Source: an uncultured Pelagibacteraceae bacterium
Lineage (GTDB): Bacteria; Pseudomonadota; Alphaproteobacteria; Pelagibacterales; Pelagibacteraceae
Assembly: GCA_902574685.1 (NCBI GenBank)
Contig: CACGOO010000001.1
Coordinates: 61,447-125,446 of the forward strand
Length of the DNA: 64,000 nt
Direction of reading: 5' to 3'
The notes beneath the pieces were generated by a model, which was not told where the DNA came from, did not search any database, and worked only from the letters and a program-made list of their open reading frames with translations. This document shows positions 1 through 64,000 of this stretch, in pieces (position 1 is the first letter of the stretch; every line of letters begins with the position of its first letter). The position numbers were made by a program, and so were the translations under genes.

Positions 1-1
1 A

Positions 2-1276
2 GATATTCAATTTCAAAAAACAAAATATTCAAAACCTAAAAAAGAAAAAAAACTTAACGGCAAATCTCACAACCATTTTAATCAAAACAGCATCGATGAA
101 TTAATTGAATTAATGAGTAAATCTTCAAAACCTATTTTTTATACTGGTGGTGGAGTGATTAATTCTGGACCTAAGGCTAGTGAACTTTTAAGAGAACTTG
201 TTTATGCAACAGGTTTTCCTATTACTTCAACTTTACAAGGATTAGGATCATTCCCAGGTGATGATAATCAATTTTTAGGAATGTTGGGTATGCATGGAAC
301 CTATGAAGCAAATAATGCAATGCACGATTGTGATTTAATGATTAATATTGGGGCACGTTTTGATGATAGGATAACAGGAAAAATAGATGAATTTTCTCCA
401 AAATCAAAAAAAGTTCATATTGATATAGATCCATCTTCTATTAATAAAAATGTTAAAGTTGATTTAGCTATTGTGGGAGATGTAAAAACTGTTCTTTCAT
501 CTACTTTAAAAAGTTTAAAACAAAAAAAAACAAAATTTTTAAAATCAAATAAACAAAAGACTTCTAGGTGGTGGGAAAAAATTCAAAAATGGAGGTCAGT
601 TAGATCTTTAGATTACATCGGAAGTGAAGAGACTATAAAACCCCAGTATGCGATCGAAAGATTATATGAATTGACTAAAGACAAAGACTCCTACATTACA
701 ACCGAGGTAGGACAGCATCAGATGTGGGCCGCACAACATTATAAATTTAATAAACCAAATCGTTGGATGACATCTGGTGGACTAGGCACCATGGGATATG
801 GTTTACCAGCAGCAGTGGGTGTACAAGTCGCTCATCCAAAAAAATTAGTTATTGATATTGCGGGAGAGGCTTCAGTATTAATGACAATTCAGGAAATGTC
901 TACAGCAGTGCAATACAACCTTCCAATTAAAATATTTATATTGAATAATCAATACATGGGTATGGTTAGACAATGGCAAGAACTTTTACATGATAAAAAC
1001 TATTCTGAAAGTTATACTGCTGCTCTACCAGATTTTGTTAAATTAGCGGAAGCATATAACTGTGTTGGTATTAGAGCAAAAACACCAGAAGAGTTAGACG
1101 ATAAAATTATTGAAATGTTGAATACAGATAGACCTGTAATATTTGATTGTATGGTTGATAAAGTAGAAAATTGTTTTCCAATGATACCATCAGGAAAGCC
1201 TCATAATCAGATGATTTTAGGGCCCAAAGATCAAGAAAATAAGAAAATTACCGGTAAAGGCAAGTCTTTAGTTTAA
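2..1276 (+). CDS. ilvB: acetolactate synthase large subunit (5' truncated by window edge)
   Basis: Frame is open from base 2 through the 113 ATG. Protein has the TPP-enzyme C-terminal half (GGLGTMGYGLPAAVG, IDIAGEASVLMTIQEMSTAVQYNLPIKIFILNNQYMGMVRQWQ). Followed by ilvN. Confidence 0.95.
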   Translation, partial: DIQFQKTKYSKPKKEKKLNGKSHNHFNQNSIDELIELMSKSSKPIFYTGGGVINSGPKASELLRELVYATGFPITSTLQGLGSFPGDDNQFLGMLGMHGTYEANNAMHDCDLMINIGARFDDRITGKIDEFSPKSKKVHIDIDPSSINKNVKVDLAIVGDVKTVLSSTLKSLKQKKTKFLKSNKQKTSRWWEKIQKWRSVRSLDYIGSEETIKPQYAIERLYELTKDKDSYITTEVGQHQMWAAQHYKFNKPNRWMTSGGLGTMGYGLPAAVGVQVAHPKKLVIDIAGEASVLMTIQEMSTAVQYNLPIKIFILNNQYMGMVRQWQELLHDKNYSESYTAALPDFVKLAEAYNCVGIRAKTPEELDDKIIEMLNTDRPVIFDCMVDKVENCFPMIPSGKPHNQMILGPKDQENKKITGKGKSLV

Positions 1277-1824
1277 TGCCTAATTCAAAATCAGCGTATA
1301 GTTTTTCAAATAAAAAAGAGAAATTTGACACCCATATTATAGTTGTTTGGGTAGACAATGAAGCTGGTGTATTGGCTAGAGTAGTCGGTCTATTTTCTGG
1401 TAGAGGTTATAATATTGAATCTTTAGCAGTTGCCCAAGTTGATGAAAAGTTAAATTTATCAAGGATAACAATTGTAACTACAGGAACACCACAAGTTGTT
1501 AATCAAATTAAACTTCAATTAAGAAAACTTGTGCCTGTTCATAAGGTTGCAGATTTTAAAAGAGAAGATAAAGCAGTAATATTTAAGGAGATGGCGTTAT
1601 TTAAAATCGTTGGTCCAAATAATAAATTAGAAGGTGCATTGAAAGCTTGTAAAAAATATAATCCTGTAATACTAGACAAAACAAAAAAATCAAATGTTAT
1701 TCAAATAACAGCTTTAAGACGAGAAATAGATAAAATGTCAAAGGATTTAAAAAAATTTGGATTGGTGAGTGTTTCAAGAACAGGAGCCGTAGCTATGACA
1801 AGAGGTGCAGATATATTTAAATAA
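1276..1824 (+). CDS. ilvN: acetolactate synthase small regulatory subunit (ACT domain)
   Basis: ACT motif HIIVVWVDNEAGVLARVVGLFSGRGYNIESLAVAQ; 1-base overlap with ilvB stop. Confidence 0.95.
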   Translation: MPNSKSAYSFSNKKEKFDTHIIVVWVDNEAGVLARVVGLFSGRGYNIESLAVAQVDEKLNLSRITIVTTGTPQVVNQIKLQLRKLVPVHKVADFKREDKAVIFKEMALFKIVGPNNKLEGALKACKKYNPVILDKTKKSNVIQITALRREIDKMSKDLKKFGLVSVSRTGAVAMTRGADIFK

Positions 1825-1827
1825 TAA

Positions 1828-2865
<1,038 letters not shown>

Positions 2866-2949
2866 CTTGATGTTAAAATTGGCCTAATTCTCCCAAATTA
2901 TTTTGCAATCTGAGCGAGAGCATGTATTATGCTCGAGCTAAAAAATACA

Positions 2950-4524
2950 ATGTCAGACAGAGAAAAATTATACATATTTGATACGACTATGCGAGATGGT
3001 GAACAATCGCCAGGCGCATCTATGAGTGTCGAAGAGAAAATTCAGATATCTAGAGTATTCGATGAAATGGGAATAGATATTGTTGAAGCAGGATTTCCAA
3101 TAGCATCACCAGGAGATTTTGAAGCAGTTTCTGAAATAAGTAAAATAATGAAAAACTCAATTCCATGTGGTCTTTCAAGAGCACTAAAAAAAGATATTGA
3201 TGCATGTCATGAGTCGTTGAAACATGCTCCAAGATTTAGAATTCATACTTTTATTTCTACAAGTCCTTTACATATGAAACACAAACTTGAAATGACAAAT
3301 GATCAAGTTCTAGATGCAATAAAAGAAAGTGTTACATATGCAAGAAACTTTACTGATGATGTAGAATGGTCATGCGAAGATGGAACAAGAACCGATATGG
3401 ATTTCATGTGTAAAACTGTTGAACTTGCAATTAATTGTGGAGCTAAGACTATAAATATTCCAGATACAGTTGGGTATTCTATCCCAGAGGAATTTGCAAA
3501 AACAATCAAACATCTAAAGAATAATGTTCCAAACATAGATAAAGCAATATTATCTGCGCACTGTCACAACGATCTTGGCTTAGCAGTAGCAAATGCATTG
3601 GCTGGAGTTTCAGAAGGCGTAAGACAAATAGAGTGTACAATAAATGGAATAGGTGAAAGAGCAGGGAATGCCGCATTAGAAGAAGTAGTTATGGCAATTA
3701 AAACTAGAAATGATTTGATGCCATACAATACAGGAATTAAAACAGAATTAATAAGTAAAGCCTCTAAAATAGTTTCAAACGCAACTGGTTTCCCAGTTCA
3801 ATTTAACAAAGCAATAGTTGGAAAAAACGCTTTTGCACATGAGTCGGGAATTCATCAGGATGGAATGTTAAAGAATAGAGAAACTTATGAAATTATGACG
3901 CCAGAAAGTGTAGGTGTTAAAAAAACCTCACTTGTTATGGGTAAACATTCAGGTCGACATGCTTTTAAAGATAAATTATCAGACTTAGGTTATTCAGATC
4001 TTACAGACGATATTATCCAAGCTGCTTTTGGAAAATTTAAAGTTTTAGCGGATAAAAAGAAACATATATATGATGAAGATATAGTAGCGTTAGTTGATGA
4101 TAGTTTAATTGTAGATAATAAAATAAATGCAATTAATTTAAAATCTTTAAAAGTATTTGCTGGCACAGGGGAACCGCAAAAAGCAGAAATGACACTAGAT
4201 GTCTATGGAGATATAAAGAGCACAACTGAAACAGGGGATGGACCAGTTGATGCAATATTTAAATGTATAAAAAAATTATTTCCTCACGATGTAAAATTAT
4301 CTCTTTATCAAGTACATGCAGTAACAGAAGGAACAGATGCTCAAGCTACAGTTAGTGTAAAAATTGAGGAAAATGATAGAACAACAGTGGGTCAATCAGC
4401 CGATACAGATACTTTAGTTGCATCAGCAAACGCATATTTAAATGCATTAAATAAAATGCTTATAAAACGTGAGAAAAGGGCACCTTCTCAAAATATTAAA
4501 CATCAAAAAGTGAAAGGAATATAA
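2950..4524 (+). CDS. leuA: 2-isopropylmalate synthase (ORF opens at 2929; ATG at 2950 looks the likelier start)
   Basis: [52 protein letters not shown]-terminal LeuA allosteric domain. Confidence 0.94.
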
Positions 4525-4528
4525 ATAA

Positions 4529-5560
<1,032 letters not shown>

Positions 5561-5565
5561 ATATT

Positions 5566-6402
5566 ATGTCAACAGAGTCGAGTAGAGATGATTTTATTAT
5601 TGCTATTCGTTCAGCATTTCTAAAAAAAGGAAATAGACAAAAATTTTCATTATTCACTCTATTAATCATATCTATTTTAGTTTTATCATTAGAGTATTTT
5701 AAAACTGGCCCAGTTAATCAATTTAGATCTATCACAAAGGATATAATATTTAGAGGTTCGTATGTCGTATCAAGTCCATTCAAATATATAAAAGATAAAT
5801 ATTATCTCTTTCAAGATCATATGAGTATGTACGAAGAGTTTTCAGTTTTAAGAAACAAGGACCTTAATCTTGACTCACTTAGAAAAGAAGTTGATTTTTA
5901 TAAATCAGAAAATGCTCTTCTAAAAAAATTGATAGAGGAAAGAGATCTTTTTTCTAAAGAATATATGTTAACTAAGATTTTATTAGATAAACAAAGTCCT
6001 TATTTAAAATCCTTAATAATTAACAAAGGTCAAAAAAATGGAGTTAAATTAGGATCAGCTGTTAAAGATCGACTATATTACATTGGAAAGGTAGTAAATG
6101 TTAACTTTTTAAGCTCAAGAGTATTACTGGCTAATGATCTTAATAGCAAAATCCCAATCATTATTGAGCCAAGTGGTATCAATGCAATACTCTCAGGAAA
6201 TGGGAATGATGAATACGCAGAACTAGAATATCTACCGAAAGATAATGAAATAAAAGAGAATGAGATTGTATATACGTCAGGTTCAGATGGTACAATTCCA
6301 GCCTCAATTCCTGTTGGAAAAATAATAATTCAAGATAATAAAAAGTATGTGAAGTTTTTTAGCAATTTAAATCAACTTAATTATGTGCAGGTGAATAAGT
6401 AA
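5566..6402 (+). CDS. mreC: rod shape-determining protein MreC
   Basis: Single N-terminal TM, coiled coil, KSLIINKGQKNGVKLGSAVKD; position after mreB. Confidence 0.9.
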   Translation: MSTESSRDDFIIAIRSAFLKKGNRQKFSLFTLLIISILVLSLEYFKTGPVNQFRSITKDIIFRGSYVVSSPFKYIKDKYYLFQDHMSMYEEFSVLRNKDLNLDSLRKEVDFYKSENALLKKLIEERDLFSKEYMLTKILLDKQSPYLKSLIINKGQKNGVKLGSAVKDRLYYIGKVVNVNFLSSRVLLANDLNSKIPIIIEPSGINAILSGNGNDEYAELEYLPKDNEIKENEIVYTSGSDGTIPASIPVGKIIIQDNKKYVKFFSNLNQLNYVQVNK

Positions 6403-6403
6403 A

Positions 6404-6925
6404 ATGGCTAGAGGAGATATAAAAATTTATCAATTTTTACTAAATGGTTTTCCGATTATTTTATTATTTTTCTTTGCTCTAACAGGTTATTCATTCTCAT
6501 TTAATATATTTAAAATCAATATATCTTTTAATTTTATTCACTTAATTGTTTTTTATTGGGTTTTAAGAAAGCCCGAAATGCTTGGTTATGGACTTATTTT
6601 TTTCGCAGGTGTTATTAATGATGTTGTACAAAACCTACCAATTGGAGTTTCATCAATAAATTATCTTTTACTCTGTGTTATTGCATCTTTTTTTAGGGCA
6701 AGAACTCTAGTTCCTAATTTATTTTATGATTGGATACTATTTTTTATCGCAATATTAATTATTAGCTCAATTCATTTTACAGTATTAGCAATTTTCTTTG
6801 ATGGAAATACTAGTTATGGGGCTTTAATGTCAACAGCTTTTTTTTCATTTTTAATTTATCCAGCAGTGGCAAAAATATTTAATCAAATTTACTTACTAGG
6901 TTTAAGACAAGAAAATGTTGAATAG
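6404..6925 (+). CDS. mreD: rod shape-determining protein MreD
   Basis: Multi-TM protein of MreD size between mreC and PBP2, with GLIFFAGVINDVVQNLPIGVSS. Confidence 0.85.
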   Translation: MARGDIKIYQFLLNGFPIILLFFFALTGYSFSFNIFKINISFNFIHLIVFYWVLRKPEMLGYGLIFFAGVINDVVQNLPIGVSSINYLLLCVIASFFRARTLVPNLFYDWILFFIAILIISSIHFTVLAIFFDGNTSYGALMSTAFFSFLIYPAVAKIFNQIYLLGLRQENVE

Positions 6926-8864
6926 AGGAAGAAACATCGAAAAGGGTAGAGTTATAACAAGGAGGATGTTTATTCTGGCTGCTGCAAAAATATTACTTTT
7001 TGCCGGTATATCATCAAGGTTATATAATTTACAAATTTCTGATAGAGAAAAGTATGAAATTTTATCTGATAAAAATAGGATACGTGAATGGAAAACTCCT
7101 CCTCAGAGAGGTATAATTGTAGATAATTTTAATAAAGTACTAGCAAGTAACGATAGAGTGTTTCAGCTACACTTAATATTAGATGAAATTAACGATTTTG
7201 ATGTAACAATATTCAAAATTAAAAATTTAATTGGTTTAGATCAGTTTCAAATTAAAAAATTATATAAAAAAAAGGAGAGATTAAAACCTTGGGATACATT
7301 AGTAGTTTCAGATAATTTAACTTGGGAACAATTTTCAAAAATTAATCTATATTTACATGAATTAGAAGGTGCAAAACCTGTATTATCAACATCTAGGTTT
7401 TATCCCTATGCAAATGACTTGGTACATATAGTTGGTTATGTTGGTGATGCTAGTCCAAAAGATCTTGAAAAACCTGAGATAAAAGAAAATTTTGTTCCAG
7501 GTCTAAAAGTTGGAAAATATGGAATAGAAAATTCACAAGAAAAAATGTTAATAGGTAATTACGGTATTAAAAGATACGAAGTTAATGCATCTGGAAAAAG
7601 AATAAGCCAAATAGATTACATTAAAGAAAGACAGGGTAATAAAGTTAATTTAACTATAGATATTGAAATTCAAAAATATGCCCAAGAGCTACTTAAAGAA
7701 AAAGCAGGCTCAATATGCGCAATGGATATATATACCGGAGAGGTAGTTGCAATGGCATCATCCCCAACCTATGATCCAAATAAATTTACGCACGGAATTA
7801 ATCAGAAAGATTGGAAAGAAATAAAAAATAATCCTTTAAAACCCCTGATAAATAAGTCTATTGCTGGACTTTATTCACCTGGATCTACTTTTAAGCCATT
7901 AGTTGCTCTTGCAGCTCTAGAATATGGAATATTAGATCCTAATAAAACAATAAGATGCAAGGGTCATAAGCATCCTTATGAACTATATGGAGTAAAATAT
8001 CACTGTTGGAAAAAAGAAGGTCATGGATACATGAAGCTCAGAAATGCCATCAAACAATCTTGCGATATATACTTTTATGAAATGGCAAGATTACTTGGAG
8101 TTGACAGACTATCAATAATTGCAAAAAGATATGGTCTTGGGACTAATGTGCTAGGAGATCTTTATAACGATGAAAAAAAAGGATTAGTTCCGGATACTAA
8201 ATGGAAGAAACGTGCATTAGAACAAAGTTGGTATTTAGGTGAGACTGTAATTAACGGTATTGGGCAAGGCTATATTCAGACCACACCACTTCAACTTTGT
8301 CTAATGACTGCACAAATTGCAAATGGAGGATATAAAATAAAACCTCATATCATAAAAGATGACTCTATAAATTATAAGGATGTATTAAATAAGATTAAAT
8401 TAGATCAATCTAATTTTCCTTTACATGAAAGAAATTATTTAGATGACATTAATGTTGAATATTATCAGAGAATGTATCACAAGAAGTCTAATATTAATTT
8501 TGTATTAGATGCAATGTTCGGTTCTACAAACGAGCAGTATGGAACTTCATATAAATCTCGATACGATGATCCCAAATATCAATTTGCAGGCAAAACTGGA
8601 ACATCACAGGTAAGAAGAATAACTGATCTTGATAGAGAACTAGATTTAGATACTGATCAAATTGAATACAAAAAAAGAGATCATGCATTGTATGTTGCTT
8701 TTGCGCCATATAAGGATCCACGATATGCAATAAGTGTAATTATTGAACATGGAGGTTCTGGAAGTAAAACCGCAGCTCCGCTTGCAAGTAAATTAATAAA
8801 AAGAATTATTGATAGACATAAATTACGAGAACAATTTAATAATGGAAATACTAGTTTAGCATAA
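6915..8864 (+). CDS. mrdA: penicillin-binding protein 2
   Basis: PBP dimerisation domain (RGIIVDNFNKVLASN), transpeptidase SPGSTFKP (SxxK), SCD (SxN-like), KTGTSQV (KTG). Confidence 0.95.
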   Translation: MLNRGRNIEKGRVITRRMFILAAAKILLFAGISSRLYNLQISDREKYEILSDKNRIREWKTPPQRGIIVDNFNKVLASNDRVFQLHLILDEINDFDVTIFKIKNLIGLDQFQIKKLYKKKERLKPWDTLVVSDNLTWEQFSKINLYLHELEGAKPVLSTSRFYPYANDLVHIVGYVGDASPKDLEKPEIKENFVPGLKVGKYGIENSQEKMLIGNYGIKRYEVNASGKRISQIDYIKERQGNKVNLTIDIEIQKYAQELLKEKAGSICAMDIYTGEVVAMASSPTYDPNKFTHGINQKDWKEIKNNPLKPLINKSIAGLYSPGSTFKPLVALAALEYGILDPNKTIRCKGHKHPYELYGVKYHCWKKEGHGYMKLRNAIKQSCDIYFYEMARLLGVDRLSIIAKRYGLGTNVLGDLYNDEKKGLVPDTKWKKRALEQSWYLGETVINGIGQGYIQTTPLQLCLMTAQIANGGYKIKPHIIKDDSINYKDVLNKIKLDQSNFPLHERNYLDDINVEYYQRMYHKKSNINFVLDAMFGSTNEQYGTSYKSRYDDPKYQFAGKTGTSQVRRITDLDRELDLDTDQIEYKKRDHALYVAFAPYKDPRYAISVIIEHGGSGSKTAAPLASKLIKRIIDRHKLREQFNNGNTSLA

Positions 8865-9994
8865 TGTTAAGGGAAAGAATACAAGCAAGTAATTACAGTC
8901 TTTTAGATAAATTAAGATCTATTGATTACTTATTAATCTTACTGATAATTGCTATAGGATCAATTAGTATTTTTGCAATTTACTCTACAGAAGGGGGAAA
9001 GTTTTCTTTTTATACTAAAAATCATATTATTAGATTGTCCTCATTCTTTATTTTATTTTTACTTTTATCTTTTGTGAGAGTCTCAACCTGGTATAAAAAT
9101 GCTTACTTATTCTATTTTGTTGGGTTACTTTTATTAATAACTGTTTTATTTTTTGGAATTTCAGCATCAGGAGCTAAAAGGTGGATAAACTTATACTTTT
9201 TAAATTTACAGCCATCAGAGTTAATGAAGATTGCTGTGATAATATGTTTTGCAAGATATTATCATAGAATTCAAAGCTCAGATATTCAAAGCTATAAGTT
9301 TTTAATTCAACCAATCATACTATTAATAATTCCTTGCTATCTTGTTATCCAGCAGCCTGATTTAGGTACTTCAATTTTAATTGCAGGAAGTGGTATTGCT
9401 ATAATTTGGTTGGCAGGTCTTAATATCAAATATTTTGTTTACTCAGGATTGTTGTTATTAGTCTCATTACCTTTTGCTATATCCATTTTAAAACCTTACC
9501 AAAAATCAAGAATTTTAACTTTTTTTAATCCTGACAGAGATCCTTTGGGAGCTGGATATCAAATAATTCAATCTAAAATAGCTATTGGATCTGGTGGTTT
9601 TTTTGGAAAAGGATACTTAAAAGGAACTCAAAGCTATCTAGAATTTTTACCTGAAAAACATACTGACTTTATATTTACGCTTTTTTCTGAAGAATTTGGG
9701 TTTCTTGGGTCAATTATACTTTTATTGTTATACATACTATTAATTTATAGAATAATAAATGTTGGACTAGTCTCAAGGAGCTTCTTTGCAAAATTATATT
9801 GCTTTGGTTTTGCTACAGCAATTTTTTTATATGTATTTGTTAACATAGCAATGGTTTTAGGTATGCTACCAATTGTTGGTGCGCCATTACCTATAATGTC
9901 TTATGGTGGATCATCCTTATTATCTATTATGTTGGGATTAAGTATTGTTATGAGTTGTAAAATATATAATCAAGAGCAAATTTCAGCTTATTAG
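8864..9994 (+). CDS. rodA: SEDS peptidoglycan glycosyltransferase RodA
   Basis: SEDS motifs GAKRWI, QPSELMKIA, QQPDLGTS, LPEKHTDFIFTLFSEEFGF, GAPLPIMSYGGSSLL. Confidence 0.95.
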   Translation: MLRERIQASNYSLLDKLRSIDYLLILLIIAIGSISIFAIYSTEGGKFSFYTKNHIIRLSSFFILFLLLSFVRVSTWYKNAYLFYFVGLLLLITVLFFGISASGAKRWINLYFLNLQPSELMKIAVIICFARYYHRIQSSDIQSYKFLIQPIILLIIPCYLVIQQPDLGTSILIAGSGIAIIWLAGLNIKYFVYSGLLLLVSLPFAISILKPYQKSRILTFFNPDRDPLGAGYQIIQSKIAIGSGGFFGKGYLKGTQSYLEFLPEKHTDFIFTLFSEEFGFLGSIILLLLYILLIYRIINVGLVSRSFFAKLYCFGFATAIFLYVFVNIAMVLGMLPIVGAPLPIMSYGGSSLLSIMLGLSIVMSCKIYNQEQISAY

Positions 9995-11284
9995 TTATTT
10001 TCCATCTATAGCAACAATTGTTAAATCATCTTTTTGTACATGACCTGCTCCTAAAATATCATCTATCATTGTTTTTAATCTCTCATTAATTGCAGTTGAT
10101 TGATATTTTTTAATATAATTTTCAAAGCCTTCCGATCCTAACATTTCCCCATTTGGATTTTTTATCTCTGTAATTCCATCTGTAAAAATATACATTGAGC
10201 TATTTTCGAAAGGAATGGTGTGCTCAGGATATTTAGTTTTAGGCATTATACCCAAAGGAGGACCAGCTTCAGAAAAATTACTAAAAGTTCCATCAGCTGA
10301 TAAAATTAATGGAGGTTCGTGGCCAGCGCTTGAAAGCAGCAACTCTTTTTTATTTGAGTTGTATATTCCAATTAACATAGTAACAAACATACCTCTTGAT
10401 ATAGTTTCACATATTTCATTATTTAATTGAAACAATAAATCAGATGCAGAAAAATTTGTTTTACTTAAGCATCTATACAAACTAGATGCTTTAGACATTA
10501 AGAGCGATGACTTTATCCCTTTTCCAGACACATCTGCAACCCCAAATCCATATTTTCCATCCCCTAAATCAGAAAAATTATAAAAGTCGCCCGAAACAAC
10601 TTTTGCTGGTATATTGATTCCTGAAATAGGAAAGCCTTTCTCTTTATTTTTAGATAATAAAGATCTTTGAATTTCTCCAACGATTTCTACTTCTTTTTGT
10701 ATTTTATTTTTTTCGACCATTTCTTTAGCCATCTTTGCATTTCTAATAGCTAAAGCAGCTGGTGCAGAGAGAGTTTCTAAAAGCTTTCTATCATCCTCAA
10801 TAAACAATTTATCATCAGTTTTTTTATTTAAACAGTGGATTACACCAATACATTCATTTGCAGCAATTAAAGGAGAACATAAAACTGAGTAGGTTGTAAA
10901 ATTTGTTTTATTATCGAGGTCAAAATAAAATTCTGCTATTTCTCGTACATCTTTTCTAACGTTACCAACACGGATACACTTTCTTTGTTCGACAGCTTTA
11001 CCCATAACTCCATCTTTTAAATCTAGCTCATACTCATCTAAATAATCTTGATGTAATGATGCGATACATTCAAATTTTTTCTTTTCTTCATTAATTAAAA
11101 ATATATTCGCAGCTTGCGCATTAAGTCTTGCAATAATAACTCTAAGTGCATTCATTAGGGTATCATTCAAATCTAGAGATAAAGCGAAATCCTGATTCAT
11201 TTTTGTGACCAGTTCTAGATCCACATTAACTTGTGAAACTTCTTTTTCTGGCTCGATAGGTTTTTTTGACTTAAAAAAGATCAT
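9995..11284 (-). CDS. GAF domain-SpoIIE-type PP2C serine phosphatase (RsbU-like)
   Basis: GAF-like N-terminal half (LMNALRVIIARLNAQAANIFLINEE); PP2C motifs VVSGDFYNF, GVADVSGKGIKSSLLMS, SSAGHEPPLIL, FTDGITE, DDLTIVAI. Confidence 0.92.
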   Translation of the reverse strand: MIFFKSKKPIEPEKEVSQVNVDLELVTKMNQDFALSLDLNDTLMNALRVIIARLNAQAANIFLINEEKKKFECIASLHQDYLDEYELDLKDGVMGKAVEQRKCIRVGNVRKDVREIAEFYFDLDNKTNFTTYSVLCSPLIAANECIGVIHCLNKKTDDKLFIEDDRKLLETLSAPAALAIRNAKMAKEMVEKNKIQKEVEIVGEIQRSLLSKNKEKGFPISGINIPAKVVSGDFYNFSDLGDGKYGFGVADVSGKGIKSSLLMSKASSLYRCLSKTNFSASDLLFQLNNEICETISRGMFVTMLIGIYNSNKKELLLSSAGHEPPLILSADGTFSNFSEAGPPLGIMPKTKYPEHTIPFENSSMYIFTDGITEIKNPNGEMLGSEGFENYIKKYQSTAINERLKTMIDDILGAGHVQKDDLTIVAIDGK

Positions 11285-11452
11285 TTATTTACTAGCAATT
11301 TAAACAATTTTTGATAAATTTTTCAACAATGGAGATTATCGTCTATACGCCAAATTTATATATTCATCTTCAAGATGCAGTGTTACTGGTACAATATGTA
11401 ATCGACGGATTAATTCACATCTCATCAAACATTAAATTATAATCAAATTTAA

Positions 11453-12214
11453 GTGGACTTTATTTTCGTAATAGTTTTTGGAGGACTATGGGGTAGTTTT
11501 GCAAATGTTTGCATATATAGATTTCCAAACAATGAAGGCGTTGTATCCGGAAGATCGTTTTGCCCAAATTGTAAAACAAAAATCAATTGGTACGATAATA
11601 TTCCTCTAATTTCTTATCTTACTCTTAGAGGAAAGTGCAGGAGCTGTAAAAAAAAAATTTCTACTCAATACTTTATTGTAGAAACTTTAAGTATAATTCT
11701 ATTTACTTCAATTTATTATAAATTTGGTGCTTCACTCACCACTTTATATTTAATAATACTTTCTCTATCCTTTTTAATTATTTTTTTTATAGATCTTAAA
11801 CATTTTATAATTCCAAATGTTTTAACTTTTTTTTTAATGATAATAGGATTTATAAAATCTTTTGATCCAAATTTAAATTCAATGTTCCCAAATTATATGA
11901 ACTCTTTAATTGGAGGAATTTTTGGTTATGGAATTATATGGTCGATCATATTTATTTATAAAGTTGTTAGAAAAAAAGAAGGAATGGGATTGGGTGATGC
12001 GAAGTTATTTGGAGCAATTGGATTTTGGTTTGGATGGGTATCTATTCCTTTCATAATATTTTTGTCTTCTATTACTGCACTTATTCATGTTATTCCTAGT
12101 TTATTAAATAGATCAAAAAATATATCTTCACAAATTCCCTTTGGTCCGTATATCATTTTAGCCACATTGATATATGTTATTTTTGAAAGTAATATTAAAT
12201 CTTTAATATTTTAA
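11453..12214 (+). CDS. pilD: type IV prepilin peptidase (GTG start)
   Basis: CPNCKTKINWYDNIPLISYLTLRGKCRSCKKKIS zinc motif, FIDLKHFIIPN, GMGLGDAKLFGAIGFWFGW aspartyl-protease motif. Confidence 0.94.
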   Translation: MDFIFVIVFGGLWGSFANVCIYRFPNNEGVVSGRSFCPNCKTKINWYDNIPLISYLTLRGKCRSCKKKISTQYFIVETLSIILFTSIYYKFGASLTTLYLIILSLSFLIIFFIDLKHFIIPNVLTFFLMIIGFIKSFDPNLNSMFPNYMNSLIGGIFGYGIIWSIIFIYKVVRKKEGMGLGDAKLFGAIGFWFGWVSIPFIIFLSSITALIHVIPSLLNRSKNISSQIPFGPYIILATLIYVIFESNIKSLIF

Positions 12215-12226
12215 GGTAATATCAAA

Positions 12227-13114
12227 ATGATATTTAATGAAATAATAGCCAACTCATCAAAAATTATAATTTCTAATGTAGATAAAATTAAATTGACATT
12301 GGCTGCTATAGTTTCTGAAGGAAGTATTTTAATAGAAGATTATCCAGGGTCAGGTAAAACAACATTTGCAAAAGCTATTACTCAAAATCTTGGTCTTAAT
12401 TTTAAAAGGATACAGTTTACATCTGATTTATTACCCAGTGATATTCTTGGATTTAATATTCTTTCAGATGGGAAGTTAAATTTTCAACAAGGTCCAATTT
12501 TTACAAATATAGTTTTAGCTGATGAACTTAATCGTGGAAGTCCCAAATCGCAAAGTGCATTCCTAGAGGCAATGGAAGAAAAAAATGTTTCTATAGATGG
12601 TCAAAGTTATAAACTGCCAGAACCATTTTTTGTTATTGCTACTCAAAATCCTATGGATTCTTCAGGTACAAGTTCTTTACCAGATTCCCAGCTTGATAGA
12701 TTTATGATTTCATTTTCTTTATCTGATCTAAATGAAAACGATAAAATTTTGATGTTAAAAAATACAAGTAAATTAAATGGCGCTTCATCAAAAGCTGTTG
12801 ATTGGGACACAATCAAACAAAAAAAAGATCAGCTAACCACAAAAGATGAAATTTATAAATATGTTGTTGAAATAGAGCAGGTAATTCAAACGCTTGATCA
12901 AAAAATTTATATTTCTGCAAGATGTTTAAAGCAAATCTTAGATTTAGCTAAGGGTTGGGCAATTATTCATGAAAAAGATTATGTAACTCATCAAGATATT
13001 AAGGAAACTCTGCCTTACATATTAAGACATAGAATTAAATTTCTTAACCAGGAGGATAAGATGAGCTTCATTAATGAGGAAATACTTCAAAAAATTAAAA
13101 TAACCAATGGTTAA
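12227..13114 (+). CDS. MoxR-family AAA+ ATPase
   Basis: Walker A EDYPGSGKTTFAKA, Walker B NIVLADELNRGSPKSQSAFLEAMEE, ATQNPMDSSGTSSLPDSQLDRF. Confidence 0.93.
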   Translation: MIFNEIIANSSKIIISNVDKIKLTLAAIVSEGSILIEDYPGSGKTTFAKAITQNLGLNFKRIQFTSDLLPSDILGFNILSDGKLNFQQGPIFTNIVLADELNRGSPKSQSAFLEAMEEKNVSIDGQSYKLPEPFFVIATQNPMDSSGTSSLPDSQLDRFMISFSLSDLNENDKILMLKNTSKLNGASSKAVDWDTIKQKKDQLTTKDEIYKYVVEIEQVIQTLDQKIYISARCLKQILDLAKGWAIIHEKDYVTHQDIKETLPYILRHRIKFLNQEDKMSFINEEILQKIKITNG

Positions 13115-14027
13115 TCAGCTAGTACAGAGGTTAACGAACTTAGACTTTAAACATTTAATCAATCTTAAAAAAAAACTTAAAGTTTACATATATCCCAATC
13201 TTCAAGGACTATTATTAGGACTGTTTGTATTTTTTTGCTTTTTAATATCTGTATTTTATGAAAATAACTCAGGACTTCTTATTTCAATTGTTATTTTCTT
13301 TATTTTCTTTATTTCAATTTTTATCTCACATCAAAATATTAACAATTTAAGAATAAATTTTCTAACAGAATACTTAGTTGAAGCAAATAAAACAGAACAT
13401 ATAAACTTTAAGATAATTAATGATGCAAAAGAGAAAAAATTAAATATTGATTTAGAGATCAATAAATCAATATTACAAAATTTTAATTTATCAGATAAAA
13501 TAAAAGAATTTAAAATAAAATATAATAATGACAAAAGGGGCGTCTATTCTTTAAATAAAATAATTTTAAAATCGATATATCCATTTGGAATAATAAGGAC
13601 AAAAATAAATTATCAACCTTTTAGTAAAGTATATGTATTTCCACAGAAATTAATTCCTAATCAAGAATTATTACAAGAATTTAAAATTCACCAAAATAAT
13701 AATTCTGACGAATTTGACGGTATAGATGAGTACAAGAAAGGAGATAGTTACTCAAAAATCGCTTGGAAAAAATCAACTATTGGAGATAAAAAATTTGTAA
13801 AAGAATTTAAGTCTTTTAAAAGCTCAAAAAAATCAATCCTAGATTTAAACAAATACAGTCATATAGAATTTGAGAAATTATTAAGTTATTCAGTATTTAT
13901 TTTAGATTATTATTTCACAAAAAGTCTAAATTTAACCTTTAAATACAAAGATAATGTGTTCCATTTAAACGAAAATAAAAACTCTCTAAATAAAATTTTA
14001 AAGTATATTTCAAATGTTAAAAATTAA
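13107..14027 (+). CDS. DUF58 domain protein
   Basis: Two N-terminal TM segments, EFDGIDEYKKGDSYSKIAWKKSTIGDKKFVKEF (DUF58 motif); between moxR and transglutaminase gene. Confidence 0.85.
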   Translation: MVNQLVQRLTNLDFKHLINLKKKLKVYIYPNLQGLLLGLFVFFCFLISVFYENNSGLLISIVIFFIFFISIFISHQNINNLRINFLTEYLVEANKTEHINFKIINDAKEKKLNIDLEINKSILQNFNLSDKIKEFKIKYNNDKRGVYSLNKIILKSIYPFGIIRTKINYQPFSKVYVFPQKLIPNQELLQEFKIHQNNNSDEFDGIDEYKKGDSYSKIAWKKSTIGDKKFVKEFKSFKSSKKSILDLNKYSHIEFEKLLSYSVFILDYYFTKSLNLTFKYKDNVFHLNENKNSLNKILKYISNVKN

Positions 14028-15909
14028 ATCGCAAAATATTAATCTTCTTACTTATATTATATTATTCTTTTGCTTAGTTTCGTTGTCTACAGATTTAATA
14101 TTAACTAATAAAATATTTTGGGGCACTTTATTTTTTTTAAGTTTTATTTTTTCAAAAATACACTTCAAGTTTAAGTCAATAGCGGTAGGAATATTTGCTT
14201 TAGGAGCTATGTATATTCAATTGATTCTCAATCAATATGTTTTGTCCGAAGAGTTTTTTCTAAACTGCCTTGGAGTTTTGCTGATCATAAAGTTTTCAGA
14301 ACTTAACAATAAAAATAATCTTTTATCATTTAATTTAATCTCTATGATTATTGCTGTAGCAAGTTTAATTAAGGGTCAAGACATACTAAGTACATTAAAT
14401 TCGTTTCTAATCTTAATACTTTTAGTTATTAATATGTATCTTATTCAACAAAAGGAAATTCTCGATTTCAGTTTAAAAAATATTTTAAAATATTTAGGCT
14501 TTGGTCTTAGTATATTTCCAATAATTATTATTTTTTATCTTGTATTTCCAAGGGCAGAGGTAAATTTCAGATTATTTGATACATCTGCAAGTTCAGTAGG
14601 TATTCCAGATAGCATAGATCTTGGTTCATTTAGCCAGTTTTCGAACTCAGACGAAGAAGTTTTTACTTTAATAAATAACAATTTTAAGAAGGAGGATCTT
14701 TATTTTAGGGTCAAAATCTTTGATTATATGGAAAAAGATCAATCTTGGAGACCTTCCTCAAGTTACTATCTTTTTAGTGAATTTAAAAATTCTTTGAGAA
14801 TAAATGGTAATGAAGATTTAAATAAAAATTATCAGATTATTTTAGAACCATATAAAAAAAAATGGATACCAAGTTTAAAAAACTCAAAATTAATCACTAA
14901 TGATATTCAAATTACAAAAGATTATTTTAACCAGTCTTTTGTAAGTAGGGAACTAATTGACAGAAAAAAGAAATTAATTTTTAAAATGAATAAATCTGAA
15001 TATTCCTTAGATGGTCCACTTAAAAGTTATTATACTTTGTTACCAGAAAACATATCACCGAAAATAAAAGATTGGGTAGATAAAAATAATGTAAGCACTA
15101 AAGAAGAATTTATCGAAAAAATTTATAAAAAATTTTCTGATGGATCGTATTTTTACAACCTTAGTCCTCAGATAAACTCAAATAATAAATATGAAAACTT
15201 TTTCTTTAATTCTAAAGAAGGATACTGCGAATATTATGCAGGAACATTTGTATTACTTACAAGATTAGCACAAATTCCAAGTCGGATAGTGACAGGTTAC
15301 TATGGTGGAGATTTAAATGAGATAGGAAATTTTTTTCAATTTAAACAAAAAGATACACATGCTTGGGCAGAAGTTTGGTTTGATGAAAGAGGGTGGGTTA
15401 GAATTGATCCAACTAGGGCAATACCTAGTTCTAATATTAGAAACTCATTAAATAATTATTTCGTAAACAATGATAAATCTTCAAGCACGATATTTTCTAA
15501 TAATTTTTTCAAAATAATAAATTTTTATTTTAACTATATTGATTTTGTATGGACACAACATTTACTATCGTATGACGATAATGAAAGAAAAAATTTTATA
15601 AAAGAATTATTAAATTTAAATTTTTCAAAAATCGTTGTTTGGATATTCGTACCAATATCATTATTTGTAAGCGTAAAATTATTATATAATTTCAATTCAA
15701 CCAATGTGATGAGGCTAAAATTGGCTTTCATTCTTCTAGGAAAGAAAAGAAAACTTCAAATAAAAAATTCGGATACTATCCAAGAGATTTATCTTAAACT
15801 TATGGAAAAAGATAAAACAAAATACCAAAATTTCTTTAAATTTTACGAGAAGCAGATCTACTCAAATAACCAAATAAGTTTTATAAAAGTTTTAAAGCTA
15901 GTTTTTTAG
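14014..15909 (+). CDS. transglutaminase-like membrane protein (TgpA family)
   Basis: Multiple N-terminal TMs; transglutaminase core EGYCEYYAGTFVLLTRLAQIPSRIVTGYYGG, DTHAWAEVWFDERGWVRIDPT. Confidence 0.9.
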   Translation: MLKIKSQNINLLTYIILFFCLVSLSTDLILTNKIFWGTLFFLSFIFSKIHFKFKSIAVGIFALGAMYIQLILNQYVLSEEFFLNCLGVLLIIKFSELNNKNNLLSFNLISMIIAVASLIKGQDILSTLNSFLILILLVINMYLIQQKEILDFSLKNILKYLGFGLSIFPIIIIFYLVFPRAEVNFRLFDTSASSVGIPDSIDLGSFSQFSNSDEEVFTLINNNFKKEDLYFRVKIFDYMEKDQSWRPSSSYYLFSEFKNSLRINGNEDLNKNYQIILEPYKKKWIPSLKNSKLITNDIQITKDYFNQSFVSRELIDRKKKLIFKMNKSEYSLDGPLKSYYTLLPENISPKIKDWVDKNNVSTKEEFIEKIYKKFSDGSYFYNLSPQINSNNKYENFFFNSKEGYCEYYAGTFVLLTRLAQIPSRIVTGYYGGDLNEIGNFFQFKQKDTHAWAEVWFDERGWVRIDPTRAIPSSNIRNSLNNYFVNNDKSSSTIFSNNFFKIINFYFNYIDFVWTQHLLSYDDNERKNFIKELLNLNFSKIVVWIFVPISLFVSVKLLYNFNSTNVMRLKLAFILLGKKRKLQIKNSDTIQEIYLKLMEKDKTKYQNFFKFYEKQIYSNNQISFIKVLKLVF

Positions 15910-18495
15910 CAAAAGATTTCTCTCTGTTTTAAGTTTATTGTTTTCCTTGATTAATTGAATAATCATTTCTTTCATTATTCTATTCTCCTCAACTGCTCTA
16001 CCGGTTATCTGAGCTAGTCTTTCATTTTCTTTAGCTAATTGTAATTGATCAAATAATTTTTCTAGTTCAGGATCAATTGGTAGTCCCTCTATTTTTTTTC
16101 TAATATTATTTTGAATAACTTTCGTTAATGAAATACTTACTTGGCTATCTTTAAGTCCATTTTGTTCATTAAACTCTAGATTAAATTTTAGGCCGAAATT
16201 ATCAGTATTTTTGCTGATATTTAAACCAGCTTTTACTGCTAAATCATCATTCATAAAATGGGCCATGTCTTTTCTTTCACCGTCTGCAACAATGTCAATT
16301 TTTTCACTCAAAGTTTGATTTAAAGATAGGCCTGTATATGGCTTAAGAACGAAGCCATTTTCAAAAGATTTTGAATACTCAACATTAAATCCACCTGACA
16401 ATACTTGATCCACAGCATCATCAACAGAAAGATCCCCATCTGTAAAAGATGTTAGATAAGTTGGAAGTCTTCTTAGACCATATTTACCATCCACTTCAAT
16501 ATTTAAACTTTGACTATCATCAATTTCTATTTCTTTAGATGCTCTATAATTTACAGCAGCAAACTGACCTAGATTTTCTTTTGAAATAGTTTGCTTTGTT
16601 TCAGTTTCAAGATCTAAATATTTATTTTGAGTTAACCCAAAAATTGAAACTACAGAAAATTTAAATTTCTCGTAATCAATATCTTTTTTTAAACCAATAG
16701 CTAAATTTTCACTATCTATTGCTTCTCCATTATTAAATTTTGCCTGCTGAGATGAATAACTTAAGAACGGTGTAAAGTTATCGTTTTCAATTTTAAAGTC
16801 TCCCGTTACACCACTTGTTTCACTTTTATAAATATTATCTCTTTTTTTAACAGAATAATATCCACTAGATTTTTTTTCTTCAGAAACTGAATTAAAAATA
16901 TCATTTAAATTAGATAAAAATATTTCAGATCTATATTTTTTATTATGGCTATCAATATCTAAATCTTCACCATAAACATATAAAAAACCATCTGTTTCAG
17001 AGTTGTCTGCATCTGGATCACTGTTACTGTCTAATATTTCATAGGTATCATTTCCACAAAGATTATTTGTGACAACCATATTTGTTTTTCTAAGAATTTC
17101 TATTTTTTGATCTTTTGAAATACTACAATCTAATGTCATTGTCGTAGTTGAATCTTTTAAATCAATTGAGCCTTCATACGTACCTTCATCTTTAGTAACA
17201 ATATTTATACCTGTACTAGAAGAGTTAAGTATATATATAGAATTACCAGATCCAGTAATTGTACCATAATTATTTATCGTAATATTAAACATTGGGGTGG
17301 CATTCTTTCCAATACCAATTCCATCTGCAAAAGAACCTGATGTTGCACTAATCGTGCCATAATTGTTTAAAGTATTATTTACTCTGTTGGTTCCATCATT
17401 TTCATACAATATTCCATATCCTGTATTAGAGCTTGCAGAAATGGTTCCATGATTTGTTATCGTAGAATTATCTACATTTGAAGATTGCATTCCCATACCA
17501 ACCCCAGATATAGTGCCAGTATTGGTGACAACGGTGCCGTCCGATTGATTTATTGATAAACCTGAATTTACAGTTGTGGCAGTTATTGTTCCAGAATTTG
17601 TTATACTAATATTATCACCATGTGAAATTACTACTGCGTTATTTCCAGATGTCATTGTCCCTGTATTAATGAAAGTAGTATCCGGGCATGTTTTGCAATA
17701 AAATGCACTTTTATCTACTGCAGTTATTGTTCCATGATTAGTAAAATTGACATTTTCAGATTGTTCAGTATTAACTGCGTGTCTGTCGGCACTTTCAATT
17801 GTTCCTCCTTTGTAATTAACGAATTCAAAATCAACAACATGAAATGCTTTAATTGGGCTATCGCCTTCATCTGTTGTTTTAATAATTCCACCGTCATAAT
17901 TATAAATTTTAAGACCTTTACTCCTGTGATTACCTGAGGCTCCTGAACCTAACCAAATTGTTTCATGAGTAGAGGTAATGGTACCATAATTGTGTAGTGT
18001 GAGACCAACACCATTAGATTGACCAGATAAATCTGAATGGCAATGAGTGCCATTAAAATGACAGTTACCAACGTTTTTTCCATAAATTGCAGTATTTCCG
18101 TCAGCACTTATTGTTGCTCCTGCATTATTGGTAATTACAACGTTTTCTGCATAATTTAATATTATAGCATATTTGTTATCTGAGTTGATTGTTCCGTTAT
18201 TTGTAATTGTAGTATCCAAAGATGACTCAGCATTTATTGCGATTTGTTTGTTAGTTCCATCCTCTGTTTCAATTGTTCCATCATTAGTAATTTCAACTCC
18301 ACTTATATCTTCGAGATCAACTGCCTTATTATCGTTGTAAGTAATTGACCCAGCAGAAGTAACATTTAAAATATCATCATCTGCACATGCTAATTGGTTT
18401 GTTGAAGCACTAGCAATAGTTGTTAAACATGGACCAGCTAAACTATGAGAGCTAAATAAAAAGAATAAAATCAAACAAAGATATATTTTTTTCAT
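15898..18495 (-). CDS. large exported autotransporter-like protein: repeat passenger, predicted C-terminal beta-barrel, then C-terminal coiled coil
   Basis: Signal peptide MKKIYLCLILFFLFSSHSLAG; repeated ITNxGTI/LNNYGTI units; amphipathic beta-strand region; heptad-like C-terminus QLAKENERLAQITGRAVEENRIMKEMIIQLIKENNKLKTER. Confidence 0.75.
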   Translation of the reverse strand: MKKIYLCLILFFLFSSHSLAGPCLTTIASASTNQLACADDDILNVTSAGSITYNDNKAVDLEDISGVEITNDGTIETEDGTNKQIAINAESSLDTTITNNGTINSDNKYAIILNYAENVVITNNAGATISADGNTAIYGKNVGNCHFNGTHCHSDLSGQSNGVGLTLHNYGTITSTHETIWLGSGASGNHRSKGLKIYNYDGGIIKTTDEGDSPIKAFHVVDFEFVNYKGGTIESADRHAVNTEQSENVNFTNHGTITAVDKSAFYCKTCPDTTFINTGTMTSGNNAVVISHGDNISITNSGTITATTVNSGLSINQSDGTVVTNTGTISGVGMGMQSSNVDNSTITNHGTISASSNTGYGILYENDGTNRVNNTLNNYGTISATSGSFADGIGIGKNATPMFNITINNYGTITGSGNSIYILNSSSTGINIVTKDEGTYEGSIDLKDSTTTMTLDCSISKDQKIEILRKTNMVVTNNLCGNDTYEILDSNSDPDADNSETDGFLYVYGEDLDIDSHNKKYRSEIFLSNLNDIFNSVSEEKKSSGYYSVKKRDNIYKSETSGVTGDFKIENDNFTPFLSYSSQQAKFNNGEAIDSENLAIGLKKDIDYEKFKFSVVSIFGLTQNKYLDLETETKQTISKENLGQFAAVNYRASKEIEIDDSQSLNIEVDGKYGLRRLPTYLTSFTDGDLSVDDAVDQVLSGGFNVEYSKSFENGFVLKPYTGLSLNQTLSEKIDIVADGERKDMAHFMNDDLAVKAGLNISKNTDNFGLKFNLEFNEQNGLKDSQVSISLTKVIQNNIRKKIEGLPIDPELEKLFDQLQLAKENERLAQITGRAVEENRIMKEMIIQLIKENNKLKTERNLLLKN

Positions 18496-18507
18496 TATAT
18501 CTATTTG

Positions 18508-21500
18508 TTAATTTTCTCTCCAAGACTTTCTGTAAGTTTGAACTTCACCAGTAGCAGCATCTAAAGTAACAAGGTCAGCAACTGCTCCTAATGATTTACC
18601 AGATATATTTGCAAAAATTTTGCCAGCGAAAAGTACAATTTCTGATAAGACCCCTTTACCAACAAATCTACATAAAGTTTTTTGTTGTTCTGTTCTTTTA
18701 GATTCTAATCCAATAAACGAGTCATGTGTTCCACATTCATCATCAGTTACACAAATTAATGCATCTCCCAAATCACATTTGTTTTGAGATACAGATGGTC
18801 TATAAACTGGGAAGTAAACCATACCATTGTTTACTTTTGGTTGAGCGGTAACTTTAGCAAAATCTTTTAATACAACATACCAACCTCTATCCTTATCTGT
18901 CACTCTACAAGAAGTTCCGCTTCTATCATTTGATGTATTTTGGCATTTTGTAATATCGTCTGCATTTTTTGGAGTTGCGATAGATTTATAGAATGGATAA
19001 TCTGGATCTTTTATTCCAATCATTAAGTTACTTGTTCCTTTTACTCTTGCATTCAATCTTTGAGCATCCCCAGTTCCAGCGTACAACCATAAATTATTTG
19101 TTGTTCCACCAATTGAAGCATCTAATGGTTTATACATGTATCTACCATTTGATTTAGTTGCTCCTGCTTTAAATAATGTTGTTATGTCATACATTTTTAT
19201 AGGTACATTTTGAGGATCTGTACTCATATTTGTTAAATTTAATTTACTAATTTTACCTTCTAAATCAGACAAGTATACAAGTGCTCCTGCAAAGTCAGCA
19301 CCCCTTGCTTTATCTGGAGTAATAACTGTTAATGATGCGGGAACAGAATTATCAATATCGCTTGCAGTAGTATCTTCTACCGTAATTGTCTTTATTAATT
19401 GTCCAAACTTATCTTTTGATTGCAGATCTATAACAAATACGTTGCTACCAGCTCCTGAGAATTGAGCACCAAAACCTCCACCCATTACAGCAACTGATAT
19501 ATCGTCATCTCTGACATTGTCTCCAGCACCAGCATTAGGTAGTCTAAATATTCTTGGATCTGACCATGTTTCTCCAAGAGTACTGTAGTCCCATTCAGGG
19601 TCTGTTACAACTCCAGTACCAACTGCTCCTTGTTTTATATTCACTCCGATCGGTGAGTTGTCTCTTTGAGTTTTGGACTCATCAGCATCAAATTTCATTT
19701 TTTTGTTGAAATTAATTTGAGTGTTTCCAGATGTATCATAGCTAATTGTAATGCTATTTGTTATATCAACTCCATCTTCAAGAACTGATAGCATACTTTT
19801 AGTTAGACTTTTTACTGGTAAAGTCCATTTTGTGCTTTCGTAACAATATTTTGTTTGTGTATCATCACAAGTTTGCTTACTGGCAACTTCATTATCTTTA
19901 TCTGGAGCATAAACGTTACCTACTTCTTGCGCCTCTAGAAATTCACTTAGAGGATAAGATGTACCTATATAATCATATACAAAAACATTATTTGCATGAT
20001 CCATTCTGTACACCTGATTATTAATCATATCATTATATATTGAGACTAAATGCTCTGGTTTTGCAGGATCAGTCACATCTAACACAGAGAAACCACTACC
20101 TCCTCTTCCATAAGGTACAAACAATACGGTATGCCAATTTGCAGATGTATCATGTGGACTTTGAAAGAAAATATCATGTTGAACGGGAGATCCATCAACA
20201 CCATAAATTGCATTTGAACCTCCTTTGTTTGGATTAATTTCATTTAAGTTAGTATTCATTATTGTAGGTAATCTTGATGCTATAAATGGTGGCACAAATC
20301 CCCACAATTCTACTCCTGAGCCTGCATCTAAAGCATGCAAAACTCCACTATTTGATCCAGCATAAATTACAGGTTTTCTCAATCTCTGAGATTCTGCCCA
20401 ACTATCATATCCCTTAGTTGATCTCCAATAAGCTTCTTGATTTTCACTTGTAAAAGCTGTTTCTGCAGTTGGTGGTCCTACAACAACTAATTGTGAATGG
20501 TAAACATCTCCCATTGGCTTAGCTCTTGTTTCTGTCAGATTACAATCTGCATCATAATCAAAATAATCTGTCCCTCTAATAAAATTAATTAAGCCTTTTA
20601 AATCATCATCTGTTCCATCAGCAACACCACTTGTGTTCGCACATCTTTTATTATTTATAGAATTATCAGTATTTTTAGTTTTTCTGTGATAGTCCTGAAT
20701 ATCAAACCCTTTTAGAGTTAAGATACTTTCAATCGCTGAAGAATTACTATCTACCCAGTTGTTGTAATTAGTCGAATAATCTGTTCCAGGAATTGGACTC
20801 CATATCTTTCTATTCCCTGGTTTAGGTAATACATCAACAGCTGACCAATTACCTTTATCTTTTGTATCAAGATTTCCTTTTTTATCTATTTTTGTTCTCT
20901 TAATTGTTCCAGTCCACTCTTTATTTTGAGCATAATCAAACTGTGCTTGATACAATGATCCATCAGAGTTTAATGTTGCAGTAATAGCAGGCGCTGTGAA
21001 AGATAACTTAGATGCAATTATTTGTGAAACAGCAGCAGCTAGTTGAGTTTTGAGTGACTCTGCTGTTGGAGCAACAATAGCTTTTGTTGTTCCTCCTGCT
21101 ACAGCTAGTTCGTTAAAGTACCTCATTCCTCTATTGCTAATTCCTGTTCCAAAAGCAATGGCGAATGTGGGTATCTTATAATTATTAAATAAGTTTTTTG
21201 CCATAGCCACAGCTTTTGAGTGATTGTACCAATCACCATCTCCAATAACGAGGACATAACTTTTTTGACAAGGTGAATTTTTATCAATTGGGCTTAAACT
21301 TCCATGAAGATAATAGTCTTGAGCTATTTTCATAAATGTATAGGCATCAGTTCCACCTCTTGCATTAACTGACGAAATAATTTTGTTAATTTGCGCAGCC
21401 CCATTATTATGAACTCTTACTTTTAAACAGTTTTGGGTATCACAAGGTTTTGCTCTACCTGTGGTTATATCCCCTGACCATGAACTAAAACCTGGTGGCC

Positions 21501-22644
21501 ATGCTTTCGATGACCATGAACTTGACCAATAACCAAAGCCAAAATTTACACCTGATGTTAAATTGGAGTCTGTGACCACTGCTTTTATGGCTTTATGTGC
21601 TGCTGCCATTCTTGTAGTAGCAGCATATCCACCAATAGACTTTATATATGTTCCATTTTCATCAAAGACCTGAACTTTTTTTGCATTATATCCATAGGTA
21701 ATAATCCTATCATTGCTATGATCATAACTAATTCCAAAAGGATAATAAAAAAATGTATTACTTGCAGTTGAAATACCCATGTATCGGTATCTGCCTTTGT
21801 CCCAATTTAATGTGTATCCAGTTCTTGACGAGTTAACAGTTATTTTACGCATCTTATTATAGCTACGAGCCATAATATAAAGCACATCATTTGTGTTAGG
21901 GTCTGCTTCCATTCCATAAACATAGCCTGAAGCACTATCTCTAAAATATTTAGCTCTTCCTGAAGGACACAAAGTGCCTCCAACACTAGTTAAAGGAGCA
22001 CTATAAAGATAACGACTATAGTGACTGTAAAGAGTATTGTTACTTCCTGCAATAGCATATGTATATCTCCATTCATTATGGTAATTACAACGTCTTCCAC
22101 TATTAGTGTTCAGGTTCATTGAATACAAACCACTGTTGGAAGTGGTAAATAAATAATTTTGATAAACTGTTACACCTCTAGGATAAGTGCCAGTAGCTAA
22201 ACTTCCTAAACAAGCACCATCTGAAAGTCTAATCTTTCTAATTCTATGGTCATATAAACTTGCCACATACATGACCCCGTTATAAACATCTGCACTGTAA
22301 GGATAGTAAGTTCGACATGACCCACTCATACCAACTCTTCCATTTGAACCCCAAGAAGTATCAGTTTTACCAGTAGTATAATCTATTTTTCTAACCCCAT
22401 ATCTTGAAAATTGTGCAATATAAATATTTCCTGAACTGTCCGTAACACCATCAAACATTCTATTGATTGATTGTGCGTTACTCATTCTCCAACCCATACT
22501 TCCAGATTTATCTAAAAGAATTAATAAGTTGGAAGGAACATCAGCTTGTGTTCCAGTGCCTGGCGGCAATAATTTTGCATGTAAGTTTGATGCAAAAAAA
22601 GAAAAGAACAGTATTAGGCTGGATATAAAAATTTTAAATTTCAT
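18508..22644 (-). CDS. pilY1: PilY1/PilC-type tip adhesin with vWA domain
   Basis: Signal peptide, vWA MIDAS LLILLDKSGSMGWRM, later GGTDAYTFMKIA; PilY1 C-terminal propeller (PVIYAGSNSGVLHALDAGSGVELWGFVPPFIASRLP, LFVPYGRGGSGFSVLDVTDP); upstream of minor prepilins. Confidence 0.88.
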   Translation of the reverse strand: MKFKIFISSLILFFSFFASNLHAKLLPPGTGTQADVPSNLLILLDKSGSMGWRMSNAQSINRMFDGVTDSSGNIYIAQFSRYGVRKIDYTTGKTDTSWGSNGRVGMSGSCRTYYPYSADVYNGVMYVASLYDHRIRKIRLSDGACLGSLATGTYPRGVTVYQNYLFTTSNSGLYSMNLNTNSGRRCNYHNEWRYTYAIAGSNNTLYSHYSRYLYSAPLTSVGGTLCPSGRAKYFRDSASGYVYGMEADPNTNDVLYIMARSYNKMRKITVNSSRTGYTLNWDKGRYRYMGISTASNTFFYYPFGISYDHSNDRIITYGYNAKKVQVFDENGTYIKSIGGYAATTRMAAAHKAIKAVVTDSNLTSGVNFGFGYWSSSWSSKAWPPGFSSWSGDITTGRAKPCDTQNCLKVRVHNNGAAQINKIISSVNARGGTDAYTFMKIAQDYYLHGSLSPIDKNSPCQKSYVLVIGDGDWYNHSKAVAMAKNLFNNYKIPTFAIAFGTGISNRGMRYFNELAVAGGTTKAIVAPTAESLKTQLAAAVSQIIASKLSFTAPAITATLNSDGSLYQAQFDYAQNKEWTGTIKRTKIDKKGNLDTKDKGNWSAVDVLPKPGNRKIWSPIPGTDYSTNYNNWVDSNSSAIESILTLKGFDIQDYHRKTKNTDNSINNKRCANTSGVADGTDDDLKGLINFIRGTDYFDYDADCNLTETRAKPMGDVYHSQLVVVGPPTAETAFTSENQEAYWRSTKGYDSWAESQRLRKPVIYAGSNSGVLHALDAGSGVELWGFVPPFIASRLPTIMNTNLNEINPNKGGSNAIYGVDGSPVQHDIFFQSPHDTSANWHTVLFVPYGRGGSGFSVLDVTDPAKPEHLVSIYNDMINNQVYRMDHANNVFVYDYIGTSYPLSEFLEAQEVGNVYAPDKDNEVASKQTCDDTQTKYCYESTKWTLPVKSLTKSMLSVLEDGVDITNSITISYDTSGNTQINFNKKMKFDADESKTQRDNSPIGVNIKQGAVGTGVVTDPEWDYSTLGETWSDPRIFRLPNAGAGDNVRDDDISVAVMGGGFGAQFSGAGSNVFVIDLQSKDKFGQLIKTITVEDTTASDIDNSVPASLTVITPDKARGADFAGALVYLSDLEGKISKLNLTNMSTDPQNVPIKMYDITTLFKAGATKSNGRYMYKPLDASIGGTTNNLWLYAGTGDAQRLNARVKGTSNLMIGIKDPDYPFYKSIATPKNADDITKCQNTSNDRSGTSCRVTDKDRGWYVVLKDFAKVTAQPKVNNGMVYFPVYRPSVSQNKCDLGDALICVTDDECGTHDSFIGLESKRTEQQKTLCRFVGKGVLSEIVLFAGKIFANISGKSLGAVADLVTLDAATGEVQTYRKSWREN

Positions 22645-23192
22645 TAATTTTGAGACTCACTTTTCGCCATCTCTTCTTCAAGTTGATTATAGAAAATTCC
22701 AAGTAACTCATCATATTTTTTGTTAGAAAGATACATTTGCTCTTCAATAAATCCAAGATCATCCAAAGTTCTTTGGTAAACTATAAACTGCTTTGTTTTT
22801 TCAAATACTTCATATCCAAGATATGAGGTTGGAGTTTGACCTGTATCAAAGTCACCATAATTTCTTTTTACATATTTCATTATAGTTAATTTTTCAGATT
22901 TTTTTGTGTCGCTTTCAGTATTTAAACTAATTAAATTAACCGCAGCTAGTTTGTCGTTTAAAAATCTATACTCAATAGCAACATCTTTTAACCTGTGGTT
23001 TGGGCAGACTTCATCAGCAACAGCAATGACCATGCTCAATTCATCTTCTCCAAAATTTTCTAGTGGCATTGCTTGGCCATATTTGTCCTGTATTTTTGAG
23101 ATATCCTCTCCAAAATCTAAATCAAATTTACAAGCTGCGTTTGCATGAATTGAGAAAAGGAATATGAAGCTTATTAAAATAATTTTTTTCAT
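22644..23192 (-). CDS. small exported protein of unknown function in pilus operon
   Basis: Signal peptide MKKIILISFIFLFSIHANA; ATG/TAA junction with pilY1-like gene. Confidence 0.7.
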   Translation of the reverse strand: MKKIILISFIFLFSIHANAACKFDLDFGEDISKIQDKYGQAMPLENFGEDELSMVIAVADEVCPNHRLKDVAIEYRFLNDKLAAVNLISLNTESDTKKSEKLTIMKYVKRNYGDFDTGQTPTSYLGYEVFEKTKQFIVYQRTLDDLGFIEEQMYLSNKKYDELLGIFYNQLEEEMAKSESQN

Positions 23193-23242
23193 AAACGTAT
23201 ATATTATCTTATTTTATTCATATTTTATTAGTTAATAAAACC

Positions 23243-24001
23243 TTAATTTTTAGGTAAAACTACCACACTTTCTAACGAAACTATCATTCTATCTTTTTCT
23301 TTTTCAGCTCCATAAATACCACAACCATAAACTCTGTAAGCAATACCATTCTTTGAAGCATCAGATGCCGTTAATTTAATGCTGGATCCTATTGCTTGTG
23401 TACTTGCAGCACCAATTCTTTCAATAAAGTACTCATAATAATAACTTTTCATTCTAACTGCTTCCTCTTTTTCAAAATCTTTACCTTTATTTTTAAAGGT
23501 ATTTTCAAGAATTACTCCAAGATTAAAACTGTGAGCCACTTCTTTTTTCGTGGTTTCATTCTTTATAACTCTCATCCTTTTTTTGTTGTCTGGATTATCC
23601 CTATCAATATCTCTATAGCTTTTAAAACAAGATGTACCTGTATTTATAAATTTTCGATCAATTGTTGATGTAAATTTATATTTAGCACCTGGATTATAGT
23701 TTTGCGCACTCATAGTTCCTAAAAAAGGAGAGGTATGATCTTCTGGTAAATTTGCTTTCGAAGTATCTCTAGTGCTTTTTCCATCCCATGGCCCACTTTT
23801 CTCATTTAAAATATATTTCTCTCCTTCTAACAGAGCCATCTCTGCGGCATAAAATGTTTGTTGATATTGATCACTGTTATTATTGCTTTGATGGTCACCC
23901 GATGAAATTAATATTAATGCTCCACCCATTAATGACATTGCTAGTAGCAAAACTAATGACAAAACCATTGCAAACCCTTTTTCTGATTTTCTAATTATCA
24001 T
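23243..24001 (-). CDS. pilX: minor prepilin, PilX-like
   Basis: N-terminus EKGFAMVLSLVLLLAMSLMGGALILISSGDHQSNNNSDQYQQTFYAAEMALLEGE typical of PilX. Confidence 0.82.
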   Translation of the reverse strand: MIIRKSEKGFAMVLSLVLLLAMSLMGGALILISSGDHQSNNNSDQYQQTFYAAEMALLEGEKYILNEKSGPWDGKSTRDTSKANLPEDHTSPFLGTMSAQNYNPGAKYKFTSTIDRKFINTGTSCFKSYRDIDRDNPDNKKRMRVIKNETTKKEVAHSFNLGVILENTFKNKGKDFEKEEAVRMKSYYYEYFIERIGAASTQAIGSSIKLTASDASKNGIAYRVYGCGIYGAEKEKDRMIVSLESVVVLPKN

Positions 24002-24798
24002 AACCCCATATTTCTTGTGTATGCTGATACAACTAAAGCTTCTCTTAAAAACTTATCTGTGAATTTCTTATTAGATTTTTCACCTAAAAGTCTAAATGGT
24101 CTTTCCTGCTCTTTTCTAAAAAACTCACCTTGAGATCTTAAAGATACCATTATATCAACAACTTTAATCTTGTTACTATCGCTAAGCGTTTTAGGAATTG
24201 GATTCATCACTTTACCCTTGCTATCAATTGGAATAAAAATTAATTCTTGAACGTAATCAACTACTAATTCGTCTTTATAAAGTAAGTCATCAGTTGATTG
24301 TGTTGGTGCCGTCCAGCTAGATCCATTCCATTCATATTTTGATTTATAAATAGCATATGCATTAATTTTTTTGCTTGTTTTTTTGTCTAGAATATTTGAT
24401 GCTTTACACTCGTAAACGACTTTGTATGTTTTATATAAAAAAACTGGTGGTTTAGCATTAGGATTTTTAGGATCTCTAATTCTATCACCGTAAGTTATTT
24501 CAATTTTATCACAACCGCTACCTGGAGCTTTAGTAATTAAAATTGGAACGTAATTTGTTGGGGTTTTACTGACATCATCAAAATATCTAAAACCTGCAAT
24601 TCTTATATCTCTCACTAACATTCCAATCATATCTCTTCCTGTCTGACTAATTTTTGCTCTATCAATTACTTGTGAATAACTATTATTAACTGCGTTATAA
24701 GATGTAAACATAGCAGCCATCATTATCATTGAAATCACAACCCCGATAAGAATTTCAATTAGCGTTACTCCAGTTTCTGAATTAAATTTTTTCATCAT
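23998..24798 (-). CDS. pilW: minor prepilin, PilW-like
   Basis: ETGVTLIEILIGVVISMIMMAAMFTSYNAV type III signal; overlaps pilX and pilV genes. Confidence 0.82.
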   Translation of the reverse strand: MMKKFNSETGVTLIEILIGVVISMIMMAAMFTSYNAVNNSYSQVIDRAKISQTGRDMIGMLVRDIRIAGFRYFDDVSKTPTNYVPILITKAPGSGCDKIEITYGDRIRDPKNPNAKPPVFLYKTYKVVYECKASNILDKKTSKKINAYAIYKSKYEWNGSSWTAPTQSTDDLLYKDELVVDYVQELIFIPIDSKGKVMNPIPKTLSDSNKIKVVDIMVSLRSQGEFFRKEQERPFRLLGEKSNKKFTDKFLREALVVSAYTRNMGL

Positions 24799-25436
24799 TT
24801 CATTTGGAAATATAAATATTTCTTCTTTTGAACAGTTTTACCTTTTGTATCTGTCCCTGTAGTTGGCATTAATATTTCCATTCTGCCAATATAAGTTTTG
24901 TCCCAAATATCATCATTACGATAATCACAGTTTGGTCTACTCTTCCCATTTTCTTTTACGTTATTTCTACAAATCTCATAAACTTTTAATTTTTTTATGT
25001 CATTGGTAAGTGTTGAACCAATACTTGTAGGTTGGCATTTAATTCTGTCGCTTGATACTCTCAAATTCCACTTTTGTGTTTTATTATCAATAGCAATATC
25101 TGCGCCCTTATAAGGATTACCAGTTATATTATTTCTTTTTCTGCATTCTGCATTTTGCCAAGCGTAATCATTCTTATCTGTTAAGTTAGCCAGATGTTCA
25201 TAAAGTTTATCATCACCTTTTTTTGAATTTGCATCTCCAATTAAATCTTCTGCTATCATAGCAGTGATATAATTAGATTTTGTTCTTTCCCCAGAAACAT
25301 CAATTGATCTAACTGAATAATTGACCATCTGAAAAACCGCTATAAAACCTATTCCAACAATAGCCGTTGCAACTAAAGCTTCTAAAAGCGTTAAACCCTT
25401 TTCTTTTAATTTACTGTCTATTCCAATCACTTCCAT
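24795..25436 (-). CDS. pilV: minor prepilin, PilV-like
   Basis: EKGLTLLEALVATAIVGIGFIAVFQMV; IAEDL motif. Confidence 0.82.
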   Translation of the reverse strand: MEVIGIDSKLKEKGLTLLEALVATAIVGIGFIAVFQMVNYSVRSIDVSGERTKSNYITAMIAEDLIGDANSKKGDDKLYEHLANLTDKNDYAWQNAECRKRNNITGNPYKGADIAIDNKTQKWNLRVSSDRIKCQPTSIGSTLTNDIKKLKVYEICRNNVKENGKSRPNCDYRNDDIWDKTYIGRMEILMPTTGTDTKGKTVQKKKYLYFQMK

Positions 25437-26142
25437 TCCATTTAAATTTACTTACATTACCAAATCTTGACCATTTTACTAAATAGGCTGGTTTTTCAAG
25501 AGCCTTTCCTTTTGTAGGACATTTGTTTCCATTTTTTTTTGCGTTCTCATAAGTGCAAATAACAATGTAATTAGGAGTAGCGCTACCTTCAACAATGATG
25601 TTAACGTTACTTCCTTTTGAAAGAGCATTGGTTGCTTTATAATAATTTCCTCCTTTACCAAAACATATTGCAGATGTTAATAGAAAATGAACTGCAATTT
25701 TAGACTCGCCAATTACATTTTCCTCAGGATTGAAAATTTCGTAATACTCACTAAAATTTGTTCCCTCAATATTTTTACGTGGTTTACCAAAATCATCCCA
25801 ATAACCTGATGAGGATACTGGACAATTAATTTGTCCATTCTGCAATTTTTGTTTGAAATTTTTATCTCCCATTCCCTTTGATACAAAAATTGAGCTTTCT
25901 TGGTTTTTAGAGCCTGTAAATGTTCGTACCATTAATTGGCTATAAGCTAAGTTTCCTCTTTGAGTTTGTGTTGCAATATTAGAAATCATGCTTGCAACTT
26001 TTTCTGTTGCAGCTCTTACTTTTCGTTCTGTGCTCCATTTTGAAAAACTTGGATACGCTACACCAGATATGATTGCTACAATTGCAATAACAACTAGCAA
26101 TTCTAAAATTGTGAAACCTTTAATGTCCTGATCTTGCTGCAC
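25411..26142 (-). CDS. fimT: minor prepilin, FimT/FimU (GspH) type
   Basis: IKGFTILELLVVIAIVAIISGVAYPSFSKW; GspH-like size. Confidence 0.82.
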   Translation of the reverse strand: MQQDQDIKGFTILELLVVIAIVAIISGVAYPSFSKWSTERKVRAATEKVASMISNIATQTQRGNLAYSQLMVRTFTGSKNQESSIFVSKGMGDKNFKQKLQNGQINCPVSSSGYWDDFGKPRKNIEGTNFSEYYEIFNPEENVIGESKIAVHFLLTSAICFGKGGNYYKATNALSKGSNVNIIVEGSATPNYIVICTYENAKKNGNKCPTKGKALEKPAYLVKWSRFGNVSKFKWNGSDWNRQ

Positions 26143-27136
26143 CTGGATCTATCTTACCCGACTTTACTAATTCCTCCAGTGATTTTTCCATAGTGATCAT
26201 TCCATCACGCACAGCAGTTTGCATAATGCTTGGTATTTGGTGAATTTTTGCTTCTCTTATTAAGTTCTGAATTGGCGCAGTGCACTTCATGATTTCAAAT
26301 GCACCAACCCTACCAGCACCATCTCTTGTTTTTAACAATCTTTGGGTAACTACCATTTTTAGTGATGTAGAAATTTGAGCTCTAATTTGTTCTTGTTGCT
26401 CTGGAGGAAAAACATCAATTATTCTATTTATTGTGCTTGGCGCACCACTTGTATGCAAAGTTCCAAAAACTAGGTGACCAGTTTCTGCAGCAGTAAGCGC
26501 TAAACTAATTGTTTCAAGATCTCTCATCTCACCAACAAGAATTACATCTGGATCTTCTCTTAAAGCAGCTTTAAGCGCTGCTGCAAAAGATTGAGTTTGT
26601 TTTCCAACTTCTCGATGAGAAACAATGCTTTTATTATCTTTGTGAATAAATTCTACTGGATCCTCAACAGTTATAATATTTGATGTTCTTGTTTTATTAA
26701 TTTCATTTACGATTGCTGCAAGTGTTGTTGATTTACCTGAACCAGTTGGTCCAGTTACAAGCACCAGTCCTTTATGGAAATCTACTATATCATAAAGAGC
26801 TTGCGGTAGACTAAATTGATCCATATCTGGAATTTTACTTTCAACTCTTCTTAATACTGCAGCTGGTCCACTAATCGTTTTATAAAAATTTGCTCTAAAT
26901 CTTAATCCGCTTAACATGACTGCAGAATCTAACTCATGAGTCTTTTCAAATTTTTCAGCTTCGTGTTCGTTACAATTCATTGAGATTAAATCTTTTAAAT
27001 CTTGAGCTGTAACATTTGTACCTTCAACTTTTACGATTTCTCCAGTTTGTCGATAAGCTAGGGGAGATCCTGCCCTAATATGAAAATCAGAAATTTTCTT
27101 ATTATCTTTTGCTAACTGCTCTAATTTTTCAAACAT
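26120..27136 (-). CDS. pilT: type IV pilus retraction ATPase PilT
   Basis: GLVLVTGPTGSGKSTTLAAIVNEIN, ALREDPDVILVGEMRDLETISLALTAAETGHLVFGTLHTSGAP, AFEIM. Confidence 0.94.
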   Translation of the reverse strand: MFEKLEQLAKDNKKISDFHIRAGSPLAYRQTGEIVKVEGTNVTAQDLKDLISMNCNEHEAEKFEKTHELDSAVMLSGLRFRANFYKTISGPAAVLRRVESKIPDMDQFSLPQALYDIVDFHKGLVLVTGPTGSGKSTTLAAIVNEINKTRTSNIITVEDPVEFIHKDNKSIVSHREVGKQTQSFAAALKAALREDPDVILVGEMRDLETISLALTAAETGHLVFGTLHTSGAPSTINRIIDVFPPEQQEQIRAQISTSLKMVVTQRLLKTRDGAGRVGAFEIMKCTAPIQNLIREAKIHQIPSIMQTAVRDGMITMEKSLEELVKSGKIDPGAARSGH

Positions 27137-27290
27137 TTTAATAGTTTATACTTTAGTACAATAAATTGTCATTAAATTACTATTAAATATTTGCAAAAAC
27201 CCATTTCAGACACTTTGCTTGAAAGTTCGAGTATTAGTTGATTTAATGTAAATATATAATAATGGTTTAGTATTATAACATAATTAAAAA

Positions 27291-29006
27291 ATGAAAAACC
27301 CTTTTGCTAATTTATTCAAAAAGAAATCTAAAGAAGGTGAACAAACACCAGTTCCAAAAACAGAGGAAAAAAAGAAAAAAGAAAGTTTTTTAGGTAAGTT
27401 TTTTAAAAATAGAATTGGAAAATCTGCAGTTCAAGGAGAAGAAATTGTAGGTGTTGAGCTTTCACCAACAGAAATTAGGTTAGCACAACTAACAACTGAT
27501 AAATCCAACAAATGGGTTTTAGAAAAATTTTTTATTCACCCAATTGAAGGTCTAGATAAAAGTGCTACTGTTTTAGATAATCAAGATAAGTTTGGAGACG
27601 AACTTAAAATTGCTCTTCAAAAATCTAAAATAACTACGACAAATGCTGCGATTGCCATTCCTGTAACTAGTGCAATTATCAGAGTTGTAACAGCACCTCT
27701 AATGACAGATGAAGAGCTGAGCAAAGCAATAGACACAGACTCTCTTTGGGAAAACCTTGTACAATTAACAGATAACTTAAATGATTATTCAATTTTTCAT
27801 CAAGTAATAAATAGAGATAAAACCGCAAATACAATGGATATTTTATTCGTTGCATCGAAACTATCAGATATCAATAGTTATACAGCAATAATAAAGAAGG
27901 GTGGTTTAAATGCAGTTATAATTGATGTTAAGTGTTTTGCTCTTAAATCCGCAGTCGACCAAATGAATCAATTAGCTGGCTCAATTGAGGATGCAAACTT
28001 AACCGCTGTTTTAGAATTTGGATTAGATGAAAACTATGTAATGATTTTGTATGAAAATAATCCAATCATCACAGATATATTTATAAGATCTCAAGATAGA
28101 AATACTCTTCAAAATTCAGATAATCAGGAAGAGATGGATGCTTTAGTTAGAAGATATGTAACTCAAGTTAAACAAGCGGTGCAAGATTTTGAAACAAAGT
28201 ATGAAAAAAGAATTAGAAACCTGAAAGTAGTATCAAATTTAGAAAATGTAGAAACTTATCTTGGCACTTTTAGAAAAAATTTAACAAATACAGGATTTAA
28301 TTTATTAGATCCAATTAAAGAAATAAAAGTACCAGCACAACTAGAAGAGAGCGTTAAGTTAGATAATAGGTCTTATCTTTCAACTGTTATTGGATTGGCG
28401 TTTAGAAAACTTGATGTATTTGGATATTACAAATTTGTAACTGCTGTAAAAAATATAAATCTACTTCCTAATAGAGATAGCATGATAGCACAGAAAAAAG
28501 CCAAAGTATTTTCTAATTTTGCTTTCAAAGGCGCAATAGGAGTTATCGCAATAATTTATATAGTATTATTTGGCCTTTCTTTTTGGCAAATAAATACATT
28601 GAATAAACAATTAGTTGGATATGATGATATTCTTCAAACACATGAACTTAGAACATTAGAAAAAAATAAAGTAGAAAAAGAATTAGCTTTAATTTTAAAA
28701 TCTTTAAAAATTAGTAAATCAATAAAATCAAACAAAAAAGTGAGTTTTAGAGTTCTGGCTCAAATAGCTTCAGCTGTTCCAAAAAGAGTAAAATTCAATT
28801 CAATAGAGTACAACGGATCAAATCAGATTATTATACAAGGAACAGCATCAAGTGACCAAGATATTTTAAAGTTAATAAGTAATTTAAATAATAAAAAACT
28901 AATAATGCAAGCACAATTAGCCACAATGACCTTACCAGATGGTCAAACTGCTGGAGCTCCTACAATGAAGGGATTTAAAATAGCTTGTATTCTGGAGAGC
29001 GCATAA
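27291..29006 (+). CDS. pilM: fused PilM (actin-like ATPase) - PilN protein
   Basis: N-terminal PilM domain (IVGVELSPTEIRLAQL, AIAIPVTSAIIRVVTAP); after about residue 380 a PilN-type INLLP motif, one TM and periplasmic domain. Confidence 0.88.
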   Translation: MKNPFANLFKKKSKEGEQTPVPKTEEKKKKESFLGKFFKNRIGKSAVQGEEIVGVELSPTEIRLAQLTTDKSNKWVLEKFFIHPIEGLDKSATVLDNQDKFGDELKIALQKSKITTTNAAIAIPVTSAIIRVVTAPLMTDEELSKAIDTDSLWENLVQLTDNLNDYSIFHQVINRDKTANTMDILFVASKLSDINSYTAIIKKGGLNAVIIDVKCFALKSAVDQMNQLAGSIEDANLTAVLEFGLDENYVMILYENNPIITDIFIRSQDRNTLQNSDNQEEMDALVRRYVTQVKQAVQDFETKYEKRIRNLKVVSNLENVETYLGTFRKNLTNTGFNLLDPIKEIKVPAQLEESVKLDNRSYLSTVIGLAFRKLDVFGYYKFVTAVKNINLLPNRDSMIAQKKAKVFSNFAFKGAIGVIAIIYIVLFGLSFWQINTLNKQLVGYDDILQTHELRTLEKNKVEKELALILKSLKISKSIKSNKKVSFRVLAQIASAVPKRVKFNSIEYNGSNQIIIQGTASSDQDILKLISNLNNKKLIMQAQLATMTLPDGQTAGAPTMKGFKIACILESA

Positions 29007-29659
29007 TGGATTTAAAAAATATAGATTTAAAAAATATAAATGTAAGTGATATAGCTGCAAAGTTAAAAACTGTTGATAAAAAAACTCTTATTAAATTTGG
29101 AGCTGGTTTTTTTGCAATTATAATTTTTTTAATTGGGTATTACTTAATCTTAAATCCAATTGTTAAAGAGAAAAAAGCTTTATACGAAGACAAGGTTTTA
29201 AAAGAGTCTGAAATTACTCAATTCGAGGATGAGATAATTAAAAACAAAAAAAGATTAAAGAAACTAAAACCTCAATTTAAAGAAAGTTCAACGTTGTTTC
29301 ACTCAAAAGCTGAAGTTGAAGGATTGTATCAAAGCTTAAGTAGATTTGCAGGCATAAATGGTTTGACGATTTCAAAAATAGAAAAGAAAAAACCAAAACC
29401 TATTTTAAAACCTGGTGTTGCTCAACAAGCAGAAGAACTGTTAAAAAAAACGGATATCTCTTATTATCAGATACCCGTCGAATATGAGATAAAAGGTAAC
29501 TTTTTAGGCTACATTAAATTTAAAAGATCAATTGCAAAATCCAAGAAAATGTTAAATTTTGACAAGGAGACTATAAGTATAGTACAAAACGATTCAACTG
29601 GAGCGATAATTGCAAAAGGAGAACTTACAATAGTGGGAATACCGGATGAATTCTTTTAA
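29006..29659 (+). CDS. pilO: type IV pilus assembly protein PilO (ATG at 29006; ORF opens at 28985)
   Basis: Single TM, coiled coil, PilO-like LYQSLSRFAGINGLTISKIE, YYQIPVEYEIKGNFLGYIKFKRSIAK. Confidence 0.85.
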   Translation: MDLKNIDLKNINVSDIAAKLKTVDKKTLIKFGAGFFAIIIFLIGYYLILNPIVKEKKALYEDKVLKESEITQFEDEIIKNKKRLKKLKPQFKESSTLFHSKAEVEGLYQSLSRFAGINGLTISKIEKKKPKPILKPGVAQQAEELLKKTDISYYQIPVEYEIKGNFLGYIKFKRSIAKSKKMLNFDKETISIVQNDSTGAIIAKGELTIVGIPDEFF

Positions 29660-30110
29660 AAAAATATTATTCTTTATTTTGTTTTTCTGTATCCCAAACA
29701 TTGGTTTTGCAGATAATCATTCTACAAATGCTGAACTTGTCGAAAAGGCAAAAGAGATTACAAAAACTTTAGAAACAAAAGTTGAAGAAGAAGAAGAGGA
29801 TGTTCCTTTAAATGATCCATTTGCTGGAAACGAAGGATCTAATTCATCTTTAAATCCTGAAACAGGAGAAGAAAGAGATCCAATGAGTTTATATAATTTT
29901 AAATTATCAGGATTAATATCAGGAGCAAATGCGAGCTATATAAGTCTTACAGATGCATCAGGGGATGTAATGACTATTACACTTGGTCAATATCTTGGGA
30001 AAGTAAAATTAATTGACTTAAGATTAACAGAAGCAATCTTTTTAAAAGAAGATAAATCATACATAATTATAGATTTTAATAACCAAATAAGAGAGGCAGA
30101 TGAATACTAA
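29646..30110 (+). CDS. pilP: PilP-like pilus assembly protein
   Basis: Exported, Asp/Glu-rich linker, PilP/GspC-like HR domain (YNFKLSGLISGANASYISLTDASGDVMTITLGQYLGKVKLIDLRLTEAIF). Confidence 0.75.
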   Translation: MNSFKKILFFILFFCIPNIGFADNHSTNAELVEKAKEITKTLETKVEEEEEDVPLNDPFAGNEGSNSSLNPETGEERDPMSLYNFKLSGLISGANASYISLTDASGDVMTITLGQYLGKVKLIDLRLTEAIFLKEDKSYIIIDFNNQIREADEY

Positions 30111-31650
30111 AAAAATAATTACATCTGCATACTTAATAATATTAGCGATAATTTTAAATAGTTGTGGTCCAAACTCTAAATTTAATCAAAAATATAATAA
30201 ACCTTTTAAACACAACACACCTTTAATTAAAAATGATATAAGACAAACAGGTCAAGCAGAAATTGCTAAAACCTTAGAAATGGGACCTAAGCCAGTTGAT
30301 GGTGATGCGGTCAAATTAAAGAAAAGAAGAAAAATAACATCTGAAACACAAAGAAATTATCTTTTAATTCCTGAAAGCTACCCATTACTTAAACAAAGAG
30401 TAACTTTGAAATTTAAAAATTTAGATTTTAAAGAAACAATGAAAATGATGGGTAAAATTGGCGAAATTAATGTTTTAGTAGGAGATGAGGTTGCAGGTGC
30501 TATATCAGCTGAGTTAGTTGATGTACCATGGGATAAAGCATTCCAAGCTCTTTTAGACATGAAAAATTATGCTTCTGACATAGATGTTAACAGCAATTTA
30601 ATAAGAATTCACTCTCCTGAAACATTAACTGCACAAGAAACTTATAAATCTGAAAGAGCACAGGCAGTTAAAAATAAAGTAGAATTAGAAGATAGTGTTG
30701 AACCAATTATATCTGAAATTTTTAGATTATATTATATATCTCCTGAGTTAGCAAAAGCTACAATTGAAGAACTATTTCAGACTGGTTCAGGAGAAGCATC
30801 AACATCTCCTATAAAAATCACAGAAGAGACGGCCACTAGATCAATTATAGTCAGAGGTAAGGAAAGAGATTTAGATACTGTAGATAAAGTACTGACAGAA
30901 ATAGATATTAAAACTGAGCAAGTTCTTATTGAAGCATTTGTAGTAAAAGCTACTTCTGAATTTGAGAGACAACTTGGAACAAGACTAGGAGGATATTACC
31001 AAAGACAAAATGAGCAAATTGGTGGAGTTGTTGGAACAACAAGTTCATCAGGCACTTTAGATGATACATCTGCTGCACTTGTTCAAACAGCTAAAGATAG
31101 TTTAACAAATTTACCTGCAATTGGAGCGACGAGTGGTATTGGAGTATTAAAAAGAACAGGATCGGCTGTATTAAAAGCTGAGATTACAGCTTTAGAAAAA
31201 ACAGGTATAGTAGAGACAATTTCAAATCCAAAAGTATTTACAATCAACAATCAACCAGCATCGGTTACGCAAGGTAAAGAAATTCCTTACGAAACAACAT
31301 CTGAAGGTACAACATCAACATCATTTAAAGAGGCAGCATTAAAACTTCAAGTTACACCTAGCATTATTGGAGATGGTAATGTGTTGTTAGACATTCAGGT
31401 AAATAATGATGATGCTGATACTTCTCAGTCAGAACCTCCTATAACTAAGATGGAAATTACCACGAAATTATTGGTTGCTGATGGAGATATTGTTGTAATT
31501 GGTGGAATAAAATCAAATAATGTGACAAAAGCAAATGAACAGGTTCCAGGTCTTGGAAATGTCCCTGTAATTGGTAATCTATTAAAATATAAAAAGAATG
31601 AAGACAATTTGGAGGAATTGCTTATATTTATAGCACCAAGAATTTTATAA
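30100..31650 (+). CDS. pilQ: type IV pilus secretin, predicted lipoprotein (PilQ/MshL-like)
   Basis: Lipobox-like ILNSC; STN and secretin domains (VLIEAFVVKATSEFERQLG, VPGLGNVPVIGNLLKYKKNEDNLEELLIFIAPRIL). Confidence 0.9.
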   Translation: MNTKKIITSAYLIILAIILNSCGPNSKFNQKYNKPFKHNTPLIKNDIRQTGQAEIAKTLEMGPKPVDGDAVKLKKRRKITSETQRNYLLIPESYPLLKQRVTLKFKNLDFKETMKMMGKIGEINVLVGDEVAGAISAELVDVPWDKAFQALLDMKNYASDIDVNSNLIRIHSPETLTAQETYKSERAQAVKNKVELEDSVEPIISEIFRLYYISPELAKATIEELFQTGSGEASTSPIKITEETATRSIIVRGKERDLDTVDKVLTEIDIKTEQVLIEAFVVKATSEFERQLGTRLGGYYQRQNEQIGGVVGTTSSSGTLDDTSAALVQTAKDSLTNLPAIGATSGIGVLKRTGSAVLKAEITALEKTGIVETISNPKVFTINNQPASVTQGKEIPYETTSEGTTSTSFKEAALKLQVTPSIIGDGNVLLDIQVNNDDADTSQSEPPITKMEITTKLLVADGDIVVIGGIKSNNVTKANEQVPGLGNVPVIGNLLKYKKNEDNLEELLIFIAPRIL

Positions 31651-33398
31651 TGCTTAAAATTAGTAGAGAGTCTGAAATAAATTTAATTAATATTCTAATT
31701 GATCAGGATATTATTTCTGGAAAGGATTTAGTTGATATCAAGAAAGCTTCCTCAGAGGGAGAAAAATCTCAAATAGAAGCAGTATTTGAATTAAAGTTAA
31801 CTGACGAACAAAAAATTTTAGATCTTTTAGTAAATGAACAATCCCTAGATATAATCGATTTATCGAATGTGGAAATAACTGATGAAATAAAATCTATTCT
31901 TCCTTCAAATTACATAAATATGAATTTTATAGCCCCATTTAAAATTGAGGGAAATATTTTACATATAGCAATTCCAGACAGTTCAAAATTAAGTTTGATG
32001 AGAAATTTAAAAACTATCACAAAAAAAGATATTGAGTTACACGCTGCTAAAATTTCAGATATTTCATCCTATATAGACAGATTATTAGCTGATGGTGAAA
32101 CCACAATGGAGTCTATTCAAAAGGCTAATAGTGAAAAAACAAAAACTTTTGATTATGATGTCGATGAAAATGCTGAGGTATTGGAAGAAAAACCAGAAGA
32201 AGATATCGAAGCTATTGAAAATGAATCTGACGTAATCAAATTCAGTACAGCTGTAGTTGCAGAAGCTATTAAATCTGGTGTATCTGATATTCACATTGAA
32301 CCTTACAGATTTAGCTCTAGAGTTAGATATAGGTTAGATGGAATTTTAACTGAACAAGAACATTTTGCAAAATTTCTTCATTCAAATTATGGGGCAGTAG
32401 TAACACGTTTCAAAATTATGGGTAAACTTGATATTGCTGAAAGAAGGTTGCCACAAGATGGAGCTATACCATTTAAAATAGACGGAAAAGTAGTTGATCT
32501 TCGACTGTCAATTTTACCAACAGCAAATAATGAGAGAATTGTAATGCGGGTACTAAACAAAGATGCAGGAGACATAAGTTTAGAACAGTTAAATTTTGAG
32601 GAAACGGATTTATCTAATTTAAGAAAAGCAATTCATGGAACACAGGGATTAGTTCTTGTAACTGGACCAACGGGTTCAGGAAAAACAACAACTCTTTATA
32701 GTATTCTTAAAGAGGTTTCTAAACCTCATTTAAATATTTTAACAGCCGAAGATCCAGTTGAATATGAATTAGATGGTGTTGGACAAGTTCAAATAAAAGA
32801 TGATATTGGTTTAAATTTTGCTGCAGCACTTAGATCTTTTTTAAGACAAGACCCAGAAATTATTCTTGTTGGTGAGATGCGAGACAAAGAAACTGTAGAT
32901 ATAGGATTAAAAGCAGCACTAACAGGACACTTAGTGTTCAGTACTCTGCACACAAATGATGCACCAAGCACAATTACAAGATTACAAAATATGGGAACCC
33001 CAGATTATTTAATAAGTGCAGCTGTTTCACTCGTATTAGCACAAAGACTTGCAAGAAAAACTTGTACTGAATGTAGAGAGCCAGATGAAGATATTACACC
33101 AAAAGCACTTGCTGACTTAGGATTTACAGTAGAACAAGCATCAAGAGCAAAAGTTCAAAAGGGAAAGGGATGCGCTAAATGCAAAGACACAGGATATAAA
33201 GGACGAATGGGAATTTATGAAATTTTAAATGTTACAAAACCAATTAAAGAAGCAATTTTAAGAAAAGCAACCACTCCTGAGTTAAAAGAAATTGCTGCAA
33301 ATGAAGGTTTTAGAACAATGCAAGATATGGGAAGAGAGCTTATTTTAACGGGAGACTTGAATTTTAGAGAATACGATAGAGTTCTATCGATGGATTAA
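31650..33398 (+). CDS. pilB: type IV pilus extension ATPase PilB
   Basis: GPTGSGKTTTLYSILKEV, LRQDPEIILVGEMRDKETVDIGLKAALTGHLVFSTLHTNDAPS, CTECREP...CAKCKDTGYKGRMGIYEIL. Confidence 0.95.
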   Translation: MLKISRESEINLINILIDQDIISGKDLVDIKKASSEGEKSQIEAVFELKLTDEQKILDLLVNEQSLDIIDLSNVEITDEIKSILPSNYINMNFIAPFKIEGNILHIAIPDSSKLSLMRNLKTITKKDIELHAAKISDISSYIDRLLADGETTMESIQKANSEKTKTFDYDVDENAEVLEEKPEEDIEAIENESDVIKFSTAVVAEAIKSGVSDIHIEPYRFSSRVRYRLDGILTEQEHFAKFLHSNYGAVVTRFKIMGKLDIAERRLPQDGAIPFKIDGKVVDLRLSILPTANNERIVMRVLNKDAGDISLEQLNFEETDLSNLRKAIHGTQGLVLVTGPTGSGKTTTLYSILKEVSKPHLNILTAEDPVEYELDGVGQVQIKDDIGLNFAAALRSFLRQDPEIILVGEMRDKETVDIGLKAALTGHLVFSTLHTNDAPSTITRLQNMGTPDYLISAAVSLVLAQRLARKTCTECREPDEDITPKALADLGFTVEQASRAKVQKGKGCAKCKDTGYKGRMGIYEILNVTKPIKEAILRKATTPELKEIAANEGFRTMQDMGRELILTGDLNFREYDRVLSMD

Positions 33399-33400
33399 AA

Positions 33401-34642
33401 ATGTCATCCGAAACATTTTCATATAAGGGTATATCTGCAGGTAAATATATAGAGGGTGAGATTGAGGCAATTAATCAAGAGGAAGCCTCGTTTAAACTTA
33501 AAGAACAAAAAGTAATAATCACAAATTTAACAAAAGTTAAAAAGAAAAAAGCAGAAAAAGACAAAAAAAAGGGTGGTGGATTTTCATTTGGAAAAAAGAA
33601 AGTAAAGCCAGAAGATGTAATGATTTTCTCCAAACAGTTTGCAACAATGGTAAAAGCTGGATTGCCAATATTAAATGTGTTGGGAATGTTAAGAGATCAA
33701 ATTGAGCATCCCACAATGAAAGAAATTATTGAAGATGTTAGAAAAAATCTTGAAGGCGGTATTACTTTATCAAAGTGTTTTGAAAAATACCCAAAAATAT
33801 TTGATAATGTTTATATAAATCTTATCAAAGCAGGTGAGGCCAGCGGTAAATTAGATGTTTTCTTACTTAAATTAGTCGACTCTCTTGAGAAACGAGAAAA
33901 AGTCAAAAAAAAAATCAAAAGTGCATTAACTTATCCGGTTGTTATGTTTTCGGTCGCCATAATAGTTATGGTTTTCATGTTAATCAAAGTCGTTCCAGTA
34001 TTTGCTAAAATGTATGATGGTATGGGTGTTGCATTACCAACACCGACTGCAGTAATTATGACTGCAAGTAATTTTATGAGAGGTGCTGGTGGTTTAACTT
34101 TAGGTTTAGTGCTACTTACAATATTTATTATTTTTAAATACACAACCACTAAGATGCCAGCAGTAAGATATAAATGGCATCAACAAGTTCTTAGAATGCC
34201 AGTATTTGGTGATATGATTTTAAAGTCTTTAATAGCAAGAATTTCATTGATCATGGGAAACCTAAGTGCTGCAGGTGTTAATTTACTTGAAAGTATTGAG
34301 ATTGCTAAATCAGTCAGCAACAATGATGTAGTAACACAAGCATTAGAGAATGTTAAAAAAGGAGTATTTTCAGGAGATACATTAACAAAACTTTTTTTAA
34401 AAGAACCAGTATTTCCACCAACGTTTAGCCAATTAATCTCTGTTGGAGAGCAAACAGGAAATTTAGATGAAATGTTTAGCTCTGTCTCTGCTTATTACGA
34501 AGAAGAATTTGACACCGCCGTTGATAACATGTCTAGTTTAATTGAACCTATTATGATTGTATTTATGGGAACAATGATTGGTGGACTAATGATCGCGATG
34601 TACTCACCAATATTCAACGTTGGTGCAATAATTGGAAGTTAG
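33401..34642 (+). CDS. pilC: type IV pilus inner membrane platform protein PilC
   Basis: GspF-type domains: IFSKQFATMVKAGLPILNVLGMLRDQ, LIKAGEASGKLD, TFSQLISVGEQTGNLDEMF. Confidence 0.95.
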   Translation: MSSETFSYKGISAGKYIEGEIEAINQEEASFKLKEQKVIITNLTKVKKKKAEKDKKKGGGFSFGKKKVKPEDVMIFSKQFATMVKAGLPILNVLGMLRDQIEHPTMKEIIEDVRKNLEGGITLSKCFEKYPKIFDNVYINLIKAGEASGKLDVFLLKLVDSLEKREKVKKKIKSALTYPVVMFSVAIIVMVFMLIKVVPVFAKMYDGMGVALPTPTAVIMTASNFMRGAGGLTLGLVLLTIFIIFKYTTTKMPAVRYKWHQQVLRMPVFGDMILKSLIARISLIMGNLSAAGVNLLESIEIAKSVSNNDVVTQALENVKKGVFSGDTLTKLFLKEPVFPPTFSQLISVGEQTGNLDEMFSSVSAYYEEEFDTAVDNMSSLIEPIMIVFMGTMIGGLMIAMYSPIFNVGAIIGS

Positions 34643-35067
34643 TAATTTATTTTCTTTGTTAAAATTAAATGATTTATCCAAGGTTTTTCACCTTCTTTAA
34701 AAACTACTGCATCCATAATTTGTTGTATAAAAAAAGTTCCTAAACCACCGGGTTTAACATCATCTATTTTTCTATGTCTTACATTTTTTTCATCGACGGG
34801 TCTTCCTTTATCAAAAAAACCTATTTCTAGCTCTCCATTGTTTAAAGAAATTTTTATCTCCATCTTATCATCAGTGTCCTCACCTTGATAAGCATGTTTC
34901 ACAATATTTTGTGCAGCCTCTGCAATTGCTAAAACTAATTCATCTTTTAAATCTTGGTCGATATTTACTTTTTCAAATACTTCTCTAGAAAATGATCTTA
35001 CATCTTTCAAACTTGCAGAACTAACAACAAAGTCTCGTTGTTCTGAAATTTGTCTTAGTGCAACCAT
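34639..35067 (-). CDS. RsbW-like serine kinase / anti-sigma-type HATPase
   Basis: N box ELVLAIAEAAQNIVKHAY, FFDKGRPVD, GGLGTFFIQQIMD; adjacent to STAS gene. Confidence 0.9.
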   Translation of the reverse strand: MVALRQISEQRDFVVSSASLKDVRSFSREVFEKVNIDQDLKDELVLAIAEAAQNIVKHAYQGEDTDDKMEIKISLNNGELEIGFFDKGRPVDEKNVRHRKIDDVKPGGLGTFFIQQIMDAVVFKEGEKPWINHLILTKKINY

Positions 35068-35070
35068 TAT

Positions 35071-35370
35071 TTATCCTAAATTTAATATCTGCTCTAGTTT
35101 TGCCATCATAATTACCTTTAAAACCGATTTACTGATATCTTTTAAAATTACTTTTTTTCCCATCTCATTCGCTTTTTGATGACTCTCAATAAGAACAGAG
35201 ATGCCGGATGAATCCATATATTGAACTTCTTTTAAATTAAGATGAACTTCATTCTTTGCCTCAATTAAAGGCATTATAATTTCTTTTGCTTTTTCAGTTA
35301 CATCCATGTCAATTTCACCATCAAGGTGAACTATGGATATATCTCCATCTTCAGTTACTTTATATGACAT
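35071..35370 (-). CDS. STAS-domain anti-anti-sigma-type protein (RsbV-like)
   Basis: VHLDGEIDMDVTEKA, VQYMDSSGISVLIESHQKANEMGKKVIL with candidate phospho-Ser. Confidence 0.92.
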   Translation of the reverse strand: MSYKVTEDGDISIVHLDGEIDMDVTEKAKEIIMPLIEAKNEVHLNLKEVQYMDSSGISVLIESHQKANEMGKKVILKDISKSVLKVIMMAKLEQILNLG

Positions 35371-35512
35371 AAATATTAATATTTATTAAATTTCCTAGCT
35401 AAATCAACAAAAATGACCCAATTTGATTACTTTTAGAGTGTAGATATTGTCTTTTAAAATATATAAATTATATGTATATACATATTTTTATTTAAAAATA
35501 GGATCTAAACTT

Positions 35513-35971
35513 ATGAAAAAAAATAATAAAGGTTTTACACTTATAGAATTATTAGTTGTTGTAGCTATTATCGGTATTTTAGCAGCAGTCGGAGTTGTTG
35601 CTTATTCTGGCTACACTTCAGGAGCAAAAAAATCAGCAGTTAAATCTAATCAGGCAGCTATAATTAAATACGTTGCAGCTGAGCTCAAAAAATGTGAGCT
35701 AGGCGAAACAACCGTTATGGGGGGAAACTTAACTTGCGATGACAGAAAAACTCAAGATAAAGTTCAAACTGCAGTAAATACTGCATTAGGCTCTGAATTT
35801 AAAAATCCATACAAAACTTCAAAATCAGCGATAAAAACTACAACCTTGACTGCTTGTAATACAGGTACTGAAGGTGAAACTAGCGTTGATGACGATGGAA
35901 GTGTAGTTACTGTAACTTCATGCCCAAAAGATGGTGAAGCCTTATTAAGCGGTAAAGTTAACATAGAATAA
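35513..35971 (+). CDS. pilA: type IV pilin (ATG at 35513; ORF opens at 35447)
   Basis: MKKNNKGFTLIELLVVVAIIGILAAVGVVAYSGYTSGAKKS. Confidence 0.92.
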   Translation: MKKNNKGFTLIELLVVVAIIGILAAVGVVAYSGYTSGAKKSAVKSNQAAIIKYVAAELKKCELGETTVMGGNLTCDDRKTQDKVQTAVNTALGSEFKNPYKTSKSAIKTTTLTACNTGTEGETSVDDDGSVVTVTSCPKDGEALLSGKVNIE

Positions 35972-35982
35972 AAAAATTTCTG

Positions 35983-36423
35983 ATGACAGCCAAGAGTAGG
36001 GGTTTTACACTCATTGAGCTTTTGGTTGTCGTAGCAATCTTAGGAATAATAGCTGCTATTGGAATAACAAGTTATAATGGCTACGTTTCATCAACTAAGA
36101 AAAAATCAACTGAGAACGTTCTAAGACAAATAGCGCTAGCTCAAACCGAATTTTATTCTGACAATCAAATATACTATTACGATAATACTGGTAATGACTG
36201 TACAGCTACCGTCACTACGTCTCAATCAATAGAAACAGATTTATTGGGTGGTTCGAAAACAATAATAGATCCAAAAGGTAAAAAAGCATTAAACGGATAT
36301 TGGATTTGTATTTCTAATGATGCTTCAGGTTTTAAAGCAAAAGCTATAGAAGAAAATAATCGTAGTGGGTGTAAAATAGAATTATTCGCTGATACTAGAG
36401 TTGAAAGAAATAATAAGTGTTAG
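35983..36423 (+). CDS. second type IV pilin
   Basis: MTAKSRGFTLIELLVVVAILGIIAAIGITSYNGYVSSTKK; tandem with pilA. Confidence 0.9.
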   Translation: MTAKSRGFTLIELLVVVAILGIIAAIGITSYNGYVSSTKKKSTENVLRQIALAQTEFYSDNQIYYYDNTGNDCTATVTTSQSIETDLLGGSKTIIDPKGKKALNGYWICISNDASGFKAKAIEENNRSGCKIELFADTRVERNNKC

Positions 36424-36428
36424 TTTAA

Positions 36429-36677
36429 ATGAATTTAGAGCCAGTAAAAAAACTAATTTCTAATTTCATAAATTCTGAAACAACAAAAAATCAAAAAATT
36501 TATTACACACTCAGTTTAGGTTGGATAATATTTATCGGTTATTTAACCTGGTGGAATGGACTAAGGAATCCGAGTTTAGATAAAAGTTTTAGGTGGGATG
36601 AGTGGATTTGGTTTGGATTAGTCCCTGCTTTATCACCTTATTTATTCTATTTTATCTGGAAGAAAAAAGACAACTAA
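36429..36677 (+). CDS. small membrane protein, unknown function
   Basis: 82 aa with two hydrophobic segments, 5 bp after second pilin gene, same strand. Confidence 0.6.
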   Translation: MNLEPVKKLISNFINSETTKNQKIYYTLSLGWIIFIGYLTWWNGLRNPSLDKSFRWDEWIWFGLVPALSPYLFYFIWKKKDN

Positions 36678-36741
36678 AACCTATTTTGAGCACCAGAATT
36701 ATTTAATGTATAATCTTTTAATATTAACCTAAGGGATAAAG

Positions 36742-38892
36742 ATGGAGAATGTAGATTTGGAATCAGTAAAATCATTTGTTGATACCCTTTGGGTTATAGA
36801 TTGCGCAATTTTAGTTTTCATAATGCAAGCAGGTTTTATGTGTATGGAAACAGGTCTTTCAAGGCACAAAAATAGCATTAATGTTGCTCTTAAAAATGCT
36901 GCTGACTTTGGTCTTGCGGTTGTAATTTTTTGGCTATTTGGTTTTGGTTTGATGTTTGGAAAAAGTTTTAATGGCTATTTTGGAACCGATTTATTCTTTT
37001 TTAAAACTGATCAGGCCGAATACATGACATATTTTGTATTCCAAGCAATGTTTGTTGCAACAGCAGCAACAATTGTATCAGGCGCTGTTGCTGAAAGAAT
37101 GAAATTTAATGGATATTTAATTATTACAATTATTGCTACCGGAATTATATATCCAATTGTTGGTCATTGGGCATGGTCTTCGAGTTATTTAAATAATATC
37201 GATGCAACAAGGCAATTACTTGCTGTTACTGGACAAGTTAAAACTACAGGTTGGTTGACAGATATTGGATTTGTAGATTTTGCTGGAAGCACAATAGTTC
37301 ACTCAGTTGGTGGATGGATTGCTTTATCAGCTGTTTTAATTTTAGGGCCCAGAATAGGAAAATATTCAGATGCAAACAAAGGAAAATTCACAGGATCAAG
37401 TTTCCCTTTAGCAGTTTTGGGAACTTTAATTTTGTGGTTTGGTTGGTTTGGTTTTAATGGTGGAAGTAACGGTGCTATGGATGAGGCAGTTCCTTTAATT
37501 TTAATAAATACATTTCTTGCTGCTTCTTTTGGATTACTAACAGGTCTTGGAATTTCATTTGCATTATTTAAAAAACCAGATCCTTACTATGTAATCCTTG
37601 GACCACTCGCAGGTTTAGTTGCAATCACGGCAGGATGTAATTCAATGACATCAGTGACTTCAATCTTTGTTGGAATTATAGGAGCTGTAGTTGCAATTTT
37701 TGTAAATGAATTTTTAAATAAATTTGAAATAGATGATGTTGTTGGAGCAGTACCTGTTCATTTGGCAGCAGGGGTTTGGGGCACTATTGCTGTAGGATTA
37801 TTTAGTGATCTTGAAATACTTGGAACAGGATTAACCAGACTAGAACAAATCAAAGCACAATTTATCGGAATTGTTTCGATCGGTGTATTCTCGTTTTTTG
37901 GTTCATATATTTTATTAAAAATTTTAAATTATTTTTATCCATTAAGAGTAAGTCCGCTACACGAAGAGTTAGGTTTGAATATTGCTGAGCATAATGCAAC
38001 CTCTGTAGAACATGATTTGATTACAATTTTAGAAAAACAGTCTGAGTCCGGCGACTTGACTATTAGAGGTCCACAAGATCCATTCACTGCAGGAGGTGTA
38101 ATTGGACTTTATTATAACAGATTGATGAGCAAATTAGAAACTAGTGAAGCTGAAAAGAAAGTATGGAGAGATAGAATATCAAATGAAGTAAAACTTGCGG
38201 TAAAAGTTCAAGAAAATTTCCTACCAAAAAGAAACTTGGAAAATTATCCTGTGCATGGAATTAATATAGCTGCTAGAGAAGTTTCAGGAGACTTCTTTAG
38301 TTTTTATCCTCACAATGATAGTGTTTATTTTATTATTGCAGATGTTGCTGGTAAAGGAATTCATGCAGGAATGGTGATGGCAAAAGCATCAACTCTATTT
38401 GAAATAATGTCTAGAGATCAAGTAGATCCAGATGAAATGATGTTTCATATGAATAATGATCTATTTTTAACTAAAACTGGAGGAATGTTTGTAACAAGTA
38501 TATTAGGAGAATATAATATGAGGACTGATGAATTAAGATGGGTAAATGGAGGTCATCAGCCAGCTTTAATCAGATCATCTTCTGGAAATTATGAGCAATT
38601 TGAAAGTAATTCTCCACCAATGGGTGTAATACTTCAAAAGGATAAGTCAGTCTATAAAACTCACAAAGTTAAGCTAGAAAATAAAAGGTTTTGCGCTTTC
38701 ACTGATGGTTTATCCGAAAGCTTAAATAGCTCAGGTGAGGAAATAGGAATAGATGGATCAATTCAAATAATTGAGAAAAACTTCAATATGGACATAAAAA
38801 AACAACTAAATGAAATCACAAAAGAAGTAGTTAAAGTTGCAGGTGAAAATAAGTTAAGTGATGATTTAACGCTAATTTCGATTGGAAAATAA
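36742..38892 (+). CDS. ammonium transporter (Amt) fused to SpoIIE-type PP2C phosphatase, copy 1
   Basis: Amt core (DFAGSTIVHSVGGW, GWFGFNGGSNGAM, DDVVGAVPVHLAAGVWGT) then PP2C motifs (REVSGDFFSF, DVAGKGIHAGMVMA, NGGHQPALI, FTDGLSE, SDDLTLISIG). Confidence 0.93.
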   Translation: MENVDLESVKSFVDTLWVIDCAILVFIMQAGFMCMETGLSRHKNSINVALKNAADFGLAVVIFWLFGFGLMFGKSFNGYFGTDLFFFKTDQAEYMTYFVFQAMFVATAATIVSGAVAERMKFNGYLIITIIATGIIYPIVGHWAWSSSYLNNIDATRQLLAVTGQVKTTGWLTDIGFVDFAGSTIVHSVGGWIALSAVLILGPRIGKYSDANKGKFTGSSFPLAVLGTLILWFGWFGFNGGSNGAMDEAVPLILINTFLAASFGLLTGLGISFALFKKPDPYYVILGPLAGLVAITAGCNSMTSVTSIFVGIIGAVVAIFVNEFLNKFEIDDVVGAVPVHLAAGVWGTIAVGLFSDLEILGTGLTRLEQIKAQFIGIVSIGVFSFFGSYILLKILNYFYPLRVSPLHEELGLNIAEHNATSVEHDLITILEKQSESGDLTIRGPQDPFTAGGVIGLYYNRLMSKLETSEAEKKVWRDRISNEVKLAVKVQENFLPKRNLENYPVHGINIAAREVSGDFFSFYPHNDSVYFIIADVAGKGIHAGMVMAKASTLFEIMSRDQVDPDEMMFHMNNDLFLTKTGGMFVTSILGEYNMRTDELRWVNGGHQPALIRSSSGNYEQFESNSPPMGVILQKDKSVYKTHKVKLENKRFCAFTDGLSESLNSSGEEIGIDGSIQIIEKNFNMDIKKQLNEITKEVVKVAGENKLSDDLTLISIGK

Positions 38893-38969
38893 TTTCCCCA
38901 TTTTGATCTAATTTATTTTGTATGTTTTTTGTATAAATGATACCATTTATAAAAAATAATAAGGAAATT

Positions 38970-39299
38970 ATGTTTAAAAAAATAGTCTTAACTATAGGTT
39001 TTCTATTATTTAGCACTAACTTATTTGCAGCCCAAACGCAAATCGCACAAGTAAATGGTATGATATGTATCAAGTGTCAAAAAATGGTCACTGAAGCATT
39101 ACAAAAGGCTTGTCCTGATGCTACAGTTAATGTTTCTTGGCCAGAAGGGGTTGCAGTATCTACTTTTGCAGATAAATCAAATTTATCTGAGGATGAATAT
39201 AAAAATGCAATTTTAGGTACTGGATTTGAAGTAGTTAAAGTAATTAGTGTTGATGGCATAATTACAGACGCTGAAGAAGCAAGAAAACTTATAGATTAA
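38970..39299 (+). CDS. small exported HMA (heavy-metal-associated) domain protein (ATG at 38970; ORF opens at 38937)
   Basis: Signal peptide MFKKIVLTIGFLLFSTNLFA; MxCxxC in VNGMICIKCQKMVTEALQKA. Confidence 0.75.
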   Translation: MFKKIVLTIGFLLFSTNLFAAQTQIAQVNGMICIKCQKMVTEALQKACPDATVNVSWPEGVAVSTFADKSNLSEDEYKNAILGTGFEVVKVISVDGIITDAEEARKLID

Positions 39300-39309
39300 A
39301 AAAAATTTT

Positions 39310-41547
39310 ATGACTGTAGCTGAACTCCAAATTTTGGTTGATAAGCTACAGTCTAAAATAAGTCAGTTAGAGCTCACAAGTAAAGGAGCTATCAAAGCAA
39401 CAGAGTTTAGATTAGAAGCTGTACTACAAGCGAATTTAGATACATTTTGGTTATTAATTTGCGCTATTTTAGTTTTCTTGATGCAGGCTGGATTTATGTG
39501 TTTAGAATCTGGTTTATCAAGAAGCAAGAATAGCATTAACGTTGCTCTTAAAAATATTACAGATTTTGGAATAGCCGTAGTTACTTTTTGGGCCTTTGGT
39601 TTTGCATTAATGTATGGAACCAGTGTGATGGGCTTGTTTGGTAATAAATTTTATTTTTTTACAACCAAGGTAGCTGGTTATCAAACATATTTTGTATTTC
39701 AGGCAATGTTTGTTGCAACAGCAGCAACTATCATATCCGGAGCTGTTGCTGAAAGACTTAGGTTTTTCTCTTACGTAATAATTACTTTTGTAACTTCAGG
39801 AATTTTATACCCAATAGTAGGCCATTGGGCGTGGGCTTTTGATTTTACGAATCCAACAGTAAAATTTGGTTGGCTAGGTAAGATGGGTTATTTAGACTTT
39901 GCTGGCGCATCTGTTGTTCATTCTGTTGGAGGTTGGGTGGCATTAGCAATATTACTCATTATTGGAAGTAGAACGGGCAGATTTAGAAAAGATAAAGATA
40001 AAAAATTATTTCAAGGAAGTAATACACCAATTGCTGCTCTTGGCGCTTTAATTTTATGGTTCGGTTGGTTTGGATTTAATGGTGGCGCAAATGGAGCAAT
40101 GGATTTAAAAATTCCATTGATATTAATTAATACCTTTTTATCAGCATCATTTGGTTTAATCTTTTCAAGTGCAATGGGCATTATCGTAATGAAAAAACCA
40201 GAGCCGTTATTTATGATTACAGGTCCTTTGGCTGGTTTAGTTTCGATTACAGCAAGTTGCGCTTATGTTAATCCATCGGAGGCAATATATATTGGAGCAA
40301 TTGGAGGAATTTTATCAGGCTCAACAATTATTTTATTAGAAAAATTAAAAATTGATGATGTGGTTAGCGCTATACCAGTTCATCTAGTAGGAGGTATGTG
40401 GGGAACTATATCAGTTGCGGTATTTGGTGATTTCGAAATGATGGGATTAGATAAAACAAGATTAGAACAATTAACAATTCAAATCATAGGAACATTTAGC
40501 ATTGGAGGATTTTGCTTTTTTGCTTCATACATAATTTTTAAATCTATAAATTATATTTATCCACTTCGAGTAGGTAAAATCCAAGAGGAGCTTGGTTTAA
40601 ATATATCAGAACACAACGCATCAACAGATACTCACGAATTACTCGAAGTACTAACCAATCAAGCAAAAACTGAGGATTATTCATTAAGAGCTCCTCAAGA
40701 TCCATTCACTGATAGTGGTATTATTGGTACCCAATACAATTTTTTGATGGAAAAATTAGAACAAAGTGAAAAACAAAAAAATAAATGGAAAAACCGAGTT
40801 TCATCTGAAATTAAATTAGCAATGAATGTACAGAGACGTTTAATGCCAAATAGAGATTTGTCTAATTATCCAATTTATGGACTAAATATTCCAGCCAGAG
40901 AAATTTCAGGAGATTTTTACGATTTTTATTTGCATGATGATCTTGTTTACTTCACATTGTCAGATGTTTCTGGCAAAGGAGTTAATGCCGGCATGGTTAT
41001 GGCTAAGGCAATTACTTTATTTAAAATTTTTTCTAGACTAAAATTTAAACCTAATGAAATCCTGCTTGAAATGAACAATGATTTAAATGAAACTAATCCG
41101 CCAGGTACCTTTATAACCTCAATAGTCGGATGCTATAATATTAAAACAGACATTATTGAAATTGCAAATGCAGGGCATCAACCAGCTTTGTTGAGAAAAG
41201 GAAAGGATTTTGTTGAATATTCATCTTCTTCTACTCCTCTTGCAGTAATCAAACATAACAATGAAAATGTTTATAAGTTAGATACTTTTAAATTAGATGG
41301 AGGAAGAATATATTGTTTTACTGATGGTTTTTCAGAATGTATGGACGAAAATAAAAACGAAATAGGTATTGATGGAGTTAAGAAACTTTTACTTAATCAT
41401 CAAAATTCTTCTTTACAAAAAGAACTTGAAAATTCAACTGAGGAAATAAGACTTAAAAGTCTCAAAAAAGATTACAAAGAGACTGGTATAAAAGCAAATA
41501 ACGATATACTTGATGATGATTTAACTATCATCGGAATTGGGCATTGA
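39310..41547 (+). CDS. ammonium transporter (Amt) fused to SpoIIE-type PP2C phosphatase, copy 2
   Basis: Amt core (DFAGASVVHSVGGW, GWFGFNGGANGAM, DDVVSAIPVHLVGGMWGT) then PP2C motifs (REISGDFYDF, DVSGKGVNAGMVMA, NAGHQPALL, FTDGFSE, LDDDLTIIGIG). Confidence 0.93.
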   Translation: MTVAELQILVDKLQSKISQLELTSKGAIKATEFRLEAVLQANLDTFWLLICAILVFLMQAGFMCLESGLSRSKNSINVALKNITDFGIAVVTFWAFGFALMYGTSVMGLFGNKFYFFTTKVAGYQTYFVFQAMFVATAATIISGAVAERLRFFSYVIITFVTSGILYPIVGHWAWAFDFTNPTVKFGWLGKMGYLDFAGASVVHSVGGWVALAILLIIGSRTGRFRKDKDKKLFQGSNTPIAALGALILWFGWFGFNGGANGAMDLKIPLILINTFLSASFGLIFSSAMGIIVMKKPEPLFMITGPLAGLVSITASCAYVNPSEAIYIGAIGGILSGSTIILLEKLKIDDVVSAIPVHLVGGMWGTISVAVFGDFEMMGLDKTRLEQLTIQIIGTFSIGGFCFFASYIIFKSINYIYPLRVGKIQEELGLNISEHNASTDTHELLEVLTNQAKTEDYSLRAPQDPFTDSGIIGTQYNFLMEKLEQSEKQKNKWKNRVSSEIKLAMNVQRRLMPNRDLSNYPIYGLNIPAREISGDFYDFYLHDDLVYFTLSDVSGKGVNAGMVMAKAITLFKIFSRLKFKPNEILLEMNNDLNETNPPGTFITSIVGCYNIKTDIIEIANAGHQPALLRKGKDFVEYSSSSTPLAVIKHNNENVYKLDTFKLDGGRIYCFTDGFSECMDENKNEIGIDGVKKLLLNHQNSSLQKELENSTEEIRLKSLKKDYKETGIKANNDILDDDLTIIGIGH

Positions 41548-41549
41548 AA

Positions 41550-41675
41550 ATTATAGAGTAAAATTTTAATACAGATTCTAACAAACAATTATCAGATATA
41601 TCAAATACAGTAATTAATACTGCTGTGGATAACAAGCTAATTGATGACTTTACCTTAATATCTATAGTCAAATAA
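41550..41675 (+). pseudogene. decayed C-terminal remnant of a third PP2C domain
   Basis: Hand translation gives IIE*NFNTDSNKQLSDISNTVINTAVDNKLIDDFTLISIVK*, aligning without gaps to the copy-1 C-terminus IIEKNFNMDIKKQLNEITKEVVKVAGENKLSDDLTLISIGK* (24 of 41 identical by my count). In-frame stop, no N-terminal part, different frame from copy 2. Confidence 0.85.
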
Positions 41676-41747
41676 CAATTTAAGTAAAATAAACCCGCGA
41701 TCAAATATCATATATATTAAGTATATCTTAAAAAATATATTTCATGT

Positions 41748-42989
41748 GTGAGTGAAAAAAATCTGAAAATTGGAATTATTGGTGCTGGTATACAAGGTGT
41801 TTGTAATGCTTTGTTTCTTCAAAAAAAAGGTTTTCAAGTTACTCTTTTTGATAGAGAGGAGCCAGGAAGTGCAGCATCATATGGAAATGCGGGTCATTTT
41901 TCCCCATATGCATCTGTGCCTTTAAATAGACCCGATGTAATTGCTGATGTTCCATCTATGTTAATTAGCTCAAGAGGACCCCTTGCTTTAAAATGGAATT
42001 ATGTACCAAAAATGATCCCGTGGTTTGCTAGATTTATCTTAAATTGTAGGGAAGAAAAAATGATGCACACAGCTAAAAATATGCATCAAATTTTAGATCT
42101 GTCATTACCAGCATTCGATGAATTATTTGAAGAAATTGATCTCGATGGATTAGTAGAAAATAATGGAATTCTCTATGTTTGGACTGATCAAAATATGAAA
42201 AGTAGAGAATTAGAAATTAGAATTAGAGATCAATTGGGAGTAAAACAACAGTTAGTTAACAAAAAAGAAATTCATGATTTAGAACCAAACTTAAAACCAT
42301 TTTATCATGGTGGGGTATTTTATGATTATGCAAGACACGCAAGAAACCCAAGAAAAATTTTAATTAAATTATTTGAGAACTTTGTGAGCAAAGGTGGAAA
42401 GTTTTTAAAATTAAATATTCAAGATATAGATTTTGATGAGGAAAAGCCTGTTTTAAGAACAGAGTCGCAAAGATTTATTTTTGACAAGCTTGTTATTGCA
42501 TGTGGTGCATTTTCAAAAAGATTAACTGATAAATTACATGAAAATATTCCTTTAGATACTGAAAGAGGTTATCATGTTCACTTTAAAGATTATGACCATT
42601 TAATTTCAAGACCTATTGTTTATGCAAATAGAGGTTTTGGAATGACACCAATGGAACAGGGGCTGCGTGTTGTTGGAACAGTAGAATTTGGGGGTTTGGA
42701 AAACTCTCCATCTAAATCGAGAATAAAAAACTTGATATTAAACGCAAAGGATATGTTAGATGGGTTACCAGAACATAAAGATGAGTGGCTTGGTTTTAGA
42801 CCTACACTACCTGATTTTCTACCAGTTCTAGGGCCATCAAAAAATTATAAAAATATTTTTTACTCATTTGGTCATCATCATTTAGGCTGGACACTTGGTG
42901 CAATTTCAGGAAAAATCATATCTAAAATGATCTCTGGTGAGAATACTAACTTAGATCTGCAACCATACAGTTCAATAAGGTTTAGTTAA
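41748..42989 (+). CDS. FAD-dependent oxidoreductase, D-amino acid dehydrogenase (DadA)-like (GTG start)
   Basis: KIGIIGAGIQGVCNALFLQKKGFQVTLFDREEPGSAASYGNAGHFSPYA; GFRPTLPDFLPVLGPS; GHHHLGWTLGAISGKII. Confidence 0.88.
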   Translation: MSEKNLKIGIIGAGIQGVCNALFLQKKGFQVTLFDREEPGSAASYGNAGHFSPYASVPLNRPDVIADVPSMLISSRGPLALKWNYVPKMIPWFARFILNCREEKMMHTAKNMHQILDLSLPAFDELFEEIDLDGLVENNGILYVWTDQNMKSRELEIRIRDQLGVKQQLVNKKEIHDLEPNLKPFYHGGVFYDYARHARNPRKILIKLFENFVSKGGKFLKLNIQDIDFDEEKPVLRTESQRFIFDKLVIACGAFSKRLTDKLHENIPLDTERGYHVHFKDYDHLISRPIVYANRGFGMTPMEQGLRVVGTVEFGGLENSPSKSRIKNLILNAKDMLDGLPEHKDEWLGFRPTLPDFLPVLGPSKNYKNIFYSFGHHHLGWTLGAISGKIISKMISGENTNLDLQPYSSIRFS

Positions 42990-43016
42990 AAGTAATCTTT
43001 TATAGTACTCTATTTA

Positions 43017-43922
43017 ATGCTTGAAAATAAAAGTAATATTATAATTGCATCTATTTTACTTTTTTTAGCAGCCTTGTTTTGGTCAGGAAATTTTATTGTT
43101 GGAAAGATAGCAGGTTTAAATGAAATACCTCCAATATCATTAAATATTTTAAGGTGGTCATTGGCGTTTCTAATTTTACTACCTTTTACTTACAAAGAGA
43201 TGCTAGAAAAAAAAGAATTAATTTTTAAAAATATTTATCTTTTATGTTTTCTAGGGATAACAGCAGTCAGTATTTTTAATTCAGCACTTTTTTATTCTTT
43301 AAAAACTACACAAGTCATTACGGGTGTACTTATGATCTCAACTGTTCCAGTTATGATCATTTTATTTTCTATAATTTTAAAAATAGAAAAAACAAATACC
43401 TTTCAAGTAATGGGAGTTGTATTTTCTTTGTTGGGCGTATTATTTATAATTTCAAAAGCAGATTTTGAAGTTTTTAAAAATTTAGCTTTTGAAAAAGGAG
43501 ATTTATTTGCTTTATTTGCAATGATATCTTGGTCACTATATTCAGCTCTTTTAAAAAAAAAAAATTATGGATTATCTCCTATAACTTTACTTCAAGTTGT
43601 TATTGGTCTTGGTGTAATATTTCTTATACCAATGTATGCAATAGATTATATTTACATTGGTAATCGAATTACAATTAATACAAATTTCATTCTTGTTTTA
43701 TCTTATGTTGTTTTGTTGCCTGGAATCATTTCTTTCTTTTTCTGGATAAAAGGTGTTGCTTTAATAGGCGCTAATAGAGCAGGAATTTATTTACATTTAA
43801 TGCCAATTCTTGCAGCAATTCTTGCAATGATAATATTTGATGAAGTATTGCTATTTTATCACTATATCGGTGGAATATTTATTATTTCAGGGATATTACT
43901 TTCAAATAAAAAAAATGCTTAA
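43017..43922 (+). CDS. EamA/DMT-family transporter
   Basis: About ten TM segments; LAALFWSGNFIVGKIAG; second EamA repeat ALFAMISWSLYSALLKK. Confidence 0.88.
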   Translation: MLENKSNIIIASILLFLAALFWSGNFIVGKIAGLNEIPPISLNILRWSLAFLILLPFTYKEMLEKKELIFKNIYLLCFLGITAVSIFNSALFYSLKTTQVITGVLMISTVPVMIILFSIILKIEKTNTFQVMGVVFSLLGVLFIISKADFEVFKNLAFEKGDLFALFAMISWSLYSALLKKKNYGLSPITLLQVVIGLGVIFLIPMYAIDYIYIGNRITINTNFILVLSYVVLLPGIISFFFWIKGVALIGANRAGIYLHLMPILAAILAMIIFDEVLLFYHYIGGIFIISGILLSNKKNA

Positions 43923-44865
43923 AGTAGCTATACTCGACGATTATCAAAATATCGCAAAAGATTTTATTGATCTTAAAAAATTATCTTCAAAATATGAATT
44001 TCAGGTATTTAATGATCCATTTGAAAACGAGGATGATGCAATTGAAAAATTAAAGGAATTTGAAGTTCTTTTTATAATGAGAGAGAGAACAAAAATAACA
44101 AAAAAACTTATAGAGAGTTTAAAAAAATTAAAATTAATTGCTACTAGTGGAATGAGAAATAAATCGATAAATTTAGAAGTAGCTAAAAAAAATAAAGTTG
44201 TGGTCACTGGTACTGAAATCAATAGTAACCCAACACCAGAGTTAACCTGGGCATTAATTTTAGGACTTGCAAGAAATTTTAAAACGGAAATAGATAATAT
44301 GTATCAAGGTTACTGGCAGTCAACTATTGGAGTGGAGCTTAAAGGTAAGATATTAGGTTTGCTTGGATTGGGTAGGGTAGGTTCTGAAGTTGCTAAAATT
44401 GGTAAAGCTTTTGGTATGCAAATTATGGCTTGGAGTGAAAATTTAAACTTAGATAAATGCAAAGAGCTTGATGTTTTGCCGTGCAGCAAAGATGACTTAA
44501 TTCAAAATTCAGACTTTCTGTCAATCCATGTTCAAGGAGGAGATAGATATAGAGATTGCATTACTATTAAAGAATTTGAGAAGATGAAAAAAACCTCCTA
44601 TTTAATAAATACTTCAAGAGGCGAAATAGTTAATGAAGATGATCTCATTATAGCATTATCAACAAATATTATAGCTGGCGCAGGTATAGATGTTTACGAA
44701 AAAGAACCATTGCCCGAAAGTCATAAGCTTAGATTCGTTCAGAATGCTCTTTTGCTTCCTCATATCGGTTATGTAACTGCTGAAAATTATGCAACTTTCT
44801 ACAATCAAATGATTGAAAATCTTGATAGTTTTGCATCAGGCAAACCTCAAAGAGTTATAGAATAA
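43915..44865 (+). CDS. D-isomer-specific 2-hydroxyacid dehydrogenase family protein (ATG at 43915)
   Basis: GKILGLLGLGRVGSEVAKIGKAFGMQIMAWS, INTSRGEIVNEDDLI, AGAGIDVYEKEPLP, LLPHIGYVTAENY. Confidence 0.9.
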   Translation: MLKVAILDDYQNIAKDFIDLKKLSSKYEFQVFNDPFENEDDAIEKLKEFEVLFIMRERTKITKKLIESLKKLKLIATSGMRNKSINLEVAKKNKVVVTGTEINSNPTPELTWALILGLARNFKTEIDNMYQGYWQSTIGVELKGKILGLLGLGRVGSEVAKIGKAFGMQIMAWSENLNLDKCKELDVLPCSKDDLIQNSDFLSIHVQGGDRYRDCITIKEFEKMKKTSYLINTSRGEIVNEDDLIIALSTNIIAGAGIDVYEKEPLPESHKLRFVQNALLLPHIGYVTAENYATFYNQMIENLDSFASGKPQRVIE

Positions 44866-44924
44866 TAGAAATCTTAGACAATTTTACCAGATAAAATTTT
44901 TTATTTTTGTGTATAATATTATTG

Positions 44925-47579
44925 ATGAGCAAAGAACTTAAAGCTAATCAAAATCAAAAATTGGATAATCAAGAGTTAAATGATTGGTTAGATTCTTTAG
45001 ACGCAGTAGTAGAAAATCATGGTAGAGATGGAGCTAAAATAATTTTAGAAAAACTTGAACAACGGGCAAAAGATTTAAGAGTATTATATTCACCCGTCCC
45101 TTATTCACCATATAGAAATACTATATCTCAATATGATCAGGGAATTTATCCTGGTGATTTAGCACTTGAAGAAAAAATAACAGCAATTTTACGATGGAAT
45201 GCTTTAACAATGGTTATGAAAGCAAATAAAAACTTTGGAGGTCTTGGAGGACATATTGCAAGTTATGCATCATTTGCTGAGGTATTTGAAACTGGATTTA
45301 ATCATTTTTTTAAGGGAGGAGACGAAGCAGATTTAATTTTTTATCAATCTCAGTGCACAACAGGAATTTATGCAAGATCATTTTTAGAGGGAAGATTAAC
45401 AAAAAATCATCTAGAAAATTATAGACAAGAACTTAATGAACAAGGGCTTTCATCTTATTGTCATCCATATTTAATGAAAGACTATTGGACATTCACTACA
45501 GCATCAATGGGAATAGGTTTGGTTAATGCAATTTATCAAGCTCGTTTCATGAAATATTTGGAGAATAGAAACTTATTAAAAACAGATAAAAGAGTTTGGG
45601 GTTTATTTGGAGATGGTGAAATGGATGAACCCGAAAGTTTGGCTGGATTATCTATCGCTTCAAGAGAAAAATTAGATAATTTAACTTTTATTATAAATTG
45701 TAATCTTCAAAGATTAGATGGACCAGTAAGAGGTAATGGACAAATAATTCAAGAACTTGAGACAATTTTTAAAGCTAATGGATGGAATGTTATAAAAGTC
45801 CTTTGGGGGTCTGAATGGGATAAGATTTTTCAACAAGATAAAGATCACTTGTTATTAAAACGTTTTGCTAAAACTGTAGATGGAAAATATCAAACTTTAG
45901 GGGCAAGAGATGGTGAGTATAACCTTAAAAATTTTTTTGCAGAAGATCCAGAAGTTTTAAAATTGGTTTCTTCACTTAGTAAAGATGAAATTGATAAACT
46001 TAAAAGGGGAGGCCATGATTTTAAAAAACTTTATGCTGCCTTTAGTGCTGCTGTTAAAACTAAGGGGAAACCAACAGTTATATTAGCTAAAACAAAAAAA
46101 GGCTACGGCATGGGAAAAGCAGGAGAGTCAAAAATGACAAACCATCAACAAAAAGAATTAAATCTTGATGCTTTAAAGGAATTTAGAGATCGTTTCCAAC
46201 TTGATATTCCAGATAATAAAATAGAAAATTTAGAATTCTACAAACCCTCAGATGACTCAGATGAGATAAAATATTTAAAAAAGAGAAGAGATATACTAGG
46301 GGGTCCATTACCAAAGAGAAGTTTTAAAAAGGTAGAACTGAAAACTCCAAGTATAGAAAAGCATTCAAATTTTTTATTTGAAAAAAGTGATAGAGAATAT
46401 TCAACCACAACAGGATTAGTAAGATCTTTAGGAAATGTAATGAGAGATAAAGATTTTGGAAAAAGAGTCGTTCCTATTGTAGCTGATGAAGCTAGGACTT
46501 TTGGAATGGCTAACTTATTTTCACAAATTGGAATTTATTCACCAGATGGTCAATTATATGAACCTGAAGATGCAACTTCAATTTTAAAATATCAAGAATC
46601 AAAAACAGGACAATTATTAGAGGAAGGAATAAATGAAGCTGGCGCAATATCTTCATGGCTAGCAGCAGCAACCTCTTACAGCAATCATAATTTTCCAATG
46701 ATGCCTTTTTATATTTTTTATTCCATGTTTGGTTTTCAAAGAATTGGAGATTTGATCTGGGCTGCAGCAGATCAAATGCCTAGAGGATTTTTAATTGGTG
46801 CAACAGCTGGTCGAACTACATTGGCTGGAGAAGGATTACAACATCAAGATGGACAAAGTCATATAATTGCATCAACATTTCCAAATTTAAAATCCTACGA
46901 TCCTTGTTTTGCAAGTGAGCTAGCTATTATATTTGATGAAGGAATGAAAAGAATGATGACAGAATGCAAAGATGAATTTTATTACATTACTGTGAATAAT
47001 GAAAAGTACGCTCATCCAAAAATTGATTTAAAAAATAAAGATGGAATAATTAAAGGTGGTTATCTTTTTGAAGATAATTCTAATGATAAAATTAACATAA
47101 ATTTATTAGGATCTGGACCAATTTTTAGAGAATGTATTGAAGCTTCTAAAATACTTAAAGAGGAATATGGAATTGGTTCAAGATTATACAGCATAACAAG
47201 TTATTCGGAGTTAGAAAAAAATGCTAAATCAGTTTTAAGACAAAACACGTTGTCACCTGCAAATAAAAAACAAAATTATTTACAGCAGCTAATTTCTAAT
47301 GATGACCCTATAATTGCTACTTCAGATTATGTAAGAGCATACTCACAATTAATCTCTAGCCACATAAATAATAAGTTTTTAGCAATGGGGACAGATGGTT
47401 TTGGAAGAAGTGATACGCGAAAAAATTTAAGAGATTTTTTTGAGGTCGATAGCAAACATATAGTCGTCAGTTCTTTGTATACACTTTATGAAGATAATAA
47501 AGTCCCATTACAAACATTAGAAAAAGCGATTAGTAAATATAACCTCAATAATAACAAAAATAATCCTTGGGAAATATAG
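44925..47579 (+). CDS. aceE: pyruvate dehydrogenase E1, homodimeric type (ATG at 44925)
   Basis: Length and motifs of AceE: GHIASYASFAEVFETGFNHFFKG, GLFGDGEMDEPESLAGLSIASREKLDNLTFIINCNLQRLDGPVRGNGQIIQELE, TLAGEGLQHQDGQSH. Confidence 0.94.
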   Translation: MSKELKANQNQKLDNQELNDWLDSLDAVVENHGRDGAKIILEKLEQRAKDLRVLYSPVPYSPYRNTISQYDQGIYPGDLALEEKITAILRWNALTMVMKANKNFGGLGGHIASYASFAEVFETGFNHFFKGGDEADLIFYQSQCTTGIYARSFLEGRLTKNHLENYRQELNEQGLSSYCHPYLMKDYWTFTTASMGIGLVNAIYQARFMKYLENRNLLKTDKRVWGLFGDGEMDEPESLAGLSIASREKLDNLTFIINCNLQRLDGPVRGNGQIIQELETIFKANGWNVIKVLWGSEWDKIFQQDKDHLLLKRFAKTVDGKYQTLGARDGEYNLKNFFAEDPEVLKLVSSLSKDEIDKLKRGGHDFKKLYAAFSAAVKTKGKPTVILAKTKKGYGMGKAGESKMTNHQQKELNLDALKEFRDRFQLDIPDNKIENLEFYKPSDDSDEIKYLKKRRDILGGPLPKRSFKKVELKTPSIEKHSNFLFEKSDREYSTTTGLVRSLGNVMRDKDFGKRVVPIVADEARTFGMANLFSQIGIYSPDGQLYEPEDATSILKYQESKTGQLLEEGINEAGAISSWLAAATSYSNHNFPMMPFYIFYSMFGFQRIGDLIWAAADQMPRGFLIGATAGRTTLAGEGLQHQDGQSHIIASTFPNLKSYDPCFASELAIIFDEGMKRMMTECKDEFYYITVNNEKYAHPKIDLKNKDGIIKGGYLFEDNSNDKININLLGSGPIFRECIEASKILKEEYGIGSRLYSITSYSELEKNAKSVLRQNTLSPANKKQNYLQQLISNDDPIIATSDYVRAYSQLISSHINNKFLAMGTDGFGRSDTRKNLRDFFEVDSKHIVVSSLYTLYEDNKVPLQTLEKAISKYNLNNNKNNPWEI

Positions 47580-47595
47580 TCCCTACTAATTTTTT

Positions 47596-48489
47596 ATGGA
47601 ATTACCTGTCGTCAATCATAAAGACTATGAGGCTAAATTAAATGATGACAACAAATTTCCTATAAAAAAATTTGGAGAATTAGCTAAAGCGTTAATTAAA
47701 AATAAAATAGTTAAAAATTTCTATGTTCCAGAACCTTGCTCAGTAGAAACTTTAAAAGAGGTACATACAGAAGATTATATAAATAAGATAAAAAATAAAA
47801 CTTTAGATAAAAACGAGATTAGAAAAATTGGCTTTCCTTTAGTTGACAGCGTAGTTAGGAGGTCTTTTATCGCAACTGGAGGCACAGTGCTCGCTACAAA
47901 GCTAGCTTTAAACTATGGCATAGCTTGTAATACTGCAGGAGGTAGTCATCATGCAACATCTAATGAAGGAGCTGGATTTTGTGTTTTTAATGATGTTGCA
48001 GTAGCAGCCAAATATTTAACTTCAAGAGGACTGGCAAATAAAATTTTAATTATTGATTTAGATGTTCACCAGGGTAATGGCAATTCTGAAATATTTAAAA
48101 ATGATACTCAAGTTTTTACATTTAGTATGCATGCGAAAGTTAATTATCCAGCAAAAAAATCAATAAGTGATCTTGATATTGAATTAGAGGAAAATTTAGA
48201 AGATAGAGAATATATTGATATTTTAAAAAATAACCTAAAATATTTAAACGAAATAGAGTTTGATTTTGTTTTCTATATCGCTGGAGTTGATATTCACTAT
48301 AATGATAGGTTGGGTAAGCTAAAAATTTCTGATAATGGTATATTTGAAAGAGATGAATTAGTTATTGAAAATTTCTTCTCAAATAAAATTCCTATATGTG
48401 GAGTATTGGGAGGTGGATACAACGAAGATTTTAACAAACTAGTAGAATTACATTCCAGTTTACATAAAACATGTGCTAAATTTTTATAG
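47596..48489 (+). CDS. histone deacetylase-family (AcuC/APAH-like) amidohydrolase
   Basis: GGSHHATSNEGAGFCVFNDVAVAAKYL, IDLDVHQGNGNSEIF, GVLGGGYNED. Confidence 0.9.
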   Translation: MELPVVNHKDYEAKLNDDNKFPIKKFGELAKALIKNKIVKNFYVPEPCSVETLKEVHTEDYINKIKNKTLDKNEIRKIGFPLVDSVVRRSFIATGGTVLATKLALNYGIACNTAGGSHHATSNEGAGFCVFNDVAVAAKYLTSRGLANKILIIDLDVHQGNGNSEIFKNDTQVFTFSMHAKVNYPAKKSISDLDIELEENLEDREYIDILKNNLKYLNEIEFDFVFYIAGVDIHYNDRLGKLKISDNGIFERDELVIENFFSNKIPICGVLGGGYNEDFNKLVELHSSLHKTCAKFL

Positions 48490-48857
48490 TGAAAAAAAAT
48501 TCAAATTTAACTCCAGAACAAGAAAATATCTTATTTAATGAAGCTACAGAACCTCCTGGTTCTAGTGAATTAAATGCTGAAAAAAGAGAGGGCTCATACC
48601 ACTGTGCCAACTGTGATACTGAATTATTTAAATCATCAACGAAATATGAAAGTGGATCAGGTTGGCCGTCTTTTTATAAATCTCTTCCAGATGTTTTTGA
48701 AACTAAAACAGATCACCATATCGGTTATGCTAGAACAGAGTATCATTGTAAGAAATGCGGAGGACATCATGGACATATATTTGATGATGGTCCACAACCA
48801 ACAGGAAAAAGATACTGCAATAACGGAGTATGCTTAGTTTTTAAGCCAGATAATTAA
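48489..48857 (+). CDS. msrB: peptide-methionine (R)-S-oxide reductase
   Basis: CANCDTELFKSSTKYESGSGWPSFYK, CKKCGGHHGHIFDDGPQPTGKRYCNNGVCL. Confidence 0.95.
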   Translation: MKKNSNLTPEQENILFNEATEPPGSSELNAEKREGSYHCANCDTELFKSSTKYESGSGWPSFYKSLPDVFETKTDHHIGYARTEYHCKKCGGHHGHIFDDGPQPTGKRYCNNGVCLVFKPDN

Positions 48858-48893
48858 TTGTAATTAAAATAAAAATAAATTAAACATTTAAGC

Positions 48894-49784
48894 ATGTATT
48901 TATTAAATAAGTTAATTTTTATAACTTGCTTGTCTCTATTCACGACTTTTGCATACGCAGATACAAGTAATGATATAATAAATAAACTTTCAGACAAAGT
49001 TTCATCATTTGTTGAGAATACTTTAGGAGGAGACACTGAATTCTCTTTAGAATTTCCTGAAGATGATGATGTTGAATTAGAAATATTAAAATTTAAAGAA
49101 TTAGATAGTTCAGAAAATCAAAATTCATTTTCACAATTGAGTTTGCATACTCAGGAAGTAAATGATGATACTAGATTTATCTTGAACCTTGGTTATGGCC
49201 AAAGATATATATCTTCAGATAAATCAATGATCACTGGAATAAATGCATTCGTTGACTATGACACAGAAGGTCATGCTAGAACAAGTTTGGGAGTTGAGGC
49301 AAAAGCTCCAATTTTAGAATTATCAGGAAATTACTATCTCGGGCTGTCCGGTGCAGAGACGATAGATGGGACAAAAGAAAAAGTATTAGATGGTTATGAA
49401 CTAAATTTATCATCTCAGTTACCATTTATGCCTTGGACAAGAATTAATGTCCAAAATTACGATTTTGAAAAAGATAAAGCATCTGAAAATACTGGTGGAA
49501 ATCTAGTTTCCTTAGAAATGAATTTATCACCAAGTATACAATTTGAAGCTTCCAGAAATTTCATTGATACAACAGGAGTAGATGACGAGAATTCTTTCAA
49601 AATTATGTATTACAATCCTCCAAGAAATAAAACATCACTTCAGGATGGGTTTTTATCAGCGAGCGCTTTTGAAAAGGGTGATGTTGAAACTAAAATGAAA
49701 GATAAAGTAAAAAGAAGAAATGCAATGACCATTGAAGTGCAGGGGTCAGTTGTACTAACTTGCGCAGGAGGTGGTTGTAAATAA
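48894..49784 (+). CDS. intimin/invasin-like (inverse autotransporter) beta-barrel protein without long passenger
   Basis: Signal peptide; LNLGYGQRYISSDKSMITGINAFVDYDTEGHARTSLGVEAKAPILELSGNYYLGLSG resembles the intimin/invasin barrel domain. Confidence 0.7.
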   Translation: MYLLNKLIFITCLSLFTTFAYADTSNDIINKLSDKVSSFVENTLGGDTEFSLEFPEDDDVELEILKFKELDSSENQNSFSQLSLHTQEVNDDTRFILNLGYGQRYISSDKSMITGINAFVDYDTEGHARTSLGVEAKAPILELSGNYYLGLSGAETIDGTKEKVLDGYELNLSSQLPFMPWTRINVQNYDFEKDKASENTGGNLVSLEMNLSPSIQFEASRNFIDTTGVDDENSFKIMYYNPPRNKTSLQDGFLSASAFEKGDVETKMKDKVKRRNAMTIEVQGSVVLTCAGGGCK

Positions 49785-49794
49785 AAAATTGTTT

Positions 49795-50493
49795 ATGAGA
49801 AATTTAATCAAATTAATATTTATTTTTTACGTTTTGCTATACTCAGCTAATTCATTAGCAGCAACAGGAGCCGCAACAGAATATAAAGTAACAATGACAA
49901 AACTTGAACTGTGCGAAACTGGAAGTACTACGGCAAACTGTTTAAATCCCCTAACTATATCACCATCAGCAACATCTGGTGCTGTAGATATTGCATCAGT
50001 CAGTGCAGGAGCTACAGCTGGATCTTATGGTAATATAGCAAAAGCTAAAATAGGAACTTTATACACTTTTATACAAATTACTATGAGCAGACAATTTTCT
50101 ATAACTGGAACAGCAGGAAGTTGCGCAACCAAAGCTGGAGAAAGTGGGAGCAAAACTGCCGATGCAAAAGGGCAGACTGGAGGTACACCTGGATCATCAA
50201 CTTTATATGTTCCCGATAGCAATGCTTATGATGATCATATGAATGGAGCAGTGGACTCACTAGGTGCAACTGTTTCAAATGATGGAGTAGTAGGAAGTAG
50301 TGACGAGTATTTTCAATACAGAAAAATTATATCAGGAGGCGGATTAAAAGTTAAAGCAGGAGACTTTCCAACAGTAAAAGTAGCATTTGATGTATCAAAT
50401 GCAGTTGGTGAAGCTACCGGTGGTGCAGCAGCGTGTACCGCTAATGTTATGTATGCAAATGAACCTGGAATGACAATATCATTTGTTGATTAA
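49795..50493 (+). CDS. small exported protein of unknown function, Gly/Ala/Thr-rich (ATG at 49795; ORF opens at 49771)
   Basis: Signal peptide ending NSLAATGA; 11 bp after the barrel gene, same strand; four Cys in mature part. Confidence 0.65.
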   Translation: MRNLIKLIFIFYVLLYSANSLAATGAATEYKVTMTKLELCETGSTTANCLNPLTISPSATSGAVDIASVSAGATAGSYGNIAKAKIGTLYTFIQITMSRQFSITGTAGSCATKAGESGSKTADAKGQTGGTPGSSTLYVPDSNAYDDHMNGAVDSLGATVSNDGVVGSSDEYFQYRKIISGGGLKVKAGDFPTVKVAFDVSNAVGEATGGAAACTANVMYANEPGMTISFVD

Positions 50494-50496
50494 AAA

Positions 50497-50751
50497 TTAT
50501 TCTAAAGAACTTAAAAGTTTTCCAGTTTTCTCTAATTCTCTTAATTCCTGATAGCCTCCAACGTGATAGTCATCAAAAAATATTTGAGGAATAGTTCTTC
50601 TTCCATTTGCTCTCTTAGTCATTTCGTCTCTTAGACCTTCTCTTGTTGATATATCTATCTCATTATAATTAAGGTTATTTCTAGATAATAATCTTTTTGC
50701 TGCATCACAAAAGTTACACATTGGACCAGAGTAAACAGTTATACTTTTCAT
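50497..50751 (-). CDS. grxC: glutaredoxin 3
   Basis: VYSGPMCNFCDAAKRLL, RTIPQIFFDDYHVGGYQELREL. Confidence 0.92.
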   Translation of the reverse strand: MKSITVYSGPMCNFCDAAKRLLSRNNLNYNEIDISTREGLRDEMTKRANGRRTIPQIFFDDYHVGGYQELRELEKTGKLLSSLE

Positions 50752-50783
50752 AAAGCAATATATAAGTGATGTTTCATAAATTA

Positions 50784-51083
50784 CTATAGCAAGTAATCAT
50801 TTTTATTTATTTTTGACTTAATCTGTTTTCTTGAATATTCAAATTTTTTTCTATGTTTTATACTTTGCGAGCTAGCTCTTTTTCTCCAGAGTCTAAAAGA
50901 AGAAGGTTTTAAAGATCTCCTCATAATCTTAATAACTTCACCTTCAGTCTTTCCAGTTTTTTTTTCAATTTCTTCAAAAGTAATCCGGTCAGCCCACGCT
51001 GCCCATATAACCCAATCTGGACTCTCCAAAGGGGGTTCTGGATTTTTTACTCTGGTTGTGGGTCTGTGACTTTTTTTCATCAA
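50784..51083 (-). CDS. DUF2805/TIGR03643-type protein
   Basis: PDWVIWAAWADRITFEEIEKKTGKTEGEVIKIMRRSLKPSSFRLWRKR resembles this family as I remember it. Confidence 0.75.
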   Translation of the reverse strand: MMKKSHRPTTRVKNPEPPLESPDWVIWAAWADRITFEEIEKKTGKTEGEVIKIMRRSLKPSSFRLWRKRASSQSIKHRKKFEYSRKQIKSKINKNDYLL

Positions 51084-51147
51084 AATTCAATAAATTGCTA
51101 AAATTATTTTAATGCAAATACTTAAAGCTATGATATTATCACTTTTA

Positions 51148-51194
51148 GATAGTCCTATCTAGCCATCTTTAGCTCCCGGTTTTTTAGGACTATC
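51148..51194 (+). promoter_or_regulatory. 10-bp perfect inverted repeat in the leader of the LysE-family gene (candidate cis-regulatory hairpin or operator)
   Basis: GATAGTCCTA (51148-51157) and TAGGACTATC (51185-51194), 27-nt loop, ending 6 nt before the ATG at 51201. Confidence 0.5.
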
Positions 51195-51200
51195 CATAAA

Positions 51201-51815
51201 ATGCTTCCCTTAGATTTTATCCTTTTTTTACAGATAATCATTTTTATGTTTATAACTCCTGGAACGCCTAGAATTGTAATTATTTCTTACTCAATGAATT
51301 ATGGTGTTCAAAAGTGTATTTGGACTGCATTAGGAGACGTAACCGCAAATATAATTCAGGCAACACTTGTAATATTTGTTATTGGATCTTTTTTGTCTGA
51401 CAATCCAACAATATTAAATACATTAAAATGGTTGGGTATCGCTTATTTAACATACCTTGCATATGATATTTATAAATCGAAACCTAAAGATATAAATACA
51501 AAAGATATTTCAGATAAAAGTTTTTTTTCATTTTATAAAGATGGTTTTTTAGTTGCAGGAACAAGTCCTAAAGCATGGATGTTTTTTCCTTTTATATTCC
51601 CACAATTTATTGATTTTAATTCTAATTATGTGATTCAATTTATTATTTTAATTACTACTTATGTCATTTTAGATTTTTTATCTTTGGTTGGATATGCAGT
51701 CTTAGCTAATAAGTTAATTGTTTGGATAAAAGCTAATCCTAAAATTATAAATACAATTTCTGCTTGTGTAATTATTTTGATTGCAATAATTATTGCATTT
51801 ACCCAACAATACTAA
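51201..51815 (+). CDS. LysE/RhtB-family amino acid exporter
   Basis: MFITPGTPRIVIISYSMNYGVQKCIWTALGDVTANIIQ; six hydrophobic segments; GTSPKAWMFF. Confidence 0.85.
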   Translation: MLPLDFILFLQIIIFMFITPGTPRIVIISYSMNYGVQKCIWTALGDVTANIIQATLVIFVIGSFLSDNPTILNTLKWLGIAYLTYLAYDIYKSKPKDINTKDISDKSFFSFYKDGFLVAGTSPKAWMFFPFIFPQFIDFNSNYVIQFIILITTYVILDFLSLVGYAVLANKLIVWIKANPKIINTISACVIILIAIIIAFTQQY

Positions 51816-51903
51816 GGTATATTGCGCTACTACTCCCACTTGCAATTAAATTATTTTTGTTATTAATTTAAACTTTATTAATTAATTAATTAGAAGGGAA
51901 TAA

Positions 51904-53142
51904 ATGAAAATAAAAAACATTTTAATTACATTTGTTTCTGCAATAGCATTATTATTTTCAACTTCAGTTGTATCGTTTGCAAAAGTAGTTGGAGATAAAA
52001 TTATTTTAGGTGCTGCAATCTCTTTAACTGGTAAGTATTCATCTAATGGTGTTCATACTCAAAACGGCTACAACATGGCTGTTGATAGAATTAACAGCAT
52101 GGGTGGAGTAAAAGTTGGAGGAAAAACTTATAAGTTTGACATCATATATTATGATGATGAGTCAAACCCTAAGAGAGCAGCTCAGCTTGCAGAAAGATTA
52201 ATCTCACAAGATAAAGTAGAGTTCATGCTTGGGCCATACAGTTCAGGTTTGACAAAAGCGATCGCACCAGTAACAGAAAAATATGGTGTTCCAATGGTTG
52301 AGGCTAACGGTGCTTCTAGATCTTTGTTTACAAAAGGTTACAAATATCTATTTGCAGTATTAGCACCAGCAAACTTATATCTTGATGTAGCAATAAGAAC
52401 AGCTGTTGAATTAAATGGTGGTAAAGGCGTAAGAATTGCACAAGCTTTTGAGCAAGATGCATTCTCGCAAGATGTAAGATTGGGTATTTTAGATGCCGCT
52501 AAAGAAACTGGTTCTGAAATTATAATCGACGATAAACTTCCTAAAGAGCTTAATGATATGGCTGCTACATTAGTTAAAGTAAAACAAATGAAGCCAGATG
52601 TATTGGTTGTATCAGGTCATACAAAAGGAGCTTTAACAGCAATAAGACAAATTTCAGAAATGAAAGTTGACGTTCCAATGTTAGCAATGACACACTGTGA
52701 TGCTGCAAAATTATCAAAGCAACATGGTAAAAACTCACAATATGCATTATGCGCTTCACAATGGCATAAAACATTAACTTACAAAGATGATTTCTTTAAA
52801 GATGGTATGACATATGCAGCAGATTTTGAAAAAGAATTTGGCTATGATCCACCATATCAATCTGCAGAGTCTTCAGCTGCACTGTTAGTATTTAAAGATG
52901 CTTTTGAAAGAGCAAATACTTTTGATCAGAAAAAAGTAAGAGATGCTCTTGCTGCAACTAACATGCAAACATTCTATGGAAATATTAAATTTGCACCTGG
53001 TGGTCAAAATGTTGACAAACCAATGGTACTTTTCCAAGTAATGTGTGATGATGCTGGTAAGTGTGAAAATAAAGTTGTTGCTCCATTAAAATGGGCTTCA
53101 GCTGAGTTAATACACCCAGTACCAAAGTGGTCTGAAAGATAA
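51904..53142 (+). CDS. livK: branched-chain amino acid-type ABC transporter substrate-binding protein
   Basis: Signal peptide; LGAAISLTGKYSSNGVHTQNGYNMAVDRINSMGGVKVGG; YDDESNPKRAAQLAERLIS. Confidence 0.92.
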   Translation: MKIKNILITFVSAIALLFSTSVVSFAKVVGDKIILGAAISLTGKYSSNGVHTQNGYNMAVDRINSMGGVKVGGKTYKFDIIYYDDESNPKRAAQLAERLISQDKVEFMLGPYSSGLTKAIAPVTEKYGVPMVEANGASRSLFTKGYKYLFAVLAPANLYLDVAIRTAVELNGGKGVRIAQAFEQDAFSQDVRLGILDAAKETGSEIIIDDKLPKELNDMAATLVKVKQMKPDVLVVSGHTKGALTAIRQISEMKVDVPMLAMTHCDAAKLSKQHGKNSQYALCASQWHKTLTYKDDFFKDGMTYAADFEKEFGYDPPYQSAESSAALLVFKDAFERANTFDQKKVRDALAATNMQTFYGNIKFAPGGQNVDKPMVLFQVMCDDAGKCENKVVAPLKWASAELIHPVPKWSER

Positions 53143-53154
53143 AAAAAAATAATT

Positions 53155-53184
53155 AAGCCCCCTAGAAATAGGGGGCTTTTTTTT
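53155..53184 (+). terminator. rho-independent terminator/attenuator between livK and livH
   Basis: AAGCCCCCT-agaaat-AGGGGGCTT perfect 9-bp stem followed by T run. Confidence 0.92.
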
Positions 53185-53204
53185 ATAGAAATCAAAATTA
53201 AATT

Positions 53205-54098
53205 ATGGATTTTTTAGTATTCCAATATCCAATGATAACCATTCAAGCATGTCTTGATGGACTTTTACTCGGAATATTATTTGCGTTAATTGCTTATGGA
53301 ATGGCACTGCAATGGGGTGTGATGAATATAATAAACATTGCACAAGGAGACCTTGTTATATTGGGTGGTTACATTGCATATTTTATGTATCTCTATGGTA
53401 TTCATCCAGCCTGGGGAGTAATTGTCTCTCCTATAATTATGTATTTTGTTGGAATTGCGATTTACAAACTAGTTATAAATAAAGTTGTCGATAGAGATCT
53501 CTTCATCTCAATATTAGCAACCTTTGGAATTAGCATTCTTTTTATGCAGTTAATGAACTTTGCATTTGGTGCAGATGTTGTATTGGCTAACTCAGGATAT
53601 GGAACCACAATGTTATTTGATAATAATGTTGTTTTACCAAACTCTAAAATATTTTCTGCTTTTATCAGTATTATCTTTGCAATTTGTTTAGTAGTTTATA
53701 TGAAAAGATCGAAGCTTGGACGTGCAATTAGAGCAACAGCTCAAAATGCTAGAGCTGCAAAGATATTAGGTGTTGATACTGAAAAGGTTTACGCAGCAAC
53801 ATTTGGAATAAATGCTGCATTATGCGGTGTAGCTGGAGCATTAATTTCAATAACATTTACGATCCACCCTTATATGGGATTACCTTACACTATAAGATCA
53901 TTTATGATTGTTATAGTTGCAGGATTAGGAAATTTACCTGGAGTAGCAATGTCAGGTATGGGATTAGGAATATTTGAAGAATTTGCAGATTATATTCTTG
54001 GTACAGAATTTAGAATAGGTTCAGTCTTCTTATTATTAGTTTTAATTTTAGTTTACAGAAGATTTAAACTTTCAAGAAAAAGAGAGTACTTGAAGTGA
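53205..54098 (+). CDS. livH: branched-chain amino acid-type ABC transporter permease LivH
   Basis: GLLLGILFALIAYGMALQWGVMNIINIAQGDLVILGGY; RAIRATAQNARAAKILGVD. Confidence 0.93.
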   Translation: MDFLVFQYPMITIQACLDGLLLGILFALIAYGMALQWGVMNIINIAQGDLVILGGYIAYFMYLYGIHPAWGVIVSPIIMYFVGIAIYKLVINKVVDRDLFISILATFGISILFMQLMNFAFGADVVLANSGYGTTMLFDNNVVLPNSKIFSAFISIIFAICLVVYMKRSKLGRAIRATAQNARAAKILGVDTEKVYAATFGINAALCGVAGALISITFTIHPYMGLPYTIRSFMIVIVAGLGNLPGVAMSGMGLGIFEEFADYILGTEFRIGSVFLLLVLILVYRRFKLSRKREYLK

Positions 54099-54277
54099 GA
54101 AAAGTTAAAATTAAAGACGATAATGGCAAACTGATAGAAATAGATATTGAGAAATTTAAAAAACATTTAGATGAATATCATTCAACAGGATCTAGTCTTC
54201 ATGAAGAAAATGGACATTATTTTACAGTTGATAAAGATTTTAGAGATAAAATAGAGAATTTATATGAACAAAAATAG
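54095..54277 (+). CDS. 60-aa protein of unknown function nested between livH and livM
   Basis: GTG start overlaps the livH stop (GTGA); 3' end overlaps livM start by 14 bp. Confidence 0.65.
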   Translation: MRKVKIKDDNGKLIEIDIEKFKKHLDEYHSTGSSLHEENGHYFTVDKDFRDKIENLYEQK

Positions 54278-55316
54278 TTGGATTTTGTATATAGGAATTT
54301 TGGTATTTGGTTTAGTTGCACCATTTATTTTTCCGGCTTTTAAAGTTCAATTATCAATTCTGTGTGTATTGATTGTTCTAGCAACTACTTGGAATATCCA
54401 AGGCGGTGAAATGGGCTACAACACATTTGGAAATATTCTTTTTTATGGTTTGGGAATGTATCTTTGCGCATCTGTTCAAGTCGGTATGTTTTTTCCATTG
54501 GCAGAATGGACAGAAAGTGGTGGTGAAAAAACTTTCGTTCACACACCTTCACAATTCTTTCAAGGCATGGCAGCTGGTCTGGTAGTTGCAGCCGTTGTTC
54601 CTACAATTGTTGCAGGACTAATTGGTTATGCAATTTTAGGATTAAGAGGTCATTATTTTGCAATTTGTACATTAGGTTTAGGAGTTGCAGCAGGAGAAAT
54701 TTCTGGAGGTATTGAAATTATTGGAGCTGGACAGGGCTTTACCACTCCTCCTTTTCCAAACATAGGAGGTCTTGAGGCAAGAGGTGAATTTTTTTATTTT
54801 TTAAGTTTTGGAGCACTCGTACTAACTTTCATTGCTGTACGAGCAATTTACACAACAAGGTTTAGATTAATTCTGAATGCAATCAGAGATAATGAAGATA
54901 AAGCTGAAGCAATGGGAATTGAGACTATGAAATACAAAATAACTGGATGGATGATCTCAGCTTTCTTTTGTGGTCTTGCTGGTGGGATAATGGGAGGTTT
55001 AGTTGGTTATATCGATTCAACGGATGTTGCATTTGATGGAAGAGAAATGGGTGTATTTATGGTTTTAATGGCAATCCTAGGAGGTAAAGGAACTTTATGG
55101 GGACCAATTATCGGTGCAACTTTATTTCATTTTTTTAAAGAAGGTTTTTGGACATTCTTCCTTGGTTGGCAATATGTTGCATTAGGAGTTTTAATTGTAG
55201 TTATAGTAATTTATTTCCCAGAGGGATTAATGGGCTGGTTAAGAGAAAAATATCCAGAAAGATTTGGTGAAGTTGTCGATGAAGCTGATCGAAAAGCACA
55301 GGTAGAGTTAAAATGA
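54264..55316 (+). CDS. livM: branched-chain amino acid-type ABC transporter permease LivM
   Basis: LRGHYFAICTLGLGVAAGEI; LILNAIRDNEDKAEAMGIETMKYKI. Confidence 0.93.
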   Translation: MNKNSWILYIGILVFGLVAPFIFPAFKVQLSILCVLIVLATTWNIQGGEMGYNTFGNILFYGLGMYLCASVQVGMFFPLAEWTESGGEKTFVHTPSQFFQGMAAGLVVAAVVPTIVAGLIGYAILGLRGHYFAICTLGLGVAAGEISGGIEIIGAGQGFTTPPFPNIGGLEARGEFFYFLSFGALVLTFIAVRAIYTTRFRLILNAIRDNEDKAEAMGIETMKYKITGWMISAFFCGLAGGIMGGLVGYIDSTDVAFDGREMGVFMVLMAILGGKGTLWGPIIGATLFHFFKEGFWTFFLGWQYVALGVLIVVIVIYFPEGLMGWLREKYPERFGEVVDEADRKAQVELK

Positions 55317-56053
55317 GTATTCTAGAAGTTAACAATGTAAGTAAATCATTTGGTGGTGTTAAAGCCAATGTTGATATTTCTATGTCAGTTGATAAAGGAA
55401 AAATAGTTGGACTTATAGGACCCAATGGATCAGGAAAAACTACTTTATTTAATTCAATAGTTGGCACCTATCCAATAGATAATGGTTCAATTAAGTTTAA
55501 TGGAAAAGAAGTATCAGAATTACCTGTTCCAGTAATTGCAAAACTGGGATTATTAAGAACATTTCAACAAACTAGAATTTATGGAAAATTAAATTGTGTA
55601 GACAATATGCTTATCAGTCACAAAGGTAGTGATGAAAGTTTGTTTAAAATTTTCTCTAAAATTCCAAAAGAGCTCACAGAAAAAGCAGAAAACTTACTTA
55701 ATTTTGTTGGATTGTATCAAAAAAGAAAACTCAGGGCAGGTGACCTATCTTTTGGACAACAAAAGTTATTAGAACTTGCAATGGCACTAATGAATGAGCC
55801 AGAAATGCTATTATTAGATGAGCCAACAGCAGGTATAAATCCAACTTTAATTAATGGAATTATTGATAGACTAATTAAAGTTAATCAAGATTTTGGAATA
55901 ACATTACTTGTTATCGAGCACAATATGAGAGTAATTATGCAATTAGCTGAAGACATTTTTTGTCTTGCTCATGGCAAAATGCTTGCAAATGGTACTCCAG
56001 AAGAGATTAAAAATGATAAAAGAGTAGTTGATGCATATTTGGGAGCTCAATAA
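55313..56053 (+). CDS. livG: branched-chain amino acid-type ABC transporter ATPase LivG
   Basis: GPNGSGKTTLFN, LSFGQQKLLELAMALMNEPEMLLLDEPTAGINP. Confidence 0.93.
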   Translation: MSILEVNNVSKSFGGVKANVDISMSVDKGKIVGLIGPNGSGKTTLFNSIVGTYPIDNGSIKFNGKEVSELPVPVIAKLGLLRTFQQTRIYGKLNCVDNMLISHKGSDESLFKIFSKIPKELTEKAENLLNFVGLYQKRKLRAGDLSFGQQKLLELAMALMNEPEMLLLDEPTAGINPTLINGIIDRLIKVNQDFGITLLVIEHNMRVIMQLAEDIFCLAHGKMLANGTPEEIKNDKRVVDAYLGAQ

Positions 56054-56838
56054 TGTCTAATCAATATGAAGTTTTAGGAAAGGCACCTGGTGCAGAAGAT
56101 CTAAAAAACTTATCTTCTGAAGATACTCATTTAACAATAAAAAATTTGAATGCTGGATATGGTAAAATGGAAATTTTACATAATTTTGATTTATTTGTAA
56201 GCAAAGCACAATCATTATGTTTAATTGGCCCTAATGGAGCAGGTAAATCAACAATACTTCACTCAATATATGGATTTACAAATATTTTTTCTGGTAAAAT
56301 AGAAATTGATGGAAAAGAAATAACAAATTTAACTCCAGCTGAAAAATTAAAGTCGGTTGGTATAGCTTATATTCTGCAAGATAATTCAGTTTTTCCAGAT
56401 ATGACTGTTGAGGAAAATTTGTTAATGGGTGGTTTTATCAAAGATAAAACGGAAGAATCATATCTAGAGGCAGAAAAGATTTTAGATAAATATGAAAGAT
56501 TAAGGAACAGAAGAAATCAACCAGCAAAAGTTTTATCAGGTGGAGAAAGAAGATTGCTAGAAATATCTAGAGCTTTAGTAATGAAACCTTCAGTTCTTTT
56601 AGTTGATGAACCTTCTATTGGATTAGAACCAAGATACATTGATATGGTATTTGAAATTTTGGGAGACTTACAAAAAAATGAAAAAAAAACAATTATTCTA
56701 GTTGAGCAAAACGCCAAAAAAGGTTTAGAGTTTTCTGATATTGGATATGTATTAGTATCTGGCCAAACTGCTATAGCAGGAAGAGGTGATGATTTACTTA
56801 AAAATGATGATGTTGGACGTCTATTTCTAGGCGGATGA
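56053..56838 (+). CDS. livF: branched-chain amino acid-type ABC transporter ATPase LivF
   Basis: GPNGAGKSTILHSIYG, LSGGERRLLEISRALVMKPSVLLVDEPSIGLEP. Confidence 0.93.
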   Translation: MSNQYEVLGKAPGAEDLKNLSSEDTHLTIKNLNAGYGKMEILHNFDLFVSKAQSLCLIGPNGAGKSTILHSIYGFTNIFSGKIEIDGKEITNLTPAEKLKSVGIAYILQDNSVFPDMTVEENLLMGGFIKDKTEESYLEAEKILDKYERLRNRRNQPAKVLSGGERRLLEISRALVMKPSVLLVDEPSIGLEPRYIDMVFEILGDLQKNEKKTIILVEQNAKKGLEFSDIGYVLVSGQTAIAGRGDDLLKNDDVGRLFLGG

Positions 56839-57539
56839 TTAATTCAAAATATTTTTTCAAAGGAATTCTTTGTGCAAAAGAATTCGATAGCCCTGCAATT
56901 GCTCTTGGTTTAAGCTTTTTAGCAATTGGTGCTTTATTAAAAAATTTAGGTTTTACAATCCAAGAAAGTATTTTTTCTACCTTTTTAACTTATGCATTAC
57001 CTGGCTCACTTGTGATGGCAGAATCGATTTTGATTGGCGTTTCATTACTTAATTTATTTTTTGCAGTTTGGTTAGTTAATGCAAGATTGTATCCGATGAC
57101 TGTATCTTTAATGCCATTGTTAAAGCACCAAAGTCAACCAAGATGGAAGTATTATCTTTCATGTCATTTTGTTGCAGTATCTTCGTGGTTAATTCTTAAA
57201 AATAATTATAAAGATATTGAAAAAAAATATAGAGTCGATTTTTGGATAGGAATTGGAACTGCAACTTGGTTGATAGCAATTTTTTCAACTATCTTAGGTT
57301 ATTACTCTGCCGATTTCTTAAATAGAGAAATGATGATTGGATTAGCTATAATTAATCCAATTTATTTTACTTGCACAATGATAGGAGTGATGAAGTCTAT
57401 ACAATTAAATGTTTCAATAATTTTAGGGGCTATCTTAGGACCTTTATTTTATTTTATTAGTCCTGATTGGTGTGTTTTGATTGGCGGGTTTGTAGCTGGA
57501 ACTGTTGCTTTTGTAATTGGAGAGAAAAATGTCAGCTAA
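56835..57539 (+). CDS. azlC: AzlC-family branched-chain amino acid exporter subunit
   Basis: AzlC-like ALGLSFLAIGALLKNLGFTIQESIFSTFLTYALPGSLVMAE; followed by AzlD-like gene. Confidence 0.88.
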   Translation: MINSKYFFKGILCAKEFDSPAIALGLSFLAIGALLKNLGFTIQESIFSTFLTYALPGSLVMAESILIGVSLLNLFFAVWLVNARLYPMTVSLMPLLKHQSQPRWKYYLSCHFVAVSSWLILKNNYKDIEKKYRVDFWIGIGTATWLIAIFSTILGYYSADFLNREMMIGLAIINPIYFTCTMIGVMKSIQLNVSIILGAILGPLFYFISPDWCVLIGGFVAGTVAFVIGEKNVS

Positions 57540-57855
57540 TATTGTTTTAATAATAGTTATTACATCTTTAGCTACTTATATCTCTAGGTTTTTAGGAGCT
57601 TTTACATCTGAAATAATAGATGAAAATACTAAAATATATAGGTGGTTTAATTATTTAGCCTATTCGACATTGGCTGCTTTAATTTCTAGAATGATAATAT
57701 TTCCAGCTGGTGCACTTTCTGACAGTAATTATTTGTCTAGATTTATTGTTGTGCTTTTAGCAATAATAATTTTTAAATTAACTAGAAATAATTTAGTTTA
57801 CCCAACTTTATTCTCTGCTATCATTATGTTTTTATTAAGTAGCTTTACGATATAA
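57529..57855 (+). CDS. azlD: AzlD-family branched-chain amino acid exporter subunit (ATG at 57529)
   Basis: About 108 aa, ITSLATYISRFLGAF, four TMs, overlaps azlC. Confidence 0.85.
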   Translation: MSANIVLIIVITSLATYISRFLGAFTSEIIDENTKIYRWFNYLAYSTLAALISRMIIFPAGALSDSNYLSRFIVVLLAIIIFKLTRNNLVYPTLFSAIIMFLLSSFTI

Positions 57856-58362
57856 ATGAAAAAAATTATTTTACTATTGTTCTTGGTTTTAATACCAGGT
57901 ATTTCAGAAGCAGCATGTGATGATCCTTTAACTGATGGTGTCGATTATACCAATTGTAGATTTTCAGATGGACAAGATTTACAAGGCAGTTATTTGCCTA
58001 ACTCAAATTTATCATTTGCAAGTTTTATACAAGTAAATTTTGATAAAAGTATTATGATGACATCAAATTTGTCATTTGGAACTTTTCCAGAGTCAACATT
58101 TGTAAGAGCTAACTTATATGAGTCAACTCTAGTTGGTGGAAATTTTGAAAAAGCTAATTTTACAGGAGCAAATATGACAAGAGTTGATTTTATGGGTTCA
58201 ACATTAATTGAAGCAAATTTTCAAAACGCAAATTTAATGGAAGCTAATTTTACCTCATCAAATATGACCAATGCTAATTTTGATGGAGCAAATTTAATTG
58301 GAGCTACATGGACCAATGGTGAAACATGTGGACCAAATTCAATTGGGGTTTGTAACAAATAA
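57856..58362 (+). CDS. exported pentapeptide-repeat protein
   Basis: Signal peptide; repeats ANFTGANMTRVDFMGSTLIEANFQNANLMEANFTSSNMTNANFDGANLIGA. Confidence 0.9.
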   Translation: MKKIILLLFLVLIPGISEAACDDPLTDGVDYTNCRFSDGQDLQGSYLPNSNLSFASFIQVNFDKSIMMTSNLSFGTFPESTFVRANLYESTLVGGNFEKANFTGANMTRVDFMGSTLIEANFQNANLMEANFTSSNMTNANFDGANLIGATWTNGETCGPNSIGVCNK

Positions 58363-58366
58363 TTAA

Positions 58367-59287
58367 ATGGATAGCTTAGATACTATTCAAGGGTTTGATA
58401 TTTCATTTAGTGACTATTCCAAAAGAATAATAAATATTAAAATTGAAGATGAAATTATAGATAAATTAATATTTCCTTTTAAAAAATTTGATATTACAGC
58501 TCTTGAATATAAACCTTTTACTAGATTTACACTTGCAAAATCTTTAGACGATTCAACAGGTGGAAAGCTAGGAAAATTTATAAACTCAGTTTTAAGAGAT
58601 AGAGATACTGGTTGTTTTATTATAGGGCCTAAAAATAAATCCAAAAAAATTGATAATAATTTTCTTATTAAATTATCAACAGCTGTAACACACTTACTTG
58701 GTAATCCAAATTTTGATTCAATGGCTGGAAAATATTATGCGAGATTTCATGTTAAACATGAGGACAATAGCGACTCATATCTTAGAAAAGCATATACTAA
58801 TATGGATCTCCATACTGATGGAACTTACGTCAAAGAAAAAACTGATTGGTTGTTAATGTTAAAAATGGAAGAAGAAAATGTTCAAGGAGGTGAAACTGCA
58901 ATGTTACACCTTGATGATTGGGAACATTTAGATGCCCTAACTAATGATAAAGTTGGAAAACAAAACTTTATATGGGGTTCCCCAAAAAGTAAAAATGTTG
59001 ATTACAAGGTGGAACATCCTGTTTTTTCAGAAGACAAAAATGGAAAACCACAAATTTCTTACATAGACCAATTTCCTGAGCCCAAAAATATGGAACAAGG
59101 ACTATTTCTACAAAAATTGTCAGACTCTTTAGAGGGAAGTCAAAAAAAGATTGTAATGCCTTTACCAGTTGGCTTTTCAGTAGTTGCAAATAACTATTTC
59201 TGGCTTCATGGTAGAAAACCATTTGTAGAAAATAAAAAATTATCAAGAGAATTACTAAGAATAAGAGGTTCTTTTTTTACTAATTAA
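58367..59287 (+). CDS. csiD: CsiD/GlaH-type glutarate 2-hydroxylase (Fe(II)/2OG dioxygenase)
   Basis: Strong resemblance to remembered E. coli CsiD: ALEYKPFTRF, NFDSMAGKYYARFHVKHEDNSDSYLRKAYTNMDLHTDGTYVKEKTDWLLMLKM, LLHLDDWEHLD analogue, YIDQFPEPKNMEQGLFL, FWLHGRKPF, RELLRIRGSF. Confidence 0.9.
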   Translation: MDSLDTIQGFDISFSDYSKRIINIKIEDEIIDKLIFPFKKFDITALEYKPFTRFTLAKSLDDSTGGKLGKFINSVLRDRDTGCFIIGPKNKSKKIDNNFLIKLSTAVTHLLGNPNFDSMAGKYYARFHVKHEDNSDSYLRKAYTNMDLHTDGTYVKEKTDWLLMLKMEEENVQGGETAMLHLDDWEHLDALTNDKVGKQNFIWGSPKSKNVDYKVEHPVFSEDKNGKPQISYIDQFPEPKNMEQGLFLQKLSDSLEGSQKKIVMPLPVGFSVVANNYFWLHGRKPFVENKKLSRELLRIRGSFFTN

Positions 59288-59320
59288 TTAATTTTAGTGA
59301 TAATAATCACTTAGTTTATC

Positions 59321-60094
59321 ATGAAAATCGGATTTATTGGTACAGGACATATCTCAAAATCAGTAATCAACGGAATACTGGGATCAAAATTAAAAATTAA
59401 AAAAATAATTGTTTCAAAGAGAAATTCAAAAATTTCAAGTGAACTTAAAAGAAAAAGCAAAAAGATAAAAATATCTAATGATAATCAGGATATTATAAAT
59501 CAATCAAATTGGATTTTTTTAGCAGTAACACCAACGATTGGAAAAAGTATTCTTCCAAAACTAAAATTTAAAAAAGGTCAAACGATAATAAGTTTTATAT
59601 CAACTATAAAAATGACTGAATTAAAAAAATATATTAAAGTTAAAACTAAGATTATTAGAGCAATTCCTTTGCCTCCAATTTCTCTTAGAAAAGGACCAGT
59701 ACCAATTTTTCCACCAGATAAACAAGTTAGAAATTTTTTTAATAAGCTTGGCACATCTGTTGAAATAAAAAATGAAAACCTATCACTAAATTTTTGGTCA
59801 ACTTCATCAATGATGGCACCATTTTATGAGTTACTACAAACCCTTAGTGAATGGTTAGTAAAAAAAGGAATTAATAGAAGTGACTCTCAAAAGTATATAA
59901 CCTCTTTATTTATTGCTTTATCTGAGGATGCAAAAATTAATTCAAATAAAGATTTAAAAGTACTTGTTAAAAATTCACAAACCCCAAAAGGTTTAAATGA
60001 ACAAGCTGTTAAAGAATTAAGAAAACTTGGATTTTATAAATCTCTCAATAAAACAGCAAACAGCATCTTGAATAGATTAAAAAAAAGTAAGTAA
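59321..60094 (+). CDS. pyrroline-5-carboxylate reductase-like protein
   Basis: MKIGFIGTGHISKSVINGIL Rossmann motif; NWIFLAVTPTIGKSIL; IIRAIPLPPISLRKGPVPIF. Confidence 0.78.
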   Translation: MKIGFIGTGHISKSVINGILGSKLKIKKIIVSKRNSKISSELKRKSKKIKISNDNQDIINQSNWIFLAVTPTIGKSILPKLKFKKGQTIISFISTIKMTELKKYIKVKTKIIRAIPLPPISLRKGPVPIFPPDKQVRNFFNKLGTSVEIKNENLSLNFWSTSSMMAPFYELLQTLSEWLVKKGINRSDSQKYITSLFIALSEDAKINSNKDLKVLVKNSQTPKGLNEQAVKELRKLGFYKSLNKTANSILNRLKKSK

Positions 60095-60095
60095 A

Positions 60096-60884
60096 ATGTC
60101 TGATAATATCCTACAGGTAAATAATCTTACAAAGTTATTTGGAGGACTGGCCGCAGTATCAAATTGCTCATTAAATATTAGATCAGGCTCAATAACTGGA
60201 ATAATTGGCCCAAACGGTTCAGGAAAAACAACATTATTTAATTTAATAGCTGGAAATTTAAAATCTAATGATGGAGAGGTAATATTTAATGATGAAAATA
60301 TAACTGATGTACCATCACATGAGTTGTTTGGCAGAGGATTATTAAGAACCTTTCAGATTGCACATGAATTTTCAAACTTAACAGTTTTAGAAAACTTAAT
60401 GATGGTGCCATCAAATCAAAGTGGAGAAAATTTATTAAATGCACTTATTAAACCTGGACTAGTTAAAAAAGAGGAAAAAGTTATTAGAGAAAAAGCCTAT
60501 GAGGTTGTAGATTTTCTTAATTTAACACATTTAGCTAATGAAAGAGCTGGAAACCTATCAGGAGGTCAAAAAAAATTATTAGAATTAGGACGGACTATGA
60601 TGGTTGATGCAAAATTGGTTTTACTTGATGAAGTGGGAGCTGGAGTTAATCGAACACTTTTAAAAGATCTAGGAACTGCAATATTAAAATTGAATAAAGA
60701 AAAAAATTACACTTTTTGTATGATAGAGCATGATATGGATTTTATAAGCAGAATGTGTGATCCAGTAATAGTAATGGCAGATGGTTCAGTTTTATTTGAA
60801 GGAACATCAGAAGAAGTCAAAAAAAATGAAAAAGTAATTGAGAGTTATCTTGGAAAGTCAAACTTAACAAAAAAAGAAAATTAA
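60096..60884 (+). CDS. LivG-like ABC transporter ATPase (second system)
   Basis: GPNGSGKTTLFNLIAG, LSGGQKKLLELGRTMMVDAKLVLLDEVGAGVN. Confidence 0.92.
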   Translation: MSDNILQVNNLTKLFGGLAAVSNCSLNIRSGSITGIIGPNGSGKTTLFNLIAGNLKSNDGEVIFNDENITDVPSHELFGRGLLRTFQIAHEFSNLTVLENLMMVPSNQSGENLLNALIKPGLVKKEEKVIREKAYEVVDFLNLTHLANERAGNLSGGQKKLLELGRTMMVDAKLVLLDEVGAGVNRTLLKDLGTAILKLNKEKNYTFCMIEHDMDFISRMCDPVIVMADGSVLFEGTSEEVKKNEKVIESYLGKSNLTKKEN

Positions 60885-61591
60885 TGGCATACTTTGAAGG
60901 AACAAAAATGACTGCAGGTTACGGGGATGGTCCTGATATTATTAGTTCATGTTCCATAACTGCCAATAGGGGAGAGATAGTAGCTATTCTAGGTCCCAAT
61001 GGTGCTGGCAAATCAACAGCCATGAAAGCGATGCTCGGATTATTAAAATTAAAATCAGGCTCTGTAACTTTGAATGGTGAAGATATTTCAAAAATTAATC
61101 CTCAAGATCGAGTAAAAAAGGGTATTTCATTTGTTCCACAAACAAGAAATGTATTTGCAGAATTAACTGTTAGAGAAAATTTAGAGATTGGTGGCTTTTT
61201 GACAGAAGGGAGTTTAGAAAACAAAATTGAGAGTATTTATAGTTTATTTCCAATCTTGAGTGAAAAAAAATCCCAAGTCGTCGGACAATTATCTGGTGGA
61301 CAACGTCAGCAAGTCGCGCTTGGAAGAGCTTTAATGAGTGATCCATCAGTTCTTATGTTAGATGAGCCCACAGCTGGAGTTTCTCCAATTGTAATGGATG
61401 AATTGTTTGAACATATTATAAAAGTTAAAAAAACAAATGTTGCTGTTATTATGGTTGAGCAAAATGCAAAGCAAGCATTAAGTATTTCAGATCGAGGCTA
61501 TGTATTGGTAACAGGTCAAAATAAATTTGAGGGATCTGGTAATGATTTACTTGAAGATCCCGAAGTTCGTAGATCATTTTTGGGAGCATAA
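60884..61591 (+). CDS. LivF-like ABC transporter ATPase (second system)
   Basis: GPNGAGKSTAMKAMLGLL, LSGGQRQQVALGRALMSDPSVLMLDEPTAGVSP. Confidence 0.92.
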   Translation: MAYFEGTKMTAGYGDGPDIISSCSITANRGEIVAILGPNGAGKSTAMKAMLGLLKLKSGSVTLNGEDISKINPQDRVKKGISFVPQTRNVFAELTVRENLEIGGFLTEGSLENKIESIYSLFPILSEKKSQVVGQLSGGQRQQVALGRALMSDPSVLMLDEPTAGVSPIVMDELFEHIIKVKKTNVAVIMVEQNAKQALSISDRGYVLVTGQNKFEGSGNDLLEDPEVRRSFLGA

Positions 61592-62601
61592 TGGATTTCT
61601 TAAATGCAATAATTGTACTTTTTAATTTCACAGTAATACCAGCTTTAGCTTATGGTTCACAATTAGCTTTAGGTGCTATTTTTGTTACTTTAATTTATGC
61701 AGTTTTAAGATTTGCTAATTTTGCAACCGGAGACATGATGTCTTTTGGAACAATGTTTGCAGTTATTCTAACATATTATTTTCAGTCCTTAGGTTTTGGA
61801 TTAGGTGTTCTACCAACAGCACTTTTAACAATTCCTTTCGCCATCCTTATGATGATTTTATATATGTTAATCATAGACAAATTTGTTTTCAGTTATTACA
61901 GGATAAAAAAAAGTCCTCCAGTTCAGTTTGCAATGGTTAGTGTAGGGGTAATGTTTGTCACTCAAGCCTTAATTAGAATAATCATTGGACCATCTGACAG
62001 AAGATTTTTAGATGGTGAAAAATTTATAATTAAAGCAACAGAATTTAAAGAGATGACTGGTCTTGCAGAAGGTATAACTTTAAAATCAACACAAGCAATA
62101 ACAATAATCATAACCTTAATTGTTGTTTCAATAATGTTTTGGTTTTTAAATAGAACTAAAACTGGAACAAGTATGAGAGCCTATTCAGATAATGAAGATT
62201 TAGCATTATTGTCTGGTATAGATCCTAAGAGAGTTGTTTTGATAACATGGGTAATCGCAGGAATTTTGGCAACTATTGGTGGAGTATTATACGGTTTAGA
62301 TAAAAGTTATAGACCTTTTGTTTATTTTAATAATATGCTTCCAATATTCGCCGCAGCAATTGTTGGAGGAATCGGAAATCCATTTGGAGCCTTCCTAGGT
62401 GGATACGTTATAGCTTTTGCAGAAATATTTGTAACTTACGCATACAAAAGATTTATTTCGTATCTATTACCTGAACATCTTGAGCCAGACTCTTTACTCC
62501 AGTTATTATCGACAGATTACAAGTTTGCAGTTTCATTCTCAATTTTAGTAATTGTTTTATTAATAAGGCCGTCAGGTATCTTTAAAGGAAAAGTAATATG
62601 A
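61591..62601 (+). CDS. LivH-like ABC transporter permease (second system)
   Basis: LALGAIFVTLIYAVLRFANFATGDMMSFG; TSMRAYSDNEDLALLSGIDPKRV. Confidence 0.9.
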   Translation: MDFLNAIIVLFNFTVIPALAYGSQLALGAIFVTLIYAVLRFANFATGDMMSFGTMFAVILTYYFQSLGFGLGVLPTALLTIPFAILMMILYMLIIDKFVFSYYRIKKSPPVQFAMVSVGVMFVTQALIRIIIGPSDRRFLDGEKFIIKATEFKEMTGLAEGITLKSTQAITIIITLIVVSIMFWFLNRTKTGTSMRAYSDNEDLALLSGIDPKRVVLITWVIAGILATIGGVLYGLDKSYRPFVYFNNMLPIFAAAIVGGIGNPFGAFLGGYVIAFAEIFVTYAYKRFISYLLPEHLEPDSLLQLLSTDYKFAVSFSILVIVLLIRPSGIFKGKVI

Positions 62602-63968
62602 GAAATTATAAAAATGTCATCGCCGCATATTCAATCATGATATTTTTAATAATTTTAGTTGGGATATTTCAATCCTGGTCTATTGCATTAACTATTTTAA
62701 ATTATTGTTTAATTTCTGCAGTTATGACAATTGGAGCAAATATACAATGGGGTTATGCTGGATTAATTAATTTTGGGATAATGGGATATACAGCATTAGG
62801 AGGACTAGCTGTAGTCTTAGTTTCGGTTGAACCAGTCAAAAAAGCTTGGCAAGTTGGAGGTTTAAATATTTTAGCTTGTATATGGATAATTGTTGCAATT
62901 ATCTTTGTAGTTAAATTTATACTTAACAGATTTGATAAATCTAAATTAAGAAATTACTCAGTAGCCTCTGTAATTTTAGGTGGAATAATCTTATTAAGAG
63001 TTACTGCTGCACCAGGAATAGAGGCGATAGAGTCAGTTGATCCAGCAAGGACAGGATTTCTCGGTGGCATGGGATTACCCGTTTTATTTTCTTGGATTGT
63101 CGGTGCGCTTTTGGCTGGCAGTTTAGCATTTGTCATAGGAAAGATTGCATTAGGTCTTCGTGCAGATTATTTAGCTATTGCAACATTATTAATAGCAGAA
63201 ATTATCGTTTCAATTATTAAACATGAGGAATGGTTGGCAAGAGGTGTAAAAAATGTAATAGGATTAAAAAGACCAGCACCATACGAAATAGATCTACAAA
63301 CTTCAGAATGGTTTATAAATTTAGTTACAAAATTTAATTCATCAAAATTAAATTTGATTAATTCAATCTCTGATAAGCAAGAAGCTCTAAATCAAATGGT
63401 TATTGATGCATCCTCAGTTTATGTAAAATTATGTTTTACAGGTTTATTTCTTACTGTTGTCATTATATTGTTAATTGTGACTCAGAAAGCCCTTTATTCA
63501 CCTTGGGGAAGAAAAATGAGAGCTATAAGAGACAATGAAGAGGCGGCAAGTGCAATGGGTAAAAATATTGTTAAAGAGCATCTTCTTATTTTTATTTTGG
63601 GATCTGCAATTGTTGGCTTAGCAGGAGCTATGATGGTTACAAATGACGGTTTGTTTACACCAGGTAGCTACAGACCTATGAGATATACTTTTGTAATTTG
63701 GGTCATGGTTATAGTAGGTGGAACAGGAAATAATTTCGGGGCAATATTGGGGGGATTTGTAGTTTGGTTTTTATGGGTCGAAGCTGCTCCAATTGCATTA
63801 TTTTTAATTAATTTGTTTACATCCCATCTCCCAGAAACTAATGCAGTTAGAGTTCACTTAATTGAAAGTGCACCATATTTTAGATTCTTAGTTATTGGAA
63901 TTGGTTTACTTTTAATAATGCGTTATAGACCACAAGGAATTATTCCGGAAAAAATTATTAAACAATAA
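62598..63968 (+). CDS. LivM-like ABC transporter permease (second system; long at 456 aa)
   Basis: IQWGYAGLINFGIMGYTALGG; ALGLRADYLAIATLLIAEI; GRKMRAIRDNEEAASAMGKN. Confidence 0.9.
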   Translation: MRNYKNVIAAYSIMIFLIILVGIFQSWSIALTILNYCLISAVMTIGANIQWGYAGLINFGIMGYTALGGLAVVLVSVEPVKKAWQVGGLNILACIWIIVAIIFVVKFILNRFDKSKLRNYSVASVILGGIILLRVTAAPGIEAIESVDPARTGFLGGMGLPVLFSWIVGALLAGSLAFVIGKIALGLRADYLAIATLLIAEIIVSIIKHEEWLARGVKNVIGLKRPAPYEIDLQTSEWFINLVTKFNSSKLNLINSISDKQEALNQMVIDASSVYVKLCFTGLFLTVVIILLIVTQKALYSPWGRKMRAIRDNEEAASAMGKNIVKEHLLIFILGSAIVGLAGAMMVTNDGLFTPGSYRPMRYTFVIWVMVIVGGTGNNFGAILGGFVVWFLWVEAAPIALFLINLFTSHLPETNAVRVHLIESAPYFRFLVIGIGLLLIMRYRPQGIIPEKIIKQ

Positions 63969-64000
63969 TGTATTATATTTTATTAGGTATTGTTTTAGGA
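63968..64000 (+). CDS. start of a further CDS truncated by window end
   Basis: ATG overlaps the stop of the preceding gene (TAATG); only 11 codons visible (MYYILLGIVLG). Confidence 0.4.
   Translation, partial: MYYILLGIVLG

Follow-up and report, generated by a model that had tools for sequence, protein, structure and literature searches.

We identified in a 64,000-nucleotide stretch of a SAR11 genome (hereafter, the window) a gene for a 1378-aa PilY1-type protein whose vWA domain, with an intact MIDAS, very likely harbors a six-bladed NHL-like beta-propeller between its strand 1 and helix 1. The host genome measures 1.04 Mb, is 78.5% complete, and has close relatives recorded as Pelagibacteraceae. 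The protein is a real, lineage-wide variant of PilY1, and the split vWA domain with its propeller is what is new. A literature search, which reached few subscription papers and preprints, found no paper that treats the NHL repeat and PilY1 together and, to our knowledge, a propeller nested in the vWA metal-binding loop of a pilus-tip protein has not been described before. As an overall explanation, we consider it probable that the gene encodes a PilY1 tip protein carrying the nested propeller as a variable recognition head.

The protein has several features of the PilY1 family, namely a C-terminal propeller, an N-terminal vWA domain with a MIDAS, as in a subset of the family, and a neighborhood of minor pilin and type IVa pilus (T4aP) genes. 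Its C-terminal half matches the structure of Pseudomonas PilY1 (PDB 3hx6) with an E-value of 1e-14 over aa 704-867, and the protein scores above the Pfam cut-off for PF05567 (41.5 bits), a family that was not listed by the hmmscan run with the entire 1378-aa protein. Thus, the further C-terminal PilY1 propeller reported in the initial annotation of this DNA is real. The gene lies within a near-complete type IVa pilus locus: four minor pilin genes and a PilT-type ATPase gene precede it on the same strand, and the genes for PilM-N, PilO, PilP, PilQ, PilB and PilC are carried on the opposite strand (Table 1). Between PilX and PilY1 there is also a gene for a 182-aa secreted protein, which changes little among close genomes. 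We predict that the 1378-aa protein acts in a SAR11 type IVa pilus as its PilY1-type tip and priming protein, which would be located at the pilus tip and have roles in priming, adhesion and retraction. Elsewhere in the window (51130-51207, +) we detected an rhtB sRNA (RF01814; 78.6 bits).

Table 1. Features of the PilY1-type protein and of its pilus locus, in window coordinates.
Feature	Position	Strand	Basis or remark
PilY1-type tip protein (predicted), 1378-aa ORF	18508..22644	-	PF05567, PDB 3hx6
Signal peptide, aa 1-23	22576..22644	-	by inspection of the sequence
vWA strand 1 and MIDAS DxSxS, aa 38-50 (DKSGSM, aa 45-50)	22495..22533	-	VWA_2, model strand
Nested six-bladed NHL-like beta-propeller, aa 54-340 (blades about aa 63-338)	21625..22485	-	model, Foldseek, profile
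vWA remainder from helix 1 on, aa 341-545	21010..21624	-	AF2 models, Foldseek
MIDAS Thr432, invariant	21349..21351	-	SAR11 alignment
MIDAS Asp469, invariant	21238..21240	-	SAR11 alignment
C-terminal PilY1 beta-propeller region, aa 704-1378	18511..20535	-	PF05567, 3hx6; without the usual calcium motif
182-aa secreted protein, family-less, in operon	22644..23192	-	
Segment between the 182-aa protein gene and the PilT-type gene	23243..26142	-	
PilT-type retraction ATPase (T2SSE family)	26120..27136	-	
T4aP assembly genes: PilM-N, PilO, PilP, PilQ secretin, PilB ATPase, PilC platform	27291..34642	+	

The MIDAS motif DKSGSM occupies aa 45-50 and helix 1 (TRMAAAHKAIKAVV) starts at aa 344-345, bearing out the length of about 290 residues first estimated for the insert. 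The initial annotation had placed the insert at 21590-22480; the region agrees with our assignment (approximately aa 51-340, 21625-22494), the exact ends do not. A Pfam VWA_2 match begins at aa 40. The spacing from MIDAS to helix 1 is 298-457 residues in all 29 aligned SAR11 homologues, an alignment in which D45, S49, T432 and D469 never vary and 28 of the sequences have S47. This retention of MIDAS residues before and after the insert suggests a vWA domain that is divided yet intact, as expected of one that stays functional around an insertion. When folded alone, aa 341-560 adopted a vWA domain without strand 1 (pLDDT 86.6, pTM 0.84), and Foldseek matched this part to almost only vWA-fold or I domains among the 50 structures listed, including VWF A3, TRAP, CD11b, LapA and the PilB pilin of S. 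sanguinis. A profile of the vWA remainder produced a weak vWA match against PDB sequences (PTMP1, E = 0.1); the identity of the domain, a Rossmann-like fold with a MIDAS, was settled by the structural search. Strand 1 would presumably complete the vWA sheet. We also looked for a second, contiguous vWA domain elsewhere in the protein and found none; strand 1 and the DxSxS motif are located ahead of the insert.

To model the fold, we used AlphaFold2 on aa 24-700 (677 aa) with an alignment of 29 SAR11 sequences. The model (mean pLDDT 80.5, pTM 0.51), which does not fix the placement of the propeller relative to the vWA domain, has strand 1 followed by approximately 24 strands arranged as six four-stranded blades (aa 63-338) and then by the vWA helices and strands up to aa 544. 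Confidence within the insert was mostly 85-94 (pLDDT). Propellers held the top ranks in Foldseek; among them, the NHL domain of TRIM71 had a TM of 0.73 (by target length) and Pizza6, a six-bladed design, a TM of 0.80 (3.4 A). Further, a profile of the insert matched NHL propeller structures (TRIM71, Thin and others) with a best E-value of 1.8e-22, and the Pfam NHL family matched 12 of the 29 SAR11 inserts searched alone (best 2.1e-9). At the sequence level, the propeller-like signal of the insert is far beyond chance. The insert has the six blades of four strands and the NHL-type repeats of NHL propellers, and the proposal that a propeller interrupts the vWA domain between strand 1 and helix 1 held up on both model and profile. 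The window's own insert copy, with its degenerate repeats, gave weak Pfam and NCBIfam propeller matches when searched alone, and this and the small model alignment (29 sequences) could mean that the model over-read a beta-rich segment like those of other PilY1 proteins, a reading made very improbable by the profile match to solved NHL propellers (1e-22), the NHL matches in other inserts and the Foldseek agreement with six-bladed designs. An assembly or fusion artifact was ruled out because independent single-cell and metagenome assemblies have the identical architecture. We also rejected a recent import of the insert from phage, as the insert had no match in phage records, a comparison that tests borrowed sequence only. 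A scan of viral contigs with the whole 1378-aa protein found no relative.

Wherever a SAR11 homologue can be read at this position, in either of two SAR11 families, it has the insert. The length is 286-293 residues in close relatives; L062 and L063, from the other family, have 299 and 291 residues, respectively, and more divergent SAR11 members have up to 445. The gene was present in 41 of the 105 good Pelagibacterales genomes sampled. PilM exceeded its family cut-off in all six protein-bearing genomes examined and in none of the eight examined that lack the protein, the latter taken non-randomly from the top of the list. Some SAR11 genomes encode two or three PilY1 paralogues (L049:10317-14942; genome G830), and in the L049 paralogue the MIDAS is degraded (DRTFSM) and the insert reaches 445 residues. 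The search for insert-free versions suggested in the initial annotation returned no SAR11 copy without the insert among the homologues examined; outside SAR11, none of about 40 PilY1-type loci had the propeller insert.

Outside SAR11, PF05567 was detected in 106 of the 398 further genomes sampled from the phylum and in just two of the 384 further ones from the class, both from one family (f25). With a profile of aa 24-700, matches to other PilY1 proteins were confined to the part after the insert and matches to stand-alone NHL-type proteins to the insert itself, and the insert profile alone had no match in about 40 non-SAR11 PilY1 loci. Where the MIDAS could be read in PilY1 proteins outside SAR11, four (L110, L113, L115 and L128) have a direct link to helix 1, with 14-20 residues, and eight have 62-365 residues in between, as read from motifs. 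We searched six of these inserts in Pfam and obtained no convincing match. In the nearest non-SAR11 relative (alphaproteobacterial f25, L068/G103), the contig begins just upstream of helix 1. Two of the proteins with a direct link (L113 and L115) have a very large insert of repeats further on in the vWA domain, approximately 730 residues separating the MIDAS from the SDG motif. In the PilY1 family, the strand 1-helix 1 junction is an insertion hot spot, filled by the propeller in SAR11. Given that other PilY1 proteins carry inserts at this junction, the tip architecture, once annotated as unusual, is so for its propeller content and not for its position.

Comparison of near-identical genomes put the rate of change in the insert at about ten times that in the remaining protein. 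Eight near-identical proteins vary at 31 of 287 sites in the insert versus 12 of 1068 elsewhere (Fisher, 4e-13), an enrichment repeated in two more clusters (3e-19 and 4e-6). In two close pairs the insert dN/dS was 0.99 and 1.15, compared to 0.00-0.09 elsewhere; low insert dS contributes to these ratios, and dN itself was several-fold to more than tenfold higher. At larger distances the ratio was 0.13-0.31, above that of the rest of the protein in most pairs, indicating that the fold is kept. The exception was the L067/L007 pair, with an insert less variable than the rest. In an exploratory test with hand-assigned blade boundaries, three clusters had their variable sites preferentially in the BC and DA loops compared with the AB and CD loops (p = 0.009, 0.002 and 0.025), a preference not seen in a fourth comparison. 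The first blade strand of the propeller is an A strand and the last a D strand and, thus, both ends exit adjacent to each other on one face. As this is the BC/DA face, the MIDAS loop of the vWA domain would be attached near the fast-changing face. The surrounding pilus genes change little, whereas the neighboring 865-aa gene changes more. The 865-aa protein, encoded just downstream of PilY1 (15898-18495, -), combines a signal peptide, repeated TNNGTI-type stretches and a coiled coil with a C-terminal part that is barrel-like, and it resembles an autotransporter adhesin. It differs by up to 23% of its amino acids among genomes whose PilY1 proteins are 98% identical. An autotransporter adhesin adjoining type IV pilus genes has been described in coastal SAR11 (PMC12636525).

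These features suggest a division of labor in which the C-terminal propeller would dock on the minor pilins, the vWA domain would bear the pulling force and bind metal, and the nested propeller, placed at the distal end of the pilus next to the MIDAS loop, would serve as a ligand-recognition head. Fast variation in the strand-connecting loops of the entry face could then alter what the pilus binds or allow escape from phages that use the tip. We regard the variable recognition head as the likeliest function of the nested propeller, if tentatively and at somewhat less than even chances. The high variation of the insert need not reflect ligand choice and could come from recombination, relaxed constraint or pressure from phages. 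Phages commonly use pili as receptors, and the confinement of rapid change to one exposed module with an intact fold, next to an autotransporter-like gene that is also highly variable, would suit a propeller that is mainly a shield or decoy over the MIDAS face and varies to escape tip-binding phages without a change of ligand. We know of no phage that binds the SAR11 tip, however, and the lack of insert matches in phage records, which bears on borrowed sequence only, also weighs against this explanation, which we consider unlikely. Slightly less likely still is that the insert is a structural spacer or a relic under weak constraint, with binding elsewhere in the protein. The close-pair dN/dS values near 1 are also expected from relaxed constraint and unrelated inserts fill the same place in other PilY1 proteins, yet the lower insert ratios at greater distances and the retention of the insert in all of the SAR11 homologues examined argue against such a role.

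The C-terminal propeller also has a lineage-specific trait. A DxDxDGxxD calcium loop precedes a conserved YxGD-like strand in seven of seven outgroup PilY1 proteins and is replaced in all 29 SAR11 sequences, at approximately aa 1109-1118 of the 1378-aa protein (C-terminal propeller region, 18508-20535, -). A relative from family f25 (L069) has a similar replacement. The calcium motif is common, though not universal, in the PilY1 family (PMC13190605), and in Pseudomonas the calcium site of PilY1 governs pilus extension and retraction (PMC13190605, PMC11891296). As the motif required in Pseudomonas is absent, the behavior of the SAR11 tip may differ and, by analogy, calcium control of pilus extension and retraction is probably different in SAR11.

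Among known systems, PilY1 of P. aeruginosa and its PilY1/PilC relatives (PF05567; 3HX6) share the signal peptide, the N-terminal vWA domain with a MIDAS, the C-terminal propeller, a gene position beside minor pilins and, in other PilY1 proteins, strand 1-helix 1 inserts. The SAR11 proteins differ in that their insert is a recognizable NHL-like propeller and in lacking the calcium motif. Known NHL propellers (TRIM71, Brat and Thin; Pizza6) resemble the SAR11 insert in fold and profile, but they are stand-alone or C-terminal in intracellular proteins or designs, whereas the SAR11 propeller is secreted and nested. Streptococcus sanguinis PilB is also a type IV pilus vWA adhesin with a MIDAS (PMC8179133), yet it is a pilin with a grafted module and no propeller. 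The PilY1.1 and PilY1.2 proteins of Myxococcus xanthus similarly carry a lineage-specific N-terminal module (PMC13190605), but there DUF4114 replaces the vWA domain that SAR11 keeps, interrupted. I-domain integrin alpha subunits also nest a MIDAS-bearing vWA domain and a beta-propeller at an adhesive tip (PMC3192720, PMC10659397), although in them the propeller is the host and receives the vWA domain between its blades 2 and 3, and the blades are seven of the FG-GAP type rather than six NHL-like ones. With its reverse nesting and NHL-type blades, the SAR11 protein does not fit the integrin pattern of a heterodimer whose FG-GAP propeller contains an I domain, and we do not claim homology. It is conceivable, if quite doubtful, that the SAR11 tip is a convergent counterpart of the integrin head, in which the hypervariable propeller face and the MIDAS would form one composite metal-dependent cleft and tension on the vWA domain would alter the affinity of the propeller site.

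The SAR11 nesting is, thus, the reverse of that in I-domain integrins. It demonstrates that PilY1 can accommodate entire folded domains at its strand 1-helix 1 junction, a point of general relevance to the coupling between force and ligand binding in PilY1 proteins. For SAR11, a dedicated, fast-changing tip module provides a concrete lead to the contacts of these bacteria, be they binding targets or a route of infection.
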